42,822 bases of DNA from Lachnospiraceae bacterium (GTDB taxonomy: Bacteria; Bacillota; Clostridia; Lachnospirales; Lachnospiraceae): contig JAFXQR010000041.1 of the NCBI GenBank assembly GCA_017526985.1, positions 1 through 42,822 of the forward strand, in the 5' to 3' direction. The notes beneath the pieces were generated by a model, which was not told the DNA's origin, made no database searches, and saw only the letters and a program-made list of their open reading frames with translations. Positions 1-42,822 of the stretch are shown here, one piece after another; position 1 is the stretch's first letter; each line of letters opens with the position of its first letter. A program made the position numbers and the translations under genes.

Positions 1-620
1 AAATACAGGATAAAGAAAACCGCTGTGGTCCTGGTATTTCCTTCTCCAAATGCGTGTATCTGCCATAGCCTTGAGACGAATTTAGCAAGGTGCGGAATAA
101 TAGCATCTACGCTGTCTAAAGGATACTTATACTCCTTCTCTGTTTTTATATCGTACTCAAGCATCTCCCGCAGTTCCAATGCATTTCCATAATGAACGGA
201 TTCACCATCTAAAACCCACTCTTTCTTGGAAATATTGTAATCACGGATTTTTCCGGCATGTGAAAAGATTCCGCTAAACAATCTCTTGTGAATATTAATG
301 TATTGCGGAACCGAAAAGGTGAATGCTTTTTCAGAAAGGATCGTAGCAATTCTTGCCGAAACGATATCTGCCTCTTTTGCTCTGTCCGCTCCTCTTTCAG
401 ATGATTCTTCATAATAGCTTTCTATGAGTTTACCCGCCTCAGGAAGCGTTATCTTACCTTCAATGTTCTTTCGGGCAGTCTCCTTTAGGTAATCGGAAGT
501 CTCCAATCCGTCAACCGCCTGCAAACCCATGGCGGTATACCAGGCATATCCAAGTTCACGTTTGGATGGTTCTGTCTGTCTTATATATTCCTCAAAAGGA
601 TCCTTTTTGATATCATCCAT
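1..620 (-). CDS. Fic family protein (3' end cut by window edge)
   Basis: Partial gene: 206 codons are present and the C-terminus lies beyond base 1. The start ATG at 620 follows AAAGGAGAGG at good spacing. Residues about 25-70 form a short helical module (AMGLQAVDGL, then IEGKITLPEAGKLI) resembling the VbhA-type inhibitory antitoxin helix often fused in front of Fic domains. The Fic core motif is visible at 189-197 as HAFGEGNTR, against the family consensus HxFx(D/E)GN(G/K)R; His189, Glu193, Gly194, Asn195 and Arg197 are kept, and Thr replaces the usual G/K. Fic proteins usually transfer AMP from ATP to Ser/Thr/Tyr of target proteins. The target here cannot be read from sequence. The gene lies 57 nt after the rlmD stop on the same strand and may be in the same transcript. 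Confidence 0.85.
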   Translation of the reverse strand, partial: MDDIKKDPFEEYIRQTEPSKRELGYAWYTAMGLQAVDGLETSDYLKETARKNIEGKITLPEAGKLIESYYEESSERGADRAKEADIVSARIATILSEKAFTFSVPQYINIHKRLFSGIFSHAGKIRDYNISKKEWVLDGESVHYGNALELREMLEYDIKTEKEYKYPLDSVDAIIPHLAKFVSRLWQIHAFGEGNTRTTAVFFILY

Positions 621-677
621 ATAACCCCTCTCCTTTTAATCTGACTTCCACATACAAGCATATCGCATCGGATACAT

Positions 678-2252
678 TTACTCCGTCTTCTTCTCAGAAT
701 CCTTGATTCTGTAATACTCTTCGGCATCTATACCTACCTGAACATGATCCTTCGCTTTTATAATCTGTTCGATCAACGCGATGGTCTCAACATGAAAACT
801 GTTCGGAAACATATCACAAGCGCGCACCCGCTTCAGTTCATAGCCCTGTTCACACAGGTATTTCACATCGCGGGCCAAAGTGGCCGGGTCGCAGCTGACA
901 TAAACAATACGCTGCGGCTGCATCTCCACCATGGTTTCAAGGCACGCACTGTCACAGCCCTTACGCGGCGGATCCACCACGATCACATCGGGGTGGCGCA
1001 TACTTGCCCCCAAGCTTTGCCCGGGGGAGCCCATCGCGGTCCTCGGCGATTCTCCCCGGTAATAGGCCGGCAGCACTTCTTCTGCCGCTCCCACAAAGAA
1101 CTGCGCATTGGTGATCCCGTTTCTCTTCGCATTCTCCCGTGCGTCATCGATTGCCTGCGGTACGATCTCCACACCATATACCTGTTTTGCACGCTGTGCC
1201 AGAAAAAGCGATATCGTTCCGATTCCGCAGTACAGATCCCACACGGTTTCCTGCCCGGTAAGCCCCGCGTATTCCAGTGCTGTTGTATAGAGTTTTTCTG
1301 TCTGCACCGGATTTACCTGATAAAAAGAAAGCGGGGAAATACCGTACATAATGCCGCTCCCATCGATCCGGCTCCAGGTATCATCGTACTTACAACGACA
1401 GATCTCGTCATAGATCCCGTCTTCTCCCCAAAGCGTCTCATAGTTGTCCCCCATGATCACATTGGTGTTTTCTTCATTTATGCTGACGGAAACAGAATGC
1501 ATTCCGGGGATCTGTGCCAACCGTTCGCATAATGCTTCCTTCTTCGGCAGCTTCTTTCCGTTGATCACCAGACACACCATAATCTGCCCTGTGTGAAAAC
1601 CTTTACGGATAAGCACATGCCGGATCAAGCCTTTTCCGCCGGTTTCATCATATGGTTGCATGTGAAACGTATCCATCCATTCCCGGATCACCTGCAGGAT
1701 CTCTTTATTTTCTTCACTCCCCAGCAGGCAATCTGCACACGGAATCACCGCATGTGTATGTCCCGCATAAAATCCGTATATGGTATTCCCTTCCCGGTCA
1801 CGCCCAAACGGAACCTGTGTCTTATTCCGGTAACGTAGCGGCTCTGCCCCCAAGCTTTGCTTGGGGGAGCCCGTCGCGGTCATTCCAATCACCGGCTCCA
1901 TCACTGTATCCAGGAGCTCCTTTGAGATTCCGCCGATCCGTTGCAATGCATTTTTTACTTTCTGCTCTTTGTACCGCAGTTGGGCAGGGTAGGACAAATG
2001 CATCAACTGGCAGCCACCGCAGCGGCCGAATACCGGACATGCCGGCTTGATCCGGTCCGGAGACGGTACCAGGATCTCCTGCAGTCTGGCAAATGCCATA
2101 TTCTTCTTTGCTTTCATCACGCTTGCCCGGATAGTATCTCCCGGCAACGCCCCCTTCACGAAAAAAGGAAAGCCATCGATCTTCCCGATGCCTTCCCCTT
2201 CGGAACCCAGGTTCGTGATCTGTAATTCTATGATCTCATTTTTCTGATACAT
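678..2252 (-). CDS. rlmD: 23S rRNA (uracil-5-)-methyltransferase, RlmD/RlmCD type, with two in-frame repeat insertions
   Basis: SAM-dependent RNA m5U methyltransferase of the RumA/TrmA family, 524 residues. It has an N-terminal TRAM RNA-binding domain (about 1-60), an iron-sulfur cysteine cluster (C72, C78, C81 and, further on, C172/C175), and a C-terminal Rossmann methyltransferase domain with WDLYCGIGTISL (SAM site), DPPRKGCD and the catalytic YVSCDPATLARD (C454). The start ATG at 2252 follows AGAAGGA and lies 6 nt after the yhaM stop, so the two are probably co-transcribed. The odd feature is two copies of a 12-residue peptide, residues 125-136 (TATGSPKQSLGA) and 405-416 (TAMGSPGQSLGA). 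Each is encoded by a near-identical 36-bp palindromic sequence, and both sit at loop positions between conserved blocks. The frame stays open, so the enzyme is probably functional. Confidence 0.93.
   Translation of the reverse strand: MYQKNEIIELQITNLGSEGEGIGKIDGFPFFVKGALPGDTIRASVMKAKKNMAFARLQEILVPSPDRIKPACPVFGRCGGCQLMHLSYPAQLRYKEQKVKNALQRIGGISKELLDTVMEPVIGMTATGSPKQSLGAEPLRYRNKTQVPFGRDREGNTIYGFYAGHTHAVIPCADCLLGSEENKEILQVIREWMDTFHMQPYDETGGKGLIRHVLIRKGFHTGQIMVCLVINGKKLPKKEALCERLAQIPGMHSVSVSINEENTNVIMGDNYETLWGEDGIYDEICRCKYDDTWSRIDGSGIMYGISPLSFYQVNPVQTEKLYTTALEYAGLTGQETVWDLYCGIGTISLFLAQRAKQVYGVEIVPQAIDDARENAKRNGITNAQFFVGAAEEVLPAYYRGESPRTAMGSPGQSLGASMRHPDVIVVDPPRKGCDSACLETMVEMQPQRIVYVSCDPATLARDVKYLCEQGYELKRVRACDMFPNSFHVETIALIEQIIKAKDHVQVGIDAEEYYRIKDSEKKTE
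1005..1040. repeat. 36-bp palindromic repeat, copy 2, in frame inside rlmD
   Basis: The sequence runs from TGCCCCCAAGC to CGCGGT on the plus strand. It matches the copy at 1845-1880 at 33 of 36 positions. On the mRNA strand it forms a 9-bp hairpin CCCCC-GGGC/AAA/GCTT-GGGGG, in which two A-U pairs of the other copy are replaced by G-U pairs, so pairing survives. It encodes TAMGSPGQSLGA, placed just before the conserved DVIVVDPPRKG block. Confidence 0.8.
1845..1880. repeat. 36-bp palindromic repeat, copy 1, in frame inside rlmD
   Basis: Contains the perfect hairpin CCCCCAAGC-TTT-GCTTGGGGG followed by AGCCCGTCGCGGT. It encodes TATGSPKQSLGA on the minus strand, between IGM and EPLRYRNK, two stretches that I recall as contiguous in ordinary RlmD proteins. 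The unit length is a multiple of three, so the frame is kept. Confidence 0.8.
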
Positions 2253-2258
2253 ATATCA

Positions 2259-3191
2259 TCAAGTCCTTCTGATATTCGTGTCCAAAAACTTGCAATAACC
2301 AAGCCAGCCTTTGCGGTCATTATTATCCAGCTGCTCTGTGAAGGTCTCCACCTTGGCATCCAGATTGTCCGCCATGCTCAGCACCAGCGCCTCGATCAGG
2401 GCCGGCTTCTTCGGTGATCCGTACTCCAGCTCTCCGTGATGCGACAAGATGCAGTGCTGCAGTTCTCTGGAGAGCTCTGCCGGAAAGCCTTTGATCTGTG
2501 CTACTTTTTCCGCCACCATCTGCGCCCCCAGATAGATGTGGCCCAACAGCTGGCCATCATCCGTATAATCATTCTCCGGGAAGGGTGAAAGCTCACGGAT
2601 CTTCCCCACATCATGCAGCAGCGCCGCCGTGATCAGCAGATCCCGATTGAGGATCGGATAATTATCACACATAGCGTTGCACAGTTTGGCTACACTCAAA
2701 GAATGTTCCAGCAATCCGCCGATAAAGCCGTGATGGATGGTTTTGGCTGCCGATGCATTGCGGAACGCCTTCTTAAACTCCTCATCTTTAAAAAACAGCT
2801 CCAACAGCTCTTTCAAATGCTTCTGCTGTACAGAATCCGTCAGCTGCAGCACCTCTTCGTACATCTCATAAATATCTTTTTTCGAGACCGGCATATAGTC
2901 CGCCGGATCATACTCGATCTCCTGGCACTTACGGATGCGGTACAGTTTTGCCTGCAGCGCATTCGCGTATACGATCACATCGCCGGTCACTTCGATATAG
3001 TCACCCGCTTCATACTCTCCGATCGCCGGGCTGTAGGGATCCCACACCTTGCTGTCCAACACGCCTGTCTTATCCTGCAGGATGACGCTTTCATAAGGTT
3101 TCCCGTTCTTTGTCTCCGTCAGCGCCTTGGATTTGCAAAAATAGATCCCCTGGATCTTACTGCCCTCACTCAGTTCTTTGATGTACTTCAT
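2259..3191 (-). CDS. yhaM: 3'-5' exoribonuclease YhaM family (OB fold + HD domain)
   Basis: 310 residues, close to the usual ~314 of YhaM. An N-terminal OB-fold (about 10-88) binds nucleic acid. An HD phosphohydrolase domain follows, with metal ligands visible in TIHHGFIGGLLEHSLSV (H163) and LLHDVGK (H193/D194), and later ILSHHGE and MADNLDAK. The family degrades RNA (and single-stranded DNA) from the 3' end in a metal-dependent way in the cytoplasm. The start ATG at 3191 follows GAGGATAGAG. It lies between the htrA-like gene (28 nt upstream) and rlmD (6 nt downstream) in an apparent three-gene operon. Confidence 0.92.
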   Translation of the reverse strand: MKYIKELSEGSKIQGIYFCKSKALTETKNGKPYESVILQDKTGVLDSKVWDPYSPAIGEYEAGDYIEVTGDVIVYANALQAKLYRIRKCQEIEYDPADYMPVSKKDIYEMYEEVLQLTDSVQQKHLKELLELFFKDEEFKKAFRNASAAKTIHHGFIGGLLEHSLSVAKLCNAMCDNYPILNRDLLITAALLHDVGKIRELSPFPENDYTDDGQLLGHIYLGAQMVAEKVAQIKGFPAELSRELQHCILSHHGELEYGSPKKPALIEALVLSMADNLDAKVETFTEQLDNNDRKGWLGYCKFLDTNIRRT

Positions 3192-3219
3192 TATCTCTAT
3201 CCTCTTTCCAATACTTTTC

Positions 3220-4722
3220 TTATTCTTTGGTCCCCAGTTCCACGGTCACCTGCATGGTCCGATATTCCACACCGCTCAATCGTGCGTAGGTGATATTCAC
3301 CTCCGTACCGGCTTCCTGGGTCAGTAATGCATTCATATATTCCGAAACGCTTTTCACCGAAATATCCCCGATCTTCTGGATCAGATCGCCCCTGGCCAGC
3401 CCCGCCGCCATTGCCGGCGAATCCATATCGATCTGCTCCACATATACGCCGTCCGGCAACCCCAATTCCTTTGCCACATCACCGGCCACATCACTGATCC
3501 GCAGTCCCAGGTACGGCCGCACCTTTCCTGTGGCCAGATCCTCAATCAGTCGGCGGATACTGCTATAACCATACGCATGGATCAGATTGCCCATTCCATC
3601 CGCTTCGTGCCCATGGCAGATCAGTCCCACTACCTGTCCGCGCAGATTGACGATCACTCCACTGGCATTTTTATCCCCCTGCATATCGGTAGTCAACAAC
3701 TGGTACGCGGCATCCCGGGCACTCACGGTATTTCCGGTGGAGGTTACCGCTCCGTAACAGATCGAGTCACTGCCCAAAGGACTGCCCACCGCCATCACCG
3801 CATTGCCCAAAAGGTTATTGGTATAGGACGCTCCCAAAACCGCTACACTTACGGCTTTTCTCGTATCAGCGCCGATCTCGGTCAACCGGATCGCATAGAC
3901 CCCCAATTTGGTGTCGCTGTCGATCGCCTTGACCGTCAGTGTACCGGTATCCCCGTTAAAAAAGGTTGCGCGCAGGGTTTCCGCCGAATCCAGCTTGGTG
4001 GAATCTGCCAGGATCAGCATCTCATAACCGTTATCGTTCACGATCACACCGGTGGTCTTCTGCGCAGACAGATAGGGATCGTTCATCCAGTCCATATCCG
4101 AATGCAGCCCGGTCACCGTCACCAGACTCTTCTCTACTTCTTGTGATAATGCGTACATTTTACGGTAGAGCTGCCGGTAATCCTCGATCTCCAGCGGCAC
4201 AGCCTCATAGATGATCGTATCTCCGGCGATCACCGGTTTCTCTGTCGGCTGGGGTTCCACCCGGTTCTCACTGGCAGAATCTCCTGTTACCGCATTGCCA
4301 CTCACCACATCTTCATCATTTAAGCTCATATTCTCGATGGGCGTTTCGATGACCAGCGGTTCCTCGTCATCTTCCGGGATCACCACCGCCTGCACCGGAT
4401 CATCCTCCGTGTTCTGCTCCGGCAGCGACACCACCTTCAGTTCGCTCTCCGTATCGGAGGACAAAAGTTTGCTGAAGACCGGCTCCAGCAGCAGAAAAGT
4501 CAGACACGCGATCGTCGCAAACAACACCGCCATACCGGCCGTAAACAACATACGGCGCAGGATCTTTTTGCGGTTGACCGGCCGCTCCTTGATCTGCTCC
4601 CGTATGAATTCATAATCGCTGGCCTGGGATGTTGCAGCTTTTTTCTCCGGCTCCCGCGCTTTGTTTTCCTGTTTTTGTTTTTTTTCCTGTTCTATGTCTG
4701 TTTCGTTCTTATCCGTTTTCAT
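3220..4722 (-). CDS. HtrA/DegP-like membrane protein with PDZ domain; protease active site lost
   Basis: 500 residues from the ATG at 4722. A TTG five codons upstream (4737) is possible, but TGGGA at seven nt favours the ATG. Layout: a charged cytoplasmic N-terminus rich in Lys/Glu, one membrane helix (about 58-80), an acidic linker, a trypsin-like fold (about 195-390) and a C-terminal PDZ domain (RPYLGLRISDV to the end). In HtrA proteases the triad lies in the TNNHVV, DLAVLK and GNSGGP motifs. The equivalent stretches here read MLILADSTKL, TKLGVYAI and KNASGVIVN, so His, Asp and Ser all appear to be absent. The fold is still recognisable from GVIVNDNGY, AVGSPLG, GQVVGLI and the PDZ domain. 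It is likely an extracytoplasmic peptide- or protein-binding pseudoprotease. It is the first gene of the htrA-like–yhaM–rlmD group. Confidence 0.85.
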   Translation of the reverse strand: MKTDKNETDIEQEKKQKQENKAREPEKKAATSQASDYEFIREQIKERPVNRKKILRRMLFTAGMAVLFATIACLTFLLLEPVFSKLLSSDTESELKVVSLPEQNTEDDPVQAVVIPEDDEEPLVIETPIENMSLNDEDVVSGNAVTGDSASENRVEPQPTEKPVIAGDTIIYEAVPLEIEDYRQLYRKMYALSQEVEKSLVTVTGLHSDMDWMNDPYLSAQKTTGVIVNDNGYEMLILADSTKLDSAETLRATFFNGDTGTLTVKAIDSDTKLGVYAIRLTEIGADTRKAVSVAVLGASYTNNLLGNAVMAVGSPLGSDSICYGAVTSTGNTVSARDAAYQLLTTDMQGDKNASGVIVNLRGQVVGLICHGHEADGMGNLIHAYGYSSIRRLIEDLATGKVRPYLGLRISDVAGDVAKELGLPDGVYVEQIDMDSPAMAAGLARGDLIQKIGDISVKSVSEYMNALLTQEAGTEVNITYARLSGVEYRTMQVTVELGTKE

Positions 4723-4775
4723 AGTTGTGTCCCACAATCTATCCCAAAGGCAGGATCGCGCCTTCGAAATGACTC

Positions 4776-4804
4776 TTGCGTTTTTTCAAACAGCGTGCTA
4801 TGAT
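4776..4804 (+). promoter_or_regulatory. sigma-A-type promoter of tRNA-Ala
   Basis: -35 TTGCGT (4776-4781), 17-nt spacer, -10 TATGAT (4799-4804). The predicted start of transcription, near 4811, lies about 12 nt before the tRNA. Confidence 0.7.
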
Positions 4805-4822
4805 TAGCTTGCTCAAGGCTAC

Positions 4823-4895
4823 GGGGTCGTAGCTCAGTTGGGAGAGCGCAGCGTTCGCAACGCTGAGGTCGAGGGTTCGATCCCCTTCGGCTCCA
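4823..4895 (+). tRNA. tRNA-Ala, anticodon CGC
   Basis: A 73-nt cloverleaf. The acceptor stem GGGGTCG pairs with CGGCTCC and contains the G3-U70 wobble pair that is the alanine identity element; the discriminator base is A. The D arm reads GCTCAGTTGGGAGAGC. The anticodon stem is CAGCG/CGCTG with loop TTCGCAA, giving anticodon CGC (4856-4858), which reads GCG. The T arm is GAGGG-TTCGATC-CCCTT. The bases after A73 are TCA, so CCA is not encoded and must be added after transcription. It stands alone, not in an rRNA operon. Confidence 0.95.
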
Positions 4896-4897
4896 TC

Positions 4898-4926
4898 AAA
4901 ATAGCGCCGGTTTCTGGCGCTATTTT
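4898..4926. terminator. bidirectional rho-independent terminator
   Basis: Perfect 11-bp stem AAAATAGCGCC / GGCGCTATTTT with a 7-nt loop (GGTTTCT). A-rich and T-rich flanks make it work in both directions: it ends the tRNA on the plus strand and the EAL-gene operon on the minus strand. The stop codon of the EAL gene (4920-4922) lies inside the stem. Confidence 0.85.
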
Positions 4927-6854
4927 AATTTCTCAGACTTCACTCCTTTAAACCGCTCCACATAATCAATGAACGCATCCGGACGCAGGGGCTGGGAAAA
5001 ATAGAAGCCCTGGATCAGGTTGGCACCGGCATTCAGCACAAAGTCCAGCTGATATTTCGTCTCAACACCTTCCTGGATCACATTGACACCCAGGCGCCGC
5101 AGCATACGGATCGTATCCCCCAGCAGCATACGGGAGTTCTTGTTCTTATCGGCATCCCAGAGCAGTCCTTTGTCCGACTTGATATTCAGGAAATCCATGC
5201 TGATGATGTAGGTCAGGTTCGAATACCCCGTACCATAATCATCCAAAGAGAAAGTAAAGCCGGCATTCTTCATATCATTGATCACACCGATGGGCGAAGA
5301 TGCCGCATTTACGGAAGCTGTCTCCGTGATCTCCAGATTGATCTGCTCCGGTTTGATATCATACTGCTTCATGATCTCACGGAAGCGTTCCAGCGTATTG
5401 CCCATGATCAACTGGTAAATGCTTAAGTTTACTTCAATATAATCCAGCCCCAGCCGTTTCACGCGCTTTTCGGCTAAAAAAGCGCACACTTCCTCAAATA
5501 CCACCAGGCCGATCTCCACGATCATACCATTGCGCTCGGCAATGGGGATCAGTTCATCCGGTGCCAGTCGTCCCAGTACCGGGTCATTCAAACGAAGCAA
5601 TGCCTCTGCTGATACGATACGGTCTTTTTCCGCATCCCAGATCGGCTGATAATACACTTCAAACCGTCCCTCATCCAGGGCGCGCTTCAGCGCTTCCTCT
5701 ACCTGGGCACGACGGGTGATGAAATACAACTCACTGCCGCGCTGTACCTGCACCCCACGGTGTTCCACTTCTGCATTTTCTTCCGCCAGTTCCAGCAACA
5801 GATCCGGCTCAGAGAGTTCTTCCGGTACCATGGCCACACGGATCAGAGTGTTCAGATCCAGCGATACATTCTTGTATACCCAGCCCTCCGCAAAGCGTTC
5901 TTCGATGCGGTCTATGATCGCCCCTACCTGTTCCACATCATGGTAAAGTACGATCAATGCCAGGTTATTCGGCGTGACACGATATACCGTCACATCTTTG
6001 CTCAGTTCCCGCAGCCACTGTGCCATCATACGGACTACTTCCGTCATATCGTTGTAATCCAGCATACGGGTGTAAAAACGCATATTGGTCAGATTCAGAC
6101 ACACCACAGCATACTTGTGACCGGTATGGATCATCCGCACATTGTCACTTTGGAATGCCTGCCGGTTGTACACTCTGGATGCGCTGTCGATAAACTCATC
6201 TTCGTTTTCCACCGTCAGCATCACGCCCAGCAAAGAGATGGACTCCGCAAACAGCTCCACCTTCAGATCCGGATAGAGCAACTGTACCGCAACACCCACC
6301 ACCGTAAAACTGAAAAAATACCAGATTGCCAGATTCGTTGAACGGGATACTGCATTCCGGTATCTTATCATAAAATAGATACTGACCAGCAGATAGATAC
6401 CGCTGACCACATAGATAACAACCTCGCCCGCAGAACGCCTGAAATCTGCATTGGCATCATAATAGAAAAACCAATTGGTTAACGGATTCGTCGCTACCAG
6501 AAGGATCATGAGAAACATGGGCAAAAGGAACAGCATTAAAAAGCCCTTTCCCCTTTTCACGCCCACACCATTGACCATCATGATGTAGAGCGCATAAAGA
6601 GGAGCCAGCGTCTGGTGTGACATCAGGTACAGGATCTGAGTACCGTATTGTATCGTGTACAAAGACCCTGTAGCCACACATGTATTCTCGATGTAGTTAC
6701 TGATGATATCGGATATTGCCGAAAACGTTACAAAGATCAGGATCCACAAAAAGACCTTGCTTTGTGAGCGCAACAACTGCTTCCTGCTCAGGAAATATAC
6801 AATGCAGGACACCGACAGGATCAGCGCGCAAAATAGGAATACGATATCCGTCAT
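4920..6854 (-). CDS. membrane-bound EAL-domain c-di-GMP phosphodiesterase with degenerate GGDEF
   Basis: 644 residues. About seven hydrophobic helices (1-215) form an N-terminal membrane sensor. A GGDEF-like domain follows (about 225-370) in which the signature is replaced by TPNNL after R292, so it is not an active cyclase and may bind nucleotide or serve as a linker. The C-terminal EAL domain (about 385-635) keeps its catalytic and metal residues: SAEALLRL (E417), [32 protein letters not shown] and [11 protein letters not shown]. It should therefore hydrolyse c-di-GMP to pGpG. The start at 6854 is 7 nt after the telA-like stop, so it is the last gene of the TagB–XpaC–TelA operon and ends in the shared terminator. 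This context suggests c-di-GMP turnover tied to envelope state (inference). Confidence 0.9.
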
Positions 6855-6861
6855 ATTAAGA

Positions 6862-8088
6862 TCAATACTTTCTGTCGCGTACTTCCATCAGCTTGTTCTT
6901 CAGTTCCGTCTCCATACGAGCCATTTCCTGCTCTGCCTGTTTACGTTTCTCACGTCCCTCAGCCTGGATCTTCATTACCTCATCAAAGGTAGAGATCAGG
7001 TTCTGGTTGGTCTTGTTGAGGGTCTCCAGATCCACGATACCACGCTGGGATTCCTTCTCGGTCTCGATGGTTGCGATCTTCAACGCTTCCGCATTCTTAA
7101 GGAGCATCTGGTTGGTCACATCCGTTACCGCACGCTGTGCCTTGGCTGCCTCGGTCGCATTGTGGATACCCAGTGCGATGACCATCTGGCTCTTCCACAG
7201 AGGGATAGTGTTCACTACGGTAGAACGGATCTTGTCCACCATCATAATATCATTGGACTGGATCATACGGATCTGCGGTGCCGTCTGCATTGCAATGGTT
7301 CTGGTCAGCTCCAGGTCCGTCAGCTTCTTGGAGAAGCGGTCACACATATCTTCATAATCCTTGGCTGCCTGCGCATCTTCCGCCAGACCACTCATCTGTG
7401 CCTTGGCACGCAGTTCCGGCAGGATCTTGTTCTCTGCCTCTTCCAGCTTCTTCTTGCCGGCGATGATGTACATGGACAGTTCCTTGTAATAGGTCAGGTT
7501 CATATCATACATCTTGTCCAGAGTTGCCGCATCCTTCATCAGACGGGTTTCGTGATCCTGCAGCGCACCAACGATCTTGTTGATGTTGACTTCCGTCTTA
7601 TCATATTTGGACTTCATCATCTCTACTTTATTGGCCTGTTTCTTGAAGAAGCCCTTGAAACCTTTTTCTTCTTCGCCGTTAAAGCCCTTCAGCTCGGCTA
7701 CCACACCGGTCAGCAGTTCGCCAACCTCGCCCATATCCTTGGTACGCACATTGTCCAGCGCACGGTTGGAAAAATCTGCCATCTTCTGCTGTGTTGCTGC
7801 ACCATAGGTCATGATCGTGCCGCTGTCGGTGATATCGATCTGTGCCGCAAAATCATCCACCATTTTCATCTCTTCCGGTGTCAACTGCTGCTCCAGTACT
7901 TCCTTTGCATCCGCCACTTCCTGTTTGCCGGTGGTCAGTGTGATCTCCTCCGGCTTGGGTGCCTCTGCGGTTCCAAACGGATTGAGTGTCAGCGACGGAC
8001 CTGCATTCAGTTCCGAGAGCGCATCCGAGTTTGCACTCTGCATTGCTGCTACACCCTGTACTGCCTCGTTTACCCCTGCTTCTGCCAT
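6862..8088 (-). CDS. TelA-family toxic anion resistance protein
   Basis: 408 residues, cytoplasmic and mostly helical with long charged coiled-coil segments (about 140-240 and 340-405). It matches the TelA/KlaA family by length and by blocks such as LTPEEMKMVDDFAAQID, the region around YGAATQQKMADFS, the MMVDKIRSTVVNTIPLWKSQ stretch and the C-terminal MARMETELKNKL helix. Family members are linked to tellurite, bacteriocin and envelope-stress tolerance, but the biochemical role is not known. The start ATG at 8088 is well supported by GAGGAGG. It lies 73 nt after the XpaC-like gene; the XpaC–TelA pair is a recurring arrangement in Firmicutes. Confidence 0.9.
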   Translation of the reverse strand: MAEAGVNEAVQGVAAMQSANSDALSELNAGPSLTLNPFGTAEAPKPEEITLTTGKQEVADAKEVLEQQLTPEEMKMVDDFAAQIDITDSGTIMTYGAATQQKMADFSNRALDNVRTKDMGEVGELLTGVVAELKGFNGEEEKGFKGFFKKQANKVEMMKSKYDKTEVNINKIVGALQDHETRLMKDAATLDKMYDMNLTYYKELSMYIIAGKKKLEEAENKILPELRAKAQMSGLAEDAQAAKDYEDMCDRFSKKLTDLELTRTIAMQTAPQIRMIQSNDIMMVDKIRSTVVNTIPLWKSQMVIALGIHNATEAAKAQRAVTDVTNQMLLKNAEALKIATIETEKESQRGIVDLETLNKTNQNLISTFDEVMKIQAEGREKRKQAEQEMARMETELKNKLMEVRDRKY

Positions 8089-8161
8089 TTTAAAACCTCC
8101 TCAAGATTTATTATGTTTAAATTTTATTATTTCACACTTGTAAAGACGGTAAAACATCCGG

Positions 8162-9556
8162 TCAGTTCGTCTGGTCCCCTGTCCCCGGAATGGTTTGGTT
8201 GGAAGTAAAGCTGTGGCCGGTAAGCCCCTCCTGGGACAACAGCGTCTTCATGACTTCCACATCCGTTGCGATGTCCAGACTGGTATCTTCAAACAGACTG
8301 TCAAACAGCCGGTCAAAGGCCTCATTCATTACATCGATGGTATCCTCGATCTCTTTCTTGGATTTCTCGATGTTTGCACTGCTCTTGCCTTGATGATCCA
8401 GATCCGCATAAGTATGCAGCAGTTTCACCATGGTAGGCAGGTAATAATTCATCAGCCGCTGCATATCATCCGTCAATTCCGGCTGCTGTTTTGCGCGATC
8501 CACGATCATCTCCACGGAATGTACCATGCGATCCAGTTTTTCCGTCACCTCTTCGCCCGGGATCTCATCGTTGCACTTACGGATCTCTGCGATATACTGC
8601 TCGCCCTGTTTGATGATCTCGTACTGTGCCTCACTTAATCCGCCGTACTCTTTTTCACGCTCCGCCGCCTCTTCTGCTGCTTTCTCCCGTTCTTCCGCAG
8701 CCCGTTCCGCAGCGACCTGTAAGGTATGCAGATACTGCTGATAGGTCTCTTCACTGGTAATGAGCGTCTCGCCCTTTTCATCGATATGTCCCTGGGTGAA
8801 CCAGCCTTTCGCAAACATCTGCTGCAGATCCTTGATGGTGAAGTCTTTGGACTTTTCCGTCATTTCCGACAGCATCTCGATCGGTGCATAGGTCTTGCCG
8901 TTCAGTACTTTCAGGTATTTTTCAAAACGCGATATCTTCTTTATATGCTTGACACCGAGAATACCACCCACCAGCGGCCCCAGCCCGAAAATGGTGAACA
9001 ACATCGCACAAGCGAACAGCCCCATGATCACATCTCCGCTCGCTATAGAACCGATCAGGATCAGAATATCCAAAAAGGTCGCTGTTCCACCGATGAAAAA
9101 TCCGATGATCGCCCCAATCAGTGCACCGACCTTGGAGCCCTTCATATTCCGGTACAGAGACGGCTGCTGGTACACACCCTGCTGCTGGGACGGCACCGCA
9201 AAGGGCATGCCCTGCGCAGCCTGATAACGCATCTGATTGATATCCCGCACCCTGTGATAGGTCTGGGTATTCATATAGCCGGCGCCGTTGGTCAGATTGT
9301 TGTAGCCGGGAATATTCTGTGCCGGATTCTGATTATAATTCGGAAAACCCTGTCCACGGTAATTCCGCTGCTGGAAGGGCACATTTACCGTCCGGCCGAT
9401 ATTACTGAACAACGCCTCCATCTCAGCGGAAACATTCCGGCTCAGATTGCTGTAATCTCCGGTACGCATCGCATCCTGAACGGTATTCGTCACACGGGAT
9501 ACGCCATCCGTGATCACTTCCTTCATTTGTACGCGATCATAATCTCCTGCTGCCAT
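8162..9556 (-). CDS. XpaC-like (5-bromo-4-chloroindolyl phosphate hydrolysis family) membrane protein
   Basis: 464 residues. The N-terminal third is Asn/Gln/Tyr/Pro-rich and low in complexity (about 60-140). Two or three membrane helices follow (about 145-210: GALIGAIIGFFIGG, VIMGLFACAMLFTIFGLGPLVGGILG). The rest is a cytoplasmic helical region with an Ala/Glu-rich coiled coil (about 280-305) and the conserved C-terminal XpaC domain. The family name comes from a phenotype in Bacillus; an actual phosphatase activity should not be assumed. The start ATG is 3 nt after the TagB-like stop. The partner telA gene follows directly, which suggests a joint envelope-stress role. Confidence 0.82.
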   Translation of the reverse strand: MAAGDYDRVQMKEVITDGVSRVTNTVQDAMRTGDYSNLSRNVSAEMEALFSNIGRTVNVPFQQRNYRGQGFPNYNQNPAQNIPGYNNLTNGAGYMNTQTYHRVRDINQMRYQAAQGMPFAVPSQQQGVYQQPSLYRNMKGSKVGALIGAIIGFFIGGTATFLDILILIGSIASGDVIMGLFACAMLFTIFGLGPLVGGILGVKHIKKISRFEKYLKVLNGKTYAPIEMLSEMTEKSKDFTIKDLQQMFAKGWFTQGHIDEKGETLITSEETYQQYLHTLQVAAERAAEEREKAAEEAAEREKEYGGLSEAQYEIIKQGEQYIAEIRKCNDEIPGEEVTEKLDRMVHSVEMIVDRAKQQPELTDDMQRLMNYYLPTMVKLLHTYADLDHQGKSSANIEKSKKEIEDTIDVMNEAFDRLFDSLFEDTSLDIATDVEVMKTLLSQEGLTGHSFTSNQTIPGTGDQTN

Positions 9557-9559
9557 TGC

Positions 9560-10870
9560 CTACTTCTCGTCCTCTTTCTTAGCCTTCTTTTTCTCCGTGC
9601 TCTCCGTCTGCACAGCCTTTGCTTCCTCTTCCTGCTGCATCTGCGCCGCGCTTTCCACCAGATAATCTACAATGCCCTCCGCGGAATGTCTGCGGTTCTG
9701 CCAGCTCGCTTCCCGCAGATCGTCACGGCTCTTCTGATATTCGGTACTTTCCACCAGCTCGTCCATCAGTGTCTGGAAATGGTCAAAATCGTTCTCCGTG
9801 ATCATCTTGCCCAGTTTCGGGAATACCTGCTGTTTCCAGGGTTCCTCATCGATCCATGCCGCGTCATAGGGCGCCATATCCGACTGCCCTCCCGCAAAGC
9901 ACAGCACCGGCTTGTCAAATACAAAAGCGAAGTCAAATACCACGCTGGAAAACTCACTGATCAGGATATCCGAACGGTTCAGGATATCAAAATTGTCTGC
10001 ATCCCGGTTCCACTCTACTTTGTCGCCGTACTTATCCATCAACGGCTGCAGGATATCCATCTCTACCTTAAAGGACTGCGGATGCGGGCGGACCACCACT
10101 TTGTAATCCGTTGCCAGCAGCGCGTCGATCAGCTTCTCTTTATAACGGTTCAGCACGGAGATCTCCCCCCATGACGGTGCCAGCAATACGGTACGCTGTT
10201 TCTTCTCCTGTTTTGCTTCGCCCTCTTTGTCCCTGCGTGCCAGCAGGCCATCCATATATGTACAGCCCACCACCTGCAGGTCTTTCTGCGGGATGCCTCT
10301 CAGCTCCTCCAGTTTACGGATATAGCGTTCCTGGAAGTCACCTACCAGCAACACCGAATCATAAAAGTCAAGCCCAAACATACGATATGCCGTGCCCTCA
10401 TCCAGAGAATGGAAGATGTGCACATATTTGCCCACATTTTTGGACCGCTTCCACTGGTACACTTCAAGCCCCGGGGTGGTTGCCAAAAGTACGCGGGCAT
10501 TCAGCAGATTCAATCTCGCAAATGCTTTGTTGCCGTCACCTATGAAGGTCGTATGTACATGCTTGTATCCCTGTTCCAGTGCCGGATCCTTTTCATCTGC
10601 CGTGTAGTACTCGCAGTCGATCCCACGTTTCTCAAACTCCTCACATACCGGCTTGAATACATTCCAATAGCTCTTGCCCTCACTGAAGATCACATACGGC
10701 AGTTTCTCGTCCGAGGTTTTGTCCTTGATACGCCCTCCGCTCAATACAAACTTGAACTTAATCCATAGTTTCTGGAAGAAAAAGAGCAGGGTCGAAAAAA
10801 TACCGATCAAAGCAGCAAAAAGCATGCTCCCGGTTCCCGGATCAATATAGAGTAAAAACATCTGGTTCAT
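9560..10870 (-). CDS. CDP-glycerol glycerophosphotransferase (TagB-like) family protein
   Basis: 436 residues from the ATG at 10870 (MNQMFLLYIDPGTGS); a TTG at 10888 would overlap the GGAGG site and is less likely. One N-terminal membrane helix (about 10-35) anchors a GT-B domain at the inner face. C-terminal motifs fit the TagB/TagF family: LLAPSWGE, VVVRPHPQSF, NFDILNRSDILISEFSSVVFDFAF and PVLCFAGG. Family members transfer glycerol phosphate from CDP-glycerol in teichoic acid synthesis; the exact substrate here is unknown. The C-terminus is a charged Lys/Glu tail. It is the first gene of the TagB–XpaC–TelA–EAL operon and has a strong promoter at 10920-10948. Confidence 0.85.
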   Translation of the reverse strand: MNQMFLLYIDPGTGSMLFAALIGIFSTLLFFFQKLWIKFKFVLSGGRIKDKTSDEKLPYVIFSEGKSYWNVFKPVCEEFEKRGIDCEYYTADEKDPALEQGYKHVHTTFIGDGNKAFARLNLLNARVLLATTPGLEVYQWKRSKNVGKYVHIFHSLDEGTAYRMFGLDFYDSVLLVGDFQERYIRKLEELRGIPQKDLQVVGCTYMDGLLARRDKEGEAKQEKKQRTVLLAPSWGEISVLNRYKEKLIDALLATDYKVVVRPHPQSFKVEMDILQPLMDKYGDKVEWNRDADNFDILNRSDILISEFSSVVFDFAFVFDKPVLCFAGGQSDMAPYDAAWIDEEPWKQQVFPKLGKMITENDFDHFQTLMDELVESTEYQKSRDDLREASWQNRRHSAEGIVDYLVESAAQMQQEEEAKAVQTESTEKKKAKKEDEK

Positions 10871-10919
10871 TCGGTCAAAAGCCTCCAAAGCAATAATATC
10901 TCAATTTACAATCCATGGA

Positions 10920-10948
10920 ATTATATCACAAATACGCTGTCTGTTCAA
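10920..10948 (-). promoter_or_regulatory. promoter of the TagB-like–XpaC–TelA–EAL operon
   Basis: On the minus strand: -35 TTGAAC (10948-10943), 17-nt spacer, -10 TATAAT (10925-10920), with TG one base before the -10. It is a near-consensus sigma-A site about 50 nt ahead of the TagB-like start codon. Confidence 0.8.
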
Positions 10949-10956
10949 TTCCTTAC

Positions 10957-10985
10957 TAGTCAATTCTTCAGATTTCTGTTATAAT
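10957..10985 (+). promoter_or_regulatory. extended -10 promoter directly abutting the C11 peptidase start
   Basis: TGTTATAAT (10977-10985) is an extended -10; a weak -35 (TAGTCA, 10957-10962) lies 17 nt upstream. The -10 ends 7 nt before the ATG at 10993, which places the expected transcription start at or next to the start codon. Confidence 0.6.
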
Positions 10986-10992
10986 CCGGGGT

Positions 10993-12483
10993 ATGGATTA
11001 TCAAACAAGAAAAAAACGCATATTGATCTTCTTTTTTATTATTTTATCGATCCTGGTGGTCTACACCGTGCTCGGCTCTATTTGGGTCACCCGTGATAAG
11101 GAAGCGCAGGCTCGCGCCTCCGAACGCGGCCGCATGACAAGCACGGGACGCGGCCGGCTGCACAGTGACGAGCGTGGGCGTCTGGCAGATGCACAGAACA
11201 ATGAGGGTGGTAAGGGTGCAGAAGAGATCACACCCGAAGAAAAACCAGAGGAGCGTGTCGCTGCCGTACAGAACCGACTGGTACGCCAGCAGCTCGTAAC
11301 CCCTGTCGGCGACGGCAAGGATACCGTCACCATCATGGTCTATATGAACGGTTCCAACCTGGAGACCGATTACGGCTTTGCCACGGAAGATATCAGCGAG
11401 ATGCTGAAGGCGCCTTACAGTGATCAGGTCAATATCGTGATCGAGACTCTGGGTACCAAGAAATGGCACGACTACGGGATCATGAATGACCACACACAGC
11501 GTTTCATCCTGGACGAAAAGGATGTGCTGCTGGTGGATGACAGCCTGGAGCAGCTGGACTGCACCGATCCGGCTACACTGACCGATTTTATCACCTGGTC
11601 CGCAGAGAACTATCCGGCAGACCGTTATTTCCTGATCCTCTGGGATCACGGCGGCGGCGCCGTGGACGGATTTGGATGGGATCAGTACCGTCGCTATGAC
11701 GCTTCCCTGACTACGGATGAGATCCAGAGCGCCTTGCGGGATTCCGGTGTTACTTTTGACTTCATCGGTATGGATGCATGTATTATGTCTTCCATCGAAT
11801 TTTGCTATGCGCTATATGATTTCTGCGACTACTGCATCCTTTCGGAGGATTTTGAATCCGCTCTGGGCTGGTCTTATGAGGGTTGGCTGACTGCGCTGGC
11901 AGAGAACACCTCCATCGCAACCACCGATCTGGCCAAGATCATCATTGACGATATGGTGGAAGCCAATAAGAACAACCGTCGTGAGGGTGACAGTTCCACT
12001 CTGGCCCTGATCGATGAGCGTTACATTCCTTCTGCTTTTGACAGCTGGCTGACTTTTGCCTACGCCAACGAAGCGGCTCTGCTCACCACCAATTTCAGCC
12101 GTGAGGTGGCCCGCACCGGTCGTGCACTGCCTGCCTGCCGTGTCTCTTCCGACTTACAGGAGTACTACATCACAGATATGCTCGCCTTGGCTGTCTCCAT
12201 CGACTCCAAGGAAACCAAGGGACTGGTCTCCCGTCTGGCTTCCGCCGTGGCATATTACAATTGTACCGATGATAATATGGGACTGACCGGCCTGGCCGTC
12301 ACCCTGCCCTACGGCGATAACAACTTCTACAGTTCCCTGGAGAAGGTATATGCCAACATCGGCATTGACAAACGATATGTGGAATGGCTCAGCAAATTCC
12401 TGGAGAACTACAGCGGCAGCGACTACTATGACTACGAAGAGTTCAACCAGAGCTGGAGCGGCTGGGAAGAATACACTGATTAG
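10993..12483 (+). CDS. clostripain family (C11) cysteine peptidase, membrane-anchored
   Basis: 496 residues. An uncleaved signal-anchor helix (about 10-31) is followed by a charged, Arg/Gly/Glu-rich linker (about 33-95) and a C11 catalytic domain. The catalytic dyad is visible as ILWDHGGGA (H219) and GMDACIMSSIEF (C263). IMVYMNGSNLE at the domain start is typical of the family. Members cut after basic residues and often mature by self-cleavage; the extracellular location follows from the anchor. There is no Shine-Dalgarno at usable spacing, and the promoter -10 sits 7 nt before ATG, so the mRNA is probably leaderless. It is transcribed towards the glycan locus and its stop overlaps the 44-aa minus-strand ORF by four bases. 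Confidence 0.9.
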   Translation: MDYQTRKKRILIFFFIILSILVVYTVLGSIWVTRDKEAQARASERGRMTSTGRGRLHSDERGRLADAQNNEGGKGAEEITPEEKPEERVAAVQNRLVRQQLVTPVGDGKDTVTIMVYMNGSNLETDYGFATEDISEMLKAPYSDQVNIVIETLGTKKWHDYGIMNDHTQRFILDEKDVLLVDDSLEQLDCTDPATLTDFITWSAENYPADRYFLILWDHGGGAVDGFGWDQYRRYDASLTTDEIQSALRDSGVTFDFIGMDACIMSSIEFCYALYDFCDYCILSEDFESALGWSYEGWLTALAENTSIATTDLAKIIIDDMVEANKNNRREGDSSTLALIDERYIPSAFDSWLTFAYANEAALLTTNFSREVARTGRALPACRVSSDLQEYYITDMLALAVSIDSKETKGLVSRLASAVAYYNCTDDNMGLTGLAVTLPYGDNNFYSSLEKVYANIGIDKRYVEWLSKFLENYSGSDYYDYEEFNQSWSGWEEYTD

Positions 12484-12614
12484 AACTGTTCGTAAATGAA
12501 TGCCGTATTTCCGAAATAGGCAAACAGAATTGTTAAAAATAACAGTAATACAACCAGCACTTTCCCCTTAAATGTTTTCATTGCAATATCTGTTTTACAC
12601 ATTCCTTTCAGCAT
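12480..12614 (-). CDS. 44-aa single-helix membrane protein, end of glycan operon
   Basis: Short ORF starting with [16 protein letters not shown] basic N-terminus is followed by one strongly hydrophobic helix (VLVVLLLFLTILFAYF) and a short tail ending FIYEQF. The ATG (12614) overlaps the end of the upstream glycosyltransferase gene by seven bases, with AAAGGA at 12626-12621, exactly six nt away. That looks like real translational coupling. The stop TAA overlaps the stop of the convergent C11 gene. I do not recognise a family. It could be a true small protein of the glycan machinery or the stub of a longer lost membrane protein. A bulged hairpin (12501-12522) within it may help end transcription. 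Confidence 0.5.
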   Translation of the reverse strand: MLKGMCKTDIAMKTFKGKVLVVLLLFLTILFAYFGNTAFIYEQF

Positions 12615-13750
12615 AGCAATTCCTTTACATACCGCTGAATCCTGTCTTCCCACTGAAATTTCCTGATATTTTCGTATCCCCGGCGGATATATTCCCCGCG
12701 TTCCGTAATATCTTCCATCTTTGTCAACGCTTCCGCTACGGTCTTTTCATTTTCCGGATCAACCAGTATTGCCGCATCTCCTACTACTTCCGGAAGGGAC
12801 GAGCGATCCGAACAGATCACGGGAACTCCCAGTTGCATCGCTTCCAGCGGCGGAAATCCAAACCCTTCCTGAAGGGACAAAAACAGAAATACACTACTGC
12901 CTTTGATCACCGCATACATATCTTCATCCTTCGGAAGATAGGAGTATCCGATGATCCGCTCCCTTTGTTCCGGTGTGAACCGGATCCCCTGCTCTGCGAT
13001 CGTGCGGTCAACGCCCTCCTGATCCAGTCCGATGATATGCAGATCAAATACCGGTTTCCCGGAATGCAGATCCGTATATGCTTTATATGCCTTTAATACA
13101 CCCACGACATTTTTATGCGGGAGTTTGGATGCGATCGCAGAAATATAGGGCGGGTACTCCCGATCCTCCCCTTCCGGATAATAGCCTTTTCGGATCACAT
13201 TCACATCCATCTTATTCACACCGGAAAGGATCGGTATCACCTTATCCGGATCTTTCAGTTTTGTGATCTTCACAATATCCTTCTTTGCATATTCCGAAAC
13301 CGTGATCACTCTGTATGCCCGGCGGGCCGATGCCTTCAGGCGCCACATAATATAATAATTTGTTTTTCCTAATACTCCCGGAAAATGTTTTTGATAATAA
13401 AACGGGATCATGTCATGAATGATGACATAGTTTTCGGATATATTTCGCAGGGGCACATATCCGCGCGGAAACAATACCTTATCCGGCCGGATCCGTCGGA
13501 TTGCCTGATTCACAAGAAACAATTCCCACATAGCGCATACCGCCTGTGAACGCGGATCATATTTTACTTCCGCAAATTCTACCCCTTCGATATCAAAATC
13601 TTCCCGGTTATAAGAATTTCCGAGAACAATGATACGCGCATTTTTCTTTTGCTTCACCAAATTATCGATCAGGTTTTTTGCCAGATTATAGATACCGATA
13701 CTTTTTCCGGTACCCTTGACCAGCTTGAAACAATCCATCAGTAAGATCAA
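12608..13750 (-). CDS. glycosyltransferase family 4
   Basis: GT-B glycosyltransferase, 380 residues if it starts at the TTG (13750), preceded by GGGGTGA; an ATG four codons later (13738) has no good ribosome site. The N-terminal acceptor domain begins [24 protein letters not shown]. The C-terminal nucleotide-sugar domain has [20 protein letters not shown] and [20 protein letters not shown], with the E-x7-E type retaining-transferase motif, then [14 protein letters not shown]. It is predicted cytoplasmic and to transfer one sugar to the growing lipid-linked glycan; donor and linkage cannot be read. It is the penultimate gene of the glycan locus, coupled to the 44-aa ORF. Confidence 0.88.
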
Positions 13751-13780
13751 TTTCTGTCACCCCGCAAAACTGCTCCGGCT

Positions 13781-13939
13781 TTAATTCGATACTGCCGGTC
13801 TTCCTTCCGCTTCATTCACATCCAGTTTCGTCCAGTTATTCTCGTCAAATAGATTATCCTTTACATGATACCACCCCGGCTCTGAGTAACGGTCTCCGTC
13901 AAAGTTTTGTGCCTTAAATATTCTGTATAACCACAACAT
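13781..13939 (-). CDS. 52-aa aromatic, acidic protein of unknown function
   Basis: Begins MLWLYRIFKAQNFDGD, contains SEPGWYHVKDNLFDENNW and ends GRPAVSN. The ATG (13939) lies one base after the stop of the 668-aa membrane protein, with AGGAAG (13951-13946) six nt before it, so it is translated as part of the operon. An upstream in-frame ATG (13984) would overlap the previous gene by 44 bases and has no ribosome site. The protein is soluble, rich in Trp, Tyr, Phe and Asp/Asn, and has no membrane helix or signal peptide. No family is recognised. It could be a small accessory subunit for one of the neighbouring membrane transferases or a detached C-terminal piece of one. Confidence 0.65.
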   Translation of the reverse strand: MLWLYRIFKAQNFDGDRYSEPGWYHVKDNLFDENNWTKLDVNEAEGRPAVSN

Positions 13940-13940
13940 C

Positions 13941-15947
13941 TTAATCTTCCTGTGCAATAAACCGTAATTGCAACTGCCCTTCACTGTCGTATTCTACATG
14001 GTAGATCGCATCATCCACCATGCCCGGCCCTACCTTGGCGAAAAGTTCATGATAGGTATTGATATGAAAATCAACGATATTATCCAGATATACATAGGTA
14101 TAGCCTTCGGTTTTGATCAGATCCGCAAGTTCTTCTTTGGTCATCGTGAATTGGATCTCGCCGCCGCTCCAGCGATACGGATCGGCATTGAAATACAGTC
14201 CGCTGATGGCACCTGCGCCTGCCGGATATACTTCCCAGCCGAAATCCACAGACACATCCCGATACAGCTGCGGATCCATATAAAATACTCTGTCCTCTTC
14301 GGTAAGCGTGATCGTCCCGTTTTCGAGACACTGATGCACGACCGGAAATACATAATCTCTCTCTGAGCGATAAAAGATCTCTCCCACCGGATCCGTATAC
14401 ACACAGCCCAGCAGGAATACTCCGGCCACCAGAAGTACGGTATCTTTCTTCCATACTTTCACCGTTTGGAAGAATACCGCAGCCGTCGACAAAACGATCA
14501 CCGGCGCCACATAGGAAGCGATCTGCGGTACCGGATTGGCTTTCGGCATACGGATCACCGTAATATACAGAACACACAAAAGCATAAAATACAGAAATAC
14601 CCCAAAGATATAAGCAGCATGAAAAACATCCAGATACATACTCCCCTCCTCACTCTTATGATCTGTTTTGAGGTAGGATCTCTGATCGGATCTTCCGTTT
14701 AACTTTCCATGTGCGATACCGGAGACCGCCATCAGAATAAACAAAAAGGTGGTATCATAGATACGGATCACACGCCGTCCGATCACATATTCCGACTCCT
14801 CCGTTCCCATGAAAAGTTTATCCGTAAATTCCACAACTTCTTCGATCACATATTCCTTATACGGACTATGGCTCAGGATCAGCGTGACAACACCAAACGC
14901 CACCGCCAGTGCCATAACAAAGATGATCACCGCCATCTTCCGATAACCTTTGTTGTACATTCCGATCACCATAGCCATGAGCACACCGACAACGATCGAT
15001 ACCGCCAGACTGCCGGGAACGTACAGCAATGCTTTCCACGTGATCTCGTGATGTAAAAAGATATACAGATGCATTACAAACGCCAGCGTACATCCTGCAA
15101 ACAATGCCGGCACCAGCTGTTTTCTTTTTTTACGATTGTCTTTTGCAACTGCGCACCAGCCCACCATCAACGGGATCAGAGCAAACATTCCGTACCGCGT
15201 CATCACGCAGGAAACAAAAATACCATATGCAGCAAATAACACATCTCCTTTTCGTTCCGCACCGTGAACCATACGGTAAAAGACATAGAAGGTGTACACC
15301 ATCGCTGTCGTCTGCGGGATCACCATATCAAAACTGCGATACGCATCTTCCATTTTTAACAGTGGAAGAAACAGGCTCACAGCGATCATCAACATCCATT
15401 GCCAGTTTTCTTCCCGGATTTTTTTTATCTGATAAAACAATGGTAACACTCCGGAAACAATCAATACATCGTATGCAAAGATGCTCTTCCATTCGGAATA
15501 ACCACCCAGGATCCTGGTGCAAAAATACGCCCACAATGTTCCCAGCGGGAACGGATTGTTCAGATTGTAAAACGGGGAATGATCCCGCATAGAATCAAAG
15601 GAAAACATACTCCGCAGCGACGGACCATAGATCATCTTTACCGCATCAGTAATAAAATACCGATCCCGGGAATAAACGAAAAAGAATACCAGATATATGC
15701 AAAACGCCGCAAATCCGGGAGTCAGTACATATTTTTGAATCTGCTTCTTGTGCCCGATCAGAACAGCGATCGCCGGTACCGCCAGCAAAACCGCTGCGTA
15801 TACGCCGATCCGCAGATTCCCCACGATCCCGAAAATCGCAAGCACTGTGGTGATCAAACCAATCGCCGGAAACACCATCATCTCAAATCTTCTTTTAAAC
15901 CGTACCGCCAAAGCCGCAGCGATAGGCAGCAACACTAAAACACCCAT
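13941..15947 (-). CDS. GT-C-like polytopic membrane protein (668 aa)
   Basis: About a dozen hydrophobic helices through residue ~515, then a non-membrane C-terminal domain of about 150 residues (YRSERDYVFPVV to the end) with a Rossmann-like feel (TVEEDRVFYMDPQLY..., TYVYLDNIVDF). This arrangement, many helices plus an outside C-terminal domain, is typical of GT-C glycosyltransferases that use polyprenyl-phosphate sugars. An Asp-containing first loop (VYSRDRYFITDAVKMIY) is a possible catalytic site but is not certain. The start ATG follows GAGG at six nt. It sits 36 nt after the 890-aa membrane protein and one base before the 52-aa ORF. No exact family assigned. Confidence 0.75.
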   Translation of the reverse strand: MGVLVLLPIAAALAVRFKRRFEMMVFPAIGLITTVLAIFGIVGNLRIGVYAAVLLAVPAIAVLIGHKKQIQKYVLTPGFAAFCIYLVFFFVYSRDRYFITDAVKMIYGPSLRSMFSFDSMRDHSPFYNLNNPFPLGTLWAYFCTRILGGYSEWKSIFAYDVLIVSGVLPLFYQIKKIREENWQWMLMIAVSLFLPLLKMEDAYRSFDMVIPQTTAMVYTFYVFYRMVHGAERKGDVLFAAYGIFVSCVMTRYGMFALIPLMVGWCAVAKDNRKKRKQLVPALFAGCTLAFVMHLYIFLHHEITWKALLYVPGSLAVSIVVGVLMAMVIGMYNKGYRKMAVIIFVMALAVAFGVVTLILSHSPYKEYVIEEVVEFTDKLFMGTEESEYVIGRRVIRIYDTTFLFILMAVSGIAHGKLNGRSDQRSYLKTDHKSEEGSMYLDVFHAAYIFGVFLYFMLLCVLYITVIRMPKANPVPQIASYVAPVIVLSTAAVFFQTVKVWKKDTVLLVAGVFLLGCVYTDPVGEIFYRSERDYVFPVVHQCLENGTITLTEEDRVFYMDPQLYRDVSVDFGWEVYPAGAGAISGLYFNADPYRWSGGEIQFTMTKEELADLIKTEGYTYVYLDNIVDFHINTYHELFAKVGPGMVDDAIYHVEYDSEGQLQLRFIAQED

Positions 15948-15983
15948 AATAATCCTCGCAATCTATACTAAAACGCTACTCTC

Positions 15984-18656
15984 TTAAAAGTTTCCCTTAA
16001 TCAATTCATTTTCATAAAAGTTGTATTCCGCTTTGCCAAAAGGAATTGATTTAACCAGTCTGAAATACGGAACACTCTCACCATCAACAAGCAAATATTT
16101 CTTTCCTTTTGCAGACTCATAAAAATCCGCTTCATCGTATCCCCAACCAAGTCCGTCGCTCTCCAGTTCCCATCCCAGATTCAAATAAATGACACGCAAT
16201 CCCACAGCTTCACCATCCGTGTTCTCAGGCACTTCACATACAAAGTTTTTCAAATAAGAATCCACCCGTGAATAATCCGCAATTGCATGATCAAAAAGAT
16301 TGATTTTGGTATCACAAATAACAGAAGGCATCCTGCAAATATAAACAGAAACAACAAAGCACAAACAGATCCCGATAAAAAATGTCTTATTATGTTGAAA
16401 CATAATCAGATCATTTTGTAAACTATCATGTGTTTGCATCTCTGTTTCCTCATTTTTAACACTCTTTTTTGTCACGTACCGATCAAATACCACCACAATC
16501 AAACAAGCAATATACGGTGCTACGGGATTATAACCTTCCGGTCTTCCCATCCAGTAAACAAACATTCCTGCCGTGAATAACAATAACATCATAGCTTGAA
16601 GGTCCGTTCTTTTTAATTCTGTTCTTTTAAAGAACCCAAAACGCTCCAATAATACCGTCACTCCACCCATAAGAAAAATTTCTATATATACCCATGGTGC
16701 ATTTGTCCAATACAGTTTTCCATTACTGGTATCGCCGGCATTTTCTCTTGCCATGGTCGCCATTTCTTTTTTCCAGTCCAGGAATTCTGCCAGCGCACTG
16801 CCGTCAGACATGGTCAAAATATTATATGCTTTAATAATACTATAGGCTATCGCAACTTCAGCAACAACAAACATCATCTCCGCAATCATCTGCAATATTG
16901 TTTTTTTCAAAGTCACTTCCTTTTGAGACAGCAATGCAAGGCATACAGCCCAAGATACAGCACATACCAAACCGCTTTCGGGATTCCACAATATAGCCAG
17001 CATACAAATCAGATAACCTCCTAGCCGGCGTTTCCATGTCATTTGTTTTTCCTTCGTACATGCACAATAGTAAATCAGGACAAATGACCAAAACATGCGG
17101 AGCGGAAATGTCTGAAGATAAAGTTCCGAAATAACCAGATACGGCATAATCATGCATCCCATAATTATCCCGGATACATCATGTTTAAAATATCTATCCA
17201 TAGCCAGGAGTACAAACAGTATCGCAATCCCGGCAAATACAGCTGTTGTTACACCTATAGTTAAAAGATTATTCCCAAATATGAGCATTGGCAGCTTATA
17301 GAATAGGGCGAAGTGACCATACATTTGGTTTAGTCCACCACGAAAAGGTTCATTTCTGGCCACAAAATACATGGAATGATAAAACGTTCCCGTATGGTAA
17401 ACATCAGCCCACAGACCGGTATCCCACATGTTTATGACACAGGAATTAATACCTACCAAAATCGCTACTATACAATAAAAAATCTTTCGTACAATAGGAG
17501 GAATTGAAATTTTATCAGCATACTTTATACAAATGATAACAGCAACAAACGCAATTATATACTCCAATCGAAAACCAAACCATTCTCTGCCCAAAGCGTA
17601 AATACAAAGAATTGCGGCTATCAACGCTTCTCTTCGAATAAAATAAGACTTTAGTGTAACAATCAATCTTTCAGATAGTTTTCGTCCGCCCAAACCCAAA
17701 TACAAAAGAAGGAATATAACAAATACCACTATATATCCGGCTATTCTCTTACCGGAATCCTCCCCGCCGGTAAATATATGCAACAAACTTCCTTGTCTGG
17801 CTGTCAACATCAGAAAATGTATCGTCAATGCTATGGCTGCACATATGATTCCCCAGAAAGATGGATTTAGAACTTTTTCCCTATCTGTACTCTCATATCC
17901 AACCTTTGACTGACCACATATGACCGCAAATATTGACAGATATATAGTAAGCATTCTCGGAAGCATGATCCAAGTATCTTCCGATAAACTTATTACTGAA
18001 ATTTCCGAAACAAGAAGAAATACACCTCCCATTACCACACAGACACAAGCGGCTGCTTTTCTAAAACTTTCCGGCAACGCAACCGACCAAATGCAAAACA
18101 GAAGCATAAAAAACATCATCATAACAAGAGTGATTACTGTCCCTTGTTTCCAATGCTTCATATATGCACTATTGCTATAGTTTATATACAATCCATCAAT
18201 ACTTTGTTCAGGTGCACTACCATATGCGGAAACCACATATCCGTTTCTTCCGTCTGCCACAAAATGGAATCTCCCCCCCGGCTCAAGTCGAATCGGCTCC
18301 ATAACAGCTTCTACATCATTTCCATAGTAATCTGATACCGTATAAATACATTCCGCCAAACTATCATTTATTAATTCAATATCAGAGTAACGATTTGCCC
18401 AAAATATAATATGACCCAAGCGGAAATCATATCCCGAATCCAGGACAAACTCCTTTTCTTTTGCCGTCGAAGCATACCCCGTAAGTTCAGCATTATCAAA
18501 AGTCACTTCGCTACCGGAATAATTAAAATATGTAAATTGTTTAAACCACGCAAAAAGGCAAAGTGCAAATAAGCAACCGCAAATTATCAATTCTTTGCAC
18601 TTGGATATCTTTTTAATATTATTCAAATCTCCAAATACCCGCCTTCCAAAGCACAC
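15984..18656 (-). CDS. GT-C-like polytopic membrane protein (890 aa)
   Basis: Starts at a GTG (18656) that overlaps the TAG stop of the preceding fucosyltransferase by one base, with TTAAGG just upstream. Order: membrane helix (about 25-40); an extracytoplasmic domain (about 45-165) with FNYSGSEVTFDN and RLEPGGRFHFVADGRNG, resembling a beta-sandwich; many helices (about 170-770); and a short C-terminal outside region (YLLVDGESVPYFRLVKSIPFG). The size and plan fit GT-C transferases acting on the outer face of the membrane. I cannot point to a certain catalytic Asp. The stretch is visibly richer in A+T than the genes either side of the locus, which suggests separate acquisition. Confidence 0.7.
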   Translation of the reverse strand: MCFGRRVFGDLNNIKKISKCKELIICGCLFALCLFAWFKQFTYFNYSGSEVTFDNAELTGYASTAKEKEFVLDSGYDFRLGHIIFWANRYSDIELINDSLAECIYTVSDYYGNDVEAVMEPIRLEPGGRFHFVADGRNGYVVSAYGSAPEQSIDGLYINYSNSAYMKHWKQGTVITLVMMMFFMLLFCIWSVALPESFRKAAACVCVVMGGVFLLVSEISVISLSEDTWIMLPRMLTIYLSIFAVICGQSKVGYESTDREKVLNPSFWGIICAAIALTIHFLMLTARQGSLLHIFTGGEDSGKRIAGYIVVFVIFLLLYLGLGGRKLSERLIVTLKSYFIRREALIAAILCIYALGREWFGFRLEYIIAFVAVIICIKYADKISIPPIVRKIFYCIVAILVGINSCVINMWDTGLWADVYHTGTFYHSMYFVARNEPFRGGLNQMYGHFALFYKLPMLIFGNNLLTIGVTTAVFAGIAILFVLLAMDRYFKHDVSGIIMGCMIMPYLVISELYLQTFPLRMFWSFVLIYYCACTKEKQMTWKRRLGGYLICMLAILWNPESGLVCAVSWAVCLALLSQKEVTLKKTILQMIAEMMFVVAEVAIAYSIIKAYNILTMSDGSALAEFLDWKKEMATMARENAGDTSNGKLYWTNAPWVYIEIFLMGGVTVLLERFGFFKRTELKRTDLQAMMLLLFTAGMFVYWMGRPEGYNPVAPYIACLIVVVFDRYVTKKSVKNEETEMQTHDSLQNDLIMFQHNKTFFIGICLCFVVSVYICRMPSVICDTKINLFDHAIADYSRVDSYLKNFVCEVPENTDGEAVGLRVIYLNLGWELESDGLGWGYDEADFYESAKGKKYLLVDGESVPYFRLVKSIPFGKAEYNFYENELIKGNF

Positions 18657-19519
18657 TATACCTTAATCCTTATCCATTCCGGAAGATAGAAATTCTCATT
18701 CCATGTTCCTGTCTCCGGACAAATTACAATTCGATCGTCATTTTTGCTTAAATAAGCTGCCCACCAGCTGTAGGTACTGTTTGCAATAATATTGTATTTA
18801 CAACAACTCATAAGATACATATCATATACTACTTTATTTTCATTTGTATAATCCATGTATTTGATAATAATGTCTTCCCCGACACTCTTTTCAAGAAACT
18901 CTCTGGCATAATCAATATCATCCGAAAATACATATGCCACCAATTTCGAACATGTCGTCTTGCTTTTCAACAACTCTAATGCATCCAGATAATACTGCAT
19001 CGGAATTTCCCATCCAACCGAAACATAATCCCCCCGTCGTATATGGATTGATACACTATTATTTTTTTCTATTTCGTCCTGAAATTCCCGGATTGCATCC
19101 GGCTCCTTCAGTTTAATTATCTCAGTAAGCTCTTTCCGATATTCATCAAAATATCTGTAATTCTGCCAATATCCATCAAAATAGATATTCTCTTTTTCCT
19201 CAAATACTCTTTTATCAAATCCCAAATGATTTTCTTCTTTATATATCTTCGTTTTCAATCCTATTGCCAGACGTTTCATAATTCTGTTTGTCTTTAGCTT
19301 TTTCAAAAAAGGATTATAGGTGTAATAAAAAGATATTCTTTTTTTATACGGAAGATCAAACTTCAAAATCTCCAAGTACCTGTCTTTTATTCTTTTTCGA
19401 TCCAAAACAGATGTATCAATAATTAAACTACCGCCTGTCTTTTTTGCCACTGCATACCCGAATGCGTAGCAAAAAAGCTGATTTCCCAATCCCGCTTTTA
19501 TATCAACAATTACTTTCAT
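18656..19519 (-). CDS. alpha-1,2-fucosyltransferase, GT11 family
   Basis: 287 residues, the usual GT11 length. Family motifs: VDIKAGLGNQLFCYAFG at the N-terminus (acceptor side), SIHIRRGDYVS (H159; the HxRRxDY donor-binding motif), YVFSDDIDYAREFL and the C-terminal NSTYSWWAAYLS. It should use GDP-fucose (or a related GDP-sugar) in the cytoplasm to add an alpha-1,2-linked fucose to the glycan. The start ATG follows GGAG at six nt. It is tightly coupled to the downstream 890-aa gene (TAGTG overlap). GDP-fucose synthesis genes are not in the window. It is a paralogue of the GT11 at 23946-24803 but has clearly diverged and is more A+T rich. Confidence 0.92.
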   Translation of the reverse strand: MKVIVDIKAGLGNQLFCYAFGYAVAKKTGGSLIIDTSVLDRKRIKDRYLEILKFDLPYKKRISFYYTYNPFLKKLKTNRIMKRLAIGLKTKIYKEENHLGFDKRVFEEKENIYFDGYWQNYRYFDEYRKELTEIIKLKEPDAIREFQDEIEKNNSVSIHIRRGDYVSVGWEIPMQYYLDALELLKSKTTCSKLVAYVFSDDIDYAREFLEKSVGEDIIIKYMDYTNENKVVYDMYLMSCCKYNIIANSTYSWWAAYLSKNDDRIVICPETGTWNENFYLPEWIRIKV

Positions 19520-19544
19520 AAAGTCTCCATTTCTGCCTGAATAT

Positions 19545-22097
19545 TCAAGGCTCTATCTCAGTCCAATTGTCACGAACGAACACATCTTCTTCAACATGAA
19601 GCCATTTCTGTTCTTCATACAAATATTCAAAGTAATCCGCCGGTGTCAATCCAAAATCAAAAGCGTACAATACATATAATCCGTCATTTTTCTTTTCAGA
19701 ATCTATTTTGTTCCCGGTATAGGGATTGACCGGATTCTCTATAACATCCTCCATTGCAATTGTAGGGACATCAGCATTGCACATAAGTTCATCGGATACA
19801 GACAATGTGCCATGCGCATCAAAGTCCTTCACCATAAGCATGCAATTTACACCCTCCAACTCCGTCACTTCATTATTTCCAAGATCAGGAAATTCCCCAA
19901 GAGATCTTCCATGATCGGATACTACGATTATCTTTGTATTGTCATACACGCCCTGCTCCTTGATGTAGTTCAGAAACTTTCCTATCTGAAGAAAGGCCGC
20001 CATATTAATATGATAATAGGAAGGCTGAGAGTCATCCTTAGCCAGATAAAAAACATTTCCCTCGTCATCCACCCTATATCCCGGTTCCTCCGCGCCCTCA
20101 TTTGTATGGCTGCTTGGGGTATAATCCGGAAGCTGGAGAGTCTGCTGGTCATGAGCGATGTCATTATTCAGGATTAAGAATGTATCCGTCTTCTCATCCG
20201 TAATCTCAGAAAGTCTATCAAGACGGTCCATCACCTCGTAGGCCTCCATGAAATGTGAGGAATACAATCCTCCCACATCCGAAACGCCTTTAGACGAAAA
20301 ATAAATACCACCGTCATAAACCGTTGTCTGGGCGATAACCGGCGTAATCTTGAAGAGACTATACCAGAAAAGATTTCTTTCACGCACGGACTCAGCATTA
20401 TCCAGCACATCCTCATCCATGTAGAACCCCATGGTTCTAAGCCCTTTTACGCCTTCCATATCATCATAAATAGACATATCGGGAACCAGCTGATATCCGG
20501 CATAGGGAATATCGCATAATGTTACCTCCCAACCATTTTCAGAAAAAAGTCTCGGCATTAGTGTGGTATATTCATAATTCTTTTCTTCTATGGTAACGTC
20601 ACTTCGTTGTCCGGAATAGTAAGGGATATACTCATACCCACCAAGCATCCCCGGGGAGCCTATGGCCGTATTACTCCCGCAGGATACCGTATTACGGTAA
20701 TAAACAAATCCGTCATACACTTCCTTCATCTCGGGCTTTTCTGCCGCCATATATGGCAAATATAAGCCGATCATAGCGTCAATGCTGAATACTATTATAT
20801 TCCTGCCGGTACGACTCAGCCTGAATATAGGCTCGTCATCACGCATTTTGCTCTCCAAAAGATATGAATTAGCAGTAATCTCCTGATTTATCGTTACAAC
20901 ATTGTACAGGCCGACTATAAGCAGCGCACCTGCCAGCACCCCACATAACTTCGATGTCACAGTGGGGATCTTTCTTCCCATCAGGAACATCAAAACTGCA
21001 ATGATCGCTATGACTATCATATTGACCATCTTTTCCCTGCCGGAAAAATGCGGGAATACAGCAAAAAACAAGTCTGCCGATATTATGCCAAGATTCTTAC
21101 CGAAAAACATATAGTCGGCAACTGCGACAACAGCGCCTATATTTATCACATGAAACAACACCTTCCTTATCCTTCCGGCCGAAATGTAGCAGAATACGGA
21201 AGTCCATACCAGAAAATAGCCTGTGGCTACCGCAAATGTCGAAACTACATAATGTACGGGATTCCTGGGATCCGCAGTAACGACAAATTCAGCAGCAGAA
21301 GAAGCTATCAGAGCAGAGGGTATCACAAGCCCCATTAATATGGTAAGAACCAGCTGGGCAGGTATCATGTCCTTCTCCCACCTGCCGGATTTCTCTGTTC
21401 GGGTCTCCCTGCTTTCCTTCTTTTTAACAGGAATAAACTTCATCACTACATTCTTTCCAAGCGAAAAAATATTATTCAGAGTCCAGTAGAAAACAAGCCC
21501 GGAAGGACTGTCGTAGAGCAGCACCAAAAAAACCGCTGCCACCAGGTAGGTCTGTATCTTGTTCTTTAAAGGATAACCCCTAAGGTATATCGCAGCGGAA
21601 CCGAAATTTATCAATGTCATGAGTACCGGCAGGACATTGACAGATACACCACCTATATGCAGCAACGCATCAGGTGCGCTAAGGTTCTTTATCGGCCCCA
21701 GCGCAGCCCCGTTTAGATCCTGAAGGTTTGACAGAAAATGAAAAGCCGCAATGAAAAAAGGGATCTGAAGAATCGTTGGAAGCAGCACCTTGATCACACT
21801 GCCCGGCTTATAATCCATCTCCCTATAATACGCCTGGAGTATCATGAAACGTTCATCACCGGAAAATGTCTTATGTATTCGATTTATCCACCCCTGCATG
21901 CTTTTCTGTTTTTCATTTTCCTCTGCCTGGATAGTATCCGCCCGAAGGTATATAGGCAATATCAGAAGATTCACCACCAGGCTGACGCCTATGATGACAT
22001 ATCCCGGATTCCCGATGATTCTCTTAAGAAAGACATATACAAATTCCAATATATACTCTATCGGAATAATAAATATGTTATATAGAATGGTTCCCAT
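19545..22097 (-). CDS. YidC/Oxa1 domain fused to an alkaline-phosphatase/LTA-synthase-type transferase domain
   Basis: 850 residues. Residues about 1-222 are a YidC/Oxa1 module: IIGVSLVVNLLILPIYLRA, LLPTILQIPFFIAAFHFLSNLQ, VLPVLMTLINFGSAAIY and SGLVFYWTLNNIFSLGKNV match its core helices. The groove Arg that in Bacillus SpoIIIJ precedes LLILP is Asn43 here. Residues 245-405 hold more membrane helices. Residues 430-850 are an alkaline-phosphatase-superfamily domain: NIIVFSIDAM (D440), GSNTAIGSPGM (T477 is the likely nucleophile), NNDIAHD (H649) and KIIVVSDHGRSLG (D728/H729) supply metal ligands. LTA synthases and phosphoethanolamine transferases have the same plan. Likely role (inference): add a phospho-substituent such as phosphoglycerol to the glycan outside the cell. 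It begins 235 nt after the upstream gene. Confidence 0.85.
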   Translation of the reverse strand: MGTILYNIFIIPIEYILEFVYVFLKRIIGNPGYVIIGVSLVVNLLILPIYLRADTIQAEENEKQKSMQGWINRIHKTFSGDERFMILQAYYREMDYKPGSVIKVLLPTILQIPFFIAAFHFLSNLQDLNGAALGPIKNLSAPDALLHIGGVSVNVLPVLMTLINFGSAAIYLRGYPLKNKIQTYLVAAVFLVLLYDSPSGLVFYWTLNNIFSLGKNVVMKFIPVKKKESRETRTEKSGRWEKDMIPAQLVLTILMGLVIPSALIASSAAEFVVTADPRNPVHYVVSTFAVATGYFLVWTSVFCYISAGRIRKVLFHVINIGAVVAVADYMFFGKNLGIISADLFFAVFPHFSGREKMVNMIVIAIIAVLMFLMGRKIPTVTSKLCGVLAGALLIVGLYNVVTINQEITANSYLLESKMRDDEPIFRLSRTGRNIIVFSIDAMIGLYLPYMAAEKPEMKEVYDGFVYYRNTVSCGSNTAIGSPGMLGGYEYIPYYSGQRSDVTIEEKNYEYTTLMPRLFSENGWEVTLCDIPYAGYQLVPDMSIYDDMEGVKGLRTMGFYMDEDVLDNAESVRERNLFWYSLFKITPVIAQTTVYDGGIYFSSKGVSDVGGLYSSHFMEAYEVMDRLDRLSEITDEKTDTFLILNNDIAHDQQTLQLPDYTPSSHTNEGAEEPGYRVDDEGNVFYLAKDDSQPSYYHINMAAFLQIGKFLNYIKEQGVYDNTKIIVVSDHGRSLGEFPDLGNNEVTELEGVNCMLMVKDFDAHGTLSVSDELMCNADVPTIAMEDVIENPVNPYTGNKIDSEKKNDGLYVLYAFDFGLTPADYFEYLYEEQKWLHVEEDVFVRDNWTEIEP

Positions 22098-22332
22098 TTC
22101 ACTGCTACTCCGTCCTAAAACAGATTTATCAGACTACCTAATAAACTAACCGCCCCAATTTGTCATCCAAATAAACATTTTGCCAATGCATTACTCATAT
22201 TCACGTTTGTGAGTATGTAATCCCACAAGAAAAACTGCTACCACCATCTGTTTTTTTCTATCCGCAAATAAAGCATTATCAATATGCTGCTTAATACTCT
22301 TTTTATTCATGTTATTTTTCTTTTCCTTACGA
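22098..22332 (-). other. 235-nt gap in glycan operon with a doubtful 39-aa ORF
   Basis: The largest gap inside the glycan locus. It holds one possible short minus-strand ORF (22191-22310, MNKKSIKQHIDNALF..., ending KREYE), but its nearest ribosome-like site (AAGGA) is about 12 nt from the ATG, and no family is recognised. No convincing promoter, hairpin or terminator was seen. It may be a degraded remnant left by gene exchange. Confidence 0.3.
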
Positions 22333-23922
22333 TCAATGTAACCTGTAGATTTTTATTTCTCTTTCAAAACTTCCCACCATGATCGGATAAACACCGCATA
22401 AATCATACGAGGATAAAATATCTCCATCCATATCATACTCATATATTTCATCATCGATAATGATATACTCTGCTTCCGCATTCAATATTTTATTCCTCAC
22501 ACTATGTGTTTCATTCTGAAAACAGTCATAAATATCCTTTGCATACGGAAAAATCAACTGTAGTTGCTTGTCATTATTCCATTTATCCATCACTTTGTTG
22601 TTTATATATTGACACTCTCCGGCATCTATAGTATTCAACCCATTTCTAATACAATAGAACGCAAATGGCGAGCCAAGTATAAGTACATCATCTGACGGTC
22701 TGCACTCTCTGATCGTATCCATTTCATTATACAGTTTTTCCCATTCTGACAATTGCGAATCATCCAGAGATCTGTTTAGCGAATAGGGAACCATCGGAAC
22801 AAGCAGTAAAATAGCGAGGATTGCATAAAACACTCCTCCTTTCCATCCGTCAGTCCCAATCCCTTTCAATAACGGATGATTGGATTTGCTGCCCGTAAAA
22901 TTGTCAGTTCCAAACACATAGGCCTCACAAAACAACATAATAAGCGCGGGTACCAGCAACTGCAAAAAATACGTCAGCCATGTTCCGTTGTTTCTTCCAA
23001 AATAAACTGCAACGAAAAGCATACAGAAGAAACAAATCAGCGGAAATCCAAAAAAATGCTCCACGCTTATTTTTTTCTTTATAAAACCTGCTCCTCTGTA
23101 TAGCACATATGCTGCAACAGCTACTATCGGCAAAGGAAAAAGCTTCCCTAAAGCCACTAACTGTTTTAAAGAATATAGTATACTATAATCAGGACTACCG
23201 GACATATACAGAACTGCTTCCGTAAAGTATAACGGAAAAACAAGATTTACAACAACTATGCTGGATGTGCAAAGAATCGCCCCGGCTATCATGAACTTTA
23301 AGAACTCTCTCTTTTCATATACCAGGAAATAAACGGCAATGCCCAGAAAAGTGAACGCAAAATATATTTTCGTGTAAAACATAATCGTAACAATGAATGC
23401 CAGAAGAACGGGATGCTGTTTTCCTTTTTCTATACCCACGACAAAAACATAATATAACAGCATCGCCAAAAACAATCCCAAAGCATCCGGAAATACACCA
23501 CCATATACTGTATATCTCCAAAAGCAAGCATATAGCATGCTTGCCGATAACAGAGCCAGTTCCCATCTCTTATGTTTTTTATATATAAGAGCGCCCATTA
23601 ATATACAAGCACTGATCTTATAAACTGCATAACAGATCGTTGATGTAATCAGTACAGACAAACCCGTCACTGCCGACACTGCTCCGGCAACAAACGGGGC
23701 CATAAAACCATACATATAAAAAACCGGCATTCCTCCATTGGAAGGCATAATATAGGGATTTACTCCGGATGCAAACTGTGATGCTATAGCAATAAGCGTA
23801 CCTTCCCTGAGTTCTTTTGGGATATCCGGGTATATCCAACATCTCAATTCAAGTACAAAGCAACAGAAAAGAAAAATAATACACAATAATTCTATTAATC
23901 GTATCGGTTTTTTTTCTATCAT
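22333..23922 (-). CDS. GT-C-like (PMT/GT39-type plan) membrane protein (529 aa)
   Basis: About ten to eleven hydrophobic helices between residues 10 and 375, then a soluble outside domain of about 150 residues (LNRSLDDSQLSEWEKLYNEM to the end) with RPSDDVLILGSPFAFYCIRNG and AEAEYIIIDDEIYEYD. The first outside loop contains YPDIPKELREGTLIAIASQFASG with nearby Asp/Glu, where GT-C enzymes place catalytic acids, followed by NPYIMPS. It is predicted to move a sugar from a polyprenyl-phosphate donor to the glycan outside. The start ATG is preceded by GGTGA at seven nt; it lies 23 nt after the GT11 gene. The exact family is not certain. Confidence 0.75.
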   Translation of the reverse strand: MIEKKPIRLIELLCIIFLFCCFVLELRCWIYPDIPKELREGTLIAIASQFASGVNPYIMPSNGGMPVFYMYGFMAPFVAGAVSAVTGLSVLITSTICYAVYKISACILMGALIYKKHKRWELALLSASMLYACFWRYTVYGGVFPDALGLFLAMLLYYVFVVGIEKGKQHPVLLAFIVTIMFYTKIYFAFTFLGIAVYFLVYEKREFLKFMIAGAILCTSSIVVVNLVFPLYFTEAVLYMSGSPDYSILYSLKQLVALGKLFPLPIVAVAAYVLYRGAGFIKKKISVEHFFGFPLICFFCMLFVAVYFGRNNGTWLTYFLQLLVPALIMLFCEAYVFGTDNFTGSKSNHPLLKGIGTDGWKGGVFYAILAILLLVPMVPYSLNRSLDDSQLSEWEKLYNEMDTIRECRPSDDVLILGSPFAFYCIRNGLNTIDAGECQYINNKVMDKWNNDKQLQLIFPYAKDIYDCFQNETHSVRNKILNAEAEYIIIDDEIYEYDMDGDILSSYDLCGVYPIMVGSFEREIKIYRLH

Positions 23923-23945
23923 GTATCAATCACCAAATGCATTAT

Positions 23946-24803
23946 TCAAATACATATCCATTTCTCAGACCAAGTCTTTTTATCAGCATAGTTATTTGTC
24001 TGTGGATATATCACTCTTTTATCCCGGTTCTCGTTTAGCCATGCCGCCCACCAACTATAAGTACTTCGTGATATTATCTGGTGAGAGCAAACCCTCATCA
24101 ACTCAAAATCCTCAAGATCCTTCATTTCAGATGTATAATCCATATACCTGAAATCATAATCCAGACCATTAAAGGCTTTCCGCACCCATTCAAGATCCTC
24201 GGAAAAGCAGTAAAACACCGCACCTTCGCCCAGCAATTCAGCCATTCTTTGTACAGCGCTCCGGTAGTACTCCTCATTATGGGCTATTCCTATCTTTACA
24301 TAGTCTCCGCGTCTTACATGAACTGCCACACTCCGTGGATTATCTGACATCTCAGCCTTTAAAGCTGCCGCAGGGACAGAAAGCTTCTCTTTGTATACGT
24401 ACATCCTGCGAATATCATCCTGATACTTTTCAAAATATTGAAGATGCTGCCAGTCTCCGACATAATATACGGTTGTTCCCTTTTTATGACCCGCTAAAAT
24501 TTCCGGATCATAATGCTCCTTATCCCTTTCCTCTATCGTCGGAGTAAATAACCCCAGGCTCCTTCGCCTGTAGAAATGATTCCAGAAAAGATGGTCTATT
24601 TTTCTGTCTCCAAGCGGATAACAGATTTTCTTATCAAACTCTATATTATAGTGGGCAATATCATAGTTTCTGAAAAACCAGGGTGCCTCTTGGGTTGAAG
24701 TATCCAGGGCATATACATCGCCGGTTTCCTTTGCCAGCTGGTAACCTGCCGCGAATGACCACAACTGATTACCAAATCCTCCGCTCAACCTGAATATTAT
24801 CAT
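23946..24803 (-). CDS. alpha-1,2-fucosyltransferase, GT11 family (second copy)
   Basis: 285 residues. Motifs: IIFRLSGGFGNQLWSFAAG at the N-terminus, VAVHVRRGDYVKIG (H162), FYCFSEDLEWVRKAF and SRSTYSWWAAWLNE near the C-terminus; all are typical of GT11. It should use GDP-fucose in the cytoplasm. The start ATG (24803) shares the ATGA overlap with the stop of the upstream ABC transporter, so translation is coupled. Two GT11 enzymes in one locus suggest two different fucose linkages or acceptors in the repeat unit. Confidence 0.92.
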   Translation of the reverse strand: MIIFRLSGGFGNQLWSFAAGYQLAKETGDVYALDTSTQEAPWFFRNYDIAHYNIEFDKKICYPLGDRKIDHLFWNHFYRRRSLGLFTPTIEERDKEHYDPEILAGHKKGTTVYYVGDWQHLQYFEKYQDDIRRMYVYKEKLSVPAAALKAEMSDNPRSVAVHVRRGDYVKIGIAHNEEYYRSAVQRMAELLGEGAVFYCFSEDLEWVRKAFNGLDYDFRYMDYTSEMKDLEDFELMRVCSHQIISRSTYSWWAAWLNENRDKRVIYPQTNNYADKKTWSEKWICI

Positions 24804-26524
24804 ACTATACTCACCTGCTTATCCTCAATTTTATAAACCACATCGCACTTCTCTATCGTGCTGAGTCTGTGTGCAATGATCAGCATTGTCTTTGTTCCAT
24901 GAAGGGCATTGATCGAAGCCATTACTTCACGCTCCGTCTCATTATCCAATGCCGATGTAGCTTCATCAAAAACAAGAAAATCAGGGTTACGGTAAAGTGC
25001 CCTCGCAATTCCGATTCTCTGCCGCTGCCCCCCGGAAAGTTTTGTTCCTCGTTCCCCAACAATAGTGTCGAGACCATTATCCAGTTTCTTTACAAAATCC
25101 GACAATTGAGCTTCCTCAATCGCTTTCCAAACCCTCTCATCATCTATCTTTTCTTTCTCTATGCCGAAAGCAACATTATTCCTTATGCTTTCATCTGAAA
25201 GATAAATAAACTGCGGGATATACCCTATGTGATCATGCCACCCTCTGACACTCTCCCTTATGGAAACACCATCCACAGTTACCTCGCCGGACTGTGGTTC
25301 TAACAATCCGAGAATTATATCCGCCATCGTAGTCTTTCCCTGACCGGAAGGTCCAATGAATGCTACAGACTGACCTTTTTCAATTTTTAATCTGACATTC
25401 TCGACAATATTCCTATCAGATTTTTCATAATGAAAGGAAACATTATTAACCTCAATACATCTTTCAAATGACAAAGGACTATAGTCAGCCTCATCAGTAT
25501 CTGTACTCGTATTTTCCGTAGCCTTTATATCCCTATACACCAGATCAATCGAAGCTCGATTAAAAATTACTGTATTCACATACGCATATATGGAATTCAC
25601 ATAAGGAAGCAGTTTGAATGCTGCCACAGCAAAGATCGCCAACTGCGCTACCAGTGTCTTATAATCTCCCTTCCGAACCACACACAACATAAGATATGCC
25701 AGTATACCACATACACATACCGTTTCTATCATATACTTGGGAAGAACATTGATCAATTTACTTTTAAGCTGAAGAGAACTCTGGTGCGCATATTCTTTAT
25801 CATATTGTTTCTCATAATATTTCTCAGTGTTCAGGATCTTTATTTCCTTTATTCCCTCAAAAGCCTGCTGCACATACTTTATAAGCTGCGCGTTGCTTCG
25901 CTGAACCTCTTGTCCCCAGCGCCTGGTTATATTTTTTCCGCCAATAAAGATACTGCCCACACATACGATCAGGAGTGCTGATACAGTAAGCGCAAGCAAC
26001 AAATTGGTATATGCAAGATATACCACCAGCGTCATTGATGTAAGCCCCAGGGACAAGACCATGATCAGGTTGTTCACCACCTGGAAAACATTGGATGTAT
26101 CGTTATTAACGCTTCTGATTATTTCTGAGGAATTCTTATTCAGGAAGAAAACATAAGGTTCTTTTAAATACGCCTTCATGAGTCTCGCAGCCAGCTGGCG
26201 CTTCACATCATTGGCAAATTGTTCGTTATAAGCATTCATCCAGGCAAGATAGACGTTTTTTACAACATAGACAACCATAGTGATTACCATCAGATATATG
26301 AATGTCCCCTCGAAACCGTCTGTCCCAAATACCTTTTCCACAGTCTGATATGCAAAATTATCCGTTGCATGGTCTGTATCCACCGCAAGATTAATAATAG
26401 GAAGCAGAATAGATATTCCCAACAATTCCAGAGCTGAACCAATGATAATGATCAGGAGTACAAAAAGCATCCTTTTCTTCGTTCTGTTTTCTAATAAATA
26501 GTTAAGTTTCTTTATATATTCCAA
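24800..26524 (-). CDS. ABC exporter half-transporter, PglK-like lipid-glycan flippase (second copy)
   Basis: 574 residues: six membrane helices (about 18-310) fused to an ATPase domain. ATPase motifs: Walker A GPSGQGKT (391-398), signature LSGGQ (496-500), Walker B FLVFDE (516-521), D-loop SALD and H552. The start is TTG (26524) after AGGTAAAG. The N-terminus (ENRTKKRMLFVLLIIIIGSALELLG) resembles PglK/WlaB-type flippases, which move undecaprenyl-diphosphate-linked oligosaccharides across the membrane as homodimers; a heterodimer with the ABC protein at 28636-30399 is also possible. It lies 6 nt after the HxRRGD-motif transferase and overlaps the GT11 gene by four bases. Confidence 0.88.
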   Translation of the reverse strand: MEYIKKLNYLLENRTKKRMLFVLLIIIIGSALELLGISILLPIINLAVDTDHATDNFAYQTVEKVFGTDGFEGTFIYLMVITMVVYVVKNVYLAWMNAYNEQFANDVKRQLAARLMKAYLKEPYVFFLNKNSSEIIRSVNNDTSNVFQVVNNLIMVLSLGLTSMTLVVYLAYTNLLLALTVSALLIVCVGSIFIGGKNITRRWGQEVQRSNAQLIKYVQQAFEGIKEIKILNTEKYYEKQYDKEYAHQSSLQLKSKLINVLPKYMIETVCVCGILAYLMLCVVRKGDYKTLVAQLAIFAVAAFKLLPYVNSIYAYVNTVIFNRASIDLVYRDIKATENTSTDTDEADYSPLSFERCIEVNNVSFHYEKSDRNIVENVRLKIEKGQSVAFIGPSGQGKTTMADIILGLLEPQSGEVTVDGVSIRESVRGWHDHIGYIPQFIYLSDESIRNNVAFGIEKEKIDDERVWKAIEEAQLSDFVKKLDNGLDTIVGERGTKLSGGQRQRIGIARALYRNPDFLVFDEATSALDNETEREVMASINALHGTKTMLIIAHRLSTIEKCDVVYKIEDKQVSIV

Positions 26525-26530
26525 TTTTCT

Positions 26531-27613
26531 TTACCTGAACGCCCAGTCAATCCACTCTTTTATATTCTTTCCTTTTAACACGCCTTCTTCGTCTGCCCTG
26601 CACCATTCATCATTATCCGGGACAATTAACCAGTCTCTGTCCGGTACAATTTTCAATCCACGGCATATTGCACCTGCTTCTATTGAGAACGAACTGGGAG
26701 CCGCCAGAATGATATCAGCATGACAGATATGGAGAAAAGAAGCCGGGCCCGCCATATCCAGACAGAATGTGATCTTCAACCTCTTACCATTGTTCATAAC
26801 AATGTCAGTCAGTTCAGCAAAATTCTCCTCCCGGCCTTCTGAAAAAACATAAAAATGCAGATCCTTTTTATTCCCGGCTTCCGGACAATTCTCTGCGAGA
26901 TCCTTCATTAAGCGAGTATAATAGCCAAGTTCCATCCACCTTCTGTTCATGCTTGCATCGCCGAGATTACGAAGAGTTTCCACATCACCTCTCCTGATAT
27001 GAACCGCCACATTAATCATCGCCGGATCATATAATAATCTGTCTTTTTTTCTCTGGCCGGATGCCCAGAAGATCTCCCGGATCAACTCATCTCCACGTAT
27101 ATCATCACCTTTTTTGGTCCATTGCTCATATTCATTAAAAAAGACAACTTTTTGTCCGTTATAAGAAGCCATAATATCACGTATCAATCCAAGACTTTCT
27201 TCAGACGACATATCATAATATGGAAGCAGCACCTTCTTATAACCCTTCCGGATCAGCTCATCTGCCTGCGGAAAACTCTCTCCCAGTCCCAGCACCTCAT
27301 CCCACTCTTCATTCACCATTTTAGAATAGGCATAAGACGCCGGAAGCAGTGTAGATGCGATCAATCCGGCTCTCCATGCTCCCAGTCCGTGTCCAAATCC
27401 GGCCAGATATGCCGGTTCCTCCGTAATAAAATGTGAGGTTTCTCCATTTACAGGCTTTTTATTTCTGTGCCGATACGAGCGATACAACGGATATGCTTTC
27501 TTTTTATCTCCTACCTTACGGTAAAACATACCATGTATCTTTCGTATTGCTTTTTGTTTTATACTTGCATAGTCATGCTTATCTTCTTTTTTTTTACTTC
27601 TGTATCCTGCCAT
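26531..27613 (-). CDS. putative fucosyltransferase-like glycosyltransferase (HxRRGD motif)
   Basis: 360 residues, no membrane helix. The N-terminus is very basic (GYRSKKKEDKHDYASIKQKAIRK). A glycine-rich loop FGHGLGAWRAG (about 73-83) and NVAVHIRRGDVET (H205) match the two donor/acceptor motifs of the GT11/GT23/GT65 fucosyltransferase fold, and the C-terminal ADIILAAPSSFSIEAGAI takes the place of the STYSWWAA motif of GT11. It is not a clean GT11 match, so the sugar is open; a GDP-sugar donor is the best guess. The start overlaps the end of the upstream GT2 gene by 20 bases. Confidence 0.65.
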   Translation of the reverse strand: MAGYRSKKKEDKHDYASIKQKAIRKIHGMFYRKVGDKKKAYPLYRSYRHRNKKPVNGETSHFITEEPAYLAGFGHGLGAWRAGLIASTLLPASYAYSKMVNEEWDEVLGLGESFPQADELIRKGYKKVLLPYYDMSSEESLGLIRDIMASYNGQKVVFFNEYEQWTKKGDDIRGDELIREIFWASGQRKKDRLLYDPAMINVAVHIRRGDVETLRNLGDASMNRRWMELGYYTRLMKDLAENCPEAGNKKDLHFYVFSEGREENFAELTDIVMNNGKRLKITFCLDMAGPASFLHICHADIILAAPSSFSIEAGAICRGLKIVPDRDWLIVPDNDEWCRADEEGVLKGKNIKEWIDWAFR

Positions 27614-28658
27614 TATCTTTGATACTTTCTAACCATCCGTATAGCGAAGGAAAAATATAACACACTCCATATAATACTTTGCGTTTCCCTTCCCATTTTC
27701 TTCTATCGTAATTCCGATATAATGTTCTGAATTGTTTTGCCAGTTTTTTTCTTTCTTGTTTTTCCTCCGGAAGATTCTTTCCAACCAGATAATAATACTT
27801 CAAATACGCCGACAGCTGATAGTATTCTTCTCTGAGTGCATATTCCTGCTCCCCATGTTTCAGATAAAAATCTCTTCTTCGTTTGTATGCGTTCAGTACA
27901 TCCATACGCTTTAACGAAAAATCATTTTTGGTAATACTGCCAGAACGTTCCCTGTAAAAATACAATTTCAAATCAGTCCATGCAATTATATCAGAATAAT
28001 ATAAATATGCAAACGTGGTCGCTTCATCTTCATAAACATACCCTTCCGGGAACAAAAAATCTCCGATCACATCACGTCTGTACAGTTTATTCCATGCCAC
28101 AACTGTATCGATGTGTACCTTCATATCATAAAAGCGATCCAATACCTGTCTCGAAGTATACTCTGTATATTTAGATTTCTTGTTATCAGAGCTGTCTGCC
28201 TCTTCCGTACCCTTATCACTTAAAATACTACCGTCTGCAGTTATTATGGAAATACCTGCCACAGCCACTTTGCTTCCCGATTCCACACACATTTTATACA
28301 AAGTTTCGACAAAAAGCGACGATACCCTATCATCAGAATCTATAAAGCATACATACTCTCCTTTGCATATCCCGAGCCCGGTATTCCGCGCTGCTGATAA
28401 ACCTCCGTTTTTCCGATGTATAACAGAAATCCTGTCATCCGTTTCTGCCAGTTCGTCACATATAGTCCCGCTTTCATCCGTTGAACCATCATCAATTAGC
28501 AAAATCTCCAGTTTGGAATACGTCTGGTGCCTTACACTTTCCACGCATTCCCTGAGATAATCCTGAACATTATATACCGGTATAATCACGGAGATCAGCT
28601 GGTCAAGCGTATTACTTGTCCCATTTATATCTATTTTAGTTTCTTTCCGTAAGCTCAC
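27594..28658 (-). CDS. glycosyltransferase family 2 (GT-A)
   Basis: 354 residues from the GTG at 28658, which has AGAGG nine nt upstream. A TTG at 28691 is in frame but has no ribosome site and would overlap the ABC gene further. The GT-A core begins LISVIIPVYNVQDYLRECV and shows LLIDDGSTDES, NGGLSAARNTGL, CFIDSDDRV (DxD-type metal site) and VYEDEATTF. The C-terminal part is helical and basic. It is predicted to be a cytoplasmic inverting transferase adding one sugar to the lipid-linked glycan. It overlaps the gene before by 23 bases and the gene after by 20, evidence of a tightly packed operon. Confidence 0.88.
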   Translation of the reverse strand: MSLRKETKIDINGTSNTLDQLISVIIPVYNVQDYLRECVESVRHQTYSKLEILLIDDGSTDESGTICDELAETDDRISVIHRKNGGLSAARNTGLGICKGEYVCFIDSDDRVSSLFVETLYKMCVESGSKVAVAGISIITADGSILSDKGTEEADSSDNKKSKYTEYTSRQVLDRFYDMKVHIDTVVAWNKLYRRDVIGDFLFPEGYVYEDEATTFAYLYYSDIIAWTDLKLYFYRERSGSITKNDFSLKRMDVLNAYKRRRDFYLKHGEQEYALREEYYQLSAYLKYYYLVGKNLPEEKQERKKLAKQFRTLYRNYDRRKWEGKRKVLYGVCYIFPSLYGWLESIKDNGRIQK

Positions 28659-30399
28659 TATAGGAAACCTCTGTCGCTTTGCCGTCCGCAATTCTGTATA
28701 TATAATCGCAATCCTTAATAGTTGTAATCCTGTGAGCGATCACAACCATGGTCACTTTTCCGGATAAGTGAAATATCGCATCCATAACTGCCCGTTCCGT
28801 CTCATTATCTAAAGCAGATGTTGCCTCATCCAATACCAGCAATTCAGGATCTGTGTACAGTGCTCTCGCAATCCCTATCCTCTGTCTCTGTCCTCCGGAA
28901 AGTTTAACTCCACGATCCCCAATATTCATTTCAAGGCCGTCTTTCTGCTTCCGGACAAAATCTGCAAGCTGCGCCTCTTCCAGTACAGCCCATACCTTTT
29001 CGTCATCCACTTCTTCTTCCGGCACTCCCAATGCAATATTTGCACGAATCGTATCATCCAGCAGATAAATATTCTGCGGTATATACCCTGTCATCTTTCG
29101 CCAGCCGGCCGGATTCTCAAAAATGTCCTTTCCGTCCACGAGTACCCTTCCCGACTTCGGCTGGTACAACCCCAATATAACATCGGCCAATGTCGTCTTT
29201 CCCGCCCCGGAACCGCCTACCAGCGCAATGGATTTTCTGCTGGGAATCCGCATATTAATGCCATTTAATACCATAACATCCGGTTTATTCGGGTAAGCAT
29301 AGGTCAGCTCTTCCAAAAGGATTTCCTTCTTCAGCTCAAAAGCCGTTGATTCTGAAATTGTTTTCTGCTCTGTATCACGCTGTTTCGATAAACCTTTTAT
29401 CTTTTTCAGATTATGATACACCCCATCGACAGATGCTTTGTTAAACATGATGGCATTCAGATAATTACTGATCCTGTTAAAGGATGGCATCATGCGAAAT
29501 GCAGCTACCGCAAACACAGATAACACCGGTACAAATTGCGTAATATCGGCTCCTGTCAGGATCCGCAGTGCCATAAAAATCAGTATTCCGCAAATACATA
29601 TCATTTCCACTACCGGTTTTGAGATACAGTTCAACTCCTGCTGACGCTGCATAACTCTTGCATAATTCTCGTAATTCGACTTGTACCGGTTTATAAAATA
29701 GGGTTCCCTCCCGATCGCCTTTATCTCTTTAATCCCGTTAAATGTCTGTAAAAACCATTTCGATTTTTCTTCCGAATATTCTCTGCTTTTAACCCCGTAA
29801 TACTTTAGTCTCTGTTTAAAAACAAACAGAAACAGTATAGCCAAAAGGATCATCAAAACTACCAATATCATAGTAGTTTTAAAATCCGTTAATATCAAAA
29901 ATGCAACAAGAAGTATACAAACCAGTATTTCTGTAATTAGTTGTAAAATACATTGAACTACATAAAACAAACTGGTCACATCTAACTCTACATTTCTGTT
30001 TAGCTCCGCAACATTATGATTGTAATGAAACTGCAGATCCTGTGAAACATAGCATTCGAACATTTGCCCGGCAAGTTTTGCCTGATTTTGATAAATAAAC
30101 CTGTATACTACTCGGTTCATCCACAAAATATATAAGTTTTTTATTACATAAACACCTGCCAGACTTATAGATAAAATAGCGATCAGTTCTCTGCCACTTT
30201 CCAAATGCAGACAAATCATAATCCATTGAAAAAAACTGCTGCTTTCAATCATTTCCGGATCCGTAACCGCCTTGATCAATGGCAGAATTGCCGATACCCC
30301 CAGTAATTCAAAAATTGAACTGATTAAGATTACAACGAGAAGCAATACTACTTCTATTCTCTGTTTTTTATCTAAAACAGCGTAAATTTTCTTCAACAT
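28636..30399 (-). CDS. ABC exporter half-transporter, PglK-like lipid-glycan flippase (first copy)
   Basis: 587 residues, same plan as the ABC protein at 24800-26524: six membrane helices (about 15-310), then an ATPase with Walker A GGSGAGKT (395-402), LSGGQ (500-504), Walker B LLVLDE (520-525) and H556. The N-terminus (LDKKQRIEVVLLLVVILISSIFELLG) and the helical stretches GIKEIK and FAVAAFRMMPSFNRI are shared with the second copy (GIKEIK, FAVAAFKLLPYVNSI), so the two are paralogues with all catalytic motifs intact in both. The ATG at 30399 has only a weak ribosome site (AGAGAG); a TATAAT-like -10 in the 63-nt gap upstream is possible but lacks a -35. Confidence 0.88.
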   Translation of the reverse strand: MLKKIYAVLDKKQRIEVVLLLVVILISSIFELLGVSAILPLIKAVTDPEMIESSSFFQWIMICLHLESGRELIAILSISLAGVYVIKNLYILWMNRVVYRFIYQNQAKLAGQMFECYVSQDLQFHYNHNVAELNRNVELDVTSLFYVVQCILQLITEILVCILLVAFLILTDFKTTMILVVLMILLAILFLFVFKQRLKYYGVKSREYSEEKSKWFLQTFNGIKEIKAIGREPYFINRYKSNYENYARVMQRQQELNCISKPVVEMICICGILIFMALRILTGADITQFVPVLSVFAVAAFRMMPSFNRISNYLNAIMFNKASVDGVYHNLKKIKGLSKQRDTEQKTISESTAFELKKEILLEELTYAYPNKPDVMVLNGINMRIPSRKSIALVGGSGAGKTTLADVILGLYQPKSGRVLVDGKDIFENPAGWRKMTGYIPQNIYLLDDTIRANIALGVPEEEVDDEKVWAVLEEAQLADFVRKQKDGLEMNIGDRGVKLSGGQRQRIGIARALYTDPELLVLDEATSALDNETERAVMDAIFHLSGKVTMVVIAHRITTIKDCDYIYRIADGKATEVSYSELTERN

Positions 30400-30462
30400 C
30401 TCTCTATATTCTTCCCAAATATATTATATGATTCTTCTCAAAAACAATTTACGCCAATCTGT

Positions 30463-31143
30463 TTAATCCTCTGCCTGCAGCAGTTTTTCCACATCTTCAA
30501 ACAGTTCCGCATTCTTCCGGATCCACTTTTCTCCTTTATTCCACCAGCACAGTTTCAGCAGTTTTTTGATCTGCTCCTCCGTAAACCGGTATTTGATATG
30601 CTTTGCAGGAACACCGCCCACAATCGAATACGGCTCCACATCCTTTGTTACGACCGCACCGGCGGCAACTACTGCCCCGTCTCCGATCTTAACGCCTTCC
30701 ATAATCCTCACACCGGTGCCGATCCACACATCGTTACCGATTATTACCGTAATCTTCTTCTTTGCATCCAGCCACTTAAAGTCCGAATATTTATCCTCGG
30801 ATACATAAGTAAATCCGCACTGCTTATGTGTAGAATAAAAAGCAGGATGGATCGATGCAAATACCTCTGTCGGATGGTCTCCTGCCATCGTCATCACATC
30901 GTTGCCGATGCATGTATATCGTCCGATCACGGTATTTTTAATAAAGCAATCCTCACCGATATAACTGGCATAACCGATCCTGCTGTTCAGAAAGGTCACG
31001 CCATCTGCCAAACGGTTGTACCCTTCAAACTGATCCGTCGAATCCAGCTCTGCCTTTCCTTCAAAAGTGATATTTTTTCCTTTCCATTTCGACCGGTGAA
31101 TACACTGTTTCGGTCCGTGCAGCATTTGGTCCAAAAATCTCAT
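30463..31143 (-). CDS. CatB-type hexapeptide-repeat O-acetyltransferase
   Basis: 226 residues from the ATG at 31143, which overlaps the upstream stop (ATGA) and follows AAAGGAG. The left-handed beta-helix is visible as hexapeptide repeats ([19 protein letters not shown], then [18 protein letters not shown] and [17 protein letters not shown]). GDHPTEVF holds the catalytic His of the xenobiotic acetyltransferase class, and [14 protein letters not shown] is the usual C-terminal motif. Members move acetyl from acetyl-CoA to a hydroxyl group as trimers. In a glycan locus the substrate is most likely a sugar, not an antibiotic (inference). Confidence 0.9.
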
Positions 31144-32750
31144 AACAGCTCCTTTGCACGCATCACGCCCTGGGTATAATACTTGCATGTTCTCATATCA
31201 TGCTGTTCCATATATTCCGTAATACTTTCCGTGATCTGTGTATTATATTTCTCTGTGCCGCGATTGCTTTCAAAATAAGCCAGCGCCATTTTATCGCCCA
31301 TATGCTTATATTGTTCGTTTACCAGACTGCCGAATTCATCATCGTATTTCGTCCCCAGGATCGCAGGGCCATAATGATTGCGCAGATAAAACGCCTTTTT
31401 CGCAGTGCGGATCTGTTCCGCATCCAGCGGTTTGACCTCCGCAATATGCGCAAGGCATTTCTCATATTCTTCCCGCGAAGACGGCTCAATCGTAAAACCA
31501 AGGTTTCCGTAGAATGGTTTGCCCACGATCACTGACGGGATCCCGACTACCGAAAACTCTCCTCCGGCATTGCTTCCGATGGTGATGAGCACATCCGCTA
31601 GATTCTTAATACTCTCCGCACTGAACTCATCTGAAAGGAAAAACATGTTGTCCTTCTTATATCTCTCAAACATATCCTCGATAGAATCCAGTGATTCGTG
31701 ATAGGCACTGCGGGTCGGATGCGGTTTTAAAATCCAATTGACTTTATCATTCTTCGCCGCCAGTGCCAGCGTATTCTCCGTCCAGTCATAATAATCCCGA
31801 TAGAAGAGATCTCCGTAATTATATACGGCATCCGTAAAGGTATGCGCCATGATCACCACATTTTTCTTCTTCGGATCCAGATGCAGTTCTTCCACAGCTT
31901 CTTCCCGGGTCAGTACCCGCTTGTCCTTAAAGGCGCCGCGGTCGATATCCCTGCCGTTCTTTCCGCGGAAACGTTCTTCCAGGATCTGCTCCGCCTGTTC
32001 CACTTCCTTATCCCCGAGGGCATCGATCATCTCCCGGTACCTAAGCTGCATCATCAGGTGCATACGGTTCGGATTGCCGTTGGCATCAAAGCCGAGCACC
32101 ATCTCCTGCTCCTGATTGCTGTTGACCACTTTGGCCCCACAGGTATGGAATAGCGAAGACAGCAATGCTTCGTGATAGGCCGCATCATCCGCCAGCGCAA
32201 AGACCGGCGTGTGCTTTTTGCAATAGGCCTGCAGCGTATAGAACATCCACAGGATATGTGTTGCCTTTTTGATGCAGATCTTATTTCTCGCGCTGCGGAT
32301 CGTAGAAAGCTCCGAGGTGCGCAGGATATCCTCATAGATCGCCCTGCCAGCATTAAACTCATGAATCTTTAACTTCTGCAGTCCGCTGCCTGTACCATCA
32401 CGGAACATAAAAAACAGCACCTTTGTCAGCGCCTTAGCAAAAAAACGCAGATTTTTCTTATCTTCTTTCTCAATACAATAATGCGTAAAACCATAGGAGT
32501 CACAGACTTCATCCAACAGCGGCTGCTCCCGCCATGTGATCACGATCACTTTTGCCCCCACTGTATCCGCCACTCCCTTTGCGTAGAGCAACTTGGGTAC
32601 TACCCATGCCATCTGCATACGTACCATGGAAAGATTGACAAAAACATATTTTTCCTCTATCTTTCCCGTGTCTTTGCTCCACTGCCGGCGGTTTACTTCC
32701 GCAAAGTGCTCTACTGCTTCTTTTTTGATCGGAAAATCTTCCTGCTTCAT
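31140..32750 (-). CDS. capsule-polysaccharide-type GT-B glycosyltransferase
   Basis: 536 residues, soluble. The N-terminal half has a Rossmann-like region ([34 protein letters not shown]). The C-terminal half has [57 protein letters not shown] and [13 protein letters not shown], which resemble the donor half of KpsC/KpsS-like capsule synthesis and CDP-glycerol-type GT-B proteins (HP motif, then a Gly/Ser-rich loop). Donor is unknown; a CMP- or CDP-linked donor would fit the fold. It lies 5 nt after the DUF6625-like gene and overlaps the acetyltransferase gene by four bases. Confidence 0.72.
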
Positions 32751-32755
32751 ATACC

Positions 32756-33718
32756 TTATTCCTCTGATTTATCTTTTCCATGCGGATGGGCCAGGTGCCA
32801 CCGGATATACTCCTTTATTTTCCTGGAATATACGACAAAGAAATCTTTCCCGCAGCAGCTGTCCTGCCATCGTATATGATCTTTGATCTCGGAATTCGCC
32901 GAAATATAGATGTTATTTTGTCCCTTATAGGGTATTGTTTTTAATTTTCGATTACTGAAATGTATATATAAATATTCTTTTTTCTTTCCGGTCAGTTTAT
33001 TGATATGAAAAATACCGCCGTTTTCCCATTTCCAATACTGAAACAGCGTATTATGCTGCACCGTATTGTCGATCATCTTTTTGTAGCCCTTCTCCGGCTG
33101 ATAGATATTTACAAAATTCTCTCTCGTCCAGAAAACCCTTTTGCCATTTTCACGAGCCAGCATCGGCATCCCATTCCATTCATCAAAAGCCAGATTTTCT
33201 TCCGTTGAGCATACTTTTTCCCAAGTGAAATCCCCATTTCTGGACCATTCGGGTCTGGGCAAAAGATACTGTTCATTTACTTCTTTAGTGTTTCGGATGA
33301 TCTGCAGGTTTCCCAACACCTGAAACCGATCATATTGATCCAGAAAATCATCCGTAAATACTTTTCTCAGATTCCCAAGGATCAGATCGCAATCTCCAAA
33401 TGCCCAGAAATCATATCCCTCAATCCATTCTCCAAAAATCTTCCAAAAGACAGGCCTCATATCACATAATTTATAGGGTTTTGTGATCTTTACCTGTCCC
33501 ACCCGGTCATGGATCCGTCCAACCACCTCGTCAAATGTCATATATACAATGTGGATATTCTGCGTATCTTCCCATTTTTCCAGCGAATGATCATCTGTAA
33601 AAATAAAAAAATCAATCGTGCTGTTTGCTTTGCACGACGCCAAATACCAATCAATATACTCCGGCCATTTTCCTATTCCATTCAGAAAATATGCCAATAT
33701 ATGTGCTATACGATACAC
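32756..33718 (-). CDS. DUF6625-like glycosyltransferase
   Basis: 320 residues starting at a GTG (33718) that follows GGGAG at nine nt. The GT-A-like core shows ILAYFLNGIGKWPEYIDWYLASC, DFFIFTDDHS, KPYKLCDMRPVFWKIFGEWI and FWAFGDCDLILG, where GDCD is the likely DxD metal site. The C-terminal IYIHFSNRKLKT resembles the His-containing loop of GT-A enzymes. It is the second gene of the operon, 15 nt after the GT4. The family is assigned from memory of the conserved domain; the sugar is unknown. Confidence 0.75.
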   Translation of the reverse strand: MYRIAHILAYFLNGIGKWPEYIDWYLASCKANSTIDFFIFTDDHSLEKWEDTQNIHIVYMTFDEVVGRIHDRVGQVKITKPYKLCDMRPVFWKIFGEWIEGYDFWAFGDCDLILGNLRKVFTDDFLDQYDRFQVLGNLQIIRNTKEVNEQYLLPRPEWSRNGDFTWEKVCSTEENLAFDEWNGMPMLARENGKRVFWTRENFVNIYQPEKGYKKMIDNTVQHNTLFQYWKWENGGIFHINKLTGKKKEYLYIHFSNRKLKTIPYKGQNNIYISANSEIKDHIRWQDSCCGKDFFVVYSRKIKEYIRWHLAHPHGKDKSEE

Positions 33719-33733
33719 TGTGGCCGTCTCCCG

Positions 33734-34942
33734 TTAACTTTCCCCGGTCATCTGGTCATAGATTTCCTTCAGCATCCGATAGTTCCCTTCTGCCGAGTAC
33801 TTCTCCAAGTATTCTTTATATGCATTCTCTCCCAGTTGCTTACGATCCAGTTTTTCAAATGCCGTGAGCGCCATATTCAGGGAGTCCACGCTGTTTTTAT
33901 ATTTCTTACCGGTCACACCGTCGATCACCAGATTGCCGACATTGCCCTGATCCGATGCGATCACCGGTACTTTTCTTGCATAAGCCTCGATCACACCCAT
34001 GCCAAAAGTCTCATACCACTGGGATGCACTTACCAGCGCCTGAGCCCCGGCTAGGATACGCATGGTTTCTTCATGCGAAAGCTGTCCTGCCAGCTCGATC
34101 CGCTGCAGATGGTTACGGCTGATATAACAGCAAAGCGCACCCTCCTGCTCTCCGGATCCGATAAAGACTACCCGTTTTCTGGTTCTGGCAAATGCCTTTG
34201 CGATCATCGTACTGCCCTTCAGCCGTTCGATACGCCCGATCACCACATAATAAGGCTGCCCGGAAGTCGCGATCTCGGATGCCGTGACCTTCCCGCTCTC
34301 CGTCGGCTCTTTTGTGAAGTTGGGTTTCACATACACCTTATCCGGATCGATCTGCTGCTTACCGCCACGGTTCAACAAAAGCAGTTTCTCTTTGTTAAAG
34401 TCCGTCAGACAGATAAAATGCACTTTTTTGTAGATCCCCGTCATACGATGGAACTGCGTCATCGCACTCAACTGCAGCGTCTTCCAAAAACTCCTGTGAC
34501 AACATTTGTTTTTTGCAGCACACTCCAGTCCCGCTCTGGCACAATCCTCACAGATCTGTCCTTTCCGGAAAAATGTCCCTGCCGGACAGAGCATACGGAA
34601 ATTGTGCATCGTCTGCACCACCGGCACACCTTCGGCCACCGCCGCATAGAACACCGCCGGGCTCACCAGATGCAGTGTGTTATGCACATGCACGATATCT
34701 ACATTGTTCTCACGGATAATACGCCGGATATCCAGATAGGTCTTGCATGAAAAGATGCTGCTTGCTGACAACAACGCTTTCCGCAGACTGCCGTATTGCG
34801 CAATCTCACTGTTATCCCTGGAGTAAAAAAGCACTTTATGCCCATGCTCCTTCAGCAGTGCCGCTTCATTCTCGGCCACCACATCTTCCCCGCCCGGGAT
34901 CCGATATTTGTTGTGAACGATCAAAATAGTCTGTTTTTTCAT
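33734..34942 (-). CDS. glycosyltransferase family 4 with Cys-rich insertion, first gene of glycan operon
   Basis: 402 residues. The N-terminus TILIVHNKYRIPGGEDVVAENEA fixes the start close to the ATG at 34942. A cysteine-rich stretch (CPAGTFFRKGQICEDC, then CAAKNKCC), probably a zinc site, follows HNFRML and is seen in many GT4 proteins of this type. The donor domain has VIGRIERLKGSTMIAKAF, FIGSGEQEG, and SASQWYETFGMGVIEAYA, with a Glu pair typical of GT4. The gene has almost no 5' leader: an extended -10 (TGGTATAGT) ends seven nt before ATG and no Shine-Dalgarno is present. It is the promoter-proximal gene of the glycan locus. Confidence 0.9.
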   Translation of the reverse strand: MKKQTILIVHNKYRIPGGEDVVAENEAALLKEHGHKVLFYSRDNSEIAQYGSLRKALLSASSIFSCKTYLDIRRIIRENNVDIVHVHNTLHLVSPAVFYAAVAEGVPVVQTMHNFRMLCPAGTFFRKGQICEDCARAGLECAAKNKCCHRSFWKTLQLSAMTQFHRMTGIYKKVHFICLTDFNKEKLLLLNRGGKQQIDPDKVYVKPNFTKEPTESGKVTASEIATSGQPYYVVIGRIERLKGSTMIAKAFARTRKRVVFIGSGEQEGALCCYISRNHLQRIELAGQLSHEETMRILAGAQALVSASQWYETFGMGVIEAYARKVPVIASDQGNVGNLVIDGVTGKKYKNSVDSLNMALTAFEKLDRKQLGENAYKEYLEKYSAEGNYRMLKEIYDQMTGES

Positions 34943-34949
34943 GCTTTCT

Positions 34950-34958
34950 ACTATACCA
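34950..34958 (-). promoter_or_regulatory. extended -10 promoter of the glycan operon
   Basis: TGGTATAGT on the minus strand; the expected -35 position reads TTTATT, a poor match. The -10 ends 7 nt before the start codon, the same spacing as at the C11 peptidase gene. The -35 region overlaps the -35 of the divergent cyclophilin promoter. Confidence 0.55.
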
Positions 34959-34968
34959 TACTTTCATG

Positions 34969-34997
34969 TTGAAATAAAGCAGAAAATCCGCTACAAT
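34969..34997 (+). promoter_or_regulatory. promoter of the cyclophilin gene
   Basis: -35 TTGAAA (34969-34974), 17-nt spacer, -10 TACAAT (34992-34997). Expected start near 35004, giving a leader of about 50 nt with AAGGAG seven nt before the ATG. Confidence 0.75.
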
Positions 34998-35056
34998 AGT
35001 CCTTGTGTATTTTGCACTTGCTTTTTTTATTCATTTAATTATCAAGGAGAACCATT

Positions 35057-35578
35057 ATGGCACAGAATCCGATCGTAACCATTACTATGGCAGACGGCAG
35101 TATGATGAAAGCGGAATTATATCCCGGGATCGCACCGAACACCGTCAACAACTTTATCAGTCTGATCAAAAAAGGCTTCTATGACGGCCTGATCTTCCAT
35201 CGCGTGATCAACGGCTTTATGCTGCAGGGAGGAGATCCGGAAGGCACCGGTATGGGTGGCCCGGGGTATCATATCAAGGGCGAGTTTTCCCACAACGGTT
35301 TCCAAAACGACCTAAAACACACGCCCGGCGTACTCTCCATGGCACGCTCCATGATGCCGAACTCTGCCGGCAGCCAGTTCTTTATCATGCACAAGACCTC
35401 TCCGCATCTGGACGGTGAATATGCTGCATTCGGTAAGGTGATCGAAGGCATGGATGTGGTAAATACCATTGCGGAAACCAAGACCGATTATAGCGACCGC
35501 CCGGTAAAAGACCAGCAGATCAAGACTATGACTGTAGACACTTTTGGCGTGGATTATCCGGAACCGGAAAAGGCATAA
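35057..35578 (+). CDS. peptidyl-prolyl cis-trans isomerase, cyclophilin type
   Basis: 173 residues with no signal peptide, so it is cytoplasmic. Typical cyclophilin blocks: NTVNNFISLIKKGFYDGLIFHRVINGFMLQGGDPEGTGMGGPGY (catalytic Arg in FHRV), LSMARSMMPNSAGSQFFIM and LDGEYAAFGKVIEGMDVV. It speeds prolyl bond isomerisation during protein folding. The start ATG follows AAGGAG. It has its own promoter and is divergent from the glycan operon. Confidence 0.95.
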   Translation: MAQNPIVTITMADGSMMKAELYPGIAPNTVNNFISLIKKGFYDGLIFHRVINGFMLQGGDPEGTGMGGPGYHIKGEFSHNGFQNDLKHTPGVLSMARSMMPNSAGSQFFIMHKTSPHLDGEYAAFGKVIEGMDVVNTIAETKTDYSDRPVKDQQIKTMTVDTFGVDYPEPEKA

Positions 35579-35608
35579 GAACGAATTTCGGCTATTCATA
35601 TTTCGTTC
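35579..35608 (+). terminator. weak hairpin after the cyclophilin gene
   Basis: 7-bp stem GAACGAA / TTCGTTC with a 16-nt loop, then an A/T-rich tail with short T runs. It begins right after the stop codon. It could act as an inefficient terminator; the long loop makes this uncertain. Confidence 0.35.
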
Positions 35609-35665
35609 ATAATTTGTTTTGTTTAAGTTAATTTTGGCAACATCATTCATCCATTTTTATAAGCT

Positions 35666-36574
35666 ATGATAATATCATCAAAGGACAGAGATACACAGAA
35701 GTCCAGAGAACTGAATAAGACATTATCAGAAAAACTTTTTCATAATTTATGCCAGGTGAATCTGCAAAGATTTGCCTGGCATCCTCCCTTTTATGGGGGT
35801 ACTTCCACAGATTCCTCCAATCCGCTGCCTGCTTCCGTGCTCAAATGGATCGCATTGCTTACCATGCTGATCGATCACATCGGTGCATCTACACTGCAAT
35901 ACCTGTTACATGGCAGTAAGGAAGGTACACTCTATAATGTCTACGATATCTTACGTGACATCGGCCGCATCGCATTCCCTCTCTATATTTTTTTACTGGT
36001 CGAGGGCTTACAGCACACCCGCAGTAAGGGTAAGTATCTCCTGCGGCTCTTTCTTTTTGCGCTCATCTCCGAGGTGCCCTTTGACTTAGCCTTTTATCGC
36101 CAGACATTTTTCTGGCATTCCCAGAATGTCTTTTTCACACTGGCGATCGGTCTGGCGATGATCTGGGCCATGGACAGTTTCGAAAAGGAGATCACTACGT
36201 TCCAAAACAACTCCGCGAAAAAAACATCCCCTGTTGTTTTTGCTCTTTACCGATCCTTTTTATATGTCGCCCTGATCGCTTTGGGGTGTTGTTTGGCATT
36301 CCTGCTCTACACCGATTACAATTTTGTAGGTATCCTCGCCATCTTTGCAGCATATTTATTGCGGCGCTATCCGATACCGGCTATGGCCGTCTGCTGTCTG
36401 GCGCTGCTCTTCTCCAGCAACCGGGAAGTCTTTGCCCTGGGAAGCCTCATCCCTATCTCCCTATACAACGGAAAACGGGGCAGACAGCCGAAATACTTCT
36501 TCTACGCTTTCTACCCCGTACACTTGATTCTATTGTGGTTGGTCTACCTGCTGTTCCGATCGCAGGGTTATTAA
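35666..36574 (+). CDS. TraX-family polytopic membrane protein
   Basis: Up to 302 residues. The TraX domain begins at LKWIALLTMLIDHIGAS and continues with DIGRIAFPLYIFLLVEGLQHT, RLFLFALISEVPFDLAF and about eight membrane helices, ending KYFFYAFYPVHLILLWL. TraX acetylates pilin in F plasmids, but chromosomal homologues in Firmicutes are membrane acyltransferase-like proteins of unknown target. The start is doubtful: the ATG at 35666 has no ribosome site and lies about 3 nt after a possible -10, and the first 55 codons are not TraX-like and contain a strong hairpin. In-frame GTG codons at 35756 and 35837 are alternatives, though neither has a clear Shine-Dalgarno. Confidence 0.8.
   Translation: MIISSKDRDTQKSRELNKTLSEKLFHNLCQVNLQRFAWHPPFYGGTSTDSSNPLPASVLKWIALLTMLIDHIGASTLQYLLHGSKEGTLYNVYDILRDIGRIAFPLYIFLLVEGLQHTRSKGKYLLRLFLFALISEVPFDLAFYRQTFFWHSQNVFFTLAIGLAMIWAMDSFEKEITTFQNNSAKKTSPVVFALYRSFLYVALIALGCCLAFLLYTDYNFVGILAIFAAYLLRRYPIPAMAVCCLALLFSSNREVFALGSLIPISLYNGKRGRQPKYFFYAFYPVHLILLWLVYLLFRSQGY
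35749..35782 (+). promoter_or_regulatory. 15-bp hairpin with GCAA tetraloop ahead of the TraX domain
   Basis: ATGCCAGGTGAATCT-GCAA-AGATTTGCCTGGCAT; every position pairs if two tandem G-U pairs are allowed in RNA. GCAA is a stable GNRA loop. A weaker hairpin (CTCCC/GGGGG) follows. There is no T run, so it is not an ordinary terminator. It may be a structured 5' leader. Confidence 0.5.
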
Positions 36575-36583
36575 CATCCCTGT

Positions 36584-36832
36584 TCAGCCGGCCAGCAGAG
36601 TCTCTACTGCTTCCACTGCCGAAGACTCATCGTCCCCTTCCGCGATCACGGTTACATCCCTGCCCTTGGGCACTACCATGTTCATCATCCCCATGATGCT
36701 CTTCATATTCACGCGGCGCATACCTTCCTTCAGGTATACATTGCTGTCAAATCTGCAAGCTGTCTGCACCAACACAGATACCACATCCGCATCAATGCCA
36801 TCCTTTAATGCCACCGTTACTGTCTTTTCCAT
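36584..36832 (-). CDS. crh: HPr-like protein, Crh type (Ser46 kept, His15 lost)
   Basis: 82 residues. It aligns along its length with HPr and Crh. The PTS phosphorylation site GIHARPA reads GIDADVV, so the histidine is Asp14 and it cannot carry PTS phosphate. The regulatory site VNMKSIMG keeps the serine (S45, equal to Ser46 of HPr) that HprK phosphorylates. This is the Crh pattern: Ser-P form acting as CcpA co-repressor in Bacillus. Its place directly after whiA matches the Bacillus order yvcJ–yvcK–whiA–crh, and hprK itself lies upstream in the same block. The ribosome site AAGGAGG is strong. In a Clostridium-type host the partner may not be CcpA. Confidence 0.85.
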   Translation of the reverse strand: MEKTVTVALKDGIDADVVSVLVQTACRFDSNVYLKEGMRRVNMKSIMGMMNMVVPKGRDVTVIAEGDDESSAVEAVETLLAG

Positions 36833-36853
36833 AGTGAACCTCCTTGTTTTCTG

Positions 36854-37744
36854 TTATCCTCCACACCTGTTTCGATGCTCCTCGGCAATCTCCGACAACT
36901 TACGCAACCGATGATTCACCCCGGACTTTCCCACCTTCGGATCGAGCATTTCCCCCAATTCCGCCAAAGTAGCTTCCGGGTACTCCAGCCGTACCTCCGC
37001 CATCTGTCGCAAGGGATCACTCAGTCTCTGCAATCCATATCGTTCCTGCAGATACCGTATATCCTCCAGTTGTCGTTCCGCCGCATTCAGAGTCTTCTGA
37101 ATGTTGGCTGTATCACAGTTTACGCGCCGATTGGCATCCCCCCGCAATTCCTTCTCGATCCGCAGATTCTCCAGCTCCATCATCGCCTGCACCGCACCGA
37201 CCACGCTCAAAAAATCAGCAATGGACTCACTCTCCTTCAGATACACGATCGTGTGTCCCTTGCGTACCGTTGTCCGTGCCTTGATCCCGAATTCCTGCAG
37301 CACCGCCTGCAACTGCTCCGCCTGCGGCATCTCACTACAGTAAAACTCCAGGTGATAATGTTTCTCCGGATCACTCATCGAACCGATGCTGACAAAACAG
37401 CCCCTTAAGTAGGCACGCCTGCAGCACGAATTCTTCAATAATAAAGGGGAAACTGCACCTCCCTGCATCTCGGAATACCGCACGGACTCGGTTACATATG
37501 CAACCTGCGCCGGATCCGAGACGGTAAGATCTCCGCCTTCGTCATCCGAGTTAATGCTATATGTTTTTTGCATCAATGTAAAGACCTTTTTCAAAAGTCT
37601 ATCGTTTTCACTATGAAACAGCAGTTTCCCATCGGAAATTTGTGCAATATTCGCCACATACGCCGCCATCTCGGCAATCTGGCAATGCCTCGATGCCCCG
37701 ATCTGCTTATCTAATTCTGCTTTTACTTCTGCTGAAAATGACAT
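36854..37744 (-). CDS. whiA: DNA-binding protein WhiA
   Basis: 296 residues. The N-terminal part is the degenerate LAGLIDADG-type homing endonuclease domain without catalytic residues (SFSAEVKAELDKQI start, CCRRAYLRGCFVSIGSMSDPEKHYHLEF). The C-terminal part is a helix-turn-helix region (PEATLAELGEMLDPKVGKSGVNHRLRKLSEIAEE). WhiA proteins affect cell division and growth in Firmicutes and sporulation in Streptomyces. It lies 9 nt after rapZ and 21 nt before crh. There is no clear ribosome site, so translation may depend on reading of rapZ. Confidence 0.95.
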   Translation of the reverse strand: MSFSAEVKAELDKQIGASRHCQIAEMAAYVANIAQISDGKLLFHSENDRLLKKVFTLMQKTYSINSDDEGGDLTVSDPAQVAYVTESVRYSEMQGGAVSPLLLKNSCCRRAYLRGCFVSIGSMSDPEKHYHLEFYCSEMPQAEQLQAVLQEFGIKARTTVRKGHTIVYLKESESIADFLSVVGAVQAMMELENLRIEKELRGDANRRVNCDTANIQKTLNAAERQLEDIRYLQERYGLQRLSDPLRQMAEVRLEYPEATLAELGEMLDPKVGKSGVNHRLRKLSEIAEEHRNRCGG

Positions 37745-37753
37745 ATTGATTAA

Positions 37754-38611
37754 TTAGAGTTTTTCATCTCTGTGGGTGATTGTGATTCCATAATTTCCCT
37801 GCTTGTTCAGGCTTTGATACAATTCATTTGCCAGTGTTACGCTTCTGTGCTTCCCGCCGGTACAGCCTACGGCGATCACCAGCTGATGCTTGCCTTCTTT
37901 GATATAATTCGGGATCAGAAACTGCAGCAGATCTGTCAGTTTCTGCAAAAATTCTTCCGCCTCCGGAAAACTCATCACATAATCATGTACCGGTGCATCA
38001 TTTCCCGTCTGGCGCTTCAGTTCTTCAATATAATAGGGATTGGGCAGAAAACGCACATCAAAAACCAGATCCGCATCCATCGGGATCCCGTACTTAAATC
38101 CAAAAGACACCACCCGTACGATCAGACTGCTGTATTCCTGGTTCTGCCGGAAGATACGATCCAGCTCCTCCTTCAGCACTCTGGTCAGCAGGTTGGATGT
38201 ATCAAACACATAATCCGCACGCTTCTTTACATTCTGAAGGATCTGGCGCTCTCTGTGGATGCCTTCCTCCAGACTGCCGCCACCCGACACGGGATGCACA
38301 CGGCGGGACTCCTTATATCGCTTGATCAGCACGGCATCATCCGCATCCATAAAGATCACTTCAAACTGGATGCCTTTATCCCGCATGCCCTGCAGTGCCA
38401 GCTCCGCTTCATCAAAGTCCTGGTCCGCACGCACATCCAGCCCCAGAGCCACTTTACTGATCTCACCGCCGGGTCGTGCCACCAGTTCCACAAAACGATC
38501 AAAAAGAGGAAGGGGCAGATTATCCACACAATAAAAGCCCATATCCTCCAGCATCTTCATTGTTGTCTGTTTTCCGGCACCGCTCATTCCGGTGACGATC
38601 ACAAAACGCAT
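37754..38611 (-). CDS. rapZ: RNase adapter/nucleotide-binding protein RapZ (YvcJ)
   Basis: 285 residues. P-loop protein starting MRFVIVTGMSGAGKQTT; Walker B-like VIFMDADD; C-terminal domain with SFGFKYGIPMDADLVFDVRFLPNPYY and VAVGCTGGKHRSVTLANEL typical of RapZ. In Bacillus YvcJ hydrolyses nucleotides, and in E. coli RapZ controls glmS RNA levels and so UDP-GlcNAc supply. The Walker A lysine is followed by Gln15, where the consensus has Ser/Thr; Thr16 and Thr17 come next. It is placed between the inserted acyltransferase gene and whiA. Confidence 0.94.
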   Translation of the reverse strand: MRFVIVTGMSGAGKQTTMKMLEDMGFYCVDNLPLPLFDRFVELVARPGGEISKVALGLDVRADQDFDEAELALQGMRDKGIQFEVIFMDADDAVLIKRYKESRRVHPVSGGGSLEEGIHRERQILQNVKKRADYVFDTSNLLTRVLKEELDRIFRQNQEYSSLIVRVVSFGFKYGIPMDADLVFDVRFLPNPYYIEELKRQTGNDAPVHDYVMSFPEAEEFLQKLTDLLQFLIPNYIKEGKHQLVIAVGCTGGKHRSVTLANELYQSLNKQGNYGITITHRDEKL

Positions 38612-38632
38612 AAGCGTCCTCCGATAAAGAAT

Positions 38633-39721
38633 TTACAAGGTCAACCGTTTCATCCCCGGGATCCTGCGGATCAGCCAGGTGATCATAAAACAGATCAGGT
38701 ACACGATCAGAGCCCACAAAAAGCCTGCGAACACTGCACGGCCATTTTGGATATCGCCCCCCAGCATCAGACGGATCCTTTCGATCGCTTCAATACGCCC
38801 ATTGATAAAGAATCCGTGCAACAGATAGATCCCGAGAGAGCACCCGCCAAAACTGCCTATGCAGCGCTGACATTTACTCTTTTCCCTCTTACTGAAGTAT
38901 GCCTTCGCCGTAATAAACAAAGTCACACAATGGAGCATGGTCACCGGACTGTGATAGGAAGGATGCATATCATAATTTCCGACAGATACACCACTCATTG
39001 CCTGCATATACACATAATAGATCATCCACACCAGATCGATGGCGATCAATAGGGGGGCGATCTTTTTGCATACTTCCTGTTGCAGTCTGTTGTGAAAAAA
39101 ATACCCCATCAGCGGATAAATAAAGATCACATTGTTCAGCCATTCCAGCTTCATATTCGGATTAAGGCTATAGCGATCCAGCAAAATCCTACTGTCGATC
39201 AAAGGCAGAATGGAAGACAGTATGAATACCGCCGCGATCAGATACAGAAATACGCTGTTGCGCATATTCTTGACCATCGGGCGCAAAAACGGCAGACAGA
39301 TCAGAAATCCCAAATATGCATACAGATACCAAAACTGCGGTATTTGATCACGGCTGTACAGATCCGGGATAAAGCTCGTCAGATCAAATTCTTCCCTATG
39401 CGCAAGCACCTCGTTGATATAATAGCCAAAGGAAGCGATCAGCAATATGACCGACAGACGGCTGATCCGCTTCTTCCAGATATCCATAATACTTTCATCT
39501 TCATCCAGGAGCAATGCCCCGGAGATCATCAGGCACAACCAGAGCGGAAAACGGGAAAAAATAGAAAAAAGCAGACACACATAATACGGCACTGTAGCCA
39601 CTTCGCACAAAGTATAGGAATTTGCCCCCTCCGAATAGGAGAAGATCAAAAAATAAATGGAAATGATCCATAACACATCAAAATATAATTCACGTCTGCG
39701 TTTTTGTACAGGTCTCTTCAT
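38633..39721 (-). CDS. acyltransferase family 3 membrane protein
   Basis: 362 residues, about ten membrane helices. It has the family outline: ELYFDVLWIISIYFLIFSYSE near the N-terminus, where the catalytic His is often found (here not obvious), IPQFWYLYAYLGFLICLPFL, and CSLGIYLLHGFFI towards the C-terminus. These proteins O-acetylate sugars of surface polysaccharide or peptidoglycan, or move succinyl and other groups. It sits between murB and rapZ, genes usually adjacent, and probably targets an envelope glycan. The start ATG follows GAGG at ten nt. Confidence 0.82.
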   Translation of the reverse strand: MKRPVQKRRRELYFDVLWIISIYFLIFSYSEGANSYTLCEVATVPYYVCLLFSIFSRFPLWLCLMISGALLLDEDESIMDIWKKRISRLSVILLIASFGYYINEVLAHREEFDLTSFIPDLYSRDQIPQFWYLYAYLGFLICLPFLRPMVKNMRNSVFLYLIAAVFILSSILPLIDSRILLDRYSLNPNMKLEWLNNVIFIYPLMGYFFHNRLQQEVCKKIAPLLIAIDLVWMIYYVYMQAMSGVSVGNYDMHPSYHSPVTMLHCVTLFITAKAYFSKREKSKCQRCIGSFGGCSLGIYLLHGFFINGRIEAIERIRLMLGGDIQNGRAVFAGFLWALIVYLICFMITWLIRRIPGMKRLTL

Positions 39722-39748
39722 AATGCTTCAGCCTCAAATCAGCTTATT

Positions 39749-40651
39749 TTATTCAAAATCGCCCAGCAGGATCACTTCTGTCTCCAACCGGTACCCGGAT
39801 GCCTGCTGCACCTTCTGCTGCACCTCACGGATCAGACGGTAGATCTCTGCCGCGGTGGCGTTTCCCTTATTTACCAGAAAGCCCGCATGCTTTTCCGACA
39901 CGCACGCATCGCCGATGGCATATCCCTTTAACCCTGCATCCGAGATCAGTTTCCCGGCAAAAGCACCCTCCGGCCGTTTAAAGGTGGAACCTGCGCTGGC
40001 ATATTCCAGCGGCTGCTTCGTACGGCGCTGTTCTTTCAGATCGGCAATCTTGTCTATAATAGTCTCTTTTTCACCAAAATGCAAGCGCAAGACCACCGAG
40101 AGCACCACGCCTTCTTTTTCCTTCAGGATACTGTGGCGATAACCAAACTGCATCTCTTCACCGGTCAATGTCTGTATGCCTTCCTCGGGAAAGAAAAGAT
40201 CCACGCTTTCGACCACCTGCACCATCTCACCGCCATAAGCACCGGCATTCATCACGATGGCTCCCCCCAGGGTTCCCGGGATCCCGGAAGCAAATTCCAG
40301 CCCGGACAAACTCCGCTCTGCCGCCTGTGCTGCCAACCGCATCAACTGCAGACCGGCTCCGGCCCGCACCGTTTCTCCGTCAAATGCGATCTGCGCCAGT
40401 TCGTCTGTAAGCTGCAGGATCACGCCACGATAACCGGCATCCGACACCAGCAGGTTGCTGCCGTTTCCCAGCAGAAAATACGGCACCTTGTTTTCATGCA
40501 AAAACGAAAGTACCTCTACCAGTGCATCCTTGTTTTTTACAGACACAAAAAAATCCGCCGGGCCGCCCACACGAAAGGTCGTGTGCTTTCGCATAGGCTC
40601 GTCCCTGCGCACATCATCACTGTACTTCTTCAGTTGTTCATAGATTTCCAT
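39749..40651 (-). CDS. murB: UDP-N-acetylenolpyruvoylglucosamine reductase
   Basis: 300 residues from the ATG at 40651; a TTG three codons upstream (40660) is an alternative, and neither has a good ribosome site, so translation may be coupled to the ROK gene four nt upstream. FAD-binding domain: KHTTFRVGGPADFF, YFLLGNGSNLLVSDAGYRG, SGLEFASGIPGTLGGAIVMNAGAYGG. The catalytic part has FGYRHSIL and AGSTFKRPEGAFAGKLI, the form found in type II MurB. It reduces enolpyruvyl-UDP-GlcNAc to UDP-MurNAc with NADPH in the cytoplasm. Confidence 0.96.
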   Translation of the reverse strand: MEIYEQLKKYSDDVRRDEPMRKHTTFRVGGPADFFVSVKNKDALVEVLSFLHENKVPYFLLGNGSNLLVSDAGYRGVILQLTDELAQIAFDGETVRAGAGLQLMRLAAQAAERSLSGLEFASGIPGTLGGAIVMNAGAYGGEMVQVVESVDLFFPEEGIQTLTGEEMQFGYRHSILKEKEGVVLSVVLRLHFGEKETIIDKIADLKEQRRTKQPLEYASAGSTFKRPEGAFAGKLISDAGLKGYAIGDACVSEKHAGFLVNKGNATAAEIYRLIREVQQKVQQASGYRLETEVILLGDFE

Positions 40652-40663
40652 GCCGTTCAAGAC

Positions 40664-41602
40664 TCAGCCCAGCACGAGTTTTGCAGCTCCGTAAATGCCG
40701 GCATCGTTGCCCAGCGTTGCCAGGGCAAACTTTGCCTCCCTGCTGCCGCGGAACACATATTTCTGATATTCGTCTACGATATAGTCAAACAGTACATCGC
40801 CGGCCTTGGACACACCGCCGCCGATCACAAAGATCTCCGGATTGACCACACAAGCCACGGCTGCCAGCCCTTTTCCGAGATAATGTCCAAACTGCACAGC
40901 CACTTCCTTTGCCAGTTCGTCGCCCTCTTTTACCGCATCAAAAACCGTCTTTGCGGAGATCTCGCCGTTGCGCAATACCGAAGCCTTATCATCTGCTGCC
41001 AGTCTTCTCTTTGCCAGACGCGCAATACCGGTTGCGGAAGCATACTGCTCCAGGCACCCATGATTACCACAGCCGCATTCCTCCGGCTCGTCATCCACGA
41101 TATGGATATGGCCGATCTCGCCACCTGCTCCGGTAGCACCGGTCAGGATCTTCCCCTCTACGATGATACCGCCGCCCACGCCGGTACCCAGAGTCACGGC
41201 CACCAGGTTCTTATAGCCGCGGCCACCGCCCTGCCACATCTCGCCCAGAGCTGCCACATTGGCGTCGTTTCCGGCTTCTACGGGGATCCCGCCCAACAGT
41301 ACTGCCAGCTCTTCCTTTACCGAAAAAACATCCCAGCCCAGATTGGCTGCCTTATAGATCACGCCGTTGGCATCTACCGGTCCCGGTACGCCAATACCCA
41401 CGCCGATCACATCGTTCTTTTCCATGCCCTGTTCGGCCATCTTCTTTTTAATGGATGCCGCGATATCCGGCAGGATGTTCTTGCCGTTATCATCTTTACG
41501 CGTAGGGATCTCCCACTTATCCTTCACATTGCCTTCCGTATCGAAATATCCCATCTTGACGGTCGTGCCGCCCAGATCCACACCAAAGATCACTTTTCCC
41601 AT
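40664..41602 (-). CDS. ROK-family glucokinase
   Basis: 312 residues. ATP site FGVDLGGTTVKMG, GVGIGVPGPVD, sugar-binding GNDANVAALGE, phosphate loop TLGTGVGGGIIV, and the zinc motif CGCGNHGCLEQYAS of ROK kinases (with the upstream GGEIGHIHI His). It has no N-terminal helix-turn-helix, so it is a kinase and not a repressor. Glucose is the likely substrate. It lies between hprK and murB. A glucokinase next to hprK fits carbon control, since its product raises glycolytic intermediates that activate HprK (inference). Confidence 0.94.
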   Translation of the reverse strand: MGKVIFGVDLGGTTVKMGYFDTEGNVKDKWEIPTRKDDNGKNILPDIAASIKKKMAEQGMEKNDVIGVGIGVPGPVDANGVIYKAANLGWDVFSVKEELAVLLGGIPVEAGNDANVAALGEMWQGGGRGYKNLVAVTLGTGVGGGIIVEGKILTGATGAGGEIGHIHIVDDEPEECGCGNHGCLEQYASATGIARLAKRRLAADDKASVLRNGEISAKTVFDAVKEGDELAKEVAVQFGHYLGKGLAAVACVVNPEIFVIGGGVSKAGDVLFDYIVDEYQKYVFRGSREAKFALATLGNDAGIYGAAKLVLG

Positions 41603-41654
41603 TTTATTTTACTCTCCTAAAGTATCGTTTCCTCTACATCGCAAGGGCTCTATA

Positions 41655-42584
41655 TTATTCTACCTTCTTTTCCAGGGAAGCCTGTACACGCTTGTACAGC
41701 TCCTCTGCTGCATTGTAACCCATCTTCTTCTGTCTGTGGTTGATTGCCGCCGACTCACAGATCAGCGCCGTATTACGTCCCGGACGGATCGGGATATTGT
41801 GGCATACCACCTTGTTGCCCAGATATTCCACATATTCTTCTTCCATACCGATACGGTCATATTCCTTATCCTTTGACCACTCGGATAGCTTGATCACCAG
41901 GTTGATCTCCTGATCTTCCTTAACCGACTGCACACCGAAGAGCATCTTCACATCCACGATACCGATACCGCGGATCTCAATAAAGTGCTTGGTCACAGCC
42001 GGTGCCGTACCGATCAGCGTCTCTTCGGATACCTTACGGATCTCCACTACATCATCGGTCACCAGACGGTGTCCGCGCTTGATCAGTTCCAGAGCCGCCT
42101 CACTCTTACCGATGCCGCTCTCACCGGTGATCAGCACACCTTCACCGTAAACATCCACCAGCACACCGTGCACGGTGATGCAGGGAGCCAGCTTTGCGTT
42201 CAGCCAGCGGATAACCTCTGCCATAAAAGTAGATGTCGCCTTGGATGTCGACAGCAGCGGCACGCCATATTTGATCGCCGTCTCCTTAAACAACGGATCC
42301 GGCATCAGATCGCGGCAGAATACGAACGCCGGTGTCTTATTGCTCAATATTCTTTCATAGATCGGTTTCTTCTGTTCCTCCGAGAGCGACTCCATATAGG
42401 AGCACTCTACAAAACCCATGATCTGCAGACGTGTCGCATCGTAATGCTCCATATACCCCGTCAGCTGAATACCCGGACGGTTGATATCCGGCTGGGTGAT
42501 CTTGATCCCGCTGATATCGATCTCTTCCGTGAGATTTGTCATTTTCTGCTTGTCGATCAAACGCTGCAGACTGATGCTTGCCAT
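41655..42584 (-). CDS. hprK: HPr kinase/phosphorylase
   Basis: 309 residues. The N-terminal domain (1-130) is followed by the P-loop kinase domain with GVLVDVYGEGVLITGESGIGKSEAAL (Walker A 154-161; His139 just before), GHRLVTDD, the signature EIRGIGIVDVKMLFG and ICESAAINHRQK near the C-terminus. It phosphorylates Ser46 of HPr and Crh with ATP or pyrophosphate and removes it again with phosphate. The start ATG has AGGAGG at eight nt, and a near-perfect promoter lies about 50 nt upstream. It is the first gene of the block that ends with the crh-like gene, its probable substrate. Confidence 0.96.
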   Translation of the reverse strand: MASISLQRLIDKQKMTNLTEEIDISGIKITQPDINRPGIQLTGYMEHYDATRLQIMGFVECSYMESLSEEQKKPIYERILSNKTPAFVFCRDLMPDPLFKETAIKYGVPLLSTSKATSTFMAEVIRWLNAKLAPCITVHGVLVDVYGEGVLITGESGIGKSEAALELIKRGHRLVTDDVVEIRKVSEETLIGTAPAVTKHFIEIRGIGIVDVKMLFGVQSVKEDQEINLVIKLSEWSKDKEYDRIGMEEEYVEYLGNKVVCHNIPIRPGRNTALICESAAINHRQKKMGYNAAEELYKRVQASLEKKVE

Positions 42585-42632
42585 AGTCGAAACCTCCTAT
42601 AGATTAACTGTATGATTTGTCTATTCCTACCT

Positions 42633-42661
42633 ATTTTATGTTGCAGGTGTTACATTGTCAA
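42633..42661 (-). promoter_or_regulatory. promoter of the hprK operon
   Basis: Minus strand: -35 TTGACA (consensus, 42661-42656), 17-nt spacer, -10 TAAAAT (42638-42633). One of the best sigma-A sites in the window. Confidence 0.88.
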
Positions 42662-42708
42662 GACACGGGAACTGTTCCTGCATAAATTCGTATTTGTAGG
42701 GCTGTAGA

Positions 42709-42776
42709 TCACCTCACGGAAGGCATCTTGCCTTCCCCTTGAGGGGAAGGTGGCGCGCCAGCGCCGGATGAGGTGG
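42709..42776. repeat. multi-hairpin intergenic repeat upstream of hprK
   Basis: Closing arms CACCTCA (42710-42716) and TGAGGTG (42769-42775) enclose GGAAGGC-ATCTT-GCCTTCC, CCTTCCCC-TTGA-GGGGAAGG (42731-42750) and GGCGC-GCCA-GCGCC (42752-42765). The first two hairpins share bases and exclude each other. The GAGGGGAAGGTGGC core resembles repeats that I recall as common between genes of gut Clostridia; only this copy is in the window. Confidence 0.65.
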
Positions 42777-42822
42777 ACTCTGGCCTGCCGTAGTCTCCGC
42801 CAAGTCGCCGGGCAGTAAAGAC

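Follow-up and report, generated by a model that had tools for sequence, protein, structure and literature searches.

A YidC/Oxa1 core fused to an alkaline phosphatase-superfamily domain in a Lachnospiraceae glycan locus, and its recurrent TagF-like partner

Results

Organization of the locus

The window analyzed here is the whole 42,822-nucleotide stretch of DNA from a Lachnospiraceae bacterium (assembly GCA_017526985.1, contig JAFXQR010000041.1). One minus-strand gene within it encodes a protein that joins a YidC/Oxa1 core to an alkaline phosphatase (AlkP)-superfamily domain. Glycosyltransferase and ABC transporter genes lie around it, in agreement with the placement inside a glycan locus made by an earlier, sequence-only reading of this DNA. 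The features referred to below are as follows.

9560..10888, minus strand: TagF-like CDP-alcohol phosphotransferase, 442 aa, of the 'YIDPGTGSMLF' family, with an N-terminal hydrophobic helix (PF04464, E 7.1e-13)
12608..18656, minus strand: GT4-type glycosyltransferase and two large proteins without a Pfam match (668 and 890 aa)
18656..19519, minus strand: GT11 glycosyltransferase, directly downstream of the fusion after a 25 nt gap (PF01531)
19545..22097, minus strand: YidC-AlkP fusion protein, 850 aa (ATG-started ORF, Pfam, AlphaFold model)
19548..20825, minus strand: AlkP-superfamily domain of the fusion, residues 425-850, with D440, T477, H649, D728 and H729 (PF00884, Foldseek)
20871..21380, minus strand: five additional membrane helices of the fusion, residues 240-409 (AlphaFold, hydropathy)
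21438..22004, minus strand: YidC/Oxa1 core of the fusion, residues 32-220, with an N-terminal helix ahead of it (PF02096, AlphaFold)
22333..23922, minus strand: GT-C-like membrane protein (weak PMT_2 match, below cut-off)
23946..24803, minus strand: second GT11 glycosyltransferase (PF01531)
24800..26524, minus strand: ABC transporter, membrane and ATPase domains (PF00005/PF00664)
27594..28691, minus strand: GT2 glycosyltransferase
28636..30399, minus strand: second ABC transporter, membrane and ATPase domains
31140..32750, minus strand: Capsule_synth-like protein (weak Glyphos_transf match, just under cut-off)
32756..34942, minus strand: DUF6625 protein and GT4-type glycosyltransferase

Architecture and conservation of the fusion

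The sequence-only reading had described a single frame made of a YidC core within residues 1-222, extra helices and an AlkP domain, and had proposed searching the two halves separately against Pfam. In such searches, residues 32-220 matched 60KD_IMP (E 4.6e-21; 75.9 bits against a cut-off of 35), and the Sulfatase family was matched with E 6.1e-9 (36 bits against a cut-off of 25; best stretch 704-741). The NCBIfam model yidC_oxa1_cterm matched with E 1.8e-21, yet its score of 77.1 bits lies below the cut-off of 84.3.

The structure predicted by AlphaFold from a 60-row alignment (mean pLDDT 88.7, pTM 0.86) has YidC-type helices up to residue 221, five helices in residues 240-409 and a mixed alpha/beta domain from residue 425. 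The YidC part is predicted to comprise a five-helix core and a cytosolic helical hairpin (helices 31-77/80-93 with the hairpin, 98-123, 155-171, 177-194 and 199-221). By both the model and hydropathy, the AlkP domain is preceded by five helices, as in transferases of the LtaS/EptA type. LtaP and MCR-1 were the first two Foldseek matches (TM-scores by target of 0.49 and 0.38), with PbgA also among the first solved folds and sulfatases interspersed. The description 'LTA-synthase-type' holds only at the level of fold; among the NCBIfam matches of the fusion there was no LtaS model, and the EptA model P_eth_NH2_trans scored 15.6 bits against a cut-off of 500.

Altogether 122 fusion-type ORFs were collected, the window's included, from other genera and differently titled families as well. 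Residues were counted in the window's protein and 100 others, leaving out ORFs of loci L040-L047, ORFs shorter than 820 aa and matches covering less than residues 10-795; L043, L045 and L046 were dropped as duplicates of L124, L062 and L058. The five residues named by the sequence-only reading, D440, Thr477, H649, D728 and H729, are identical in all 101 aligned full-length proteins, the window's own among them. By analogy with LtaS and EptA, they are putative metal ligands and, for Thr477, the likely nucleophile. The YidC-AlkP fusion is real. A plasmid origin was also considered, and the plasmid collection gave no match at E 1e-20.

A TagF-like partner recurs beside the fusion

The window's TagF-like protein, encoded 8.6 kb from the fusion, scores 48.7 bits with PF04464 (cut-off 22.1), is 53% identical to the partner at locus L122, and has TagF as each of its first six Foldseek matches. 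It lies outside the coordinates covered by the sequence-only reading, in the same window, and was not mentioned there.

Neighbor counts over 84 loci were made by six-frame search, a greedy longest-ORF count having overlooked shadowed genes. A TagF-like frame lies on the same strand within 300 nt of the fusion at 59/84 loci and within 1,500 nt at 62/84; anywhere in the examined stretch, the figure is 63/84, window included. Conversely, 61 of the 65 TagF-like frames in the examined stretches are such neighbors of a fusion. These loci are partly dependent, given that L060 and L084 share one contig, L041, L042 and L124 one genome (G004), and L089 and L100 another. No TagF-like gene was present in the examined stretch at 21/84 loci, several of which are short or cut contigs; at least 20 kb was examined in L049, the closest relative, and in L061, L066, L077, L109, L111, L124 and L042.

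The three domains also occur in single chains. The host genome encodes one protein of the order YidC-TagF-AlkP (contig C136) and another of the order AlkP-YidC-TagF (C51). YidC-TagF proteins were found at 7 further loci, with an AlkP gene adjoining in 4/7 and none nearby at L155 and L156. AlkP relatives without YidC are located elsewhere in genomes G022, G135, G190 and G196, so that AlkP is not always found with YidC. All homologue queries carried YidC, TagF or AlkP from this system, and within that scope the TagF-like, YidC and AlkP parts form a recurrent three-way partnership.

The YidC part compared with canonical YidC

The positively charged groove residue of YidC is called strictly conserved in one account (PMC8920935). 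The sequence-only reading had correctly given residue 43 of the fusion as Asn (Asn in 94/101 aligned proteins, Ser in 6/101 and Cys in 1/101), and had taken this as a sign that the YidC part may have been repurposed. The host's canonical YidC, however, has Tyr at that column, and when 10 canonical YidC rows drawn from loci of this GTDB family were aligned, the residue was Tyr in 5 of them and Asn in 2, such that the positive charge is absent in 7/10, as in the fusion. Given that canonical YidC of this family often lacks the charge, its absence is no sign of repurposing here, and Asn43 was dropped as proof.

Canonical YidC is a separate gene in 14/15 system-bearing genomes; it appears as two broken frames in G135 and with an internal stop in G109. 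Trees with canonical YidC, built from 17 of the residue-count proteins and 15 loci out of a set of 30, placed the fusion class in one clade on its own long branch with support of 100/100. A single clade for both fusion classes was rejected in a 36-row tree (p-AU 0.002) and was not rejected in a 52-row tree (p-AU 0.108), in which starred branches still separate them. Two separate recruitments of YidC may have occurred.

Head-group genes

Genes for choline activation and aminoethylphosphonate (AEP) synthesis accompany part of the loci. A LicC-like gene was found at 30/84 fusion loci, by a profile that may also match other nucleotidyltransferases, choline kinase at 15/84, a LicB-like gene at 8/84, and PEP mutase and phosphonopyruvate decarboxylase at 5/84 each. 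At 54/84 loci, the window among these, no LicC-like gene was in view. In the host genome, contig C15, which is not the fusion's contig, carries PEP mutase, phosphonopyruvate decarboxylase and AEP aminotransferase, all over curated cut-offs, together with a LicC/PntC-like gene.

PEP mutase over cut-off was found in 8/15 system-bearing genomes, a set assembled after the first data were seen, and in 13/185 others (Fisher p 1.5e-5); without the host, the count was 7/14 (p 7.8e-5). This comparison assumes that its 200 genomes were the same draw across its searches. In 7/15 system-bearing genomes PEP mutase over cut-off was missing. A search of the host genome for choline kinase gave no match, and choline was rejected as its head group; 2-aminoethylphosphonate is the probable one. 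LicD gave four matches in the host genome, on contigs C73 and C202, and none on the window's own contig (C113).

Discussion

The reading that we favor, and to which we give an even chance, assigns the fusion to a machine of three parts that puts small phosphorus-linked, mostly amino-alcohol groups on surface glycans, the fusion forming its membrane and outer portion. In the cytosol, a LicC/PntC-type enzyme would provide the CDP- or CMP-activated head group, which the membrane-anchored TagF-like partner would take off the nucleotide and attach to a lipid of the membrane (diacylglycerol, a glycolipid or a polyprenol). The membrane groove of the YidC domain would then carry the polar head of this lipid to the outer leaflet. 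There, the AlkP domain would accept the group at Thr477, D440, D728 and H729 coordinating a metal, and would pass it to a glycan hydroxyl. We infer the lipid loading and the flipping, as well as the acceptor and the host head group. The reading draws on the recurrent partnership, the three-domain chains, the head-group genes with their PEP mutase association, and the folds of the fusion and its partner. Counting against it are the 21 loci without a TagF-like gene in the examined stretch, the 54 without a LicC-like gene, the seven system-bearing genomes lacking PEP mutase over cut-off, the 8.6 kb between fusion and partner in the window, the YidC-TagF loci L155 and L156, the AlkP relatives that occur apart from YidC, and the position of the host's AEP genes on another contig. 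More tentatively, an insertase fold would have become a dedicated flippase, and the TagF-like/YidC/AlkP machine would place zwitterionic groups (choline, aminoethylphosphonate, ethanolamine-like) on surface glycans by way of lipids. The sequence-only reading had suggested that the YidC part might guide a lipid donor to the active site. The recurrent TagF-like partner, the three-domain chains and the scrambling of lipids in vitro by E. coli YidC (PMC10491306) are in keeping with this idea, which is retained here as a conjecture.

Each part of this machine has known relatives. With the YidC/Oxa1/Alb3 insertases (PF02096), the fusion shares the core helices, the cytosolic hairpin and a Pfam score over the cut-off; it differs from them in its fused enzyme, long-branch clade, groove Asn and glycan locus, and in coexisting with a separate housekeeping YidC. 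It resembles LtaS/LtaP and EptA/MCR in the succession of five helices and an AlkP domain, and in the Thr and metal ligands of that domain, and departs from them in the YidC core in front and the recurrent TagF-like partner. GacH/SccH-type glycerol-phosphate transferases are themselves AlkP-type. Like the fusion as proposed, GacH/SccH of streptococcal wall polysaccharides are membrane enzymes that transfer a phospholipid head group to a surface glycan, SccH taking GroP from phosphatidylglycerol (PMC11754754); the likeness is drawn from the activity described, and YidC is named nowhere in that paper (0 occurrences). The same source describes three-part glycosylation by a polyprenyl-P sugar synthase, a flippase and a GT-C enzyme, with loading inside, flipping and transfer outside (PMC11754754). 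In the proposed machine, a phospho head group would replace the sugar, a YidC fold the flippase and AlkP the GT-C enzyme.

Some fusion loci contain genes of the kind known from the Lic and Pnt pathways of phosphocholine and aminoethylphosphonate decoration (LicA, LicB-like, LicC/PntC-like, PEP mutase, decarboxylase). The transfer step here would fall to TagF-like, YidC and AlkP parts. The C. difficile flagellin type A pathway (CD0240-CD0244) likewise has a LicC-like cytidylyltransferase and a TagF-like transferase, a pair proposed to bring phosphothreonine through CDP-threonine to a sugar, but the acceptor is GlcNAc on flagellin and no YidC or AlkP part is named in the account consulted (PMC10714395). 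In C. difficile, AEP itself has been detected on the GlcNAc that flagellin carries (PMC8861647). As a counterpoint to a lipid product of the TagF-like part, its proposed counterpart in C. difficile works on a protein-borne sugar.

The YidC domain could instead be a scaffold or private chaperone for the AlkP and TagF-like parts, the lipid reaching the outer leaflet otherwise, an explanation that we consider possible but somewhat unlikely. The YidC helices and cytosolic hairpin retained in the predicted structure would suit it, as would the double character of YidC proteins as insertases and chaperones (PMC8920935). Against it stand the separate canonical YidC of nearly all system-bearing genomes and the occurrence of YidC with both other parts in the arrangements seen, the search having been aimed at arrangements that contain YidC. 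LtaS, EptA and SccH, moreover, are not known to depend on a YidC-type domain.

It is unlikely that the TagF-like partner works in the cytosol on larger molecules, building or modifying glycans linked to a lipid or short chains of teichoic type, which YidC helps to move and AlkP extends or attaches outside. TagF proper is a polymerase and the nearest fold of the partner, the window is a large glycan locus, and CD0244 of C. difficile is proposed to act on sugar; however, the two ABC transporters of the locus could already export such molecules, and single decorations agree better than polymers with the choline or AEP genes that some loci carry. An ordinary second insertase fused by chance to an unrelated enzyme is very improbable: the Pfam score, the retained hairpin and a groove-charge loss that is non-diagnostic in this family would allow it, but the single clade (100/100), the conserved residues in both halves and the recurring TagF-like partner argue against it. 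Misassembly or a frame artefact joining two genes, a concern of the sequence-only reading, is ruled out by full-length homologues in many other genomes.

In the literature searched, from which subscription papers were mostly absent, no title or abstract was found that describes YidC fused to AlkP/sulfatase or TagF, and the main text of a 2009 YidC census contains neither 'fused' nor 'fusion' (PMC2706819). In the fusion, an insertase core is joined to an enzyme whose substrates are probably lipid head groups, so that the scrambling reported in vitro (PMC10491306) would become a testable biological role. If the more tentative flippase reading is true, members of the YidC/Oxa1 superfamily would have a physiological job in lipid transport. 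The module may also provide the as yet unassigned transferase that uses CMP-aminoethylphosphonate and CDP-choline in Clostridia of gut and rumen, whose zwitterionic surface groups are important in host contact. In phosphonate pathways, the steps after C-P bond formation have been called enigmatic, with LicD-like genes named (PMC6697681); the missing transfer step of some tailoring pathways would be supplied by the machine proposed here. For such genes, the first-domain name 'membrane protein insertase YidC' would mislead.

Domain Architecture of the Fusion Protein

The window genes considered here are as follows.
9560-10888, minus strand: TagF-like gene, on the strand of the fusion
10993-12483, plus strand: Clostripain-family peptidase gene, separating the TagF-like gene from the glycan genes
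19545-22097, minus strand: YidC-AlkP fusion gene (AlkP, alkaline-phosphatase superfamily), frame encoding 850 amino acids

The sequence-only reading placed a YidC core, extra helices, and an AlkP-type domain in this last frame. That architecture was borne out by Pfam, which placed 60KD_IMP (E 4.6e-21) at residues 32-220 and also matched Sulfatase (E 6.1e-9), and by the layout of an AlphaFold model (pLDDT 88.7, pTM 0.86): YidC helices with a cytosolic hairpin come first, five more helices follow across residues 240-409, and an alpha/beta domain begins at residue 425. The NCBIfam YidC domain model scored 77.1 bits, slightly below its cut-off of 84.3. With a profile built from 60 homologues, the first part of the protein matched YidC structures in the PDB and the last part matched sulfatases/phosphonate monoester hydrolases. 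The top Foldseek matches were LtaP, full-length MCR-1, and PbgA (moderate TM-scores by target of 0.36-0.49), interspersed with sulfatases; all of the first 50 were AlkP-type, with no YidC chain among them. The proposed site residues D440, H649, D728, and H729, together with Thr477, were identical in 101/101 aligned full-length fusion proteins.

Distribution and Copy Number

The fusion is a widespread family. Within the GTDB family of the host, 25 of 150 genomes matched the protein somewhere, in many cases through a sulfatase or canonical YidC only. Fusions were present in the host, G004, G022, G036, G049, G109, and, in more diverged form, G052. Three copies were found in G004, a member of the host's genus. 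A profile search matched 9 of 200 genomes at E 1e-30. Scanning of a contig collection gave at least 563 stretches encoding a relative at E 1e-3, possibly including canonical YidC, of which the best 80 (78 loci; identity 35-66%) were retained. By record title, most of these best 80 belong to Lachnospiraceae, Oscillospiraceae, Ruminococcaceae, or other Clostridia; Coriobacteriales, Atopobiaceae, Erysipelotrichaceae, and a single Treponema metagenome-assembled genome are also represented.

More than one fusion-type frame, some partial, was observed in 23 of the 84 loci used for neighbor counts. In locus L065 (1-20808), eight such frames form a tandem array in ∼20 kb, two of them resembling halves of one broken gene; L078, L098, and L103 also hold arrays, with some frames partial. 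That such arrays encode a repertoire of decorations is a testable idea. Two host contigs end, at their starts, inside additional fusion-type genes, with the YidC part beside a gyrB-like gene (C152, L038) and the AlkP part beside an mreB-like gene (C127, L039; both neighbors named by eye). Thus, the host carries at least one additional copy.

A Recurrent TagF-like Partner

Clustering of the neighbors of the fusions revealed a 430-amino acid protein with an N-terminal hydrophobic helix, the motif YIDPGTGSMLF, and a Glyphos_transf (TagF) match. In six-frame profile counts, a TagF-like frame lay within 300 nucleotides of the fusion on the same strand at 59/84 loci, within 1,500 nucleotides at 62/84, and anywhere in the available stretch at 63/84; 61 of the 65 TagF-like frames were fusion neighbors. 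The window partner, 53% identical to the protein of locus L122, lies 8.6 kb from the fusion and is overlain by a longer shadow frame on the opposite strand. The first six structure matches to its predicted fold (pLDDT 87.2) were TagF, and a smaller profile from six partners gave sequence matches to Cps3D and TarL. The best TagF-like gene of G004 is on a different contig from the fusion, adjoining a PEP mutase gene. At L045 (12534-14696), the partner has 721 amino acids, with a long C-terminal extension that includes a hydrophobic helix (by eye) and is absent from the five others aligned.

The three components were also found as single chains in the host: YidC-TagF-AlkP (1,420 amino acids, C136) and AlkP-YidC-TagF (1,198 amino acids, C51), both exceeding the Pfam cut-off for every one of the three domains. 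YidC-TagF proteins (frames of 633-681 codons) were observed in seven further loci, in four of which (L154, L157, L159, and L160) an AlkP gene adjoins at gaps of up to ∼420 nucleotides; none was in view in L155 or L156, and L158 stops at a contig edge. AlkP relatives without YidC occur elsewhere in G022, G135, G190, and G196. In the three-domain chains, simple hydropathy allows TagF to lie inside and AlkP outside, a topology that we infer from a crude measure: four of five YidC helices were resolved, one segment in the C136 TagF part is likely false, and AlkP outside in C136 requires a seventh, weaker helix (score 1.31) between TagF and AlkP.

Head-group Genes

Gene classes whose representatives were named by Pfam included, at the 84 fusion loci, LicC-like nucleotidyltransferases (30), choline kinases (15), LicB-like (EamA) permeases (8), PEP mutases (5), and phosphonopyruvate decarboxylases (5). 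Some loci encode a nucleotidyltransferase-PLP enzyme fusion, for which threonine-phosphate decarboxylase scored best, below cut-off, in two examples; candidate readings are an ethanolamine- or aminopropanol-like group, or a 2-aminoethylphosphonate (AEP) aminotransferase, as described for Treponema denticola PntC (PMC6697681). On host contig C15, a LicC/PntC-like gene lies among genes for AEP aminotransferase, PEP mutase, and phosphonopyruvate decarboxylase, these three scoring above their curated cut-offs; choline kinase had no match in the host genome. Across 200 genomes, PEP mutase exceeded cut-off in 8/15 with the system versus 13/185 without (p = 1.5e-5), and in 7/14 system genomes when the host was excluded (p = 7.8e-5).

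Proteins of 589-609 amino acids matching both LicC-like and LicA profiles were seen at L064 (3416-5185), L069, L071, L074, L104, and L105, with an N-terminal stretch resembling a winged helix (by eye). Four LicD-type matches lie on host contigs C73 and C202 (L164 and L165), and conventional LicD-type transferases may thus coexist with the module.

Proposed Mechanism

TagF-like enzymes take alcohol phosphate from a CDP-alcohol. The module probably works by loading inside, flipping by YidC, and AlkP transfer outside: the TagF-like part would load alcohol phosphate from a CDP-alcohol onto a lipid, the YidC domain would then move the loaded lipid across the membrane, and the AlkP part would take the head group off it outside. 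That the intermediate is a lipid and that it is flipped are inferences, as is the identity of the acceptor. The main argument that YidC could supply the crossing step is that it accompanies TagF and AlkP in both split and fused forms, the arrangements searched being those containing YidC. Membrane AlkP transferases act outside, drawing a head group from a lipid, which for SccH is phosphatidylglycerol (PMC11754754). Escherichia coli YidC, like other Oxa1 proteins, scrambles phospholipids in vitro (PMC10491306, preprint). The proposed logic resembles known inside-flip-outside decoration; the difference is an insertase fold in the flipping position. Although the component families are known, no description of the YidC-AlkP-TagF combination, the recurrent third partner, or the shuffled single chains was found in titles and abstracts of the literature searched. 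The module would fit at the steps following C-P bond formation, called enigmatic in PMC6697681.

Groove Residue and YidC Phylogeny

Asn43, at the Lys/Arg site of YidC/Oxa1 insertases, had been taken as a sign of repurposing; this does not hold, given that the groove residue is not diagnostic and is Tyr in the canonical YidC of the host. Ten same-family canonical rows had Tyr (5), Asn (2), Lys (2), or Arg (1), and the other canonical rows had Lys or Arg in 16/16 (15 of the 30 best-scoring phylum-sample loci plus E. coli). The groove Lys was kept in 9/9 YidC-TagF proteins. The Lys/Arg that is called strictly conserved is lacking in L001 (the host canonical YidC), L015, L017, L021, L025, L026, and L030.

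Trp205 of the fusion, invariant in 101 aligned proteins, probably sits at the place of Streptococcus mutans W234. According to PMC8920935, S. mutans R73 is dispensable only when W234 is made polar, whereas E. coli tolerates groove-charge loss next to an aromatic residue; given this contrast, Trp205 gives no indication in either direction. Tree analyses recovered the YidC-AlkP class as one clade and the YidC-TagF class as another (100/100 each), with canonical rows separating the two. Forcing them into one clade, which bears on one versus two YidC recruitments, gave p-AU values of 0.002 (36 rows) and 0.108 (52 rows).

Other YidC Frames and Minor Observations

A separate housekeeping YidC gene was found in 14 of 15 system-bearing genomes, as two broken frames in G135 and with an internal stop in G109; none was seen in G052 (84% complete). 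Among 119 genomes across the phylum, 60KD_IMP matches over cut-off outside the host lay in frames of at most 434 amino acids, and four genomes had no match. A weak match (26.2 bits, below cut-off) in G252 (C11, 31191-31451), within a 1,126-amino acid frame, is possibly another YidC fusion. A YidC with a Gram-negative-type periplasmic domain (L048, 907-2451) is encoded on a short contig from a genome assigned to the host's family and is possibly foreign DNA. A DUF6625 protein is encoded in the window glycan locus (32756-33718) and also immediately upstream of a fusion in the host's genus (L043, 7926-8882).
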